This document shows positions 1 through 64,000 of a stretch of 64,000 nt of DNA, piece after piece. Each line of letters starts with the position of its first letter. Within the stretch, counting starts at the first letter, position 1. The translations under genes and the position numbers were made by a program. The notes below the pieces were generated by a model, which saw nothing but the letters and a program-made list of their open reading frames with translations, was not told the origin of the DNA and did no database searches. The stretch comes from Cladochytrium replicatum. Its lineage: Eukaryota > Chytridiomycota > Chytridiomycetes > Cladochytriales > Cladochytriaceae. The DNA lies in the NCBI GenBank assembly GCA_025526935.1, contig JAHLKD010000128.1, forward strand, positions 62,001 through 126,000, in the 5' to 3' direction.

Positions 1-7
1 GGTGCAC

Positions 8-22
8 TAAGGTTCGGCGGGT
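8..22 (+). repeat. Left terminal inverted repeat of hAT copy 1
   Basis: TAAGGTTCGGCGGGT. The same end occurs inverted at 18841 (copy 3) and at 58364 (copy 4). Confidence 0.85.
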
Positions 23-307
23 CCGGGTCGGGTCCGGGTTTCAGTGGCGACCTGCACCAAACCCTTTGGGTCGGGTCGTGTTTGTCTGGGGACCCGCCGG
101 GTCACTGACGGGTACAAAGGGAATACCCGGACCCGAAGTGGTTGAAACCCGTACCCAACCCTGACCCACCGGGTTTTTGCTGCCCAGGAGAGGATTGATT
201 GAATTTTGAGTTAGACCACGGATATTTACATGAACACTTTGTGTCTGTGTGGACAGTGTGTATTTTAGAAACACTATCGTAAAAAGAAACAAAACTCCAC
301 TGAGCAA

Positions 308-2010
308 TCACAAGTTGATAGGTGGAACAGCCCAAATCAGCTTCTGTATCTGGTTCATATCGTCAGAGTCCCATCCACCACTGGTTACGTCCTTCGCCAA
401 CCCAGTCCTGATGAACCGATCAATGTCGTCATTTGAAAGCATGAAATCCTTGGCTAAACCTGTCTTCCAAGGTTTCCAATCCACCTCAGGGAGCGTTATG
501 GACAAAAGATACCCGATGTATGCCGTCCAGAACCTTAGCCACTCAGAAGGATATGCATCCACTAATGCCCTGAACATGCGATAGATAGTGGCAGACGTAC
601 TTAGCGAATTATTGTGCCGTATCCAGTTTCCGAGCAAAATGTGCACCCTAAGAAGAGTAAGGCTGCTCCGAGAACTGCTACTTGAAGTTGATATTCGGCT
701 TGAGCGGTCGTCTGATTCAACAAATATGGGCCGTAAAAACTCATTTCGGGAGAGGACTTCGTAGTTTACATTGACGTACTTGATTGATGGTGGAAAAGAC
801 GGCAATTTAAGGTCATAAATAACCTCATTGATCTTATGCATCTGGAAGCAGATACCCTGGATGACCTCTTTCACCAAAAGGATAGCAGTACGACGATGCT
901 GCTGCAGGCTAAGCAATGCAAGGGAACTCGTTGGAGAACTGGTTTGATGTACCTTCGGAATTCTACCAATCCCCTTGATAGCCGACGATATGCTTATTAG
1001 GCCGCCTGTTGATGTTGGCGCCGCAGGTGCTGCAGCTTCTGAATGACCAGCCTGTCGTTTCAGAGCAGCAAGCTCTCCCTCCAGGGCAGTCACACGTGAT
1101 TTCCATTGTGAAATCTCCTGGGAAGTTGCCTGCTTCTCCCTTTCCATTGCAGCGGTGATCTCCCTGAATCTTGCTAGCTCTTCGTGCTCGCCGTGCTGAA
1201 TCAATGCACCCGCCCTGCCCAATTCATCAATGAGAGCCTTCTCTCGCACTTCTGCTGCGATGCGGGTCCTTCTCTCGTTCATTGCAGTCTCTTCAAGATC
1301 TTTTGTCATGTTCAACAGTCGTTCTGACTGTTTGAGGACCTGTTTTGTCCTTTCACGGTCCTCATCTGCTCGTTTGATGGTTGCTTGGAACTCGTCAACC
1401 TTTGCAGTGACGGGCATTCCTCTGTAAATGCCGTACTTGTGTCCCTGCCACCTGTAAAAGTCCAGAAATGTTGTTTCCTTCTGAAAGGAAGAGCTTTTCA
1501 AGCATTCCATACGATAGGCGTTTGCTGCTGTTATGACTCCGTTCGTCCACTGCATTCATCGTGAATTTTGTTCAGGGCTTGACGAACTAGCTTGCTGTCA
1601 GAGTTAAGTCGGTCGATCAACCCTTGAAGAACAAATCTTGGGCCGCATTCATCACGATTTGTTTGACAGTTGCTGATGAAGTCCTCCGAGTCGTAGCTGT
1701 GGCCGCTCGCTTTGAATTTTCGATACCAAAGTCGTATGTCTGAAGCAGGACAGAGTCCGTCGATGAGCAAATAGTCAGCATCCCCTTTAGTACCACGTCG
1801 CGCCGGTTTCTTTGAAGGAGCTGTCGATTTGACATCTGTCGATTTGACATCAAGGCCAACTTCTGCTTCTTCCACTTCAGAACCCGATGCCAGAGATGTT
1901 TCAGGTGCAGTCACAGGTTCTGCACTTGATTCTCTTTCAGATGATGGTCTAGATTGTTTCAACGCTCGCTTCTTTGTAGTTCGAGGCATGTTGTTTGTAC
2001 TGTTTGTCAT
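308..2010 (-). pseudogene. hAT-borne second gene, coiled-coil protein of unknown function (copy 1, one frameshift)
   Basis: Two abutting minus-strand frames, 1531-2010 (159 codons) and 308-1555 (415 codons), form one protein of about 570 residues. Near 1535 this copy reads TATGACTCC where copies 2 and 4 read TATGAACTCC, so one lost base splits the gene. The N-terminal ~70 residues are basic and Ser/Thr/Glu-rich, starting MPRTTKKRALKQS. A middle part of about 130 residues (around KADEDRERTKQVLKQS to ALEGELAALKRQ) has heptad-like, charged coiled-coil character. An Ala/Pro linker and a globular C-terminal part with LLRVHILLGNWIRHNN and DSDDMNQIQKLIW follow. I recognise no known domain. Its presence in all four copies argues for a role in the element's own cycle, but cargo acquired early is equally possible. 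Confidence 0.72.
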
Positions 2011-2139
2011 GGGAAGATACTGGCCCGGTGTTCTTAGCCGGAATGTTACAGGAATGTATGCTATAATACTTCCCTGACACTAGAGTTTTCTACCCGATCT
2101 GAAAATAATAATAAGCTAGGGAAGAAACTGGCTAGTAAC

Positions 2140-2860
2140 ATTGATAGAGAGGATTCTGTCCGGGTGGACAGAATCTTATTGCAAGTAAAATTGATAGAGA
2201 GGTTAGCTGTACTTGATAGAGATCACTGAAGTACCGTCAATGAGTTGAGAAAGTGTCCGGGTGGACAGAATCTTATTGCTAGTAGCATTAATAGAGAGGT
2301 TAGCTGTACCTGATAGAAATTACTGAAGTACCGTCAATGAGTTGAGAAAGTGTCCGGGGGGACAGAATCCTATTCTACCCAGACAGACACAGTGACACTC
2401 AGTCTCCCAGATTTCTGTCCACCCAGACACTTTCTCAACTCATTGACGGTACTTCAGTAATCTCTATCAGGTACAGCTAACCTCTCTACAAATACTACTA
2501 GCAATAGGATTCTGTCCACCCGGACACTTTCTCAACTCATTGACGGTACTTCAGTGATCTCTACCGAATACAACTAACCTCTCTATCAATGTTACTAGCA
2601 ATAGGATTCTGTCCACCCGGACACTTTCTCAACTCATTGACGGTACTTCAGTGATCTCTATCAAGTACAGCTAACCTCTCTAATAATGTTACTAGCAATA
2701 AGATTCTGTCCACCCGGACACTTTCTCAACTCATTGACGGTACTTCACTGATACTCCACTGATCTCGATCAAGTACAACCAACCTCTCTACAAATACTAC
2801 TTGTAATAGGATTCTGTCCAGGCGGTCGCTTTCTCAACTCCTGGACGGTACTTCAACAGA
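2140..2860. repeat. Left subterminal array of ~95-bp units with TGTCC-N4-GGACA palindromes
   Basis: About eight units each contain a palindrome of the form TGTCCxxxxGGACA followed by AGAATC-TATTGCTAGTA, an AGAGAGGTTAG block and a TACCGTCAATGAGTTGAGAAA block. Units near 2160, 2254 and 2352 run in one direction. Those from about 2416 onward run in the other, so the array turns over near 2385. Spacing is about 95-105 bp. Confidence 0.85.
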
Positions 2861-2886
2861 TGAACAGTCTAAACAACAATTTATAT

Positions 2887-5326
2887 TTAAAAGAGTGGGT
2901 TATCATCAGTTGCTTCCAACTCTAATACCACATCAAAATCCTCGCCAAAATTATGCACCTTTACAAAATCCTCACTAACATCACTTTTTGAATCTAGGGA
3001 ATCATTTTTGAACGGTTCTTCAGCACTCAATTGATGCAACCAGTCATGACGGCACATCAACGCATTTATTGTTCTTGGAGCAAGGCGGTGGCGAGTTGCA
3101 GGTACCAAATCAACCCCGGCTGAAAACTTTCGTTCGACTGGAGCGCTTGTTGCTGGTATTCCTAAATAGTCCATTGCCATCTGGCTTAGGGCTGGAAAGT
3201 TCACACTTCCAACGGTCTTCCACCAGTCCATAATATTGATTGGCTTCCCATCAGAATCAATACCGCGGAGTACCTGATCGCCAAGATAGCGATCCAGCTC
3301 ATCTTTTTCCTCAGGAATCTCTTCTTGCCAGATGAAAACGGATCTAATGGCTCTCAAGCGTTCAGCGTCCGTTTTTTTCTGTCTATCACCGGAAGCTCCG
3401 CTCGAATCGTGTCGATAGTTCTGGCGTGTTTCCAAAAACATCGGCACCACTGTTCTTGATTTTCTGTGACTTATACGATTCCTCCCAGACTTTCCGCACT
3501 AGGGTGACCTGATCCCTTCCTACATCTTTCTCCCAAGCCTTTGAAAATTCGATAATATTGATCCTTAAAACGAGGATCGAGTACCGTAGCAACTGCTAAA
3601 CACGGGCTCTTAGCGATTGAGTAATATATTCTCAGCTTATCTAGTGCATTTCGAAATGCTTTGGTGAAAGTTTCATCTAATTCTGTCATCCTCTAGGTCC
3701 TCCAGTTGATCGATAAGATCGTTGTAAAATGGAATAACAAGCGGAAGTGTTGGATATCTAGACCCCTCGATTGCCTTTGATATAACCTCGAAAACACTCA
3801 AACCATCCCTGGATCTTCCTGTAGGACCTCCCATTGCTTTGGATTTATTGACCAATCTTTCAAAGAATCTTCAATCCAGCATATTTTGTCCATTGCCTCT
3901 CGTAGCTGTAAGGCTCGTTGACCATATAGAACGTGCTATTCCAGCGAGTTGTCACATCGATAATTGGTAATAGAGGAACCAGTTTCACAAATCGGCACGA
4001 ATCAATAAATGAGCTTCGTCGTTTTGGGGAAGACCGGATTCCTCTGACTAGCCGTCGAAGAAGGTTTATGACATTAACGCCGGAGTTATCGTCATTTGCG
4101 ACTGTGTCCCCTGCGGGCGCGAATGTATCGATAAAATCCTTTGCTGCAAGATTGATAATGTGTGCCATACACCGCATGTGTTGAGTTTCTGCAGACCACG
4201 CAATATCCCTATCTTCCAAGAGCGTCTCCAGCTTAGCACTCATGGTAAAGTTGTTTGAACCGTTGTCGGTTGTAATGCACAATAAGCGTTCACCCGATAG
4301 CATGCCAAGTTCATCCAGACACTTGACAAGCTGACTAGCCATGGCGACGCCTTCATGCTTTCCAACCATCGGAATCATCTGCAGCAGCAAGTCCTGCGGC
4401 TCCCATCTTTCGTGATGAAGTGGGCAGTAATTCCAAGAAAAGAAATCTGGTTCTTCGATGTCCAACAGTCAGCTGTTATTGATACTTTTGAAGGCGAACC
4501 AACAATCAGACCTTTAATGAGCTCCTTCTACCTATCGTAAAGATCCATCTCCTTTTGCTTCACTGCTTTTGCCGTCTTTGGTGTATAGTTTGGCTGAAAA
4601 GTCTTCAGCATGCTGACAAAGAACTCGTTCTCCACAACAGTAAAAGCCTGATTGTCTGCAGCAATCCAGTCCAAAATCGACCGCCACACTACGTCTGGAT
4701 TGAACACAAAGTTTTGCTCCTTCTCCTGCGAGCCGAAATTCAATGTCTGTTGTCCCTTGGGGACGATGTCCAACAGTCCAAGCGACCTGGCAATACTTCC
4801 ATGGTGGTTTTTCAGATGCCGGAGGAAGTTTTTTGTTGATCCCGTCTTATCGACCTTCTGGCTCCACTTGCATTTCGCAACCAAACATGTTCTCAGACCA
4901 TTATCAACCTTATAGTAATCCTTCGCTATGCCGCCTCTGACTACCTCTACAGTCCGACATGCTATCAACATCTGCGTCTGATGAAAGCATTGATGGTTGA
5001 ACTGATCCAGCTGCAGGCTCCTGTCGCACTGAAGAGTCAGCAAAACTAACGTCGGCAGGAAGCTCTGGTGCATGCTGAGAAGCCGGGCCCAACTCGCTGG
5101 AGTCATTGGAAGAAGATGTGGAGCTCAGCTCTCGAGCGCTGTTGTTGCCACCGTGTCCTGATACACGTCTGCGTTTGTCCTGCATGATGTTCCCCTCGCT
5201 GGACGCCTCTGAAATTTGGGGGGCTGGCAGACTTCGCTTCCGTGTGTCAAGCGGATGACTGTCCACCAGTCTTTGGCTTGCGTCGAACGCTGCCTTACGC
5301 TTTGGTTTAACAAAGGCGGCGTCCAT
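2887..5326 (-). pseudogene. hAT-family transposase with BED zinc finger (copy 1, frameshifted)
   Basis: Homology runs through at least six minus-strand pieces in different frames: 4910-5326, 4528-5106, 3860-4465, 3673-3855, 3471-3689 and 2887-3450. The order is a Ser-rich basic N-terminus, a BED finger (CLVAKCKW ... FLRHLKNHH), the RNase-H-fold core with CITTDNGSNN and QHMRCMAHIINLAAK, RWNST, and the C-terminal hAT dimerisation segment (DWWKTVG ... ATSAPVERKFSAG). Some frame changes could be short introns, but the core also holds stops, for example after the segment around 4400-4470, so I treat it as decayed. Family knowledge predicts binding of the terminal or subterminal repeats and cut-and-paste transposition. 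Confidence 0.82.
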
Positions 5327-5444
5327 TTTTGCTGTGGTGTGGCTGGAACGTTACTGACTCTAATGTCCAGGTGCACAGAAAGCACAGCTCTCGAGGTCTG
5401 TCGTGGTAGAAATTGTTTGTTACAGAACTTCCGTTGTGACTTCT

Positions 5445-6045
5445 TGGAAGTGTCCGGGTGGACAGAATCGTATTGCTAGAAACATTGATAGAGGTTAGTT
5501 GTACTGGGTAGAGATAACTGAAGTACGTCAATGAGTTGAGAAAGTGTCCGGGTGGACAGAATCCTATTGCTAGTAACATTGATAGAGAGGTTAGCTGTAT
5601 TGGGTAGAGATAACTGAAGTACGTCAATGAGTTGAGAAAGTGTCCGGGTGGACAGAATCTTATTGCTAGTAACATTGATAGAGATGTTAGTTTGTACTTG
5701 ATAGAGATCACTCAAGTACCGTCAATGAGTTAAGAAAGTGTCCGGGTGGACAGAATCTTATTGCTAGTAACATTGATAGAGAGGTTAGTTGTACTTGATA
5801 GAGATCACTCAAGTACTGTCAATGACTTAAGAAAGTGTCCGGGTGGACAGAATCTTACTGCTAGTAACATTGATAGAGAGGTTAGTTGTATTGGGTAAAG
5901 ATAACTTAAGTACGTCAATGAGTTGAGAAAGTGTCCGGGTGGACAGAAAATACATGCCTCGATGTCTGTTGTGATGCAAAATTGTTTGATACATACAAAA
6001 CTTATATTGCGTCTTCTTGGAAAGTGTCCGCGTGGACAGAAAGAA
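5445..6045. repeat. Right subterminal palindromic-unit array of hAT copy 1
   Basis: Six to seven units of 95-98 bp in one orientation, with GTGTCCGGGTGGACAG near 5450, 5547, 5641, 5738, 5836 and 5934 and a variant at 6027. They lie upstream of the transposase and inside the right terminus, mirroring the left array. Confidence 0.85.
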
Positions 6046-6233
6046 CAATAGCTTCGTTTTAGATTCTCTATCCCATCGGGTTTTACTCGGGTCTGACTTT
6101 TGACCCGAGAAGGGTTTTCCTACTGGACCCGATACCCAACCCGGATCCGACCCGAAAATTTTCCATGAAAACCCGGCACGCGGGTCGGGTACATTTAGTC
6201 AATGGACCCGGACCCGACCCAAAAGACCCTAAA

Positions 6234-6248
6234 ACCCGCCGATCCTTA
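6234..6248 (-). repeat. Right terminal inverted repeat of hAT copy 1
   Basis: Its complement is TAAGGATCGGCGGGT, one mismatch from the left end. Related right ends lie at 11336 (copy 2, more decayed) and 55608 (copy 4). Confidence 0.85.
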
Positions 6249-6741
6249 GTCCAGGTATCTTCGTTGTTCTTCCCTTCTATTCCTTGCATCTTCCAGGATT
6301 TTTTGGGTTTCCGACTGTAATGCAGTTGCAACCGCATCTGCTATTTCTGATCGCCTCAATTTCCGAGCGAATTGCAGCAAGCTCTTCGTTTACATGGCCT
6401 CTCCGAGTGGCAAGCTCAGCGCAAAGTCCTTGGGCTGTTGCTTCCTGCTCAGTGATCTGTGCCTGGAGCTTCTCCAATTCACCGGCACATCACGTTGACG
6501 TCTCTAGGCCATTGCAACAATCTTCACTACTTGGTGTTGCACGCAACCTGACTCTACATGTCAATCTCCGTTTCTCTACTTCCCTCTTGCAATCCTAGCC
6601 CATGTCACATGACACCCTCTGTCCTCATTGGAGCCAGATCACTCCTCTCATCTGCACCTCCAAAACGCTGTGCCCTGTTTCTGCGCCTGACAGGAGGGAG
6701 AGAACCACCTGTTACATTGCATCAATCTCTAAAGTGTCTGA
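6249..6741 (-). other. Spacer between two hAT copies, short coiled-coil frame
   Basis: A minus-strand frame of 66 codons at 6277-6477 is rich in Glu/Ala/Gln (EKLQAQITEQEATAQGLCAE) and has coiled-coil character. It is not alignable by eye with the second gene of copy 1. Similarity to copy 1 starts abruptly at about 6742. I see no terminal repeat here, so copy 2 lacks its left end. Confidence 0.4.
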
Positions 6742-7620
6742 CACATGTGATTTCCATTGTGAAATCTCCTGGGAAGCTGCCTGCTTCTCCCTTTCCATTG
6801 CAGCAATGATCTCCCTGAATCTTGCTAGCACTTTGTGCTTGCCGTGCTGAATCAATGCACCTGCCCTGCCCAATTCATGTGAGAGCCTTCTCTCGTACTT
6901 CTGCTGCGATGAGGGTCCTTCTCTCGTTCATTGCTGTCTCTTCAAGATCTTTTGTCATGTTCAACAGTCGTTCTGACTGTTTGAGGACCTGTTTTGTCCT
7001 TTCACGGTCCTCATCTGCTCGTTTGATAGTCACTTGGAACTCGTCAACCTTCACAGTGACAGGCATTCCTCTGTAAATGTCGTACTTGTGTCCCTGCCAC
7101 CTGTAAAAGTCCAGAAATGTTGTTTCCTTCTGAAAGGAAGAACTTTTCAAGCACTCCATACGATAGGTGTTTGCTGCTGTTATGAACTCCGTTTGTCCAC
7201 TGCATGCATCGTGAATTTCATTCAGGGCTTGACGAACTAGCTTGCTGTCAGAGTGGTGTCAGTCAATCAACCCTAGAAGAACAAATCTTGGGCCTAATTC
7301 ATCACGATTTGTTTGACAGTTGCTGATGAAGTGCTGTGAGTCGTAGCTGTGGCTGCTTGCTTTTTTTTTGATACCAAAGTCGTATGAGCAGGACAGAGTC
7401 CGTCGATGAGTAAATAGTCAGCATCCCCTTTAGTACCACGTCGCGCCAGTTTGTTTGAAGGAGCAGTCAATTTGACATCATGGCTTACTTCTGCTTCCTC
7501 CACGTCAGAACCCAATCCCAGAGATGTTTCAGGTGCAGTCACCGGCTCTTCACTTTATTCTCTTTCAGATTATGGTTTGGATTGTTTCAAAGCTTGCTTC
7601 TTTGTAGTTTGAGGCATGGT
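6742..7620 (-). pseudogene. hAT-borne second gene, copy 2 (3'-truncated)
   Basis: The clearest frame, 6875-7159 (94 codons), matches the coiled-coil part of the copy 1 protein almost residue for residue (SSSFQKETTFLDFYRWQGHK, KVLKQSERLLNMTKDLEETA-like). The N-terminal basic segment is at 7294-7610, with frameshifts and a T-tract. The C-terminal 200 or more residues are absent. Confidence 0.7.
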
Positions 7621-7734
7621 GTTAGATACAGGCCCGGCGTCTTAGCCGGAATGTTAAAGGAATGTATGCTAAAATACTTCCCTGACACAATCTACCCAAT
7701 CTGAAAGCAATAATAAGCTAGGGAAGACCAGACA

Positions 7735-8695
7735 CAGTGACACTCGGTCTACCAGATTCTATCCACCCTGACACTTTCTCAACTCATTAACAGTCTTCAG
7801 TAATATCTATCAGGTACAGCTAACCTCTCTACAAATACTACTATCAAGTACAACTAACCTCTCTATCAATGTTACTAGCAATAGGATTCTGTCCATCCAG
7901 ACACTTTCTCAACTGATTGACGGTACTTCAGTGATCTCTATCAAGTACAACTACCCTCTCTATCAATGCTACTAGCAATACAATTCTGTCCACCTGGACA
8001 CTTTCTCAACTCATTGACGGTACTTCAGTGATCTCGTACCAAATACAACTAACCTCTCTATCAATGTTACTAGCAATCAGATTCTGTCCCCCAGACACTT
8101 TCTCAACTGATTGATGGTACTTCACTGATCTCTATCAAGTACAACTAACCTCTATATCAATGTTACTAGCAATAAGATTCTGTCCACCCGGACACTGTCT
8201 TAACTCATGACGATACTTCAGTGATCTCTATCAAGTACAACTCACCTCTCAATCAATGTTACTACTTACTAGCAATAAGATTCTGTCCACCCAGACACTT
8301 TCTCAACTCATTGACGGTACTTCATGTTGGATTTCATGTTTGTTTGGCTTCATCAAATTTTGTTTGTTGGATGTTTGTTGGCATGTTTTCTCTATGACTT
8401 GGATGTTTCCTTTGGTGGAAGTTGGGATTCATGTTGTTCAGGTGGATTCATGTGGATGGCTTGCTTTGGAGGATCTTTCCGGAATTTGTGTTGGCGATTG
8501 TTTATTGGTCGTCGGATCCTTTATAAGGGGCAGTACTTCAATAGAGAGCCTTGCGCTTGTGCAAACAGTTTCGGAGCTTTCTTAAAAGTCTTCACTTCAC
8601 TGATCTCTATCAAGTCCAACCAACGTCTCTACAAATACTACTCGCAATAGGATTCTGTCCAGGCTGACACTTTCTCAACTCCTGGACGGTACTTC
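7735..8695. repeat. Left palindromic-unit array of hAT copy 2, with a foreign insert
   Basis: About seven units carry decayed forms of the TGTCC-N4-GGACA palindrome (near 7890, 7990, 8087, 8181, 8285 and 8656). The array is interrupted at 8325-8593 by about 269 bp unlike the repeats, flanked by ACTTCA on both sides (8319-8324 and 8594-8599), as expected for a target duplication. The insert is GT-rich, has no inverted ends and is unrecognised. Confidence 0.75.
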
Positions 8696-8739
8696 AACAG
8701 ATGAACAGTCTAAACAACAATTTATATTTAAAAGATTGG

Positions 8740-10800
8740 GTTATCATCAGTTGCTTCGAACTCTAAGACCACATCAAAATCCTCGCCAAAATTATGCACC
8801 TTTACAAAATCCTCACTAGCATCACTTTTTGAATCTAGGGAATCTTTTTGAACGGTTCTTCAGCACTCAATTGATGCAACCAGTCATGATGGCACATCAA
8901 CACATTTATTGTTCTTGGAGCCCTTAAGGCAATTGCGAGTTGCAGGTAACAAATCAACCCCGGCTGAAAATTTTGGTTCGGCTGGAGCGCTTGTTGCTGG
9001 TATTCCTAAATAGTCCATTGCCATCTGGCTTAGGGCTGGAAAGTTCACACTTCCAACGGTCTTCCACCAGTCCATAATATTGATTAACTTCCCATCAGAA
9101 TCAATACCGCGGAGTACCTGATTGCCAAGATAGCGATCCAGTTCATCTTTTTCCTCAGGAATCTCTTCTTGCCAGATGAAAACAGATCTAATGGGTCTCA
9201 AGCGTTCGGCGTCTGTTTTTTTCTGTCTATCACCGGAAGCTCCGCTCAAATCGTGTCGACGTTGTGGCGTGTTTCCAAAAACATCGGCACCACAGTTCTT
9301 GATTTTCCGTGACTTATACGATTCCTCCCAGACTTTCTGCACTAGGGTGACCTGATCCCTTCCTACATCTTTCTCCCAAGCCTTTGAAAATTGATAATAT
9401 TGATCCTTACAAAAAGGATTGAGTACCGTAGCAACTGCTAAACACAGGTTCTTAGCGATTGAGTAATATATTCTCAGCTTATCAAGTGCATTTCAAAATG
9501 CTTTGGTGAAAGTTTCATCCAATTCTGCCTCCTCTAGGTCCTCCAGTTGATCAATAAGATCGTGTAAAATGGAGTAACAAGCGGAAGTGTTGGATATCTA
9601 GACCCCTCAATTGCCTTTGATAACCTCGAAAGCACTCAAACCATCCCAGATCTTCTGTAGGACCTCCCATTGCTTTGGATTTATTGACCAATCTTTCAAA
9701 GAATCTTCAATCCAGCATATTTTGTCCATTGCCTCTCGTAGCTGTAAGGCTCGTTTGACCATATAGAGCGTGCTATTCCAGCGAGTTGTCACATCGATAA
9801 TTGGCAATAGAGTAACCAGTTTCACAAATAGGCACAAATCAATAATGAGCTTCGTCATTTTGGGGAAGACCGGATTCCTCTGACTAGCCGTTGTAGAAGG
9901 TTTATGACATTAACGCCGGAGTTATCGACATGTGCGACTGTGTCCCCTGCTGGCCCGAATGTATCGATAAAATCCTTTGCTGCAAGATTGATAATGTGTG
10001 CCATACACCGCATGTGTTGAGTTTCTGCAGACCACGCAATATCCCTATCTTCCAATAGCGTCTCCAGCTAAGCACTCATGGTAAAGTTGTTTGAGCCGTT
10101 GTCGGTTGTAATGCACAATAAGCGTTCACCTGATAGCATGCCAAATTCATCCAGACACTTGACAAGCTGATTAGCCATGGCGACTTCTGGATTGAACACA
10201 AAGTCTTGCTCCTTCTCTTGCAAGCTGAAATTCAATGTCTGTTGTCCATTGGGGACAGTGTCCAACAGTCCAAGCAACCTGGCAATACTTCCATCGTGGT
10301 TTTTCAGATGTGGGGAAAGTTTTTTGTTGATCCCACCTTATCGACCTTCTGGCTCCACTTGCATTTCGCAACCAAACATGTTCTCAGTCCATTATCAACC
10401 TTATCGTAATCCTTCGCTATGCTGCCTTGACTACCTCTACAGTCCGACATGCTATCAACATCTGCGTCTGATGAAAGCATTGATGGTTGAACTGATCCAG
10501 CTGCTGGCTCCTGTCGCACTGAAGAGTCAGCAAAACTAACGTCCGCAGGAAGCTCTGGTGCACGCTCAGAAGCCGGGCCTAACTCGATGGAGTCATTGGA
10601 AGAAGATGTGGAGCCAGGCTCTCGAGCGCTGTTGTTGCCACCATACCCTGATACATCTGCCCTGCATGCTGTTCCTACCTCTGAAATTTGGGGGCTGGCA
10701 GACTTCGCTTCCGTGTGTCAAGCGGATGACTGTCCACCAGTCTTTGGCTTGCGTCAGACGCTGCCTTATGCTTTGGTTTAACAAAGGTGGCATCCATTTT
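8740..10800 (-). pseudogene. hAT transposase, copy 2 (frameshifted, internal deletion)
   Basis: The same domain order as the copy 1 transposase is visible. The dimerisation segment is at 8884-9342 (DWWKTVG, AMDYLGIPATSAPAEPKFSA), the core at 9607-10277 (CITTDNGSNN, QHMRCMAHIINLAAKDF) and the BED remnant at 10304-10519. At about 10186 the frame jumps from FVFNPEV directly to AMANQLVKC. This removes some 350 bp that copy 1 retains, including the first catalytic Asp region, so the copy cannot be functional. Confidence 0.78.
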
Positions 10801-10829
10801 TGTTGTGGTGTGGCTGGAACGTTACTGAC

Positions 10830-11125
10830 TCTAAGTGTCCAGGTGCACAGAAAGCACAGCTCTCGAGGTCTGTCGTGGTAGAAAATTGTTTGTTACAGAA
10901 CTTCTGTTGTGACTTCTTGGAAAGTGTACAGGTGACAAAATCGTATTGCTAGAAACATTGATAGAGGTTAGTTGTATTGGGTAGAGATAACTGAAGTACT
11001 GTCACTTAGTTGAGAAAGTGTCCGGGTGGACAGAAAATACATGCCTCGATGTCTGTTGTGATACAAATTGTTTGATACATACAAAACTTACATTGTTTCT
11101 TCCTGGAAAGTGTCGGCGTGGACAG
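10830..11125. repeat. Right palindromic-unit array of hAT copy 2 (reduced)
   Basis: Only three or four degenerate units remain (GTGTCCAGGTGCACAG near 10836, GTGTCCGGGTGGACAG near 11020, a variant at 11106), against six or seven in copy 1. Confidence 0.7.
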
Positions 11126-11336
11126 AAAGAACAATAGCTACGATTTAGCTTCCCCATCACATCATTTTTACTCGGGTCTGAATCTTGACCCGAGAAGGGT
11201 TTTGCTACTGGACCCGATACACAACCAGGATCCGACCTGGAAATATTTCATGAAAACCCGGCAATCAGGTCGGGAACATTTGGTCAACAGAGCCGGACCT
11301 GACCCGAAAGACCCAAAAAGACCCTGCTGATCCTTA

Positions 11337-12116
11337 CCACTTCCTGCTGAGAGCAGTACTTGGTTCATGTGCCCTTTTAGCTGTTTCCTGAAGCAGGCAA
11401 TCATTACACGCCTGTATGATCACCCCAAATCTCCCATGCAGAAAAAATGAAAGTTCCTGCGAGAGTCTTGAAGGGGTGGCTGGATCCTGGAACTCCACAA
11501 CTGCAAAACCAGGGGCCCGCTGCCTGTATCGTATCACACGCAAGAGAGTTTTTTTCGGCGCAGGTGCTTCTGACTCAGGATCAACATCCATACTCTGCGA
11601 CAATGGTCCAACACCTACTGCGGCTACTCTAAGTGTAACTGTGCACGCAGCCCAAGCACCTGTCAAAATAGCTCAAGATCAGAGCCGTAATGTCCAATGG
11701 GACACATTGCGCATTCAACGCTCTTGCTCGGTCAACAGTGTACAGTGCGCATTCAACTTCAACAGTGTGCATCTCCAGTGGTTGTCCGACAGGGGAGCGC
11801 TGGCTGCTCTGAAGATGGCCTCATTTTCTTGCTCAGTAGGACTGGGACTGTACTTTATAGTCACAACAGCCAGTGAGAGGTGGTGGCAGTGTCGCTAGCA
11901 AATTTCGCTAGAACACAGTGGTCTACAAGTCTACAATTTGAATCCCCGCATAGGAATGTGCCTATAGCCCCATTAGATGAGTGCGTTGATGAGACTAAGA
12001 GATAGAAGGGTGAACCCTCACTAAATGATAGTCTCTGCACAACGTCAAGGCCACAAAGCTCCTTTGACAACACCTGCACGCTCCTTGTACTCTGCAACAG
12101 TGTCAGCTGAATGTTC
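11337..12116 (-). other. Spacer with a short unrecognised frame
   Basis: A minus-strand frame of up to 110 codons at 11334-11666 (from an internal Met: MDVDPESEAPAPKKTLLRV ... HGRFGVIIQACNDC) has plausible protein composition. It runs to the hAT boundary, where it reads through into the terminus, so it may be the interrupted end of a gene hit by copy 2. I do not recognise it. No gene is evident in 11670-12116. Confidence 0.3.
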
Positions 12117-12330
12117 TTTTTTTTTTGAACTTCATAATATGTATTTATTTTCCAACCAATACATATCACCTGCTGCTGGTGCAAAATCCAAATACAGAGT
12201 AAAAATACACGTAGATTGGCAGCACGTGGGGAGCCCTGCGAGCCGTAGGAAAAGTAAAATGTTTCATAACACTAAGGCATATCCAAATCAACAAAAGCAG
12301 ACAAGATAGAATCAGGAGCTGGAGACAAAA

Positions 12331-13327
12331 CTAACTCATAACCAAGACAGTTTGACCAAATGCGGTTAAGTACACGAAGACCAACAACCCACTGGGGAAA
12401 AGCAGGTGAAGGATGAGAAGGCCATGGTGAAAGCATATCAATTGCAATATCAAGAGGTAAGCAGGGATCATCAGGCGCACCCAAATCAAAAGTAGCAGAC
12501 AAACTAGCAAGCAAATGTAAACACAGAGAGACATGGGCATGCGACACTTAAGGGGCATCATGACAGTTGAAATAAGGTTGGGGGTTGGGAAACAGGTGGC
12601 CAAGCCGATATACCAGGAACAAACAAAGACATACTGTTGGGAGATGTTGGTGTGGGGAAGCAACAAGAGGTGATGAAGTTTCAAATTGCGGACAGGGGCA
12701 AACGAAACTGCAATTGGTCCATTATGCACAACAGCTAAAGACTGAAAATGCAACATCAACGGATGAAGTGGGGGCAAATAGGTATAGGACCAATGAGATC
12801 ATTGTGACAAGCGGAAAATAAGGAGATGAACCATAACCAACTGGAGATGACTGATAGAATTGCAACACAGCAGCTGGTAACAGAGGGCTGGAATCACTAG
12901 ACCAGCGAGCAAGCATGCGTGCCTGAAGGTACTTCAGCCTGAACTCAAAAGTAGGAATTTGCGCAAACAGCAACAAACCAACACGCGAAGTGGTATGGGC
13001 TATCAAAAACAGACGACACAGTGCATGATAACAAAAACGCTCGAGTATCTGAAGCTGAGCAGTGGAAGGCTGAATAAGTGCTAAACCAAACTCAAGTGAA
13101 GGTCTAATAAAAGACAGAAACAACAACTTGGCAACACGAGGAGCAGACCCAAATGCTTTCTCTAAGCGATGATCAATAGTTGCAGCAAGATCAAACCCTG
13201 CAATAGTAAAATAGTGACCAAGGTATCTAAATAAAACCTTGACAGGGAGGGCAGAGCCATGAAGCTTCAAGGGGGTGGGTAACCACTGAGAAGATAACAC
13301 AGCACACTTTGAAGGTGAAAAACACAA
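12331..13327 (-). pseudogene. LINE A ORF2, C-terminal region
   Basis: Two overlapping frames (12722-13327 and 12331-12777) continue ORF2 after the polymerase. VLFRYLGHYFTI and LLFLSFIRPSLEFGLALIQP correspond to VCHLFLSFIRPTFEFGLYFI in LINE B. The two frames show at least one frameshift. The region corresponds to the thumb and C-terminal segment of LINE polymerases. No RNase H motif is evident. Confidence 0.65.
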
Positions 13328-13361
13328 AATGAGAAGCTAAAGCAAAATCTTCACAAATTTT

Positions 13362-14378
13362 TTATGCACGTTGGGCTTGCTCAGGGGTGGCAGAAAACAA
13401 AGCTATGTCATCAGCAAAAAACAACGAATTGAAAACAGGAGTGTTATAAGAAAACCTAGCAAGATGAGAGGATTCACGACGAAGGAGCTGTGCTAAAGGA
13501 TTGATGAAAACTGAGTACAAGAACGGATACAAAACAGAACCTTGAAAAAGACCTCGTGGAAGCAAAAACAAATCAGAAGCACGATTCTCTATAACAGCCT
13601 GAGAAGAACAACGATCAAACATACTCATCAAAACAGAGATCAAACGGTTTGGAAATCTGGGAAATTGACAAAGACTTTCCCATAAAAGAGGCCTATGCAC
13701 AGTATCATACGCTGCTTTAATATCTAAGAAAGCAACACAATAAGGCAGAGCAGTGCGGAAAGCCCGTCGAAGGGTAGCATCTAATGCAAAAACACACTCA
13801 ACACCTGAACGATTGGCCTGGAAACCAGCTTGGGCGGGATCAAGTTTACCAACATAAGCTACAAGCATAGGAAGCAGGGTACCCTCAAAGATTTTTCTAT
13901 CAACGTTGGTTAAAGTAATGGGGCGGTACTGACTAATATCACCAATGGAACCCTTATTCTTCCAAACAGCTAACAAGCCAGCATTCCAGGCAGAGGGCGA
14001 CAAACCTGAACGGAAAATAGCGTTTGAAAGTTGAACAAAAAGAATAGCAACATCAGAAGCTACCAGCTTAAATAACTCAGCGGGAATATGGTTTGGGCCA
14101 GGAGCAGAGTTGTTTGGGGAAGAAAGTATAGCACAAACAAAGTCACTAACACAAACTGATACAGAATCATTCAGTGCATGTAGACAATCGTGTTCTGCAC
14201 TGGCAGAGGATTGTGCAAACTGAGTCTGATAAACGGAGGCAAAGTGATTGCGATAATGAGATAAAGAGGCAGGATCAGACAATAAACCACTTGCAGCTGA
14301 ACGCCGTTGATGGCACCTACGCGCGGTGGAAAGAACTTTGCTAACCTTGGTTAAAGAACTAGGAGAAGAACTAAACAT
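13362..14378 (-). pseudogene. LINE A reverse transcriptase domain
   Basis: The 338-codon frame holds the ordered RT motifs of non-LTR elements: SAPGPNHIPAELFK (RT0/1), ISQYRPITLTNVDRKIFE, AQAGFQANRSGVECVFAL, VAFLDIKAAYDTV with the first catalytic Asp, LPRGLFQGSVLYPFLYSVF, and FFADDIALF with the catalytic Asp pair. The catalytic residues are intact in this stretch. The ORF is cut off from the endonuclease upstream by a stop near 14397 and from the thumb downstream at 13362, so the copy as a whole is likely dead. Confidence 0.85.
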
Positions 14379-14885
14379 ATTGTCGCCAGAAGCCTCTCAA
14401 GCTTGCTGAGAAAGAGACCAAGTACGAAAAGCTTTGACACACTTACACGATAGCTGGTCACGCTCCAAGCGACAATACTCAACTAAAACAGGAGCAGGAT
14501 TATCACAGGAAGAAGCAGCTACAAAGTGCTTATGAGCAAGTAAGTAGCTCCGTCGCAAGGCCACTAAATGCAGCGGCAACAATGGTAGGGCAGGGTGACG
14601 AACTAAACTGGGAGGTCCAATGACACAAGCAGCGCACGAAGTAACAAAGGACAAAATAATATCTGATGCAGAGTCAATACATCCCTGTGCAACATCCACA
14701 GACATTTGGGCAAAGGAGGGAGCTTCTAAAATTGGACTGGGCGCAGCATTGACATCAGCACGGTGGGATCAAAAAACAAATGTCCCACATCCTCTATTGC
14801 TTGAAAGACAGCAGGTTCATGCAACAGAAATTAAAGCTAAATAGAGTAAAAGAAAACAGACAGATATTAAAATGGTCGACGATCG

Positions 14886-15476
14886 TCAGCAAGGAGACCA
14901 ACAGATGAGCAGCCCAACGCTTGTGGGGGGAGCAGCAGAGGGAGCACCGGCATTGGGAGGAGCGAAAGAAAAAACAACTGTAACCGGAAAATGGCCAGGA
15001 GCCCAAGGCATAAACTCACCGTCGGCAAGACGACTATGAGCTATGTAAGAAATAGGATCACATTGAAGCAGAGGATCGACAAACAACAAATCGATAATGG
15101 AGTCACCATTGCTAGTAGAAAATGTGGGGTTATGACAGGAAGGGTGCTTAACTAGAGAGAAACTAGCGGCAGAAATGGATTGCTCAAACAACATGCCACT
15201 ACGATTTGAAGAATGATCACCAGTGGCCAAAAAATAGGCATCAAAATCGCCCAACAAAAGAACAGGGCACGGAGAAGACGGGACATGTTGAGGAAGCAAA
15301 GTAGTAAAATCTTCAAGGAAGGAGTCCTGAGCAATACCACACGAAGGCAAATAACACCCACCAACCCAAAGCCTACGAAATGTAAACCATAGAGAGGTGC
15401 GACCAGAACTAGAAACTAGATGGAAATCGGAAGCTCTACAAAGACTGAGATTGATCAAGAGATTCAAGACAGCCAC
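14886..15476 (-). pseudogene. LINE A APE-type endonuclease domain
   Basis: VLLLGDFDAYFLATGDHS matches the GDFN-type motif of apurinic-like LINE endonucleases. DSIIDLLFVD matches the S(I/A)IDL motif, and the terminal motif is degraded (GHFPVT in place of SDHFPVT; the copy at 56.4-57.8 kb retains SDHFPVT). The N-terminal part with the first active-site Asn/Glu lies in a disrupted stretch at about 15480-15700. A further ORF2 piece linking to RT is at 14397-14705. The domain nicks target DNA to prime reverse transcription. Confidence 0.75.
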
Positions 15477-15712
15477 ACAAGCCCGTCAAGCACCTGATGA
15501 CCCAGATGAAAAACGAGTGTCAAAAGGCAAATCTGGGGAAGGCAGCGGGTCCAAAGGGAAAAGGTGTATTTCGGTCAGGAGCAACAATGGGACTTACGCG
15601 CATAAAACGAAACAGTGAATCAAGAACTCCAAAGCTCAAATTTCGACAATTGAAGGTACCAACTCAAACACTAATCATTGACGAAGATGGGTTGAGCGAG
15701 GCCGACGTGCAA

Positions 15713-16642
15713 TCACGCGGGCACTGTCCAGCACAGTTTCCTGAGCATCCATGGGGAGCTGACCATAGACATACAGGAAAATAGCAGGATCAGTAACTGA
15801 ACTGAAGATATGTGCATATCGCTTGTGGACAACTTCCCTGACCGCAGCTCCCGCTGCTCCAAAGGCAGAATAGAGGCTCGGCGAAGAAAGTCAGGGTTTG
15901 ATTTGTCAGTGGAAGCTTCCTTGGTGGAGAAGTGCGCACGGAGAGCAAATGCGGTTGAGTGAATACAGATAAAGGAAGCAATGTTGCGACCAACAAAACT
16001 GATGTGGTGGATACCACACACCACCTCATCGCCCAAAAGAGCCCTCAGCATGGTCCTCACAAAGCCAAGCCGCTGTCTCATGATATCCTTGATGTACACT
16101 GTGTTCAAATCAGCCACACGAGCCTGAAGATCAGCAAGAGGGGAGACCAGCAGCGGAGAGGTCGGTGGATAGAATACAACAGGCCGAGGACCATGAAGGC
16201 TGACATTCGAAGTGGGGTCATGGCCAGCAAGGGCAGTCCTGACAGCTTCTGTACGAGATTCAGCACTCAGTGTGGGGAGACTCTCAAGCACACAGGCACA
16301 GGCATTGGCAGCAGCAGCAGCATAAGTGCGTGGACTACGAGGTCCACATGGGGCAGGTCGACTAGACGGGGGGCGAGGGCTAGGGGGACCAGAGTTCCCA
16401 AGAGTGTCCTGAATTGGAGGATTACCATGGTCTAGGGGGAAGGCACACAGGTGCAGCCACATCATCAGGGCGGGAGATAGGGGCAACCAGAGGTGAAGGG
16501 GAAGGCAGCAGCCTCCCAAAGCGACCCACCAGATCCTCAGCCATATCACGACAAACACTAAAAAATTCAGCAGGAGTGTCCCTCGGCAAGTGTGAAAGCA
16601 TAGGATCCAGCATCGCCAACGGATGAAAGGTTGCACAAACAA
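15713..16642 (-). pseudogene. LINE A ORF1-like region
   Basis: This region of about 300 codons has a Pro/Ser-rich N-terminal part followed by a conserved block (HISFVGRNIASFICI) that matches HISFIGRNTAEFIC in LINE B at 49050-49120. That pairing is the evidence that both belong to the same ORF in the two LINEs. I do not recognise an RNA-binding motif. The last part runs out of frame. Confidence 0.6.
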
Positions 16643-16671
16643 TACTTAAAGACGCAAACGTTCTGAGATTT

Positions 16672-17553
16672 TAGTTTTTTTTTATCAATATTATTATTTA
16701 TTTTGCACATACAATACATACAATGCATAACAAAAAACAATACTCAAAGTGCCTTACAAGATGGTCATGGACCAGCACATAGGGAAGCGCGCGCAGCATA
16801 AGGAAAAGCAACAAAGCAAAACAGAGAATGTAAACTCAAACCTGTGGCTACCCGTCAGATACTGCTAAGGTGCCAAAAAAACAGGTGAGTAATAAATAAT
16901 GTAAAAAGAAACCGTTAAAGATCCACAAATGCGGGCCCAAAGAGGGAGTCTGGAGGAGAAACTTCTAATGGCAGACCCATACAGTGAAGCCAAATCTTAC
17001 GGAGACAACGAAAAACTAGATACCACGGTGCAAGATTCGCTGGGTTGACAATGCGAAGTGGACGAAGGCTATCAATTGCAACGTCAAGCAGAAGTTGTAA
17101 AAAGGAACAGGAACAGGAGGCAACAATAGGTCAAGACGCAAACATTCTGAAACATGAGATCTAGAGAGAGTTGCAGTGCGGCAGCGACAACACTGCTTGC
17201 GGGGGTGATAAAACAAACGTCCAAGACGATACTGCAGAAGCCTCAAGGTTGACAAAATAGGGAAGCATGGAGTAGCAATTGCTAGCGCATGAGGGTGTGC
17301 AGATGCAGGGAGAACAAAGCTAGCAGCTATAGAACCATAGGCAGATGAGGTTACTTGGTGAAAGTGATTTGCGATAACATCAGAAGGTTTGGGAACTACA
17401 ACATTTGCAGCCGGGAAGAGGAAGTGATTGTTGAAAGGGACAGGAGAACAACTAAAGTGCTTTCCCTGGTGAAGAAAGAATGACAACATAGAGTGAACCA
17501 TATCAGGGGCATCATCATCCAGCCAACGTTGAAACATCTGAAACTGCAGATAT
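16672..17553 (-). mobile_element. LINE type B, 5'-truncated 3' fragment
   Basis: The minus strand repeats the LINE B 3' part (52080-52945) with few differences: the C-terminal ORF2 segment with the CCRCRTATLSRSHVSEC zinc knuckle (17016-17520), the 3' UTR and a T-tract at about 16672-16682 that marks the poly(A) end. The 5' junction at 17553 joins the interior of the hAT second gene (copy 3) at GATAT/CTTGAAG. This is a usual 5'-truncated LINE insertion structure. Confidence 0.85.
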
Positions 17554-18841
17554 CTTGAAGAGACTGCAATGAACGAGAGAAGGACCGCATCGCAGCAGAA
17601 GTGCGAGAGAAGGCTCTCATTGATAAATTGGGCAGGGCGGGTGCATTGATTCAGCACAGCGAGCACGAAGAGCTAGCAAGATTCAGGGAGATCACCGCTG
17701 CAATGGAAAGGGAGAAGCAGGCAACTTCCCAGGAGATTTCACAATGGAAATCACGTGTGACCGCCCTGCAGGGAGAGCTTGCTGCTCTGAAACGACAGGC
17801 CGGTCATTCAGAAGCTGCAGCACCTGCGGCGCCAACATCAACAGGCGGCCCAATAAGCATATCGTCGGCTATCAAGGGGATTGGTAGAATTCCGAAGGTA
17901 CATTGAACCAGTTCTCCAACGAGTTCCCTTGCATTGCTTAGCCTGCAGCAGCACTGTTGTACGGCTATCCTTTTGGTGAAAGAGGTCATCCAGGGTATCT
18001 ACTTCCAGATGCATAAGATCAATGAGGTTATTTATGACCTTAAATTGCCGTCTCTTCCACCATCAATCAAGTATGTCAACGTAAACTACGAAGTCCTCTC
18101 CCGAAATGAGTTTTTACGGCCCATATTTGTTGAATCAGACGACCGCTCAAGCCGAATATCAACTTCAAGTAGCAGTGCTCGGAGCAGCCTTACTCTTCTT
18201 AGGGTGCACATTTTGCTCAGAAACTGGATACGGCACAATAATTCGCTAAGTACGTCTGCCACTATCTATCGCATGTTCAGGGCATTAGTGGATGCATATC
18301 CTTCTGAGTGGCTAAGGTTCTGGACGGTATACATCAGGCATCTTTTGTCCATAACGCTCCCTGAGGTGGATTAGAAACCTTGGAAGACAGGTTTAGCCAA
18401 GGATTTCATGTTTCAAATGACGACATTGATCGGTTCATCAGGACTGGGTTGGCGAAGGACGTAACCAGTGGTGGATGGGACTCTGACGATATGAACCAGA
18501 TACAGAAGCTGATTTGGGCTGTTCCACCTATCAACTTGTGATTGTTCAGTGGAGTTTTGTTTCTTTTTACGATAGTGTTTCTAAAATACACACTGTCCAC
18601 ACAGACACAAAGTGTTCATGTAAACATCCGTGGTCTAACTCAAAGTTCAATCAATCCTCTCCTGAGCAGCAAAAACCTGGCGGGTCAGGGTCGGGTACAG
18701 GTTTCAACCACTTCGGGTCCAGGTATTCCCTTTGTACCCGTCAGTGATCCGGCGGGTCCCCAGACAAACACGACCTGACCCAAAGGGTTTGGTGCAGGTC
18801 GCCACTGAAACCCGGACCCGACCCGGACCCGCCGAACCTTA
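17554..18841 (+). mobile_element. hAT copy 3, terminal fragment with part of the second gene
   Basis: The complement matches 8-1300 of copy 1 nearly base for base, ending at the terminus CCGAACCTTA at 18841. It holds the C-terminal two thirds of the second gene on the plus strand (17601-17906, 17934-18374 and on to the stop near 18540) in slightly shifted frames, with an early TAG near 18370. The rest of the element is gone, cut by the LINE B fragment at 17553. The flanking bases are ATAGGAAG, without a partner. Confidence 0.82.
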
Positions 18842-18989
18842 ATAGGAAGAGCTCCAAAGATGAATTATCCCTTCTGCTTAGATGTTGTTCCCTTAGAAAG
18901 AGGATGTTGGATTATGAACGTTACAGGAATTTATTACTACAGTCACTTTAACAACCAGACACATAAAAATAAAGAAACCTTGACAATTT

Positions 18990-21120
18990 CGTAGGTCATC
19001 TGAACTAGAAGATGATCTTGATGCACTTCTTGAACGGATACTTGATACAAAATCTTCTACATCTATTCAAGAAACTTTTGCTCATATTCCTGACCTCCTA
19101 AGCAAACTTATCAATAGAGACCTCAAGAAAATTGAAGAGATTTTAAGAGATGAAGAGAGTAATGTTGTACATACGGAAGAGATTTTAAGAGATGAAGAGA
19201 GTAATGTTGTACATACGGAAGAGATTTTAAGAGATGAAGAGAGTAATGTTGTACATACGGAAGAGATTTTAAGAGATGAAGAGAGTAATGTTGTACATAC
19301 GGAAGAGATTTTAAGAGATGAAGAGAGTAATGTTGTACATACAATTTCATCAAAGGTAGAGGAATCACTTTCAAACAAAGACAAGAGCACAATTTCGGCA
19401 AACAATACTTGAACATTACGGAAATTGTTAATTACTGATAATGAACTTGGAGATGGCACCTATAGAGTATCTTCAGTGTCTTCAGCGAATTCCCCAGAAT
19501 TGAAAGGGAAATACAATTCTGTCTGTGTTTATTTTGACGTCAAATATGGAAGCTCCAATAATCCACCTATGAACACTTTTGTTTGACACTGGAAGTGAGT
19601 TGAATTTAATAATTACTTAAGTTGCAAAGAAGCTTAAGTTATTAGTGGATATAAGCACAAGCTGGGTTATGATATGAAAGACGGCTACTTGTTGGAGTAG
19701 TTCATGATTGTCAGATAAAATTGCGGGAGTAAAATGATATTCTCCTATGTGGGTTAGAGATTCAACAAATGCAAATTGGAGATGAAGATTTCTTATTAGA
19801 AGCAGAACGTGCTTATGCTATTGAAATAATGAAGAAAAATGATAAAGCTTTTGCCCTTGATGACTCTGAACGAGGTAGGATTGATCCTAAGATTGTCCCG
19901 TCCCACCTGCACGTATAGTTACAATTCATCATCAACCTTGGAATGAACGGCCTCCTCAATATGCTCACAAAGAAGAAATTGTTGCGAACATGTTACAAGA
20001 AAAACATGCTGCACAGTTCCTAATATTGTTCAAGTTCTGACAAGGTGTGGTGGCACTGTGGCAGGAGGATATACAGATTAGTGATTTTTTCTCTGGCGTC
20101 AATATGAATGGTAGTTTCTGATGGATCGTGATGAATTATTACAGCAACATCTTAATCAAATTTCTGACTATGAAGGATATACTACTGAAACAGCTGATAA
20201 TTTTAATTCCCGCTGTGAAGAATCTGCTATATCCTATAATGAATTGAAATTTTTTCATAAGGTTCCTTTGTCAGTGGGAGATCTTGTTCTTTTATGGGAT
20301 TCTGCACTAGAAAAACAACGGTCTCGCAAATTAGCAGACACTAGGAGTAGCTTGGCTGCTTGCTGAATTAGATGGTTCTCCTTTCGCACATCCCATCTCA
20401 TCAACTCGTTTAGTGTATTTTCAAACAACGTGCTAATTTTTTTGACAATTTCACCAACACTGTGATTTCACTCAGTCGATTGAAGTGGGGAAGAATACTC
20501 TTTCTATTGAAGATGCCGAAAATCAGACCACATTTCACACACATTCTTTGAAACCACTTCCTTCTGCTTCAGCTGTTTCGCAGTTTGGGGGAGGCTGTTG
20601 TGGTGTGTGCTGCGAATGCGGCATAGAGAGATTTGGGGAAAGAGTTGCATGAATGGGACTTCCTTTCTTAATTAAACACTTCTTTATAGAAACCTTACTT
20701 ATTTTGATTTATTCAGAAATTTTAATGGAATCATGTGACTACAAATCAAAGAACGCGTTGCAAACAGCATCCTGTACAAAACTACTGAGTGACCTAAAGA
20801 CTATTTCAGAAGCTGTAGGTTGGTTCGCTTGCTCCAAGTGTTCGGATTGAGCCTCGCGGATTGCTGTAGAAGCAAGGACCGTTACTTGAAGGTTATTTTC
20901 CTTTCAGGAGACAAGTCGACAATGTGACGGTTTGATTATGCTCTACCATGGTCTTGTACTCAACACGTAGGGTTTTTCAACCTTGTCCAGTAAGGGAGGG
21001 ATCATGGAGGCCACATCCTAGAGCCTTTGCTGCTCTCCTCTGATGTAGAGATGCGTCTTTCCAGTCATTGATCGCCCACAAAACTCCGAGCTACTGTATC
21101 CTGGTATAAACTCCGCTTTA
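18990..21120 (+). mobile_element. Ty3/gypsy-like LTR retrotransposon, internally deleted remnant
   Basis: Plus-strand pieces follow retroelement order. They are a gag-like acidic segment (about 19000-19410), an aspartic protease motif LLFDTGSELNLI at about 19575-19610, a protease/RT linker of the type PPARIVTIHHQPWNERPP at about 19900-19950, and the C-terminal integrase region GDLVLLWDSALEKQRSRKLA at about 20275-20335 with AELDGSPFAHPISSTRLVYF after it. The RT palm, RNase H and integrase core are missing, so several kilobases were deleted. A purine tract TTTGGGGGAGGC at about 20583 followed by TGTTGTGGTGTG marks the probable start of the 3' LTR, which may extend to about 21120. No 5' LTR was identified. 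Confidence 0.7.
19134..19343 (+). repeat. Five tandem 42-bp units in the gag-like frame
   Basis: Five near-perfect copies encode the 14-residue unit EEILRDEESNVVHT on the plus strand. The unit is a multiple of 3, so the frame is kept. Confidence 0.92.
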
Positions 21121-23023
<1,903 letters not shown>

Positions 23024-23268
23024 TCTGCTGATGTTCTGATTTGTGTTGCTCTTTTGTAAAGTTTATTCCCCCCACCTTCCGTGGCTAATTGGGCATCTGT
23101 TATCTCTTTTTTATTCCTGAATCACCTTGGCCTTTGCTTGCCTCTGGGTTGGTTGGTTGGTATGACATGTGCTTGTTTTGCTTCCTGTTAATACAAAAAA
23201 GCCTGAAAGTTAATGTACATATCCCCAGATGCTGATTAATAGGGTCTATTTTGTGTTGTTTTCTGCCA

Positions 23269-25213
23269 TTACAACCTCACCAACTTGTCCCTTTTCACGA
23301 CCGGGTTCTCTTTACTCAGAGCCATCCGCCCAGACACCTTGTAATCAAACTTGCATGCATGGGACTCGGGCAGCCGATGACTCGCACAGAACCACCCCGA
23401 ACATCTGCACCGGAACGTGCTTGCCAACCCGAGCTTCTTCCTGCACTGCACGCACCGCGTCGGTGCCGCAACAGCGGAACCTCCCCCCCCTTGCGATGTT
23501 TTCATCATCGTTGTGGGTCTCGATCGATTGAACGAAGTACGGAAATGCGCCAATGGCGGCGGTGTCGTTGCCATCTTTGTCGAGTTTTCAGAGCGAATTT
23601 CAGCAGGTGGGGCCTTGGCCCGCTTTCGACGCACATAGCGTGATGAAGATGGCGGTCGATCCATGCTCGGCGGTTTCGCTTCCATCACCCTCGTCCCAAC
23701 CCCCTGCTCGACTTCACCCTCCCACCTGACTCCCACGCTCTTCCTCACAGCCTTGGCGTTTTTCGACGACGAAGCGGAAGAAGGTTGCGTGCTACGTCCC
23801 CCGACAGAACTTAGACTCACCAACCCCGCGGTCGCAGGCCTGGTCTTTGGATGCACCATCATCGGCACTGCGCCGTTCCTCGTCCGCATCACCGAAATCG
23901 CCGTGGCCGGACGCTGCTTGCTCTTCGGTGTGGCTGGATACCCATTCCCAACTCCCGCAGACGACGTCGTGGAAATAGCACCGGCTGAGCGTGGATCGAA
24001 CCGGCGTGGTTTGCGGCTGGTGCGCGGAGGAGGGTGAGGCTCACGTGTGATGGCGCTCTCCTCGTAGGGTTCTGGGCTGGCGTAGATGGTCGGTTGGCGG
24101 GTGTAGAAGTACCGAAGTAGTCCCGACGAGATTGTGGAGCCCGAAGTTGGACGCGAGGTGGATGGAGTGGTGGAGTCCAGATCAAGCAGATCCAAAAGCG
24201 AGTTCTGCATCCCCTCGTATGTCGACGGTGTCGTCGGCGTCAGAGTTTCCGAGTGATCTGCAAAACAAAAGCAGCATAAGACGGATTTTAAAGAAGCCAT
24301 TGGTTTACACCCCCACCTTCTTCCTCGTTTTCAACTGGAGCACCCCACTCCCCGCCCAATAAGTCCGGCACAACCTCATCCAACAGCGCCGCAAAGTGCG
24401 GGAACAACGATTCCGGCAGCATCTCAGCAGGTCCCGTCCCCTCTCCAAGTGTCTCCGGAAACTCAAACCCTTCCACGCCGTCGTCCTCCCCACTCTTGAT
24501 CGCACCTCGTCGTCTCCGTGTCGCCCTCCCGCTCTCATCATACACCTCCTCATCCTCGTCGTCGAACGCACCAGAAACCCTAATAACCTGCTTCGTCGTC
24601 CGCTCCGCCCTCCCATCCTTGACATGCACTTCCACCATAAAGAGCTCGTCGTCCTGTTTACAAAGCAGCAACACGATCGACTCGTCCTCCTTAGCCGCCT
24701 TTTTCGTCTTCATCGGCAGTCCTGGTCCTTTTCCCAAAAAAAAATAAAAATAACATCAATGTCATTGAGCTCAAGTCGACCCTGCTGCACACTATTATTG
24801 TTTATTTCTCCATGCTCACCGCCAACCATGTGCACGACGAGCTGCAGCCTCGCTCCAGCTTTCACGCCCACCTCGCCCAACGTCGCATTCGGATCGTCGA
24901 GCGATTTTTCTCGGTACACCAGCACCTGCGAGTCCACCGCGATCCCGAGATCCTCGTACACCCGAACCTTGACGTCCTCGACCCTGTGGTGTGATTTTAC
25001 GTCCAGTGAGATCGTGCGGCCTGTAAGCGTGCCGATGTGGATCGTATAGGTTCCGTCAGAGTCGTAAGGTGGTGGGGGTGGAGTTGGTGGAAGTGCTTCG
25101 TGTGAGGTGCCAGAGGCTGTGGTTGAGGTGGAGGAGGCTGTGGATGTGCGTGAGGGCTTGCTCGGCGACGATGGTAGAGAGGGCTGATGAGGTGGATTTT
25201 TGGAAGCGACCAT
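23269..25213 (-). CDS. Ubiquitin-like and AN1 zinc-finger protein (ZFAND4/ANUBL1-like)
   Basis: The probable exons are 24820-25213, about 24312-24721 and 23269-24257; the second donor could be one of two nearby GTs in the same phase. After a Ser/Pro-rich start (about 45 residues) comes a ubiquitin-like domain (YTIHIGTLTGRTISLDVKSH ... LGEVGVKAGARLQLVVHMVGG). A segment with SIVLLLCKQDDELFMVEVH follows, equivalent to the conserved middle block of animal ZFAND4. After it come a long Ser/Thr/Pro/Arg-rich linker and a C-terminal AN1 finger (RCVQCRKKLGL, FRCRCSGWFCASHR, ESHACKFDY) with all eight Cys/His ligands visible. AN1 fingers bind ubiquitin or proteasome partners, so a role in ubiquitin-linked proteostasis is inferred. 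It converges on ATG8. Confidence 0.88.
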
Positions 25214-26180
25214 GACTGACTTGAGAGTGATAGTTCCTGGAGATCACAAATCTTGGGCTTCTTCATGAACAGGTTGGAAGCTCGGTATGGATCATACCTG
25301 GTCGCGATGCTTGTTCCTTCAGTTTCCGCTCGTCGCCTCCCACCGATCAGAGCAAGGATGTCAGCTCCTCGGTTGTTTGTGAGTGCGTGATCCACAGTGA
25401 TTTTAATTTTCCACGTCGATATCAAACCGCGAATCTTCTTTGCACCCGCTTCAAGGAAGCTCAACGTGCTAAAGATTCTCCCTTTCTGGCATTATTTTTA
25501 GTCACTTTTTTATCATGGTTAACGCCATCTCAACCTGCAGTTTGATTATGGAGAAGACATGTAAAACATCTGCGAGTCATGGCCGAATAGAGAGCGACCT
25601 TGAACTTAAGTTGAAAGTGGAAAGGAATCTATCTACGTTCGGTCAGCTATAACTGTCGCATACATGTCTTGGAACTAAGCGAATTGGAGTTACTTTTTCT
25701 AGCCTGTGTCTTGTGGATTTGATTTGAAATAATCGGGGGCTGGAAATGATTGTGCTACGTGCTGAAGTTGGAAAAGCGCCAATGTTCTCTGGTGGGTACA
25801 AGCAGGAGCCGGCGCATTGCGGCAATGGACGCTGCATTTCATGTCAATTCCCATCCCAATCTTTGACCGAACTCAAACGAGAATAAGCTGCAGAATTTTG
25901 CGAACAAACAAACAAATGGGCATGGGGGACTTTCGAGCTGAATTACTCGGATTTTGCGATGTACGACGCGCGGGTAGAGTTGTCACAGAGTTCTGGCCTC
26001 AAGCGGGTGATGGCAATAACACCACCGTCCTCACCATAGATGCGACCGAAAACATGTCGACGAAGATTCAGAATTTTCTGGTTATGACGTACGACTTGCT
26101 GAAACCTCGCACTTCGCCCAAAGTCCCTTCCGGGATTTTTCTCTGTACACCAATTTGGGTGGGGTCCCGAGATCCTCGTA
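25214..26180. other. Intergenic, no recognised gene
   Basis: This contains the 5' flank of the AN1 gene. Frames here overlap it or are short. From about 25900 the plus strand becomes protein-like and leads into the Cys-rich remnant at 26180. Confidence 0.4.
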
Positions 26181-26519
26181 CACCCTCCCTCGGCCTCGGC
26201 AACTGCGACCCCAACAACTCCCCGCCGTTCACCGAAAACAACTGGGTCTGCCCGGAGGTCGTGCTTGTGGTGCCTCGTCCGACTGTGAAAACGGCGACGT
26301 GTGCGGCGTGAGCTTCAACGCCGGTCAATCGCGTGTGCTCAAAACGACCTGCGGGAAACGCCAGGGATACAGGTCCGCGAGGCCAGATCTGCGGGATCCA
26401 GCGCAGCTTCGGTGGACCCTCAATTGCCAGTCCAGCTTCCCCTACCTGGCATGTGCGGAGAACGTCAGCCAGTCGTGCTGCTATAACGGTATGGCTCGGG
26501 TTGCTGCGGATGTCGCTTG
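26180..26519 (+). pseudogene. Cysteine-rich secreted protein remnant, frameshifted
   Basis: Protein-like segments appear in alternating plus frames: NCDPNNSPPFTENNWVCP, then GRACGASSDCENGDVCG and TTCGKRQGYRS, then LNCQSSFPYLACAENVSQSC with a stop at about 26519. The many Cys in short spacing (CGxxSDCxxGDVCG) resemble small fungal secreted proteins. At least two frame changes are needed with no GT-AG intron signals, so I call it a pseudogene. The start, and any signal peptide, is not identifiable. Confidence 0.45.
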
Positions 26520-26949
26520 AGAGAGTCAAGGTGTTGCCCGTCAACTGTGCAGTGCAAGAACTCTAACCCTAACTGACCCTGAACCGGCGAGAACACTCAG
26601 AACTACCTGATACCAGATCACGCTCTGTCCTTGAATGAGAACTGTCTTCTCTTTTTTTTCCTACTTTTGCATTCTATGTCCGTACACCAAGCAGCTTGGT
26701 TTCGAAAGCAGAGTCACTATGTATTGAAGTTTGACTCAGGACTGCGTTACTTGGAAAGCGTTCTTTTTTACATTGATTTCTTTGATGCCAGCTATGTTCG
26801 TATCCTCCGACAATCGGTTGCATTCAGCTCGTGAGTAAACTGAAACAAAATACATGGTGTGAATGCGGCTTGTATCCTCGAAGAAGTTGAGCTAACATTT
26901 TCCAAGATGAACAAAACCACGACCTGCTCACAACAGCAAACAGGATGTG

Positions 26950-27640
26950 TAATGGAAATAGGACTTACGAGCAAAACTCGATCTCCTCTGGTTATACGGC
27001 TCCTTACAAAACTGGGAGAGCGATGATTTCCACATGGATTCATCTGAGGTCAAGACCAAGAAACCCTAAAGCAAGATCAATGTTCGAAATATCAGTTGCG
27101 ACGATTTTATCGTACGTTTTCTTCATACCCCAGGTATTTGTAAGAGTACCTGAAGAAAAGAAGCCCTCTTATTGATTTTGAGCTGCCTCTCAAAAGTTGT
27201 GTTTTTTAATATATCTTTCAAAATAAATCCAAATCTCGTTACATCCCGACTGAACGATACTACAGATGGTGCGATCGATATCCCTCCTATTGATTGAGCT
27301 TTCTTGAGGCCAATTGGACTACCTTCAAGCACACCGACCGAGGATCCGAAACACCTTTTCGAACGTTGCGATCAGGCGGCTTGCCATCATTGAGCGTGCG
27401 GAACATATCCGATCGGAACTAGAATCTGCAATTAGAAATGGCAGATTCTGGGCGGCCCGCTCCCTTGATTTTATTGTGAGGTTGAGCACAGCAAGCGAAA
27501 AGTTGGATACCGCCAAAAATGATGGTAGAGACCTAATCAACTGATGAAAAAGGTACCAACACTGTTGTGATGTGTTAACCATGGCTATGAGGTGCACACC
27601 ATGCTTCGCGATAACAAGTGTAAACTTGTCAGTAACGAGA
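26950..27640 (-). pseudogene. 7TM-like membrane protein, truncated copy i
   Basis: The piece at 27325-27540 (SNFSLAVLNLTIKSRE ... MASRLIATFEKVFRILG) matches exon 2 of the full copies, which ends TFEKVFR or SFERGFR. It passes directly into the late intracellular-loop and last-helix segment (KKAQSIGGISIAPSVVSFS, ERQLKINKRASFLQVLLQIPG; 27123-27310), followed by a last-exon match near 27010-27030. The exons for the fourth to sixth helices are absent. It belongs to the same family as 28310-29588, 32004-33122 and 33448-33835. Confidence 0.6.
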
Positions 27641-28310
27641 GAATTTCCGATGCTTTCGTCATGACTCTTGTGCTTGTAGAAGTAACTATTGCCCCTTCAC
27701 GGAGAATCACAGAATTTGCGATATGAATCGGCGTTTTTCCGACATGACCAACTTATCTCCAGCCTCATTCGCTTTTCTATTCGCCTGCGATTCGTGAACC
27801 AAAAATTATCAATTCTTCGCTCGAAGTGAGCAGTATCTTTTGGAGTTTTCCTTCCTATAGTAGTGAAGATTTTTGTCCCCAGTTCAAGAAGCATTCACGC
27901 GTTGGGTTAATTGGACATACTCGCACTATCCTTTTGTTACAGGGTTTGGCGTTGACGACTGGGTTCAGGTGATTTTGGTGATCGAAACGAAACAATTATG
28001 CATGGACTACCGTTATCCGCTGTAAGGTTGGATATGGATCCCCACTAATCGCGCGTGGTAAAGTCTGCGAATTGGTGTACTTCGCTGCCTAGTGTTTTTT
28101 CGTAAGGTTTCGTTTTCAGCATGAGCAGTAAACATGTGGAGAACAACTTACTTCGCCAATGCTTCCAAGGAACTTGAAAAGCAACATTTGTCAATTTGAA
28201 AAGATTTCAAACACCTACTTTACCCACCAGCAGCATTGATGATGTGTAGAGTGCATAGACTGCAATACAACAGATCAATTATCGAATATTTAGGCAGATA
28301 TAAGGTTACC
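27641..28310. other. Intergenic, no recognised gene
   Basis: Only frames under 70 codons occur. I see no motif, repeat or RNA gene here. Confidence 0.4.
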
Positions 28311-29588
28311 GAAAAGGGAAAGAGATGATTTCCATGTGGATTCATCTGCTGTCAAGACCAAAATCGCCTTGGAAATGTGAAAAATGTAAATATGACCCAC
28401 CTTCATGTTTGCTTACCCCAAGCATATCAAACGACAGCTGAAGAAACAGAAGCCCCATCATTTTTATCTTTAGCTGTCTCTGAGATGTACTGGTTCTAAA
28501 TATATATGCCATTCTCATGCAATCCCTTTTAAGGGGTGAAACTGACGATGCAACAGAGACCCCTCCCATTGACTGAGCACGCTTTAGGCTCAACACATCC
28601 TTTGGATGTTTTTCGACCGTGGATTCTCCATCTTGTCCTCCCTGCTGTGGAGCAGGATGTAGCTTGACAGTACTGCGATTTTTGATCATTGGGCTAGGAA
28701 GATCAAGGTGCGACTTTGCAAGTTCGAGTGCGGATAGCTCCTTTGGAAGATCAATGGCGCACTCGGACTCTCCGATGTCCACAACTCGCCCGCCATGTCC
28801 CAGAGTCCCTGTCCCGGTTGCTTTCTGCGGATAGGGAGACGTAATCTTCCTCCACTTCTTTCGCAATCTTCGCAAAACAAACACAGAGAGAATCCCGACA
28901 AACCCTGAATGTATCGTAGGATGACTTGTGAAAATTGACAATCCAAGACGCTCATATTTTGCAAACCTTCGACTGATGCGACCCAGAACGCACATGCGCT
29001 GAGAACGACGCGAACAGCATTGAATCCAAGGATCCATCCTGCACTTGCTATCATCCCGATCGTACACCCTCCAAACAAAACTGTAAAGCCTACCAAGAGC
29101 TTTGCGCACGTCTGGCTGGATTTTGATAGATGAGATCTGCCAAATACCCCCCTTAGTGTTCAGAGAAAGAATAAGCTTAAAATCTTTCCATACCGAAAAA
29201 CCTTCTCAAATGTGATGATCAGGCAACAGGCCATCGTCGAGCCTGCAAAGATGTATCCGAGCGGAACTAGGACCAGACAGCATTTGTAAGCAGATTCTGG
29301 GCGGCTTTCTCCCATGATTTTGATCGTTAGGTTGAGTGCAACGAGAGAAAGGTTCGATGAGCCCAGAATGATTGTGGCGAACTAATGCGGAAATGGCGTG
29401 GAGATGTGAGAACTTAAACAGTGACTATGTGTTTAGTTTATGACCATAGCAACAACGTTTAATATCTTTCGAGATCGGTAGAACTTGATTGTTGCAATTG
29501 ACACCATGAATGTTGTTGCGGGAAGGTTGCCGGCGAGGTCGATCACAAGGGAAGCCATGTCGATGAGGGGGCCAGAAGTACAAGACAT
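28310..29588 (-). CDS. Multi-pass membrane protein, 7TM-like family, copy iii
   Basis: Read on the minus strand, exon 1 starts at 29588 (MSCTSGPLIDMASLVIDLAG, first helix, then TIKFYRSRKILN). Exon 2 lies at about 29205-29385 (SNLSLVALNLTIKIMG, CCLVLVPLGYIFAGSTM, ITFEKVFR; helices 2-3). Exon 3 lies at about 28975-29110 (LLVGFTVLFGGCTIGMIASA, VVLSACAFWVASVEG; helices 4-5). Exon 4 holds helix 6 (FVGILSVFVLRRLRKKW), a long polar loop with KRAQSMGGVSVASS and helix 7 (KIKMMGLLFLQLSFDMLG), then a GTAAGC donor. A short last exon near 28310-28365 is likely. The topology suggests a heptahelical receptor-like or transporter-like protein, but I recognise no signature motif, so the function is unknown. 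Exon edges are approximate. Confidence 0.55.
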
Positions 29589-30077
29589 GCTACCCTAACG
29601 GTTCTAAAGTTGCAATCAAGGCGGGTGACCCAATCGAAATGTCCACACCGATCAACGGAGTAATTGAGATCGGTCTGTGCGGTCTGAAACTCAAACTCTT
29701 TCTGGTTCTAATGAGGTAGCACCTTGATTTAATAAATTCTTGAACAGATTTCTGTGATTCTAGTGACGTGATTGAGGTTACCTAAGTCTATCCAGCACGC
29801 AGCAGCCTCCATCAACAGTGGGGTGTCGGTAGGGGATGAAACGCTATTGACAAAAACTGTTCATTGTGTTCTCTGTGCATAATTTTCGGTACCATGACAA
29901 GGGTGCGGCCGACTTAATTGTCGATGATTACTGAATCTGTGAGCGAACTTCGTGTTATTCTAGTTACGTCATGTTTGTGACAGAGGTTTATCTAAGTCTA
30001 TCCCAGATATCTCCAACACGATCAACTTTGCAACTCTATATGAATGAATTCAATCCAACTTGGCGCGACAGAGACTC
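29589..30077. other. Intergenic between 7TM copy iii and GDSL gene 1
   Basis: No coding signal was found. It contains the 5' flank of copy iii and the 3' flank of the GDSL gene. Confidence 0.4.
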
Positions 30078-31054
30078 TTAGAAGCCAAAGTTGGCACCGA
30101 TGAAGTCAGCGATGCCGTTGGCGACGGACTTGTGAACGACGGTGGTAGGGTGGAGACCTTCCCAGCTACTGTAGGCGTCTGGGTTGGAGCAGACGGTGGC
30201 GTTGCCGGTCGGAGGGAGACCGTTGAAGCAGTCGTTGCAGCAGTGAGCCGGGTCACCGATCAGCGGGGGGTTGTAGGAAGTAGGGAGGAAGACAGTGACT
30301 GGCACCTCATACTTGAAGATCTTCACGTTGGGGTTGGCCTTCTTGAAATCGGCAACCTGGGTGTCGATCGAAGCGCCGTAGGATGCGTAGAAGTCGCCAA
30401 GCTCTTTGGGGAGGACAATGGAGAGGATCTGGGACGCACCGTTCTTGACGAGGGTGTTCCAGATGGCGGTCTGTGCAGCAGCAAAGTAAGCGCCGGTTTT
30501 ACCGAGCTTGAGGATATCGTTGTCGAAGTTGTCGTTGGCACCGACGAAGACAGTGTAGAGAATGTTCTTCTTGTTCTCATCCTGTTTTTTCAGGTAAGAC
30601 TGGAGCTGGGTGGCAGCACTGGGGACCTTCTGAATCGTACCGTCTTTGCGAAGAGGCTGTTAAAGACACAACATATAATTGTGAGTTTGCAATGTGCAGA
30701 TCAGACAGATCAATCCTCACTGACCTCGCCAAACTTGCCGCCCACCCATCCCTGAACAAGGGCATCATCAGTAGTGGCACCACCAACAGCAAAGTTGTTG
30801 ACCGCAAGCTTCTTCGCACTGGTGAGGTAGTCGAGCCAGACAGGTCCGCTCGAGAAACGGTTCTTGTAGTACGCGTTCGAGGGGATGATTGGACCGTTGT
30901 TCTTGGTGAGCTCAGCACATGCACCAGTGTCCGTCAACGAGTCACCGAAGGAAACGATCTTCTGCACCCTTGGTGGCCTGTCGATGCACTTCTCTCCTAG
31001 CACAGCGGGGGCAAACGCAAGGATAGCAGCGAGAACGGTGAAGTGCTTAAGCAT
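30078..31054 (-). CDS. Secreted SGNH/GDSL esterase-lipase family protein, gene 1
   Basis: Two exons (30725-31054 and 30078-30656) give 302 residues; the donor is a weak GTCAGT. The first ~20 residues (MLKHFTVLAAILAFAPAVLG) are a signal peptide, so the enzyme is probably secreted. Block I is FGDSLTDTG with the nucleophile Ser, block II has the Gly in FAVGGATTDDA, block III has GANDNFDN with the oxyanion Asn, and block V reads WEGLHPTT. The family acts as acyl-ester hydrolases on lipids or esterified polysaccharides; the substrate here is unknown. The usual catalytic Asp of the DxxH motif is Glu in this protein, while the second copy at 34.1 kb has Asp. The gene follows a 7TM-like gene, an arrangement repeated at 32.0-35.0 kb. 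Confidence 0.88.
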
Positions 31055-32003
31055 TGTGGAAAGGTGTTCTGCTGGTGTGCAGGAATGTGGGGGCAGTCAT
31101 TTTGTTTTAAGCGAGGCGATGTGTTTCGACCGCAGACAGCCAGTCAAAAACTCCGTAGCTCCGAGCAAAAATTTCTCCGAGTTGAGACTTTCCACGTTTT
31201 GGTTTTGGATTGAATTTGTCGCGTGTGCGGAAAGCCCAGGAAACAGTGTGGGAAAATGAGGCTCAGATCGGGAATATTGCGGTCAGGTGATATGATCAGG
31301 TCAGCTGACTCAGACACCCGCCCTGGGGTCTAAACAGAGTTTGGACTCACTCTTATGACTTGGAGGGTCGTATGCGAGGATGACAGTGTGGGACAGAGTG
31401 AGTAATCCACACCAACTCACACCGTGCAAGTATGGGATGGGTACGAACAAGTGTAGCTGAGCACCGGGCCAATAAATAGAACAGGTGGGTTCACCTCGAT
31501 TCCACAACTGCCAAAGCCCACGTTTCACGGACAAGTCCAACCATCGATGTGAAACCAATGCCCATCAGCCATCTCTGCGTAACGGGTATCCCACCTCATA
31601 CATGCTAGAGTTTTGGAGTCCATATCATTCAATATCCAATCGCTCACTCGGCCAGTTTACTGCGGACGTACGAAAGCGGCAGCCTGTATCATATCGTTAG
31701 TGGAAGAAGATCATTATAGATATTCTTGCGTACATCTCCAATACAACTTATATACTTCGCATTGAAAGGTCAATGAGACAATCAGTTTGTTTGAGACCTC
31801 GGACTTACCATGAGTAGCGCACACCAATATACTGCGTACACTTCCAGTTCTCTTGAGCAAATTTTTTATTTCGCATTCATCCGCTCATACTCACCGACTA
31901 TGGTTAGTGACGCTTGCCATCGACTTCCATTGAACCCCAACAGCAAGAGGAACTACGGCAAACCATCAGCGAACGATCAACAATCTCATAATGTTGGACT
32001 TAC
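31055..32003. other. Intergenic, GDSL 1 upstream region and 3' part of 7TM copy iv
   Basis: The last exon of the 7TM-like gene at 32004-33122 should lie here, but I could not place it. Otherwise there is no recognised feature. Confidence 0.35.
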
Positions 32004-33122
32004 GCCTCCAATATTCAGGATGCCCAATATGCACAGCAATATAGCCATCTTTCGTGTGATCTTCCTCCAAGATGCCGCCGGCGTCACGGGAAACGAGCCA
32101 GAGTTAGGTCCCCGGAAGTTGATTGTTGAGTAGTCTTTAGTGGGGATCGTGCCTGACCCATACGGCTGAGAGTTTTCCACCACTCTCACACTTTCAAATG
32201 TAGCCGGAGTTGACAATTGTCCCTTACTTCGATCAATCATTCTTCCAGGTGGCAACCTGATGTGTCTTGGGCTACTTTGAGGTGGGCTCAAGTGTGGCAA
32301 TGGGAGCGAATCCTTCGAGTCGTAGTTGACTGCGCTGGACACATCCTTCAATACCTTGACGCTTTTTGCCGCCCTTGGATCTGGTAACAATAATGTAGAA
32401 ACCCGACTCCATCGCCGTCGAAGTTTGTACAAAATCACCAGTGCGCAGATTTCGGTGGATGCTTGTACCAGTATGTTTACCGTTGATGCTTTCGGATCCA
32501 TGTTTGTACCTACCTTCGACCGTGGTAATCCAGAGAGCCGAGACGCCGAGCATTATGCGAGCAAATACAAGACCGGTTTCAAGCTTCCATCCACTTCTTC
32601 CAACCAGCGCAAGGGTAGTAGTCCCAAGGATGAGCGTGATCACGCATACAATAAGTGAACCCCATCGACTGAACTTTGGCAATAGTGACCTGTTTCGCTG
32701 GCAATCTAGTCATATTCCATTGAAGCCGGCAGTAATTGCTCACCGGAACCCCCTCTCGAAGCTAATGACCACATTGCAAGCCATCATGGGTCCACCTGAA
32801 AGATATCCTAGTGGCACCAACACTACGCACGACTGATAAGCCGCTATTGGTCGGCTGGGACCCATGACTCTCACAAGGATGTCAAGTGTGAGGAACGCCA
32901 AGTTTGGGATGGTGTGGAGAACTATAGCTATCTGCAGCTAGTTCAAAAAGACATCTTGACAACACGTAGAAGGCTCACCAGGACGAGTATGTTGATCAAC
33001 TTTGGGGATCGATAGACCTTGATCACTCCCAATGTGGTCATCGCAATTGTCCCAGGAATCACACCCAGAATATCAATCAGCAACGCATCGATGCCAATGC
33101 TCACCGACGTTGAGCATGCCAT
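32004..33122 (-). CDS. Multi-pass membrane protein, 7TM-like family, copy iv
   Basis: Exons 32979-33122, 32744-32931, 32514-32689 and 32004-32461 join in frame through GT-AG introns for 322 codons. A further 3' exon after the GTAAGT donor at 32003 is not resolved. Hydrophobic helices are LLIDILGVIPGTIAMTTLG, LINILVLIAIVLHTIPNLAF, CVVLVPLGYLSGGPMMACNV, SLIVCVITLILGTTTLALVG, LVFARIMLGVSALWITTVE, a short one around ASTEICALVILYKL, and KMAILLCILGILNIGG. A polar loop of about 110 residues separates the last two. This is the best preserved member of the local family, and helices and intron positions match copy iii. No receptor signature is recognised, so the function is unknown. Confidence 0.62.
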
Positions 33123-33447
33123 CTGCAGTGCAGAATACTGAATAGCCAATCATGATGCTTTCCAGAAGTTGAGAACTCATTAAAGTTGGATTCTTGCAAT
33201 CTTTTTCAAGTTTTTCTACATTTAGTATACCAGTCTTAACGGATCACGGCTATTTCTCTTCATGGCATTGAAGTTTATCAAACTTTCGTGTCTAATGGTT
33301 AACTGACCCTCCCCGTATCTGCTCAACTGCAGTAGAAGGACTTTGGTAATGTGGACGGATGAAAGCAGAAGCCTTGAACAATATCAGGGATAGTGTTACA
33401 GCCTGCATTTCGGATTCCGGACTTATTTCTCCAATTCAGTCAAGGAA

Positions 33448-33835
33448 CTAAGAGCAGATATGATGACGCGATTTTGGCGATGGTGAGGCAAAAGATACGA
33501 GCGAGATCACATTCATCCCAGCAATAGTGCGCCAAGATAAATTGGGTACGCTAGAAGAAAATAAAATGTTGAGCAACTCGTCGCCGAAGCCTGCCAGTGA
33601 TCCCCAGTAAACCGTAACAACAAGACACGCTTGAATGAGTGTTGGTATATTCACGTTCGACTACACTCGTTGGAAAATAAAAATGCAACGTTTGTTGAAC
33701 AGTTTAGGGGACCTGAAATTATGTTGACTGCAGCGAAAGTCATAATTGATGCTGGTGCTGCCACATTGCCCAAGAAGTTGATCACCGGCGCAACGGTGCT
33801 GATGGAATGTCCGGTTGCGCATGAAACGTAGAAGG
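33448..33835 (-). pseudogene. 7TM-like family, partial copy v
   Basis: A minus-strand segment with FLGNVAAPASIMTFAAVNI resembles exon 1 of copies iii and iv, and the piece at 33448-33654 (LIQACLVVTVYWGSLAGFG) is hydrophobic like exon 2. Nothing equivalent to later exons is found between this and the neighbouring genes, so it appears to be a 3'-truncated copy. Confidence 0.4.
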
Positions 33836-34093
33836 TAGAAACCTAGCATGAAGGTTGTTGATAGAATGTCGGCCACTCACTCTTCAGACGAGTCTTGGGA
33901 GTCGAAAGAATGCGAGTTGGAATTGACTTCTGTATTAGTGTATACTTCTCTCTAACGCACAATCATACTGCAAATGTCTGGAATCATACGCATCAAGTCT
34001 AAAACCCGATACAACCAAAAAAAAAACAGCCAAAAATGTTAGACGAAATGCAAAACAATTCGTGCAAGACTATGTCACAGGTTGCAAGGAGTG

Positions 34094-35023
34094 TTAGAAA
34101 CCGAAGTTGGTCTGGATGAACTTGGTGATGTCGTCGGCAATGAACTTGTGGACGACAGTGGTGGGGTGGAGACCATCCCAGATCAAGAACGAGTTGCCAT
34201 TACCGCAAACGGTGGCGTTACCAACGGGTGGAAGGCCGTTGAAGCAGTCCGTGCAGCACTGAGCGGGGCTGGGGGTCAAGTTGGGAGTGTACGAGGTGGC
34301 AACGAAGGCAGCGATGGGCACCTCGTACTTGAACAGCTTTGTGCCAACAGGGAGCGACTTCTGGATCTTGGCAATCTGAGCATCGACGGTTGAGCCGTAG
34401 AGAGAGTAGAAGGGGTCGAGTTCCTTGGGGAGCACGATGGCAAGGATCTGGCGTGCACCACATCCGAGGAGGGACTTCCACAGACTAGTCTGTGCGTTGG
34501 AGAAGAATGCGCCGTCCTTTCCGAGACCGAGGAGCTGGTTGTCAAAGTTGTCGTTAGCACCGACGAAGATGGTGTACAAGATGTCCGCCTTTGCCGGGTC
34601 GGGTTTCTTAAGGTAGGCCTGGATCTGTTTGTCTGCACCAGGAACCTTCTGGATGCTTCCGTCCTTTCGGAGCGGCTGAAAGCAAAACGAATATTGTGAG
34701 CAATGTGGTCGACTGACGATGCAACCTGACTGTGTTTACCTCGCCGAATTTGCCGCCCACCCATCCCTGGACAAGAGCATCCGATGTAGTCGCGCCACCA
34801 ACAGCGAAGTTGGTCACAGCGAGTTTCTTTGCGCTGGTGACATACTCAAGCCAAACCGGTCCGTTGGAGAAGTGGCTCTTGAAGTAGGCGTTCGAGGGGA
34901 TGACGGGGCCGTTGTTACGGGTGAGGGCAGCGCAAGCACCAGTGTCCGTCAAGGAGTCACCGAAATGCGAGCAGCTGTAAGGGGAGCAAGGGCAAGGAGT
35001 GCGGCAATGAATTTGATCTGCAT
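34094..35023 (-). pseudogene. Secreted GDSL esterase-lipase family protein, gene 2 (frame broken after the signal peptide)
   Basis: The probable exons are 34740-35023 and 34094-34675, with the intron at the same codon as in gene 1 and a better donor, GTAAAC. The protein starts MQIKFIAALLALAPLTAA, a signal peptide. The catalytic blocks GDSLTDTG, FAVGGATTSDA, GANDNFDN and WDGLHPTT are all present. Between the signal peptide and block I about 14 codons found in gene 1 are missing and the frame shifts near 34975, so the ATG-initiated frame ends soon after. Alternatives are an unseen upstream exon spliced at the CTTACAG just before this point (it would restore the frame but remove this signal peptide) or a sequence error. 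If unspliced it is a pseudogene. Confidence 0.7.
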
Positions 35024-35070
35024 GTTTGTGATATGGGTTTGGAAACAGGCAGATGGGAAATAGAGCCCTG

Positions 35071-35080
35071 ATTTAAATAA
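35071..35080 (-). promoter_or_regulatory. TATA-like element upstream of GDSL gene 2
   Basis: The AT-rich stretch ATTTAAATAA lies about 50 bases upstream of the ATG at 35023 and reads TTATTTAAAT on the coding strand. The position fits a core promoter, but this is motif evidence only. Confidence 0.35.
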
Positions 35081-35504
35081 AGTGGAAGGGCTCCGTGATG
35101 TTTCTTTCACGGATTCTAAATTTATCATCATCAGCCCCACATGCATCAAATTTAGTGCGGTGTGGCTGGACTATAAATTTTTTATCCCGGTGCGGAACGT
35201 GATCGGGTATCAGGGCACGGGCAGAAGGAGGGAGTGGATTCTGGATGAGCTTTGAGACGTGGTTGTTGCATTAACACTCAATGCCTTGCCTGGAACACAT
35301 AGGTTTTTCTTGCCTTGCTCCCTGAAACAGTGAAGTCCGATTGTTTCAGCAGCCAATTCTTGGCGTTTTGCCATTTATTTTTTTAGAATCCGGGGCAAAA
35401 ACCAGTGCATCAACCGCTGTCCAAGTGCTGTCAGCTTTTTCCAGTCGCTGCTATCAAGATCTTTGATGTTTTTGTTGATGTTGTTAAATAACTCAGGAGA
35501 CAGT
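35081..35504. other. Intergenic, GDSL 2 upstream and Nol12 downstream
   Basis: No further gene or repeat is seen. Confidence 0.4.
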
Positions 35505-36269
35505 CTACCGCTTTGTCTTCTTCCTTCTTTTCACAAGGGCGGACTTCTTGGAACCACCAACCTTCTTTCGAACTGTTTTTGGAGCTTTCGAATCCTTTTT
35601 CTCAACGGGATTCCTACTCTTCGCTGTCCTCTCCATGAGTTTCTGCATCTCCTCCACAGCATCCTCATCATCCATCGTCACCATGATTCGCGTGGTATTT
35701 TTCTCATCTTCCAACGCGACCACCACATCCGCTTCATTTCCCTTATCATCCTCCTCCACATCATCGCTCTGCTCGTTGGAATCCACATCGCTGCTACCCC
35801 CGTCAATGTCACCAGTTTCATTTCCGTCTCTTCTTCGCTTCCTCGCCTTTGGAACTTCGTTGTCAGCGTTTGCAAGCAAGTGTATCTTTCCACCCCTAAT
35901 CGCTTCAATCCTTTCCAACGTCTCGTTAGCACGCTTCCATCCTTCCTGTTAGAATAAAACCAGTACTTTATTCATCATTGCGTCAAGGAATAAATGTATA
36001 CTCGAAATTACCGTGTCCTTCCGTGCTGCTCGCATCTCTTTCTTCTCTTCTTTCTTTTCAAGCTCCGCCCGCTCCTGGGCCTTCTTCTTACGGTCAAGCT
36101 TTCTCTTCCTGAATCCAGTCACGAATTCGCTAGTAAACTAATCAGCAAAGAGTGCATTGTGCTGCTGATATATAGCTTACTGTCGCTGCTTCTCGTCGTA
36201 CCCGACATAGTCCACCCTCACCGGTCGCCCGCCTCCCGACTTCTTTGGTTTTCTACTGAAATTTGGCAT
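35505..36269 (-). CDS. Nol12/Rrp17 family rRNA-processing protein
   Basis: Exons 36181-36269, 36012-36129 and 35505-35945 join in frame with GT-AG introns of 51 and 66 nt, for 215 residues. The N-terminus (MPNFSRKPKKSGGGRPVRVD) leads to the family hallmark YDEKQRHEFVTGFRKRKLDR, equivalent to the REYLTGFHKRK block of human NOL12. A highly charged helix (KKAQERAELEKKEEK) follows, then an acidic middle and a Lys/Arg-rich C-terminus (KKSALVKRRKKTKR), typical of nucleolar proteins. The element TTRIMVTM near residue 165 matches the conserved VTVTT-type strand of the family. In yeast, Rrp17 is a 5'-3' exonuclease acting on pre-60S rRNA; the same nucleolar role is inferred. Confidence 0.85.
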
Positions 36270-38512
36270 GTTGGTGTGGCTTGCTGTGAAAGTTTCTTTT
36301 AACAACAAATGAAGCCAACGTCCCAGCTGACGTTTGAAGCTCTGACTTGAAAAGTCCCAGTTGCCCCAAACGTGTGTTGCTCGTCGCGACGAAATTGCAT
36401 GTCAATTTATGTCGTTGTTTGCAGAAATCTACAACACAAAGGTTAACGCATATGAAAAACGCATATGTGTAGAGAATAAAAAACAAAGCATAGGCTGCAG
36501 AAACATGTTTTTAAGGGAAAAGAACAGATTTTGGGACTGTGAGAGAGCAGAAATGAGCCACCTAGAAATGTTTCAGCTCCTAGTTATTGAGGAGAACATT
36601 CTTTTGCTGGTTTTTAGACTATTAACACCAATTCTATTATCTTTACAAAGCATAGAATCGTCCATATATTTCACCCACAATCAATTAACTGTGGTACGAC
36701 TGAAACTTGAAAAGAGGCTAGCCAAACAAAAAACAACAAAGAGATCAGAAATGTTAAAAATGATTCAAAGCTACGAGGTTTTCAGGGCGCTTATCCACCA
36801 TCTCTTTATCTACCACTACATCCACCACAATCCTGGCCACCACCATAAACAACCCACATCCACAAAATCTCCTTCAAGATCAAAACCCATATCACTGATT
36901 TCAAAATCACCACTAATATCTCCAAAAGACAATACACCTGCAAGAAAAGCATTCATGCCACCTCCAACCCAATCAATTTTTCTGATTAGTCTTCATCACC
37001 AGAACTTTTATCCTGTTTCACTTTACCCTTCTTTTCAAGATTAGGTCCAAGAAAATCCAGTTTATTCCTTCAAAGGAATAACATCATTTTCTGGATTTTT
37101 CTTTGACAATCGTACCAAGTTATTTTTGGAAGAGTAGAAATCTCCATCTTCCCATCCCATTTCTTTGATTGATGAGTCTTTGAGTCAATATTAGGAAGAA
37201 CAGAACAATTCATTGTGTATGAAATTGTCAAGTACTGAGACTCTACTGTGAGAAGAAGTCTGTTTGGAGAAGGGAGCCGAAATAGGATTGGAATTTCAAA
37301 CTTGGTTCTTGGATGAATGGCAGAAAAAAAGTTTTAGAGATAACACCGGTTGCTGACTGATTGCAAATATAATCTTCTGGTCAGCTGAATATTGAACGAA
37401 TTGCAACATGATAATGTCCCAGTCAGCTGAATATTGAAAGCCACAATGTGTGCCTGAAGAATTGGTCCTGCACTAGAAATTTCCAGGCTGCAGGACAACA
37501 GCTGGTTCAAACGCTGACTCAAGCTTGGTAAGAACATCGATGTCAAGGAAGCTCTCATTTCTGAATGTATTGATATCGCAGTGAGGAAAATAAACAAGTG
37601 CTCTTTATGTCTGCACATGCTGGAGCAAGCTGCAGAAATGCATAAAAGAACCTCTAGAGAAAAGAAAGCTAGTGGCCTGGTGGCAAAATAGTGTTGCAAA
37701 CACTCTTTTTTCTTGAAAAATAGACAGCGAACCTAAGATTAAGGCTAAGTTATTTGTGTTCGCAGAATGGGCCGCATGAAAATTTTGGTGCTGCAAACAT
37801 GTATCTTAAAAGCACATTGATTTACCACTGGTTGACATTGGATGATTCAATGAAGGCAGAGAAGAGGAAGGCACAGTGCAGCACATGTCTCTGACAATTG
37901 TTGCACTTTTGTGACAGCCAAAAGATCGCTGAATTCGACCCTTCACGCTTCAGAGGTATCCCTCCCACACTAACACCTTTGTCTATCCTGAAACTGCCAG
38001 CCTACCGCTCATGCACTGTCTCGACCCACATCTCTGGCCATGCAAACAGGCAACACCAAACAACTCTAATTTGTCTTTCAATCCTCAGCCTCAACATAGC
38101 CGGATTGATAACTTGCTGTCCAGGGGCTGGATACTCCTCATGACCTGCCCGTCTAACATTGTGGAGAAAACACTTTGGACTAGTAGCATGAATCAAACAT
38201 TGTCTTGCGTGGGAGAATTATTCACGGGGAAAATGAACTTGTCAGCCGGGCTTGTCGCTCGAATTCGATCTTCAAAGATGAACCACAAACGCCTGGGCTG
38301 GCTTGGCCCAGTTTTTGGTCAGATATATCAGAAATTGACGATTTTGATCCCCAAAAGCGTTGACAGGCAGGGTTGGTTCTTGTTGCATGATGGAAGGATT
38401 GACAATTGTGCCATTGCACATCGCTTTTGGTCGTGGACTGTCGGGGTAGACGAATGGTCGATGCGATGAGAGTAGAGGCAGCAACATGCGTCCTTCTGAG
38501 TAGTAGCTGTGT
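36270..38512. other. AT-rich intergenic stretch, no recognised gene
   Basis: A plus-strand frame of 227 codons at 36361-37044 is low in complexity, His/Ser/Pro/Lys-rich at its end and without any known motif; it is probably a chance frame in AT-rich DNA. A 17-bp direct repeat (GTCAGCTGAATATTGAA) occurs at about 37379 and 37421. No tRNA, LTR or terminal repeat was found. Confidence 0.4.
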
Positions 38513-38575
38513 TGTGACAGGTCGTCCGATATCACTTACGCAATCGGGATCTGTCGACCTGATGTGTTTGATTTT
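38513..38575 (-). repeat. Duplicate of the HSP20 3' end
   Basis: About 60 bases repeat 38798-38857 with a few changes. They include the coding of TSGRQIPIA (the last HSP20 residues) followed by a stop and the conserved downstream block. It lies about 290 bp beyond the HSP20 stop. Confidence 0.75.
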
Positions 38576-38819
38576 GTTTTTATTGAAGATACGAGGCCGA
38601 ATGATTGACGAATGAAACACATGAGAAGTTGAACTTGGCATAGAGAATCCTCACAGACGAGAAAATTGGGTACCCCTTTGTCTTCCAGTAGTGGCCCGGC
38701 TACGAAAGTGCGAAGCTCTTGCATTCATCACACTGGATGCGCTCAGAGGAAGTGAACAAGAGTACCCAGGCATTGACCGTCCTCGCGACTATTGCGTGTG
38801 ACAAGCCGTCTGATTGAGC

Positions 38820-39489
38820 TCACGCAATCGGGATCTGTCGACCTGATGTGTCTTTGCCCGGCATCGTAATGCGCAACACGCCGTCCTACAACGTCGCAAA
38901 CTTTGCATTCTTGATATCCGCCAGAGTCGGCACGAACACCTTCGCATCGACTTTCCTCACGCACGGCTCGCGCACTTGTCGCGACATCACGTTCTCCCCG
39001 TCCTCCGACTTTCTTGAAACCGTCGGGATGATGGGTCGTGTCATCCCCTTGACGGAGATCTGATGCGACTCGTCGATCGAAGCGATCTTGAGGTCGTCCT
39101 TCTTCAGGCCGGGTACCTCGACGACGAGTGTGTAGTCCGAGTCACTCCCGCGTTCGACCCAGCTTCGTGGATGTCGGATCGTGCCGCAGTTATCTTCGTA
39201 GCGGCGGAAGTGGGATTGGAAGTGGTTCGACCATTCCCTTACTTTCTCGTCCGAGGATGTGGCATCCGTCATGGTCCTGTTCGAAAATATTGATCGTTAG
39301 TGATTTTTCAATCATGTAGGGTATGAGTTCGTCTCACGTCAATGCTTCGTCCCATTTCCTAGCCCATTCCAACCGCTTGGCTTCGGCTTTGGCATTTCTC
39401 TCCTCCGCATTCTCGCTTCGATCACAGGTAGCCCAGTTGTAGGCGTAGGCAAGAATTCCGACTTTGGCTGCGAAGCTGAAGAGACCCAT
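38820..39489 (-). CDS. Small heat-shock protein (HSP20/alpha-crystallin family) with an in-frame TAG
   Basis: Exon 1 is 39338-39489 (MGLFSFAAKVGILAYAYNWA, then a charged helix). The intron is 61 nt, GT-AG. Exon 2 runs to a TGA at 38820-38822, which would give 202 residues. The alpha-crystallin domain begins near residue 90 (DYTLVVEVPGLKKDDLKI) and contains HQISVKG and KVFVPTLADIKNAKFA. A TAG at 38886-38888 falls just before DGVLRITMPG, the conserved last strand of the domain. The same frame then continues to GRQIPIA, which carries the I-x-I tail motif that docks into neighbouring subunits. HSP20 proteins are ATP-independent holdases. The downstream part is well preserved, so the stop is recent, an error, or read through. 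The hydrophobic N-terminus is unusual and could anchor or target it. Confidence 0.75.
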
Positions 39490-39854
39490 TCTGATTTGGT
39501 GTTTTTTGTTTGTAGATTGTTTTCTGTCGAGAGATTGTTTGTTGGTGGGATATGATCCATTCTGCAGCGCTGCTAATTTATAGAAGCAACACCGGAAGCT
39601 ACCTACGCCCGTCCCACCCCTGAAAGTGATTCCATTTTTTCGCACGGAATTGAGTGGCTCACGTAGACATGTGGACAAATGAATTCCTGCCACATTTGGC
39701 AGCGGGTTGTTTTCGAAGGGCACAGGAAATATGTGAAGAGAATTTTGTTGGAAAATGTCATAATTAAAGCACCTCGGAATATTCCAAATAAGATAGGCGA
39801 CACACATCATTCACACATGTTCTTGGTGTGCAAATCCATAAGATACAAACATCC
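39490..39854. other. Intergenic, HSP20 upstream
   Basis: No gene was found. Likely promoter of the HSP20 gene; I did not see convincing heat-shock elements. Confidence 0.35.
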
Positions 39855-39925
39855 CACCGTCTCCAGTCACCAAAGGCTTTAATTCCAGCCGCGTTTGAGA
39901 AAGCAGATAAGTGGAATCCTGAGAG
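39855..39925 (-). pseudogene. 3-beta-HSD-like exon 5 fragment
   Basis: The minus strand reads SGFHLSAFSNAAGIKAFGDW, matching SFTFSNEAAIKALGDWRRWT in the intact genes. Only about 70 bp remain. Confidence 0.6.
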
Positions 39926-40085
39926 GTGATAAGCGCCATGTTGGCCAGAGGACAAACTTTGCATTGGCAGAGTCCCTTTACACTTGCACCAGCCTGGGGC
40001 ATAACAACTTCGGCAGTGATACAAGAAAACTAAAAATGGACACTGCACAACTTGTTTGAGTTATTGCTCGAACCACACAAGCATC

Positions 40086-41246
40086 TCAATGACCTTCATG
40101 TACTTCCATGAGATAAACACATCGTCCAGTGCTCTGATCCAGATCCCATCGTCTCCACTCACCAAAGGCCTTGATCGCAGCAGCATTCGAGAAAGTAAAC
40201 GACTTCACACCAACATAATAGGTTGGTAACGTCACAATCGACCGGTGTAGTACCCGTCATGCCAAGTCTGTGCAGTGCATCCCCAACGCATGTGAGTGCG
40301 AACATCATGAATTTTGACACGTGGCCCTAGTATCAATTCTGGTCTAATTTTCTACTATTTGGGAGTTACGCTGAACATCACCGTTGAAAACTGAGATCAA
40401 TGGGCCCAACCTTAAACCCTCCATCATTTCGAGTTTGGTGACCAAATAACTGTCGTTCAAAACGAAAGCCTGGCTTGGAATGGAATCGGGGTTGGTTTTC
40501 AGAGCACTAGCTGCAGCGATGGAGCATCTTCCTCGCGCACATCCCACTGAGGTGTTTTGCCGAGAGCGTCACACCCAAGACAGACGCCTACACTGGACAT
40601 CTGGACTGAAGCAAGTTTCCGTCATCATCTTGGCACATACCGAAATGTTTCACAGCACCCGAAGCTTCGCAGGCGAGGAGCACATTCTCGGTCCCCAAAA
40701 CATTAACCTTATAACTCCTTTCATAGTCCTTTGGGAGAAAATTCTGGTACCTGCAAATCGAACAATTTATGTCACAAACGGCATGATGTATGACTTGGTC
40801 GATGAATCTTACTTGACGAGTGCAGCCGTGAATAATACAACCTCCGCACAACTGTCTTCAAGCGCGATCTCTCGTGTGGTGATGTCGACTTTCACCAATA
40901 CCACTTCCTCTCGTTCTTCATACAGCCAAGCGTTCTCCGAAACTCCAAGATCGATCATATACACCTTCTTAAAATTTCGCGTCTTAAGCGGCCGATAAAC
41001 CACGTAAGAACCCAAGAATCCTCCTCCACCAAGGACAGCGTAAATCGTCGATGGCCAATCCATTACGGAGTCGGTGTCTTCGGGGATAACTGGATTAACT
41101 CTGGTATTGTATCCTTGGCGGCTGGAGAACCCACCGGAGGAACTTTTGGCAATGGATATAAGAATTCCGACATGAGCAGAGATTTAGGCAACGGAGAGCA
41201 CTGGAACCACTGCTACAGTGGCGATGGCATTCCAGAGGATTCCCAT
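40086..41246 (-). pseudogene. 3-beta-HSD/sterol dehydrogenase-like pseudogene
   Basis: The start at 41246 (MGILWNAIATVAVVPVLSVA) is followed at once by TAA in the membrane-anchor region. The Rossmann segment is preserved (YAVLGGGGFLGSYVVYR; 40809-41063), as are the next exon (FLPKDYERSYKVNVLGTEN), part of exon 4 (SALKTNPDSIPSQAF) and the exon 5 end (SFTFSNAAAIKAFGEWRRWD, stop 40086-40088). The exon carrying the YxxxK active site of the intact genes is missing. It lies head to head with the intact gene at 41768. Confidence 0.8.
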
Positions 41247-41767
41247 TATGATCGTCGAGCAAACCCATACGACCCATCTCGTTTATCTCTATTCATTCTG
41301 TTCATGGAGCACGACACTTTGCCATATCTGGTTATGATTTTCAGGGTATATCGACAAGGTTTTAATCTTTCGACATGCCCTACTCTGTATTGCAAATTTG
41401 ACCGCATTGTTAATCAATCAGCAGCAGTTCTCGGTAGCTGAGCATCATATGGCTTTTGGGCAGATCGATCTCTCCTGGTGCCGCATATAGAATGATTCGG
41501 CGGCACCAATTGATGCGTAGATCTAGAGAGACACAGAAGTTCCATTTTGGTGGACACCCTTCGAACATCAAACAGCCCATACATTAATTTGCTGCCCAAA
41601 TTGCGGTTGATATGCCGTAACTTTTAATGCCTATCTTCTTTCTTACTGGGGCAGTGGCTCCGCAAAGGACCGTTTCGATTGGCTGGAAAAACTTTTATCA
41701 ACAAATTCTTTTCTTCAGGGCAAGGAGATAAAGTGAGTTACTGTTTCGCTTTCCCGCCAGTACGACC
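41247..41767. other. Intergenic between divergent 3-beta-HSD pseudogene and gene 1
   Basis: Probable bidirectional upstream region, about 520 bp. No motif was recognised. Confidence 0.35.
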
Positions 41768-43279
41768 ATGCGGCTTTTGTGGACTGCGATCATTGCTGCG
41801 ATTGGGATTCCAGTGGGCTCAGTTGCCTCACTCTATGCGGTCTATCGCATCCTGAACTACACCAATCCCATTCCTCCGGTTCCAAAGGGCTCGCAAACGG
41901 ACAAATCTATTCAAGCACCTCTTACACCTGTGATTCCAGAAGATAAAGACGCCATCAAGAAAGGTGATCCAACCATCTATGCTGTCGTTGGCGGGGGCGG
42001 ATTCTTAGGCTGCTACATCGTCTACCGGCTTCTTCGCACCCGCAACGTTAAGAAGGTGTTTGTATTCGATCTTTCTCTCGGGAGCAGCGCATGGCTTTTC
42101 GAAGGACGCGAGGAAGTGGAGTTTGTAAAACTCGATGTCACGAAGCGTGACGACGTCGAGAAAGCGATCACTGAAAGCTGTGCCGAAGTGGTGTTCTTGA
42201 CTGCCGCTGTCCTCAGGTAAAGACAAGAGTGTGGAAAAATGTTTTTCAGTGCCTTTGTCAGGACGGAGACTTATTGTTCCTGTAACAGACCGCAAGACTA
42301 CTTATCCAAGGATTATGCCCGAAGCTACAAAGTTAACGTTGAAGGTGCAGAGAATGTTGTGCGTGCCTGCGCTGCAGCTCCATCTGTCAAGTACCTAGGT
42401 ATGTCTCGGTGGCGAGTTCTCGGTATTTCTACAAAGTTTGACGACGACTTGCAGTCAACACAGGCAGTATTGCCATCTCACTGGGCTGGGACCGATACAA
42501 CAAGGATCGATTCTGGGACCTTAACGAGGAGCAAGCGCTTCCAGCGCAGAAACATTTCAGCCACTACGGGAAAACAAAGTGTCTCGCAGAGGAAATCGTT
42601 CTGAGCATGGATGGGAAGGGTGTTAGGACTGTTTCGATCAGAGCAGGGTAACGCATATTCTAAGTGTCCAAATCTGCCATGATTCTCAACGAAAAGCGTA
42701 GGGGTATTTACGGTTATGGAGATTCCCTCGTGTTCGCTCGGTTGAAAGGTGCCACAAGCGTGAACACTTTCCTCCTAAACTTGGATTACGTCGAGAATAC
42801 CGCGCAAGCGCTTATTTCTGCAGCTGATGCGCTGAGAACTTACCCAGAAAACGTCGCGGGACGGGCGTTCTTTGCGACGGATGGGTTGGTGATTGATCAG
42901 GCGGGCCTAGTGAAGGCTTACAAGGTGAGTGTGTATAAGAGCGACCAGTCCAAAGTCTGTTGTTTGTTTCTACCTAACAAAATACTTGCAGAAAATCAGA
43001 CCTGATATGGTTCCGACGTCAAGCACTCCCGTTCCTGGCTTTGTCATCTTTGCGATATCAGTGATCGGAGACATTATGTATCGCCTTGGCTCACAGACTG
43101 CTCCATTGACGCTATCCAGTTACTTTACCATCATGCGGTCGTTTACCTTTTCGAACGAGGCGGCGATCAAGGCTTTGGGAGATTGGAGACGTTGGACTCC
43201 GGAGGAAAGCCTTGGGCGAACCGTGTATCTCTCAGAACTTCATCAAAGCAGGTTGCTGCAGTCCGGGAAGTCAGATTAA
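41768..43279 (+). CDS. 3-beta-hydroxysteroid dehydrogenase/sterol 4-carboxylate dehydrogenase-like protein, gene 1
   Basis: Exons 41768-42216, 42289-42398, 42455-42647, 42702-42924 and 42992-43279 join in frame to 420 residues, all introns GT-AG. An N-terminal hydrophobic anchor (about residues 3-30) precedes the NAD(P)-binding Rossmann motif TIYAVVGGGGFLGCYIVYRL. LTAAVLRPQDYLSKDYARSY and the YxxxK catalytic pair in SHYGKTKCLAEEI follow, then the GGIYGYGD block. Later hydrophobic segments (FVIFAISVIGDIMYRLG) suggest endoplasmic-reticulum membrane association. The closest characterised function is Erg26-type sterol-4-alpha-carboxylate 3-dehydrogenase, but the presence of several copies suggests a diverged relative, and substrate specificity is not readable from sequence. 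It converges on gene 2, which has the same exon sizes. Confidence 0.88.
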
Positions 43280-43344
43280 GATCGTTGGGATTGCAATTCA
43301 CCAAAATCTGTCTATGAATGGATAAGTATGCTGGAGTATAAAGG

Positions 43345-43556
43345 CAATCGTCATGCTCATGATAATCTATAAGAAGCTTTTCATGAGAAAGTCCTTCGCA
43401 CCTATGAAAACATCATGCTCATGATAATCTTTAAGAAACTTTTCATGAGAAATTCCTTTGCACATCATGCTCATAACTTTTCATGAGAAATTCCTTTGCA
43501 CATCATGCTCATGATAATCTATAAGTATGTTTTCATGAGAAAGTCCTTCGCACCTA
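43345..43556. repeat. Minisatellite of about four ~55-bp units
   Basis: Units combine CATGCTCATGATAATCTATA and TTTTCATGAGAAAGTCCTT-type halves, with one shortened unit. It lies between the 3' ends of two convergent paralogues. TCATGA palindromes recur in every unit. Confidence 0.8.
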
Positions 43557-43775
43557 TATATGCTAAATCATTTGGGCTCGGACCTTCTCATGGACCCTTT
43601 CATTGCCCGGAACTTCCCCCCTTCCGCTGATTTCCGCAAGAGCAAAGAAGAAAACTTGCAGCCATGTTGAAGGATGTGCAAAGGCCCGAATATTAGATTC
43701 GTGGAACCGCTATTCAGCTATTCAGAGCATAGAAAAGGTTTAAAGATCGTCCAGAATGAAGATCTCTTCAATAGA

Positions 43776-45301
43776 TTAGAATGCTGGCTTGAGTCTGACG
43801 CCATGCATTTGCATTGTGCTCCGATGCAGTTCGGCAAGATGCACACTCCTCCCAAGACTCTCATCCGGCGTCCACCGTCTCCAGTCTCCCAGCGCTTTGA
43901 GCGCCGCCTCGTTTGAGAACGTAAATGAGCGGACGGTGGTGTAGTACGCTGCGACAGTCAGATCTTCCGGGCCTCTCGACCCAAGTCGATACAGAATGTC
44001 TCCGATCACAGCGGTTGCAAAGATGACGAAATCGGGGACAAGGAAATGTGACGCGGGCACCATTTCCGGCCTTAGTTTCTGAAACGCAAAGGGAAAGGCA
44101 ACCCGCCAAAGATCAGACCTAGATTTTTGGATGGTCGGGTTCACTGCTGCCCCACCTTGAAACCTTTCACAAAGATCTCTTGGTTCGTGACCAACCCATC
44201 GTTCGCAAAGAACGTTCGCCCGCCCACATTATCCGGGTTCGTTTCCAAAGCGTCCGCGGCGGTGATCAAAGCCTGTGCCATGTTCTCGACGTAGTCCCAG
44301 TTGTACATGAACGTGGTGAGTCCAGTGGCGTTCTTGAGCCCTGAGAACATGAACAGATCGCCATATCCATAGATACCACTGTCACCAAAAAAAAAAAATA
44401 ATCAGCAAACACAGGAAAATCATACATCGATGGTATGAATCTACCCGGCGCGAAGTGTAACGGTTCGAACACCGCGGCCGTCATAGCTCTCAACCAGCTG
44501 CTCCGCGAGAGCCTTGGTCCTGCCGTAGTGGCTGAAATGTTTCTCTGCTCGCGGTGCATCGTGCTCGTTCAAGTCCCAGAAACGTCCCGTGTTAAAACGG
44601 TCCCAGCCGAGGCATGCAGCGACGCTGGAGGTGTTCACTGGCAGAAAAGTAAGTCAAGAACGCAGAGCAACATTTGATTTCAGTGGTTATACCGAGATGC
44701 TTTACGGAGGGAGTTGCTGCGCAAGCACGCAGGATATTCTCGGTCCCCTCGACGTTGACTCTGTAGCTCTTTGCATAATCCTTTTCGAGATACTCCTGAT
44801 GCCTTTATCCCAACCCGAAACAAATCAAAAAATGGTTCGATACTTTTAAGTTTTGACCCAGGATGGAACTCACTTGATGAGCGCAGCAGTCACAATAACA
44901 ACCTCCGCCCCGCTCTCCCCGATCGCCTTCTCGACCTCCTCCTTCTCCGTCATGTCCACTTTCACAAACTCGACTTCCTCGCGTCGTTCGTAGAGCCACG
45001 CGCTGCTTCCGAGCCCGAGATCAAACACGTACACTTTTCTCACGTTCCGAGTCCTGAGGAGTCTGTACACGACATAACTGCCCAGGAACCCACCCCCCCC
45101 GATCACGGCGTAGGTTTTCGGTGGAGCCGGTCGGATTGTATCGGTATCGGGCGGAATCGTCGCTGCGAGCGAATGGTCCGTTCGGGAGCCGGGAGGGATG
45201 ACGGGCGGGAGTTGGTATGAGGCGTTCAGGAGGCGGTAGAATGCATAGATGGATGCGAGGGACAGGATGGGGACGCCGATGGCCGCTCGGAAGCGCGACA
45301 T
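43776..45301 (-). CDS. 3-beta-hydroxysteroid dehydrogenase/sterol dehydrogenase-like protein, gene 2
   Basis: Exons 44874-45301, 44693-44802, 44445-44637, 44156-44378 and 43776-44078 join in frame to 418 residues. The three internal exons are 110, 193 and 223 nt, exactly as in gene 1. A short N-terminal hydrophobic segment (VPILSLASIYAFYRLLNAS) is followed by TYAVIGGGGFLGSYVVYRLL, the YxxxK active site in SHYGRTKALAEQL, and GGIYGYGD. The second intron acceptor is an AAAG rather than a pyrimidine-rich CAG, chosen because it alone keeps the frame. Function is as for gene 1: NAD(P)-dependent oxidation of a 3-hydroxysterol-like substrate is inferred. It is tail to tail with gene 1 and is about as well preserved. 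Confidence 0.87.
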
Positions 45302-45533
45302 TGTTTGCTGATAGTGTCTTGGGAGGTCAGACAGTCGATCCTTAGAAAATTTATCTTGGAAAACTTGTTGCAGCGTGCGACGACCGTGGAGAGAGAGAGA
45401 GAGACGACATTTTGCACTGTGTGCATCAGCATATTCAAAACACATATTATAAAAACAAGTACATGAATGAATGTTTAGTTGATCCTCACACTTGGAACTA
45501 TATCCGACCATCGGTTCGCAGTTACTCCTCGCT

Positions 45534-46280
45534 TCACGCCTTCAAAAGCTTCCCAATCTCTTCCTCCAAACTCTCCGGGGTAGCAGATGACCCCCACCGT
45601 CCCACCACATTCCCATTCCTATCCACCAAAAACTATAATAACAAGCCGATCAAAATTCCAAGAACTGTCCCCAACAAAATTTCACGTATAGGTTACCTTT
45701 GTGAAATTCCACTTGATCATCTTGGTCCCCAGGATGCCCGGGGCGGCTTCTTTGAGGTACGCGAACAGCACGTCCTCGTTCGTGCCGTTGACGTCCACAA
45801 GTGAGGTGAGCGGGAACGTGACCCCGTGGTTACGTTGGCAGATGGCTTCGATCTGGGATCCTTCGGCCTCTTCTTGCTGTCATAAATGATAATCCATGAA
45901 TGGTTATCGCCCAGTTGGATCTAAACTTTTACTATGAAGGAGTTTGAGGGGAAGCCAATGACGATGAGACCTTGGTCTTTATATTTCTGGTACAACGCCT
46001 CGAAACCCTTTAATTGCCTTTTCATCCAGTAACAAAAATCAACTACTTTCCGGGGTTGTTTAACTTAGGATACTTACGATGCGTAGCCGCAGTGCGAGGC
46101 GGTGTTGGTGACGAGGATCACTTTGCCCTTCAGCTCTGCAAAGTCAAGCGGTTTGTTCTGGAGGGTTGTGGTCTTGTAGTCGTACACGGAGGAGAGTTGT
46201 CGAGTCATGATTGTGAGGGAGGACCTGAGTGTGTCTGAGATGGGATGTGTGATGATGCGGGACGTTTGGCGAAGAAACAT
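45534..46280 (-). CDS. Glutathione/thioredoxin peroxidase
   Basis: Exons 46078-46280, 45933-46017, 45697-45876 and 45534-45632 join in frame to 188 residues with GT-AG introns. A basic N-terminal extension ([15 protein letters not shown]) before a second Met ([12 protein letters not shown]) could be a mitochondrial presequence. The second Met would give a cytosolic form. The peroxidatic Cys lies in [11 protein letters not shown] and the Trp-Asn pair in [16 protein letters not shown]. The usual FPCNQF block with the catalytic Gln reads FPSNSF here, so Gln is replaced by Ser and the block's Cys is also absent. A Cys in [14 protein letters not shown] is at the resolving position of non-selenium fungal enzymes, pointing to thioredoxin as reductant. 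The enzyme reduces hydrogen peroxide and lipid hydroperoxides. Confidence 0.88.
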
Positions 46281-47073
46281 GATATATACTAGTTGAGCGG
46301 TAGAATAAAGTAGCGGGACGTGGGATGTTTGGGAACGCCGTGAATCGAGTACTCTGTGCGGATAAAACTCAATATTAAAATGTACGTATTTGAATCATTT
46401 TCTATCGAGATAAGGTCCGGATCACGGAGAGATTCGCGGGCTTCGGGGTCGTTCGATAAGCGGGCGGGCTGGCTCACGGAAACAAAGGTCTTTGAGAAAA
46501 GGGAGTTGGATAGTAGCGGTTGATTCAGAACTTGTGGTGGCAAATAAGTAAATTGTAGGAAATAAACACACAAGAACAAAAGAATACGGGCATACTTTGA
46601 GACCGACACTTTGTATATTCCAGCATGAATTACGAGTACCGCCAAACCACCAAACCACCAAAATTTGGCAATAAGAATCGGAGAGACACGTGACATACCC
46701 AGCCAGCCAAAGGTACGAAAGGAGAGATGAATGGAAATGGAACGGAAATGGAAATGGATGGAATGGAGGAATGGCGGAATGGAATGGACGATGACGAGAT
46801 GGCACGTCAATCGATGTATGGATGGATCGATGGATGGATGGATGGAGCGTTGATGGATGACGAGTTTATTGGGCGACGTTGCCCTGCCGAGAGTCGGCGA
46901 CCGTGCTTGCTGCAGAGAGACTCGGGGACTCCACGCCAAACGTATCGCCATTTTACTCATTGCTTTTATTACTTAATGCTGTCTTGACTGTCGTCGACAT
47001 TTTTCGCAATCGTTTACTTCAATTCAATCGATCGAATTTCGGTATTTCTCTGATTTCAGCGGTCTCAGTCAAC
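46281..47073. other. Intergenic with ATGG-type microsatellite
   Basis: At about 46735-46855 the plus strand is built of GGAATGG and ATGG repeats. Frames across it (up to 223 codons on the minus strand) are low-complexity shadows. The rest holds the upstream regions of the divergent peroxidase and eL15 genes. Confidence 0.6.
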
Positions 47074-47634
47074 ATGGGAGTGAGTGCTGCTGTTTGGGTG
47101 GGTCGGACTGGAAATGTTGATTTTGTCGTACTTAGGCATACAAGTACATTGAGGAGCTCTACAAGAAGAAGCAGTCGGATGTCCTCCGATTCATCCTCCG
47201 CATGAGGTGCTGGGAGTACAGGTACTACCATCAATGCCGTACACAATGCAGGGGTGATGAACTTATCACATTCTTTTTATTACAGGCAACTGAACGTCAT
47301 TCACCGTGCCTCTCGCCCATCCCGCCCCGACAAGGCCCGCCGTCTTGGCTACAAAGCCAAGCAGGGCTACGTCATCTACCGCATCCGCGTCCGCCGTGGT
47401 GGCCGTAAGCGTCCAGTCCCTAAGGGCCAGGTCTACGGTAAGCCCTCGCACCAGGGTGTCACCCAGCTCAAGTTCCAGCGCTCCCTCCGCTCCACCGCCG
47501 AGGAGCGTGTCGGCCGCAAATGCCCCAACCTCCGCGTCCTCAACTCGTACTGGGTCAACCAGGACTCGACCTACAAGTTCTACGAGGTGATCTGCGTTGA
47601 CCCCCAACACAAGGCCATCCGTCGCGACCCCCGC

Positions 47635-47669
<35 letters not shown>

Positions 47670-47808
47670 CGAGGCCAGGGGTCTTACCGCCACTGGAAAG
47701 AAGAACAGGGGTCTTGGAAAGGGTCACAGGTTCAACAACACAATCGGGGGTGGTCGCTCCGCTGCCTGGAAACGCCGCAACACCCTCTCCCTCCGTCGCT
47801 ACCGTTAA
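47074..47808 (+). CDS. RPL15: 60S ribosomal protein eL15
   Basis: Exons 47074-47079, 47136-47221 and 47286-47808 give 204 residues, the same length as yeast Rpl15. The first exon codes only Met-Gly. The sequence is [20 protein letters not shown], then [62 protein letters not shown], and the C-terminus [11 protein letters not shown]. eL15 binds 25S/28S rRNA early in 60S assembly. Codon choice in exon 3 is strongly biased to C-ending codons, as expected for a highly expressed gene. Short first exons are common in fungal ribosomal protein genes. There is no doubt about the identity. Confidence 0.98.
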
Positions 47809-48141
47809 ATATGTTGATGGTGGGCTGGGTGGACAAAACTGGTTCTGGGTTCAATGTAATGGACTCGGACTCGAGCTTTCGTTCCTTACGCTTGTTGGAG
47901 GCTATATCGGTCACATTCGGTGTCTTTGGCACACTTTGTCACATTTTTAAAAAAAGGCTTGATCCGTTCATACATTCATTAAGCTGCCAGTCCCTAAAAG
48001 AATTTGAAATTTAGATTGCAAAGGTCCGTAGTGTGACGCTCACCGAAGGCAACTCACAATCATTTAGAAAAAAAAAGCAGCGATGTTCTCAGGAATAGTT
48101 CAGGGTGCTTCAGATTCCTTTCACATTAAATACGTGAATGT

Positions 48142-48223
48142 GGACAGAGAGGGATTCGAACCCTCGCATCCGGAGATACTACGACCTGAACGTAGCGCCT
48201 TAGACCAACTCGGCCATCTGTCC
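48142..48223 (-). tRNA. tRNA-Leu, anticodon CAG
   Basis: The minus strand folds as a class II tRNA of 82 nt: acceptor stem GGACAGA/TCTGTCC, D arm GCC/GGC, anticodon stem CTACG/CGTAG with loop TTCAGGT (anticodon CAG, reading CUG), a long variable arm, and T arm GAGGG-TTCGAAT-CCCTC. There is no intron and no encoded CCA. CUG is read as leucine here by the identity elements visible, so a serine-CUG code is not suggested. Confidence 0.95.
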
Positions 48224-48228
48224 TTACC

Positions 48229-48550
48229 ATGTTTTATCCCTCTCTCTCTCTCTGTCTCTTCTCTCTCTCTCTCTGTGTCTCTTTCTCTCTCTCTCTCTGT
48301 GTCTCTTTCTCTCTCTCTCTCTGTGTCTCTTTCTCTCTCTCTCTCTGTGTCTCTCTCTCTCTCTCTGTGTCTCTTTCTCTCTCTCTCTCTGTGTATCTTT
48401 CTCTCTCTCTCTGTGTCTCTTTCTCTCTCTCTCTCTGTGTCTCTTTCTCTCTCTCTCTCTGTGTCTCTCTCTCTCTCTCTCTGTGTCTCTTTCTCTCTCT
48501 CTCTCTGTGTCTCTCTCTCTCTCTCTCTGTGTCTCTCTCTCTCTCTCTCT

Positions 48551-48623
<73 letters not shown>

Positions 48624-48625
48624 TC
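48229..48625. repeat. CT-rich microsatellite with (CT)n-GTGTCTCTTT higher-order units
   Basis: About 400 bp of CT repeats carry a regular GTGTCTCTTT or GTGTCTCT break every 24-28 bases, then a pure CT run from about 48553. It sits between the 5' side of the tRNA-Leu gene and the 5' end of a LINE. Long frames on both strands here are artefacts. Confidence 0.95.
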
Positions 48626-48677
48626 TCACAAATCAATACCCTAAACTATCAGCTGCCCTCCTGCTGCTGTCTCTGCC

Positions 48678-49295
48678 GTGCCTTCCTATGCTCAAGTTGC
48701 GAGTGCTAGCCGACCGCCACCTACCCCTGCTACTCGGAATCCTGGCCTTTTCAGCACTGCAAAATTTGTCTCTTGTGCATCAAATGCTATTGTTCGTATT
48801 GAAGCTGCCGATGCTGATGCTCAACCCGCCCTTTATCGCTCAGTGGTTGCTGGAGTGGACCCTCTATCTCGCAGATCACTACGGCCACACAGATTGGTGA
48901 TTGATTACCCAGCTGAGTCACCAATTTTGATCAATCCTCCTCAGCCTGTTCGTGATCGTGCTGCTGGTTTTGCTACTGTGAGGTTTAAGGAAATTAGTCG
49001 TCAGCCACTTAATCAGCTCCGCACTCTGATTAATCGAATTTCTGGAAACCCTCAATATTCCCGTGACATTTGCCATATTAGTTTTATTGGGCGTAACACT
49101 GCTGAGTTTATTTGTACTTCTGACTGTGCTGACAAGCTCCGCAAGAACATTTTTCCAGGTGATGAGGTGCCTGTTGATCTTTTTGACCCTGGGCAGCTTT
49201 GTTCTGGGTCTGTTCAATCACTTGAGCAACGTCAAGTTGCTGTAGCAAAGGCTGTTCACAAAAGATTTTGCTCACCTCTTGCGAATTACTCATGA
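48678..49295 (+). pseudogene. LINE B ORF1-like region
   Basis: The frame runs from MPSYAQVASASRPPPTPA to a stop at 49293. It shares YAQVASA/YAAAAANA and HISFIGRNTAEFIC/HISFVGRNIASFIC blocks with LINE A. It is likely truncated at its 5' end by the microsatellite junction. No nucleic-acid-binding motif was recognised. Confidence 0.6.
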
Positions 49296-49400
49296 TCCTG
49301 CAGTTTTTCATTATCTTCGTTCTAATCTTCCTGCTGCAGACTTTGAAGCTACTGTTTCTTTAGCCCGTTCTTCGCGTTCTGAACCTACATCTCGCAATTA

Positions 49401-52400
49401 ATGTGGACTTTTCGTTCTGGAACCTTCAACTGTAGAGGTTTGCCTCTGGATTTTTCAGATTTACTTGCTTGGCTTGTTACTCATCAGTTTCATTTTTTAG
49501 TTTTAACAGAAACTCATAAATTAACTTTAGACAGTGTTTCTTCTGAGTATTTGTTGTTTGATTCTCGTCCTCCGCCAGACGCTCCTTTGGCATCTGGTGT
49601 TGCTCTTCTTATTAACCCACATCGTTGCAGTACTTATCAATTTAGGTTGATTGCATCAATTCCTTCTGGGTTTGGTTTGTGGTTTCGGTTTTGTCAGGTA
49701 GTGATTGGTGGATTTTATTTTCCTCCACGTTGGACTGCGGAAGACTGTTTGGGTGCATTATCTGCTTTTCCTCAATTTGTTTCGAATTCGGATACACCAG
49801 TAGTTTTGATTGGTGACTTCAATTTTAGAACTCAGAGCACTGGTGATCGTGTTACTAATGCCTGTGCCAGAGCACTTCTTCCTTTTATTACAGCCCACTC
49901 ACTTTCATTGGTTGTCCCAGCTTCTTCTTCAGCTCGTCGCCCAACTTTTCGTTCCCACTAAGAGAGTTCAATTATTGATTTGTTTTTTGCTTCTACTTAT
50001 GTGACAGCTTCCTCTTATTTAGTGCATGATCAACCCCAGTCTATGGCTCCCCATCCTTCAGACCATTTTGCAGTGACCTGTTCATTTTCTTTAGCTGGCC
50101 CAGATCCTCAGGCCACTGTGCCTCCTCCTCTACCTTCTTGGAATCTCCGATTGTTAAAGGATGAAGTTATTCGTAAGTCGCACAGAGAAACTGCTAAGAT
50201 TCTGCTTCCTCCAACATCAGAGGCACTAACAGCAGCATTGGAACCACTTCAGGTCCCTGTGGGGACTTCTCTTTCTCGTGCAGTGGCCCAGGGAGCAATT
50301 GATTCTGCATTTCAAATTATAGTTGATTTTGTTGAGGCAAGCAGCAGTTCTTACATTGGGACCCCCAACACCTCAGTCGTAGAGCACCAGCGACCACTCC
50401 TCTTGCCCCCTGAGATTGCTTTGTTGCGTAGTAAGGCTCGTTCAGCATTCCGTGACTATTATTCCCTCTTGCACCACAATTCTTCTGACCCTCTTCTTCC
50501 TTTTCTAAGAACTCGCCAACGTGATAGTCACAAAGCATTCAAATCAGCTCTGAGATCACACAGGCGTAAGACAAAAGCAAATTTTTTTGATGACCCTAGT
50601 TTCTTCATCAGTGCCTTCTCTTCTGAAACATGTGTCTCATGCTCGGCGCTGTGCTAACTTTCGTACTTCAGCTAATGGTTTAGATTTCGATCCTCAGTCT
50701 TTAGCCAAATATGCTGATCATTTTGCTAGTGTCTACAATGCTCAGACTGCTGACCCAGTTTCACCTTCAATTGTTCTGTGTGATTTTCAGCTGCCATTGG
50801 ATGTTGAAGCTTTTGTTCTAGCTATTAGGGACTGCCCTTTGGAGTCTGCCCCGGGTCATGATCGTCTGCCTGCAGAACTTTATCGCCCAATTTCAGCTAT
50901 TCTTGCTCCATTGTTCTTGCAACTTTCTCAGTCCATTTTTCGTAGTAGTCTTACACCCACTTCATGGAATCTTGGGCTTTTGCACCCAGTTTGGAAGCAA
51001 CTTCTTACGCTTGGTGACATTACTAATCATCGCCCCATTACTCTTTCGTGTGTTGCCCGAAAATTTTTGAGCGAGCTTTGTTGCCACATCTTTATTCTGC
51101 TATCACGTCTCAACGCCCACTTGATGCTGCCCAAGCGGGATTTCAGTCACACCGCTAAAGAATGGAATGTGTTTTTGGTCTTCAGGCATGTATCTCCTGT
51201 GCGTCTAATGCCAAGGTTCCTTGGGTTGCTGGGCTTTTAGATATTCAAGCAGCTTATGACACCACAAATCGTGCAATTCTTTGGGCTGAGCTTCTTTCTA
51301 GGGGAGTACCGTTGCCATTTGTTTTTGTTTGAAGTCTCTGTTTGATTTTTGTTCTTCCAGAGTGGTTGTTGCAAATTGTTTTTCAGATGCTTTTGATTTG
51401 TTTAGAGGTTTGTTTCAAGGTTCTGTTCTCAGTCCACTTCTCTATATCACTTTTCTTGATCCTCTACCAGGGCTCCTCCGACCATTTGCCCCACCTATAA
51501 CACTCTTTCATCCTGCCAAACCACGATATAATTCTTTTCTATTTGCAGATGATTTGGCCTTGTTTGCACTTACTTTGGATGCTATGCAGGTTCTTCTCTC
51601 TGTTTGTGACCAGTTTGCCCAAGCTCGTGGTTTTTCTTTGCTCCTTTGAAGTCTGTGATTCTCACAAGAATTCCCATTCGTGCTAATTCGCTTCATGGTC
51701 AAACTCTGCCTGTCAAGCCTTCATTTCGTTATCTGGGTTGCTTTTTTGGAGATACTGGATTTGATGTTTTTCACTGACTATTTCCCATCGACTTGCCAAA
51801 GCGCGCCAAAGCGCGTGCAGCTTCTTTTGCTTTGCTTTCTTTTTCAAGGATGTTTGGTTCTCATTCTCTGGTTGTGGTTTGTCATTTGTTTTTGTCTTTT
51901 ATTCGACCTACGTTTGAATTTGGTTTATATTTTATTCTTCCCTCTGTTGCTGTTTGCAAACAAGTTCGGACTTTTATTCACCAAAGTTTTTGTCGATTTC
52001 TTCGCCTTTCATTTTCCACTTCAATTGCTGGGGTTTTGCTGTTTTTTAATTTTCCTGACCTTCAGTTTCGGCTTCAATATCTGCAGTTTCAGATGTTTCA
52101 ACGTTGGCTGGATGATGATGCCCCTGATATGGTTCACTCTATGTTGTCATTCTTTCTTCACCAGGGAAAGCACTTTAGTTGTTCTCCTGTCCCTTTCAAC
52201 AATCACTTCCTCTTCCCGGCTGCAAATGTTGTAGTTCCCAAACCTTCTGATGTTATCGCAAATCACTTTCACCAAGTAACCTCATCTGCCTATGGTTCTA
52301 TAGCTGCTAGCTTTGTTCCCCTTGCATCTGCACACCCTCATGCGCTAGCAATTGCTCCTCCATGCTTCCCTATTTCGTCAATCTTGAGGCTTCTGCAGTA

Positions 52401-52716
52401 TCGTCTTGGACGTTTGTTTTATCACCCCCGCAAGCAGTGTTGTCGCTGCCGCACTGCAACTCTCTCTAGATCTCATGTTTCAGAATGTTTGCGTCTTGAC
52501 CTATTGTTGCCTCCTGTTCCTGTTCCTGTTTTACAACTTCCGCTTGACGTTGCAATTGATAGCCTTCGTCCACTTCGTATTGTCAACCCAGCGAATCTTG
52601 CACCGTGGTATCTAGTTTTTTGTTGTTTCCGTAAGATTTGGCTTCACTGTATGGGTCTGCCATTAGAAGTTTCTCCTCCAGACTCCCTCTTTGGCCCTGC
52701 ATTTGTGGATCTTTAA
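49401..52716 (+). pseudogene. LINE B ORF2 (endonuclease, reverse transcriptase, zinc knuckle), disrupted
   Basis: The ORF starts MWTFRSGTFNCRGLPLDFSD, with VLTETHK and VLIGDFNF as endonuclease motifs. TAA at about 49959 precedes SSIIDLFF and PSDHFAVTCSF, the last endonuclease motifs, in the same frame. RT follows with SAPGHDRLPAELYRPI, HRPITLSCVARKF, AQAGFQSH (in another frame), LLDIQAAYDTTN (another frame), LFQGSVLSPLLYITFLDPLP and FLFADDLALF. The C-terminus has LFLSFIRPTFEFGLYF and CCRCRTATLSRSHVSEC. At least five frame changes make it non-functional. Active copies prime cDNA synthesis at a nick made by the endonuclease. Confidence 0.82.
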
Positions 52717-52964
52717 CGGTTCCTTTTTACATTATTTATTACTCACCTGTTTTTTTTGGCACCTTAGCAGTATCTGACGGGTAGCCACAGGTTTGAGTTT
52801 ACATTCTCTGTTTTGCTTTGTTGCTTTTCCTTATGCTGCGCGCGCTTCCCTATGTGCTGGTCCATGACCATCTTGTAAGGCACTTTGGGTGTTGTTTTTT
52901 GTTATGCATTGTATGTGCAAAATAAATAATAATATTGTTAAAAAAAAATTAGTCTCTCTTGTTT

Positions 52965-53095
52965 TTTATCCTTATGCTGCGCGCGCTTCCCTATGTGCTG
53001 GTCCATGACCATCTTGTAAGGCACTTTGGGTGTTGTTTATTGTTATGCATTGTATGTGCAAATAAATAAATAATATTGTTCCAAAATATAAAAAA
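52965..53095 (+). repeat. Second copy of the LINE B 3' end
   Basis: About 120 bases from CCTTATGCTGCGCGCGCTTC to AATAATATTGTT repeat the 3' UTR just upstream (from 52834), again ending in an A/T-rich tail. It is either a second, very short 5'-truncated insertion or a tandem duplication. Confidence 0.85.
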
Positions 53096-53184
53096 GATTT
53101 TTTTTGTTCTGCATTTTATCATCAAAAGATGTGTGCTAAAAAATGGAAGAAACAAAAGTTTTATACTTGTATTTTAATTCTGCA

Positions 53185-53240
53185 CCAGCGGGTGATATGT
53201 ATTGGTTGGAAATGAATACATATTATGAAGATTTTCAAAG
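53185..53240 (+). mobile_element. LINE A 3'-end fragment (~55 bp)
   Basis: GCACCAGCGGGTGATATGTA followed by TTGGTTGGAAATGAATACAT matches the complement of the LINE A 3' end at 12127-12185. Confidence 0.7.
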
Positions 53241-53813
53241 AATCAATATGCTGAAATAATTATAATAATTATATTTAGAAATATGTTCAAGAATATAACG
53301 TTAAATCAGGTTTTACCAGAGACTACAGCAAAGACCGAGATTATGTTCATCACAATGGTTAAAAGTTGTGTTCGTAATTAGACAGAAGCTCTGATCTTTC
53401 ATTCAGTGATGGATGCAGCCGTCCACCACAAATGCTAAAAGTTCTGTCCATCTCTATGGTTGAAGTTCTGTTCCTCACTATGGTGTAAAACTGGACGGTG
53501 GTCTTAGAGTAGCTCACATTCAGCAAAATTTACTTGATCGATATAGTTTTGCAAACAAGACTCTGCTTTTCAAATTTCAGTCTGTTCGCAATTGGAAACC
53601 AAAAATAGCTCTCTTTATTAAATCTCAATAATTTCAACCAACAGATCTTAATGAGTAGGTCAATATCATTTTACGCTCACTGTATGAAGATCATTTTCCC
53701 GTCAGGTTCTCAGCCCCGTCCCACACCGTACTTCCTCAGATTCGATACCAAACATTTCCACCAAATTGTCCTCATTACAGAACCCTCATCTGCGACCTGC
53801 ACAGACCATCTTA
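53241..53813. other. AT-rich spacer ending at an inversion breakpoint
   Basis: No gene was recognised. Two phrases (CACAATGGTTAAAAGTT and CTCTATGGTTGAAGTTCTGT) repeat loosely at 53350-53490. The block ends abruptly at 53813 against hAT copy 4. Confidence 0.4.
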
Positions 53814-55270
53814 ATCCACTAATGCCCTGAACATGCGATAGATAGTGGCAGACGTACTTAGCGAATTATTGTGCCGTATCCAGTTTCCGAGCAAAATGTG
53901 CACCCTAAGAAGAGTAAGGCTGCTCCGAGCACTGCTACTTGAAGTTGATATTCGGCTTGAGCGGTCGTCTGATTCAACAAATATGGGCCGTAAGTAAGAA
54001 CTCATTTCGGGAGAGGACTTCGTAGTTAACGTTGACCAACTTGATTGATGGTGGAAGAGACGGCAATTTAAGGTCATAAATAACCTCATTGATCTTATGC
54101 ATCTGGAAGGAGATACCCTGGATGACCTCTTTCACCAAAAGGATAGCCGTACAATGGTGCTGCTGCAGGCTAAGCAATGCAAGGGAACTCGTTGGAGAAC
54201 TGGTTCAATGTACCTTTGGAATTCTACCAATCCCCTTGATAGCCGACGATATGCTTATTGGGCCGCCTGTTGATGTTGGCGCTGCAGGTGCTGCAGCTTC
54301 TGAATGACCAGCCTGTCGTTTCAGAGCAGCAAGCTCTCCCTCCAGGCGGTCACACGTGATTTCCATTGTGAAATCTCCTGGGAAGCTGCCTGCTTCTCCC
54401 TTTCCATTGCAGCGGTGATCTCCCTGAATCTTGCTAGCTCTTTGTGCTCGCCGTGCTGAATCAATGCACCCGCCTGCCCAATTCATCAATGAGAGCCTTC
54501 TCTCGCACTTCTGCTGCCATGCGGGTCCTTCTCTCATTCATTGCAGTCTCTTCAAGATTTTGTCATGTTCAACAGTCGTTCTGACTGTTTGAGGACATGT
54601 TTGTCCTTTCACGGTCCTCATCTGCTCGTTTGATGGTCACTTGGAACTCTTCAACCTTTGCAGTGACAGGCATTCCTCTGTAAATGCCGTACTTGTGTCC
54701 CTGCCGCCTGTAAAAGTCCAGAAATGTTGTTTCCTTCTGAAAGGAAGAGCTTTTCAAGCACTCCATACGATAGGCGTTTGCTGCTTTTATGAACTCCGTT
54801 CGTCTACTGCATTCATTGTGAATTTCATTCAGGGCTTGACGAACTAGCTTGCTGTCAGAGTTAAGTCAGTCGATCAACCCTTGAAGAACAAATCTTGGGC
54901 CGCATTCATCACGATTTGTTTGGCAGTTGCTGATGAAGTCCTCCGAGTCGTAGCTGTGGCGCTTGCTTTGATTTTTGATACGAAAGTCGTATGTCTGAAG
55001 CAGGACAGAGTCTGTCGATGAGCAAATAGTCAGCATCCCCTTTAGTACCACGTCGTGCCGGTTTCTTTGAAGGAGCTGTCGATTTGACATCAAGGCCTAC
55101 TGCTGCTTCTTCCACTTCAGAACCCGATCCCAGAGATGTTTCAGGTGCAGTCACCAGTTCTGCACTTGATTCTCTTTCAGATGATGGTTTGGATTGTTTC
55201 AACGCTCGCTTCTTGTAGTTCAAGGTATGGTGTTTGTACTGTTTGTCGTGGGAAGATACAGGGGTGTTCT
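53814..55270 (-). pseudogene. hAT-borne second gene, copy 4 (broken by inversion and frameshifts)
   Basis: Pieces at 54909-55200 (N-terminal KKRALKQSKPSSERESSAEL), 54569-54766, 54205-54350 and 53811-54177 match the copy 1 protein closely. Several single-base frameshifts are present. The C-terminal ~85 codons are on the other side of the inversion (57816-58065, plus strand). Confidence 0.75.
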
Positions 55271-55608
55271 TAGCCGGAATGTTACAGGAATGTATGTGAT
55301 AATATTTCCCTGACACTATAGTCCTCTACCCGATCTGAAAATAATAATAAGCTAGGGAAGAAACTGGCTAGTAACATTGATAGAGAGGATTCTGTCCACC
55401 CGGACACTTTCTCAACTCATTGACGGTACTTGAGTCAGGTTTTACTCGGGTCTGATTTTTGACCCGAGAAGGGTTTTCCTACTGGACCCGATACCTGACC
55501 CGGATCTGACCAGAATATTTTCCATGAAAATCCGGCACTCGGGTCGGGGTATATTTGGCGAATGGACTTGGACCCGACCCGAAAGACCCTAAAACCCGCC
55601 GATCCTTA
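53814..55608 (-). mobile_element. hAT copy 4, part 1 (transposase-less derivative)
   Basis: It matches copy 1 from about 554 to 2130, then a single palindromic unit (about 55380-55430), then directly the right terminus ending at 55608. The transposase and nearly all repeat units are missing. The other end of the same element is at 57816-58364 in the opposite direction. Together they give a 2.34-kb element carrying only the second gene. Confidence 0.85.
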
Positions 55609-55616
55609 CTGTCTGC
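55609..55616 (-). repeat. 8-bp target site duplication of hAT copy 4 (first)
   Basis: CTGTCTGC directly after the right terminus; its complement is GCAGACAG. Confidence 0.85.
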
Positions 55617-56340
55617 AACACCAGGGTCAGAAGCAACCGATTTAATTCCAGCAAATGTCCCCCTACAAGAGCGTCGCATTGCCTTGTTCAAGTTGCTGGA
55701 AATGCACGTGGAGTACGCAATAGAGTACATGCAAGCTATTGAACGAGATATTGCTGCTTGGGACACTGTCGGTATCAGTGCCAGCTTACAGCAGTGTCGC
55801 CAAAACTGGATCTTTGGGGCGACCACGGAAGGAGGTGCCACTCGGACTGGTGTATGCCCATCAGAGCCAAGGGTACAGCATGACGTAGATATCAGATTTG
55901 CTTGGTGTGAGTCGGAACACCATTCACAACCATTTACGCTACACAACCCCCTGACTCCAGCTTCGGCAGTATCAGACAGAGAGCTTGACAGAATGATTCG
56001 TTACGCACGATCAGCAGTGGGGTATTGCTCACACTTCGGTGCAAGCATGATTCAAAGTAAGTTCTTGACTTGAACATAGCTTTCGAAAATAATACTAACA
56101 AGCATTCAAGGTATTTGGCTGGAACATTCCGCATTCGTGTTCCTGTGAAAGGATCAAAGTCTCGAACCGCGGTGTAGACCCTGAGGCAACTGCAGCACAT
56201 CAACACAGGGCAATTTTAAGCCGAGTGTACCGAGTGAAAGAAGTCATGTCACTTTGGCATGTTGATAGGAATCACAAGCTTAAGTGTTGGCGATTTGTAA
56301 TTCACTGCTGTATTGTTGGATATTCAATTCACTGCTGTAT
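55609..56340 (+). pseudogene. Integrase-core (DDE, WHxDxNHKL type) transposase-like gene, C-terminal part
   Basis: The plus strand codes LSATPGSEATDLIPANVPLQ onward to about 56073, then after a probable short intron GVDPEATAAHQHRAILSRVY and SLWHVDRNHKLKCWRFVIHC. The last motif matches the LWHIDGNHKLIRWRFVIHG signature of integrase-core proteins frequent in fungal genomes; its Asp is the first catalytic residue. The next residues are duplicated (a 27-bp direct repeat at about 56300-56355). The gene then ends at the LINE A junction at about 56357. The N-terminal part is on the opposite strand at 58373-58662. Confidence 0.65.
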
Positions 56341-56356
56341 TGATAGATATTCCAAC

Positions 56357-57815
56357 ACTCAAAGAATTTTCTATCGATGTTGGTTAAAGTGATGGGGCGG
56401 TACTGACTAATATTACCAATGGAACCATTATTCTTCCAAACAGGTAACAACAAGCCAGCATTCCAGGCAGAGGCTGACAAACCTGAACGGAAATAGCATT
56501 TGAAAGTTGAACAAAAAGAATAGCAACGTCAGAAGCTAACGGCTTAAACAACTCAGCTTGGGCTAGGAGCAGAGTTGTTTGGGGAAGAACGAATAGCACA
56601 AACAAAGTCACTAAAACCAACTGACGAAGAATCATTCAGTGCATGTAGACGAACGTGTTCTGCAGTGGCGGAGGATTGTGCAAACTGAGTCTGGTAAACG
56701 GAAGGAAAGTGATTGCAATAATGAGATAAAGAGGCAGGATCAGACAATAAACCACTTGCAGCAGAATGCCGTTGATGACACCTGCACGCAGTGGAAAGAA
56801 CTTTGCTAACCTCGGTTAAAGAACTAGGAGAAGAACTAAACATATTGTCACCAGAAGCCTCTCAAGCTCGCTGAGAAGAGACCAAGTACAAAAAGCTTTG
56901 AAGTGCTCACGCGATAGCCGGTCACACTCCAATTGACAATACTCAACTAAAACTGGGTCAGGATCATCACAGAAGAAACAACTAACCCTAATTGCTTATG
57001 AGCAAGTAAGTAGCTCCGTCGCAAGGCCACGAAATGCGGCGGCAACAATGGCAGGGCAGGGCGACGATGAACTAAACTGGGAGGTCCATGACACAAGCAG
57101 TGCACAAAGTAACAAAGGACAAAATAATATTTAATGCAGAATCAATACATCCCTGTGCAACATCCACAGACATTTGGGGAAGGGTGGGAGCTTCTAAAAT
57201 TGGACTGAGCGCAGCATTGACATCAGCAAGGGTGGGATCAAAAAACAAATGTCCCACTTCCTCCATTGCTTGAAAGACAGCAGGTTGACGCAACAGATGA
57301 GCAGCCCAACACTTGTAGATGGGAGCAGCAGAGGGAGCGCCGGCATTGGGAGGAGCAAAAGAAGAAACAGTGGTAACCGGAAAATGGTCAGAAGCCCAAG
57401 GCATAAACTCGCCGTCGGCAAGACGACTATGAACAATGTAAGAAATAGGATCACATTGAAGCAGAGGATTGACAAACAACAAATCGAAATGGAGTCACCA
57501 TTGCGAGTAGAAATGTGGGGTTGTGACAGGAAAGGTGCTTAACTAGAGAGAAACTAGCAGCAGAAATAAATTGCTTAAACAACCTACCCTACCATTTGAA
57601 GAATGATCACCAGTAGCTAAAAAACAGGAATTGAAATCGCCCAACAAAGAGCAGGGCACGGAGACGACGGGACATGTTGAGGAAGCAAAGCAATAAACCT
57701 TCAAGGAAGGGGTCCTGAGCAATGCCACACGGAGGCAAATAATACCCTCCAACCAAAAGCCCACAAAATTTAAACCATAGAGAGGTGCCACCAGAACTAG
57801 AAAGCACTTGGACAA
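56357..57815 (-). mobile_element. LINE A, second copy, internal fragment
   Basis: The minus strand matches LINE A from the endonuclease (GTSLWFKFCGLLVGGYYLPP at 57790, with SDHFPVT at about 57400) to the early RT domain (ISQYRPITLTNIDRKFFE at 56365). Both ends are lost. The 5' side stops exactly at the inversion breakpoint 57815/57816. The 3' side stops at 56357 inside the integrase-like remnant. Confidence 0.82.
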
Positions 57816-58364
57816 GCATATCCTTCTGAGTGGCTAAGGTTCTGGACGGCATACATCAGGCATCTTTCGTCCATAACGCTCCCTGAGGTGGATTGGAATC
57901 CTTGGAAGACAGGTTTAGCCAAGGATTTCATGCTTTCAAATGACGACATTGATCGGTTCATCAGGACTGGGTTGGCGAAGGACGTAACCAGTGGTGGATG
58001 GGACCTCTGACGATATGAACCAGATACAGAAGCTGATTTGGGCTGTTCCACCTATCAACTTGTGATTGTTCAGTGGAGTTTTGTTTCTTTTTACGATAGT
58101 GTTTCTAAATAACACACTGTCCACACAGACGCAAAGTGTTCATGTAAATATCCGTGGTCTAACTCAACGTTCAATCAATCCTCTCCTGGGCAGCAAAAAC
58201 CCGGCGGGTCAGGGTCGGGTACGGGTTTCTACCACTTCGGGTCAGGGTATTCCATTTGTACCCGTCAGTGACCCGGCGGGTCGCTGGAAAACACGACCCG
58301 ACACAAAGGGTTTGATGTGGGTCGCCACTGAAACCCGGACCCGACCCGGACCCGCCGAACCTTA
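57816..58364 (+). mobile_element. hAT copy 4, part 2 (left end, inverted relative to part 1)
   Basis: It matches the complement of 8-553 of copy 1: the last ~85 codons of the second gene with a stop at about 58063-58065, then the GGGTCGGGT-rich subterminal DNA and the terminus CCGAACCTTA at 58364. Confidence 0.87.
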
Positions 58365-58372
58365 GCAGACAG
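58365..58372 (+). repeat. 8-bp target site duplication of hAT copy 4 (second)
   Basis: GCAGACAG directly after the left terminus, identical to the complement of 55609-55616. Confidence 0.85.
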
Positions 58373-58662
58373 TGTGATGGCATTGTCCCTAAGCTTTCCA
58401 ATGAGCGTAATATGTGCATCAACAATCATGTCGAGATTGTTCAGATTTGAAAGTCGTCTGACAACAACACTGTTTATCAACACAGTGTGCTGTGCAAACA
58501 TGGTGTCAAAATCCATTGAGACTTCGCACTAAGCTCGTCGTATGGATCTCCGCCTGCTTCGTAGATATTAGCACCGATCATTGGCGTATTCGAATCTGGT
58601 GCAAGTTGAGCAACCAGTTCAGCAATCAAGGCAACTCCTCTGACAGTGCTGGCGATTTGCAT
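58365..58662 (-). pseudogene. Integrase-core transposase-like gene, N-terminal part
   Basis: The minus strand reads MQIASTVRGVALIAELVAQL and on to GDPYDELSAKS, then after a one-base frame change MDFDTMFAQHTVLINSVVVR ... GKLRDNAITLSA, which ends in the target duplication. The C-terminal half at 55609 starts with the same LSA codons, so the two pieces are one gene. The frame change near 58520 may be a frameshift or a small intron. Confidence 0.55.
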
Positions 58663-59294
58663 GGGGCTGTGTGGTGTGAAGTCATGTGCTTTTGTGATTG
58701 ATAAGACCTAGCATCATGATTCAGAGTTGTCCATGGTGACTTTTTTATAATATACAGAAGTTAAATCCAACATCGTTCGTGGCGTGTTAAAGACACATGT
58801 GATAAATAAAACACACATTCTTGTGCATCCCAAATAAAGTGGATGTGGCAAGGTATGACACGTTTTGTTAAATTGAGAATCTCATTAACACAACAAGAGC
58901 TAACATAGGACATAGGGGCTGTTCAATTTTTGTGCGAGAAAGCTGCCATAGTGGCTCGCATTAGCAGGCAATGATCTCGAAAGGTCTATCAGTGTAAAGA
59001 CTACGTTTCTCTATAGCACTTCTTCGTTGCCATTTATCTTTTGACCCTTTTAACGTATTCAGACATCATTTAATCAGAAATATGTAAGTCGAATCTTGAG
59101 ACAGATATTCAGGCAAATGCATTCAACGTCTGTATTTACTACAAGAGTGTTCTGTAGGAGCCTAAACTACCAAATTCTGAGTAAATTTGGCAAGAACGGA
59201 ACTAAGTACTGTTGCTTTCGTATATACAAAGGGTATGCCGTACCAGATTGGGTTCTGGCAAGAAGGTGAAATGAAAAACAAAAATCTTAAATGT
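58663..59294. other. Intergenic, no recognised gene
   Basis: AT-rich, with only short frames. It includes the 3' flank of the kinase gene. Confidence 0.45.
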
Positions 59295-60729
59295 CTACTC
59301 TCTGCCCCAAGAAACAAAAAGATGCTCCCACACCTTCTCAATGTCCCAGCGCTTCGCAGCATCTACCTCCAAACACCCTTTCAAGAGCTCGTCCACGTTC
59401 CTCACACCACCGGCAGCATCCGCACCCAGTGCGTTCTTTGCAGCTGCGATCAGCCCTTCGACGTCCCACCGTCCCTTCAGTATTGACATCTGAAGCCTGG
59501 GAAAGTACTCGTCCTCAAACGGCAATCCACCGGTGATGATGGCGTGGAGAACACATCCTAGCGCCCACACGTCGGCTTTCGTCCAAAAAGCGCCGTTGCG
59601 CCGTCCGGATCTTCTGACGACCTCGGGCGGACAGTAATGCAACGATCCAGCAAAGATATCTGTATCCTCGTCCTCGACTTCCAGTACGGACCCATATGTC
59701 ATGTCGAGGTTCTGCTGCTGCTGCTGCTGTTGGGGCGATGAATCCAAGCCGACGAGTTCATCGAGTTCCGCTACCCGCGCCGAAAGCCCGAAATCCCCAA
59801 GCTTGGCCACAGCCTCCCCACCCGCCCACTTCAGCAGCACATTCTCGAGCTTCAAGTCGCGATGCACGACCCCGTTCTCATGCATGTATTTAACCCCCTC
59901 CACGATCTGCGCGAAAATTTTCGAGGCTTGTTTCAGACTCATGGGGTTATCCGTGGCCTCGCTGAGAAGCGAAAACAGCGATCCGCCCTCGCAGAGTTCC
60001 GAAACGATCATGACGACGTCGGGGAGGTCCATGACTTCGATCATGCGCGCGATGTTGGGGTGGTCCAATGTGCGCCAGATTGCACATTCGTGGCCCAGGA
60101 TCCTCCAGACGCGTTCGCCCGAGACACCCCTCCTTACGCTTTCGGACGCGGTGGCCATGGACGGTGTGGGCGTCGCCGGAGGAAACGTGAAGGACACCGT
60201 GCTGCCGGCCATGATCCCGAGACCCTCGCTTCCACCTGTCGATGGATCACCGCTGGGCCCACTCCCGATGTTGTCGAGGAAATCTTTGCGGACGATTTTG
60301 ACCGCGACGCGCTCGTTGGATTCGAGAGAGTTACTGGGGTCACTGAAATCCGGCATTTCGAGGGGTGCGCCGGGATCTCCACCAGGCCTGAAAATGTCAG
60401 AGGTACTGCTGGCCCAGGTCTGATCTAAAGGTGTTTCTTCTCCGCTACGCAAGTTCAGACTGTCCGTCGAGTCGTCCGGGTACTGGATCCCCGTCATTCG
60501 CAGACTGAGTGCCAGTTGCGATTCCGTGAGCACGGCAGCTGAATAAACCTTTGAAAACGCTCCAGACCCGATGAGCCTGTCGATCACGTAGCGACCGATC
60601 TGGTCCCCCTTTGCATATTCTCCGTATACTAGACAAAGCCCATCGGAATCAGACATTTTTCAATTTGAAAAGGAAATTCTTCGAAATCTTACCGATGGCG
60701 TCTGGGTTTGTCCTGTCTGCTATGGCCAT
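59295..60729 (-). CDS. Serine/threonine protein kinase
   Basis: Exons 60693-60729 and 59295-60628 join in frame for 456 residues starting MAIADRTNPDAI. A Met inside the intron (60656) also opens the frame but would replace this N-terminus. Kinase motifs are the Gly loop IGSGAFSKVY (about residue 33), the invariant Lys in VAVKIV (about 123), VHRDLKLENVLL, KLGDFGLS, an SLHYCPPEV version of APE, and DVWALGCVLHAIITGGLPF. About 75 extra residues, acidic and Ser-rich, separate the Gly loop from the Lys. A second acidic/poly-Gln insert lies in the activation segment between DFG and PPE. The closest general group is CAMK/SNF1-like, but I cannot assign an orthologue. A Ser/Pro-rich coding stretch directly upstream may be its N-terminal regulatory region. 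Confidence 0.85.
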
Positions 60730-60731
60730 CA

Positions 60732-61800
60732 GAAAGAAACGGCAGGTGAGGGAGCAACATCCCTGTAGCTTTCTGCGTTGACTGGGCTTCCACCACCAGG
60801 GGAAAGTGGCCCGCTCATAAAGGGAGATGTAGCTGATGGGGAGCGCATCATTTTCGGGGACGAAGGACCAGGGCCGACGGTGAACGTCACTCTGGAAGGC
60901 GATGTGGCGATCATGGAGTTTCTGCGCGATGTACTGTGACGGATCCGAATGGGAGATGTTGCGGAGTGGTGTGCATGGCGTGGAGAAGATGCATTTGAAG
61001 GGTCGATCGGCATGCCTGGATATGAAGGAGTTCGGCGTGGGGCAACGGTAGCAGGCATGATGGGGTACGATTGGACCCTGTGAGGCGGGATCACGGTTGC
61101 GGCAGACTGTGAAGTGGAAGGCGAGTGTGACAAATGGAGAGCCTCCGGACGAGGACGAGAGTGATGATGATGATGATGATGATATGATAGTGTGTGTTGG
61201 GGCAGTAAACGGAGATGTTAGCACACTCGATTCAGTTTTAAGGATATCCTGTGGCAGACTGGTGGGCTGGTTTTCCTCGTGAGGGTCTACAATAATCGAT
61301 GGAGGTGGAGAGGCGACTTTACTTTCAACAGCTGTGTCGTATGACTCGGTTTGTTTAGCCTCGACTTCGTGCCGAACGGGTGGGACCGCTGGAGCAGACT
61401 TAGCGAAAGATTCAGGACCATTTTCAGTGTTGCTGTTCGCACTGATGGTTCTGTCCCCCACACCTGGAGAGCTGGTGCTCCGGGGAAAGAATCGCTGCCA
61501 TATGTGGGGCTGAGTTTCACCTTCGCTGCTGCTGCGAAGAGCGAATGGGGACGAAGAAGCGGCGACGGAGGAGTCTTTCTGCGAACTCTGGGAATTTTCA
61601 GCCTGTCGTCTCTTCGAGGTCAGGAACGGGAAGAGCGAGGCGAGAGTAACTGCGGGCTGGTGAGAGGTAGGGAGTGAGCGGGCGACTCCGAGAGCGAAGC
61701 AGACGAGCGAGACAGGTCAGTTTGAGACGAGCGCTGCAGCATGGCATGCTGCCCCTGTGGATTAGCAGGTTCGGTGGCCCTCATGCGATTCTTTTGCAAC
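60732..61800 (-). CDS. Ser/Pro-rich coding stretch, probable upstream part of the kinase gene
   Basis: Protein-like, low-complexity minus-strand sequence runs in three successive frames. They are about 61620-61800 (MRATEPANPQGQHAMLQRSS), about 61140-61650 (FLTSKRRQAENSQSSQKDSS to EVEAKQTESYDTAVE) and 60729-61133 (ATSPSRVTFTVGPGPSSPKM). The frame changes near 61650 and 61135 show no good splice sites. The last frame ends with a TGA that overlaps the kinase ATG (TGATG). It may be a disordered N-terminal extension of the kinase with sequence indels, or a separate decayed gene. Confidence 0.35.
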
Positions 61801-61921
61801 ACGGAGATAAGAGATCAATCAGCGCGTAGCGAAAATTTGATTTTTGAAAGAGTTTATTGTTGTTTATGGGCTATTGATCGGAACGGGGCGAGAATCTGTC
61901 CCGCCGGATGGTTGGAGATTC

Positions 61922-62971
61922 TCACTTGTTGGAGGACTCGAGTGCTGGCATGTCTAGATTATTAAATTATTATTAGGACCGGGCTGTACTACCCAAACAA
62001 CTCATGTCTCACCTTCGTCGTCGCTGTCCTTCTCATCGTCCTAGAGCGAACGTCAAATTGATTAGAACACCACATGATCTGATCTTGGATCACTTACAAA
62101 GTTCTGACCGGCCATCATGCTGTCAAAGTCCATGCCGCCCATACCTCCCATGCCGCCCATACCGCCCATACCGCCCATTCCACCCATTCCCCCCATGCCG
62201 CCCATGTCTCCACCGCCGAACTGTGAGAAGTCCATGTCGCCGAAGGGACTGGCTCCACCAGCACCAGCAGCGGCGTCATCGTCTTCATCCTCGTCCTTCC
62301 ACTTTGCAAAGTCGGTCTTGAGCCAGTGCACTTTGCCGCTGTTCTTAAGCAGCCTTGGCCAGTAGCTCTGGTCTTTTTCCTTCTTCACAATCACAAAGTA
62401 TATGCTGCGTGCAGTCACAGACTTTTTGGACTCCTGTTGTTTGGTTATCAGCCTTCCAAATTCAAATTATTTTCAGTATTTGTAGTTACCTCTGGGCTGA
62501 CTTCCTTGAAGAAATCGATGGTCACGGCGTACTCTTTGCCTTCCGACGTTCCGCTGAAAGTGAGCGCGTCGGCAGTGAGATTGAGAACGGGGTTCTCCAC
62601 GTCCGGGACGTTGAACGTCAGGTAGATCTCGTCGGTGCGCTGGGCCCAAAGGACCTCGGGGAAACGTGTCGTTTGTCTGTAGCAACAGAGATCAAGAAGA
62701 ATCAATCGGTCAATTGCGAACCAACAAAAAAAAATGCTTGTGATTCTGAGCTCAAACAATTGGGTGGCGATTTTCAACAGGAGGCAAGAGAGAGCAACAG
62801 AGCAGAAGAAAACCGTTTACGTTGCAAACACCGACCCACCAGCATGGGAGTGGCAACCAACAGCCGGCACGACATGGCGTTAATGGACCAAAAGGCCGTA
62901 AAGATGAACGACGATGAAAGACGACGATAAGGAGCGGAACAGAGAGATTGTACGTACGCTGCAGTCATCAT
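61922..62971 (-). CDS. Hsp90 co-chaperone p23 (Sba1/Wos2 family)
   Basis: Exons 62958-62971, 62490-62676, 62098-62433, 62013-62040 and 61922-61953 join in frame to 198 residues. The CS domain starts TTRFPEVLWAQRTDEIYLTF and contains ADALTFSGTSEGKEYAVTID. The hallmark SYWPRLLKNSGKVHWLKTDF (WPRL-type motif) and FAKWKDEDEDDD follow. A Gly-Met repeat of about eight GGM units leads to DFDSMMAGQNFDDEKDSDDE and the end DMPALESSNK, close to the MPDLE tail of animal p23. p23 binds the N-domain of ATP-bound Hsp90 and slows its ATPase, stabilising client complexes. The last two tiny exons (28 and 32 nt) were placed by this C-terminal match; without the last intron the protein would end GET. Confidence 0.93.
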
Positions 62972-64000
62972 CGCTCTGTGGTGATTGCCGATTTGTCGTC
63001 TGCCAGAAAGTCCAACAATTTCAATATTCAATCCAAGCCCGTTGAAGAAAGCGCGCGCCGTCAAGAGTTTCTAACACGTTCCAGAACCTTTTTCGCTATT
63101 TTGTAGAAAAATAAGGTCCCGGCTCGGCTCAGTGTTCAGTGTGCATCGGTCGTGCTTTGTGCATGCATCTCTCCATTGACGATGTGATTGTCGCCAATCG
63201 CTCGATCATACTAAATTGACCCGTACCCAACTTTAACCCCACACACAATGAGTCCATGAGTTGTCCTTCAAACGTTTCCGATGCGTTCGTACCCTGAACA
63301 GCTCTGGTGAACGGCGGCCCCAACGGGTGTCACCGCAGATCTATCCACTTTTCCGGAAGAAGAGTTGACAACAACGATGTCACAAACGTCCACCGTTGAT
63401 CTCGCCTTCGTTGGTGTATTTACATTGCTTGTTGGACTGGTGAGAGATACAAAACACACACCTAGTTCATGCCCGTTGAAATTGACGGCCATGCAGTGAA
63501 ATAGGGCGTGTGGCTGTCTGGACTCTGGTTTGCGAATTTGAAGATTCCTGGTACATGTTCGCAGTGTAGCGTTCTAGTGATGGCGGGAATGATGTCTTGA
63601 GACAGGCATTTCTGGAGGCACCGACGTCGTGCTTGTCCGCTGTTTCGCTCTCGTCGTGTCGTCGCTTCGATCATGGGTGTGTTGGCAGGGTAAAGTGCGC
63701 CAACGAACCTCATATGGGGAATCCTCATCTCGTCATGATGAAAATCAGAAACAGCTGTGCGACAAAATCAACAGCGTTGTCCTCTGTATGATCGCTGTGT
63801 TTGGAGCTGTCCGACTCCTTGCGTTTGGAGCTGCGGAGATGGAAATGGGAGCGATGACTATGCTGACGCGATCGATGCGCTTGGCATGGCTGAGGTGACT
63901 CTCATGGCGGGGTACTGAGGGGACGCTGAACTGTGGATCGTGATTCCGTGAGATGCGGGTTTTAGTCTTTCACTTGCCGAACTTGCTTGTGTTCTGGAGT
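62972..64000. other. No recognised gene
   Basis: This holds the 5' flank of p23. Frames up to about 96 codons exist on both strands, but none has a recognisable motif or intron pattern. Confidence 0.4.

Follow-up and report, generated by a model that had tools for sequence, protein, structure and literature searches.

Copy 4 of a hAT transposon family in Cladochytrium replicatum lies in two oppositely oriented parts, an arrangement that very probably arose when the element inserted and a two-break inversion with non-homologous end joining later split it. The locus provides a base-resolved record of a small inversion in which a transposon, its target duplication, a paralogue of the empty site and a second repeat bear independently on the junctions. 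The window, that is, the whole 64,000-nucleotide stretch of DNA analysed here, corresponds to C128:62001-126000, and searches covered the 50.5-Mb genome in 198 contigs. The relevant features, named according to the preferred explanation, are as follows.

53421-53813, plus strand: dispersed repeat "X", partial, cut at 53813 by the inversion
53814-55608, minus strand: left-terminus part of hAT copy 4, inverted; its reverse-strand end is TAAGGATCGGCGGG
55609-55616, minus strand: 8-bp target duplication, first copy; GCAGACAG when read on the reverse strand
55617-56325, plus strand: original left flank of the hAT element, now inverted; 3' part of a gene-like sequence
56355-57803, minus strand: LINE-like repeat fragment within the inversion, truncated at 57803
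57804-57815, minus strand: 12 bp of repeat X (TTGTCCAAGTGC) stranded beyond the inversion
57816-58364, plus strand: right-terminus part of hAT copy 4, original orientation, ending ...CCCGCCGAACCTTA
58365-58372, plus strand: 8-bp target duplication, second copy; GCAGACAG
58373-58953, minus strand: original right flank of the hAT element, uninverted; 5' part of the gene-like sequence whose 3' part is at 55617-56325

An earlier reading made from the sequence only had placed two opposed parts of copy 4 at these coordinates, and alignment to copy 1 showed them to be exact, the end coordinate of 58372 in that reading taking in the target duplication. Copy 1 from its base 557 matches the window from 53814 onwards, and window 57816-58364 corresponds to copy 1 from base 556 down to base 7-8 on the other strand. 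The two parts, 2,344 bp in total, meet at 556|557 of copy 1 with neither gap nor overlap. The proposal that flipping 53814-57815 seamlessly rejoins the element was borne out by copies 1 and 2, which are continuous at that base and read ...TTAGTGGAT|GCATATCC... with no bases between. The 8-bp duplication that had been reported was also found as described, with GCAGACAG at both element ends (55609-55616, as the complement, and 58365-58372). Both termini of copy 4 therefore carry the same duplication, inverted in its present orientation; by arithmetic, eight bases would agree at a given position by chance with a probability of about 1.5e-5. The further statement that no base was gained or lost stood for the hAT junction and failed at the outer breakpoint, where about 2 bp are missing.

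It had been allowed that other copies might naturally end at the same points, which turned out not to be so. In 26 of the 30 fetched hAT loci, the sequence continues for 20 bases or more to either side of the join; three others, in C128, C157 and C29, represent copy 4, and the remaining one (L012) extends 18 bp past the join until a separate insertion interrupts it. All 27 fetched loci other than copy 4 are thus continuous at the join base. With up to two mismatches allowed, a genome-wide pattern search found the joined 23-mer 300 times (146 + 154) and the broken left junction three times, and the controls gave no hits.

The hAT label is supported by both a transposase domain and target duplications. 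Dimer_Tnp_hAT (PF05699) was detected by Pfam in the copy 1 ORF 2887-3450 (minus strand; E 2.3e-20), so the family has a hAT-type transposase through copy 1, whereas copy 4 is without that region. Short terminal inverted repeats, TAAGGATCGGCGGG and TAAGGTTCGGCGGG, are present at the two ends. Among six other elements with both ends visible, the 8-bp target duplication was exact in three (L024, L025 and L027) and mismatched in three (L022, a short diverged element in L054, and copy 1 of the window); duplications of the length expected for hAT elements are thus found in copy 4 and some intact members, matched by a single GCAGACAG at an empty site in C19. The part of copy 1 at about 2162-6075, which contains the transposase region, has no counterpart in copy 4 beyond a short remnant, and copy 4 is therefore a non-autonomous, internally deleted derivative. 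The sole remnant of its missing middle is 50 bp of a 97-bp family minisatellite, at 55386-55435. Reduced length is likewise seen in L024, L025 and L027 (2.7-3.6 kb vs about 6.2 kb).

The outer breakpoint falls in repeat X. Besides the three copies of the locus, at least 15 relatives of 53421-53813 match up to the query end at 53813 (best 40 of 340 candidates scored), and all four fetched X relatives (C7, C27, C59 and C3) continue with AC and then TTGTCCAAGTGC, C7 with one mismatch. TTGTCCAAGTGC is the reverse complement of window 57804-57815. Since the relatives of X run on into the 12 bp now located there, the outer breakpoint is likewise reciprocal, with about 2 bp (AC) probably lost at it or before the inversion. 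This estimate of the loss comes from a gapped pattern of X with 0-4 free bases, which has 14 exact places (control, 0): all 14 have AC between the halves, whereas the window is without AC at the X junction. The 12 bp belong to X and not to the LINE, since all 27 fetched LINE relatives have a different sequence at this position. The LINE-like fragment itself, 56355-57803, shows 89-93% identity to at least 37 other places (best 40 of 700 candidates scored). RVT_1 (PF00078), a reverse transcriptase domain, was found in window ORF 13362-14378 (minus strand) of a related LINE copy, and endonuclease domains were found in window ORF 49401-49961 (plus strand); both fit LINE-like repeats. Pfam at E up to 0.05 gave no family for ORFs 55618-56073 and 50587-51240 (plus strand) or 57072-57482, 55479-55946 and 62062-62418 (minus strand).

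The original target of the hAT insertion could be reconstructed from C19. The flank 55609-56354 has four genome matches (four candidates, all scored), namely, the three inverted copies and C19, where it aligns to 149184-149892 on the minus strand with 86% identity. The other flank, 58365-59400, aligns to C19:149885-150450 on the plus strand with 83% identity, and the two alignments share exactly 8 bp. C19:149184-150450 reads ...TGTTGTTGCAGACAGTGTGATAGC..., with both flanks in the uninverted order, one GCAGACAG and no hAT element. C19, which is a diverged paralogue (83-86%) and not an allele, thus holds the unoccupied target, ordered as in the uninverted window; because it joins the two flanks, they belong together. 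The hAT element landed in gene-like sequence, since a 249-aa open frame of C19 (L061:2962-3711, minus strand) spans the empty site and an integrase core match (rva_4, PF24764, E 8.1e-13) was obtained for a frame next to it; the 249-aa frame itself gave no Pfam match. The search with flank 55609-56354 was also the sharpest test for an uninverted copy, and it returned only the inverted copies and the hAT-less C19. No uninverted locus with X, the LINE and hAT was found in the assembly, and the ancestral state was therefore assembled from separate relatives; in the other searches for such a copy, the best 40 each of 857, 700, 681 and 340 candidates were scored, so that absence there means little.

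Together, these results point to the following course of events. A 2.34-kb non-autonomous hAT element inserted into the integrase-like (rva_4) gene-like sequence, duplicating GCAGACAG; this insertion and its duplication are directly evident from the empty site and the two duplication copies. Two double-strand breaks separated by about 4 kb would have followed, one cutting the hAT element between GGAT and GCAT, at a distance of 549 bp from its right end, and the other cutting repeat X. Non-homologous end joining would then have put the intervening 4,002 bp back in reverse orientation, losing nothing at the hAT junction and about 2 bp (AC) at the junction with X. The junctions can be read base by base; we infer the two breaks, their repair by end joining and the relative timing of the steps. 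Two breaks with end joining fit best because both junctions are reciprocal, exactly on the hAT side and 2 bp short on the X side, and because extended homology between the breakpoints is absent: within ±200 bp, we found only chance-level matches of 7-8 bp (best E 1.8). Two double-strand breaks followed by non-homologous end joining are given as an inversion mechanism in an excerpt of PMC8225341, and the present case resembles the inversions described there in the absence of extended homology, the rejoining and the loss of a couple of bases on one side. It differs in that one break lies within a transposon whose other copies and target duplication allow a base-by-base reading. The event is ordinary in kind and is more strongly supported than by the evidence first put forward for it. 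No function is evident for the inversion, which splits an element without a transposase region.

Ectopic recombination was also considered and was unsupported, as inverted homologous repeats were absent at both breakpoints (±200 bp each). The Galileo inversions attributed to this process in an excerpt of PMC2775673 likewise have a transposon at an inversion breakpoint; unlike those, the other breakpoint here has no second inverted homologous copy.

The breaks might have been made by the hAT transposase, which would have cut a cryptic end-like site, with the ends then mis-joined. The outer breakpoint lies directly after CTTA, the last four bases of the element, a match noticed post hoc and by eye and expected by chance about once in 256; we regard this origin of the breaks as very unlikely.

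A reversed-ends (alternative) transposition, in which two broken hAT pieces move into the gene together by the ends that face each other, inverting the intervening segment, is very improbable, even though by our own reasoning it predicts the same order of parts, the inverted 8-bp duplication and the empty site. Maize Ac inversions of this kind carry 8-bp duplications at their junctions, with element termini at the breakpoints, in the excerpt of PMC8225341, and the present locus resembles the Ac/fAc case described there in that hAT ends with matching 8-bp duplications flank the inverted piece. Unlike in that case, the breakpoints here lie inside the element and in another repeat and not at element ends. 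The duplication at the termini fits reversed-ends transposition, whereas the reciprocal internal junctions are unexpected: under this mechanism, breakage occurs at the ends of an element and at its target site, and nothing obliges the inner faces to match each other. That the internal hAT breaks abut without gap or overlap and that the outer break joins X to its own next 12 bp would both be coincidences, and we set this mechanism aside because the hAT faces and repeat X both fit. The inversion proposed by the sequence-only reading held up, but its two signs alone were insufficient to fully exclude reversed-ends transposition; the C19 empty site pairs the two flanks, and the rejoined repeat X establishes a reciprocal outer breakpoint. 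An inverted 8-bp duplication at hAT ends is thus not in itself proof of alternative transposition.

An assembly error, with the segment lying the other way in the real chromosome, is extremely doubtful. Such an error is suggested by a suspicious switch of LINE copy in C128 near 52.9 kb, but the left junction is identical in C128, C157 and C29, and the inversion is also present in the latter two, whose shared upstream sequence departs from that of C128. Moreover, an inverted repeat of usable length is absent within 200 bp of the two junctions. The right junction is identical in C128 and C157 and slightly different in C29 (GGACCAGCTATCC vs GGACAAGCATATCC), which may reflect unpolished sequence. 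Over 54.1-60.4 kb, the three copies differ by 3-6 substitutions per pair, with 55 gap columns in a 6,329-column alignment, and they are 99-100% identical over 60.7-63.9 kb; C128 and C157 stop at the same bases in a CAG-rich stretch, whereas C29 continues. The three copies may represent one locus assembled more than once and are not countable as three independent alleles.

The LINE-copy switch in C128 relative to C157 and C29 lies at about 52860-52960 of the window. C157 and C29 show no substitutions over 52.3-55.0 kb; relative to both, C128 has 15 substitutions and an 11-base indel over 52.3-52.86 kb and a single substitution over 52.86-55.0 kb. C128 and C157 are 94.5% identical over 50.4-52.4 kb, and no near-identical copy of window 30000-36000 was found in C157 or C29 (all 11 candidates scored). 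C128 may be misjoined inside the LINE, or the haplotypes may differ there, and the left part of the window perhaps does not truly adjoin 53-64 kb. In either case, all three contigs carry the inversion, which is located past the switch. A 4-base indel at 53990-53993 distinguishes the assembled copies; what first looked like four substitutions at 53.9 kb proved to be an artefact at the edge of an alignment, with this indel in their place.

That two separately truncated hAT copies became neighbours by chance is scarcely conceivable even in a genome crowded with the family (at least 268 matches, with the best 40 of 857 candidates scored, and the 300 pattern places), as it is contradicted by the exact complementarity at 556|557, the common 8-bp duplication and the shared C19 empty site.

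Several further features were observed in and near the window. Copy 1 (window 8-6248) has end flanks, GGTGCAC (seven bases visible) and GTCCAGGT, that do not match, and since they differ it may be a recombinant of two copies. It carries arrays of the 97-bp minisatellite in both orientations and, alongside the transposase, a second hAT-family gene, ORF 308-1555 (minus strand, 415 aa), within which the 300-place 23-mer sits; this ORF gave no confident Pfam match (Rab11-FIP3 sub-threshold, E 0.013). Five near-perfect 42-bp tandem repeats occupy window 19134-19343 in the minus-strand ORF 19082-19459, and a minisatellite with 8- and 14-bp spacing at window 48194-48649 overlaps long ORFs on both strands. 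C137:58171-61330 is a diverged relative (64-81%) of parts of window 60700-63900, possibly an old segmental duplicate, and a hAT copy lies near it at C137:64308-65913.
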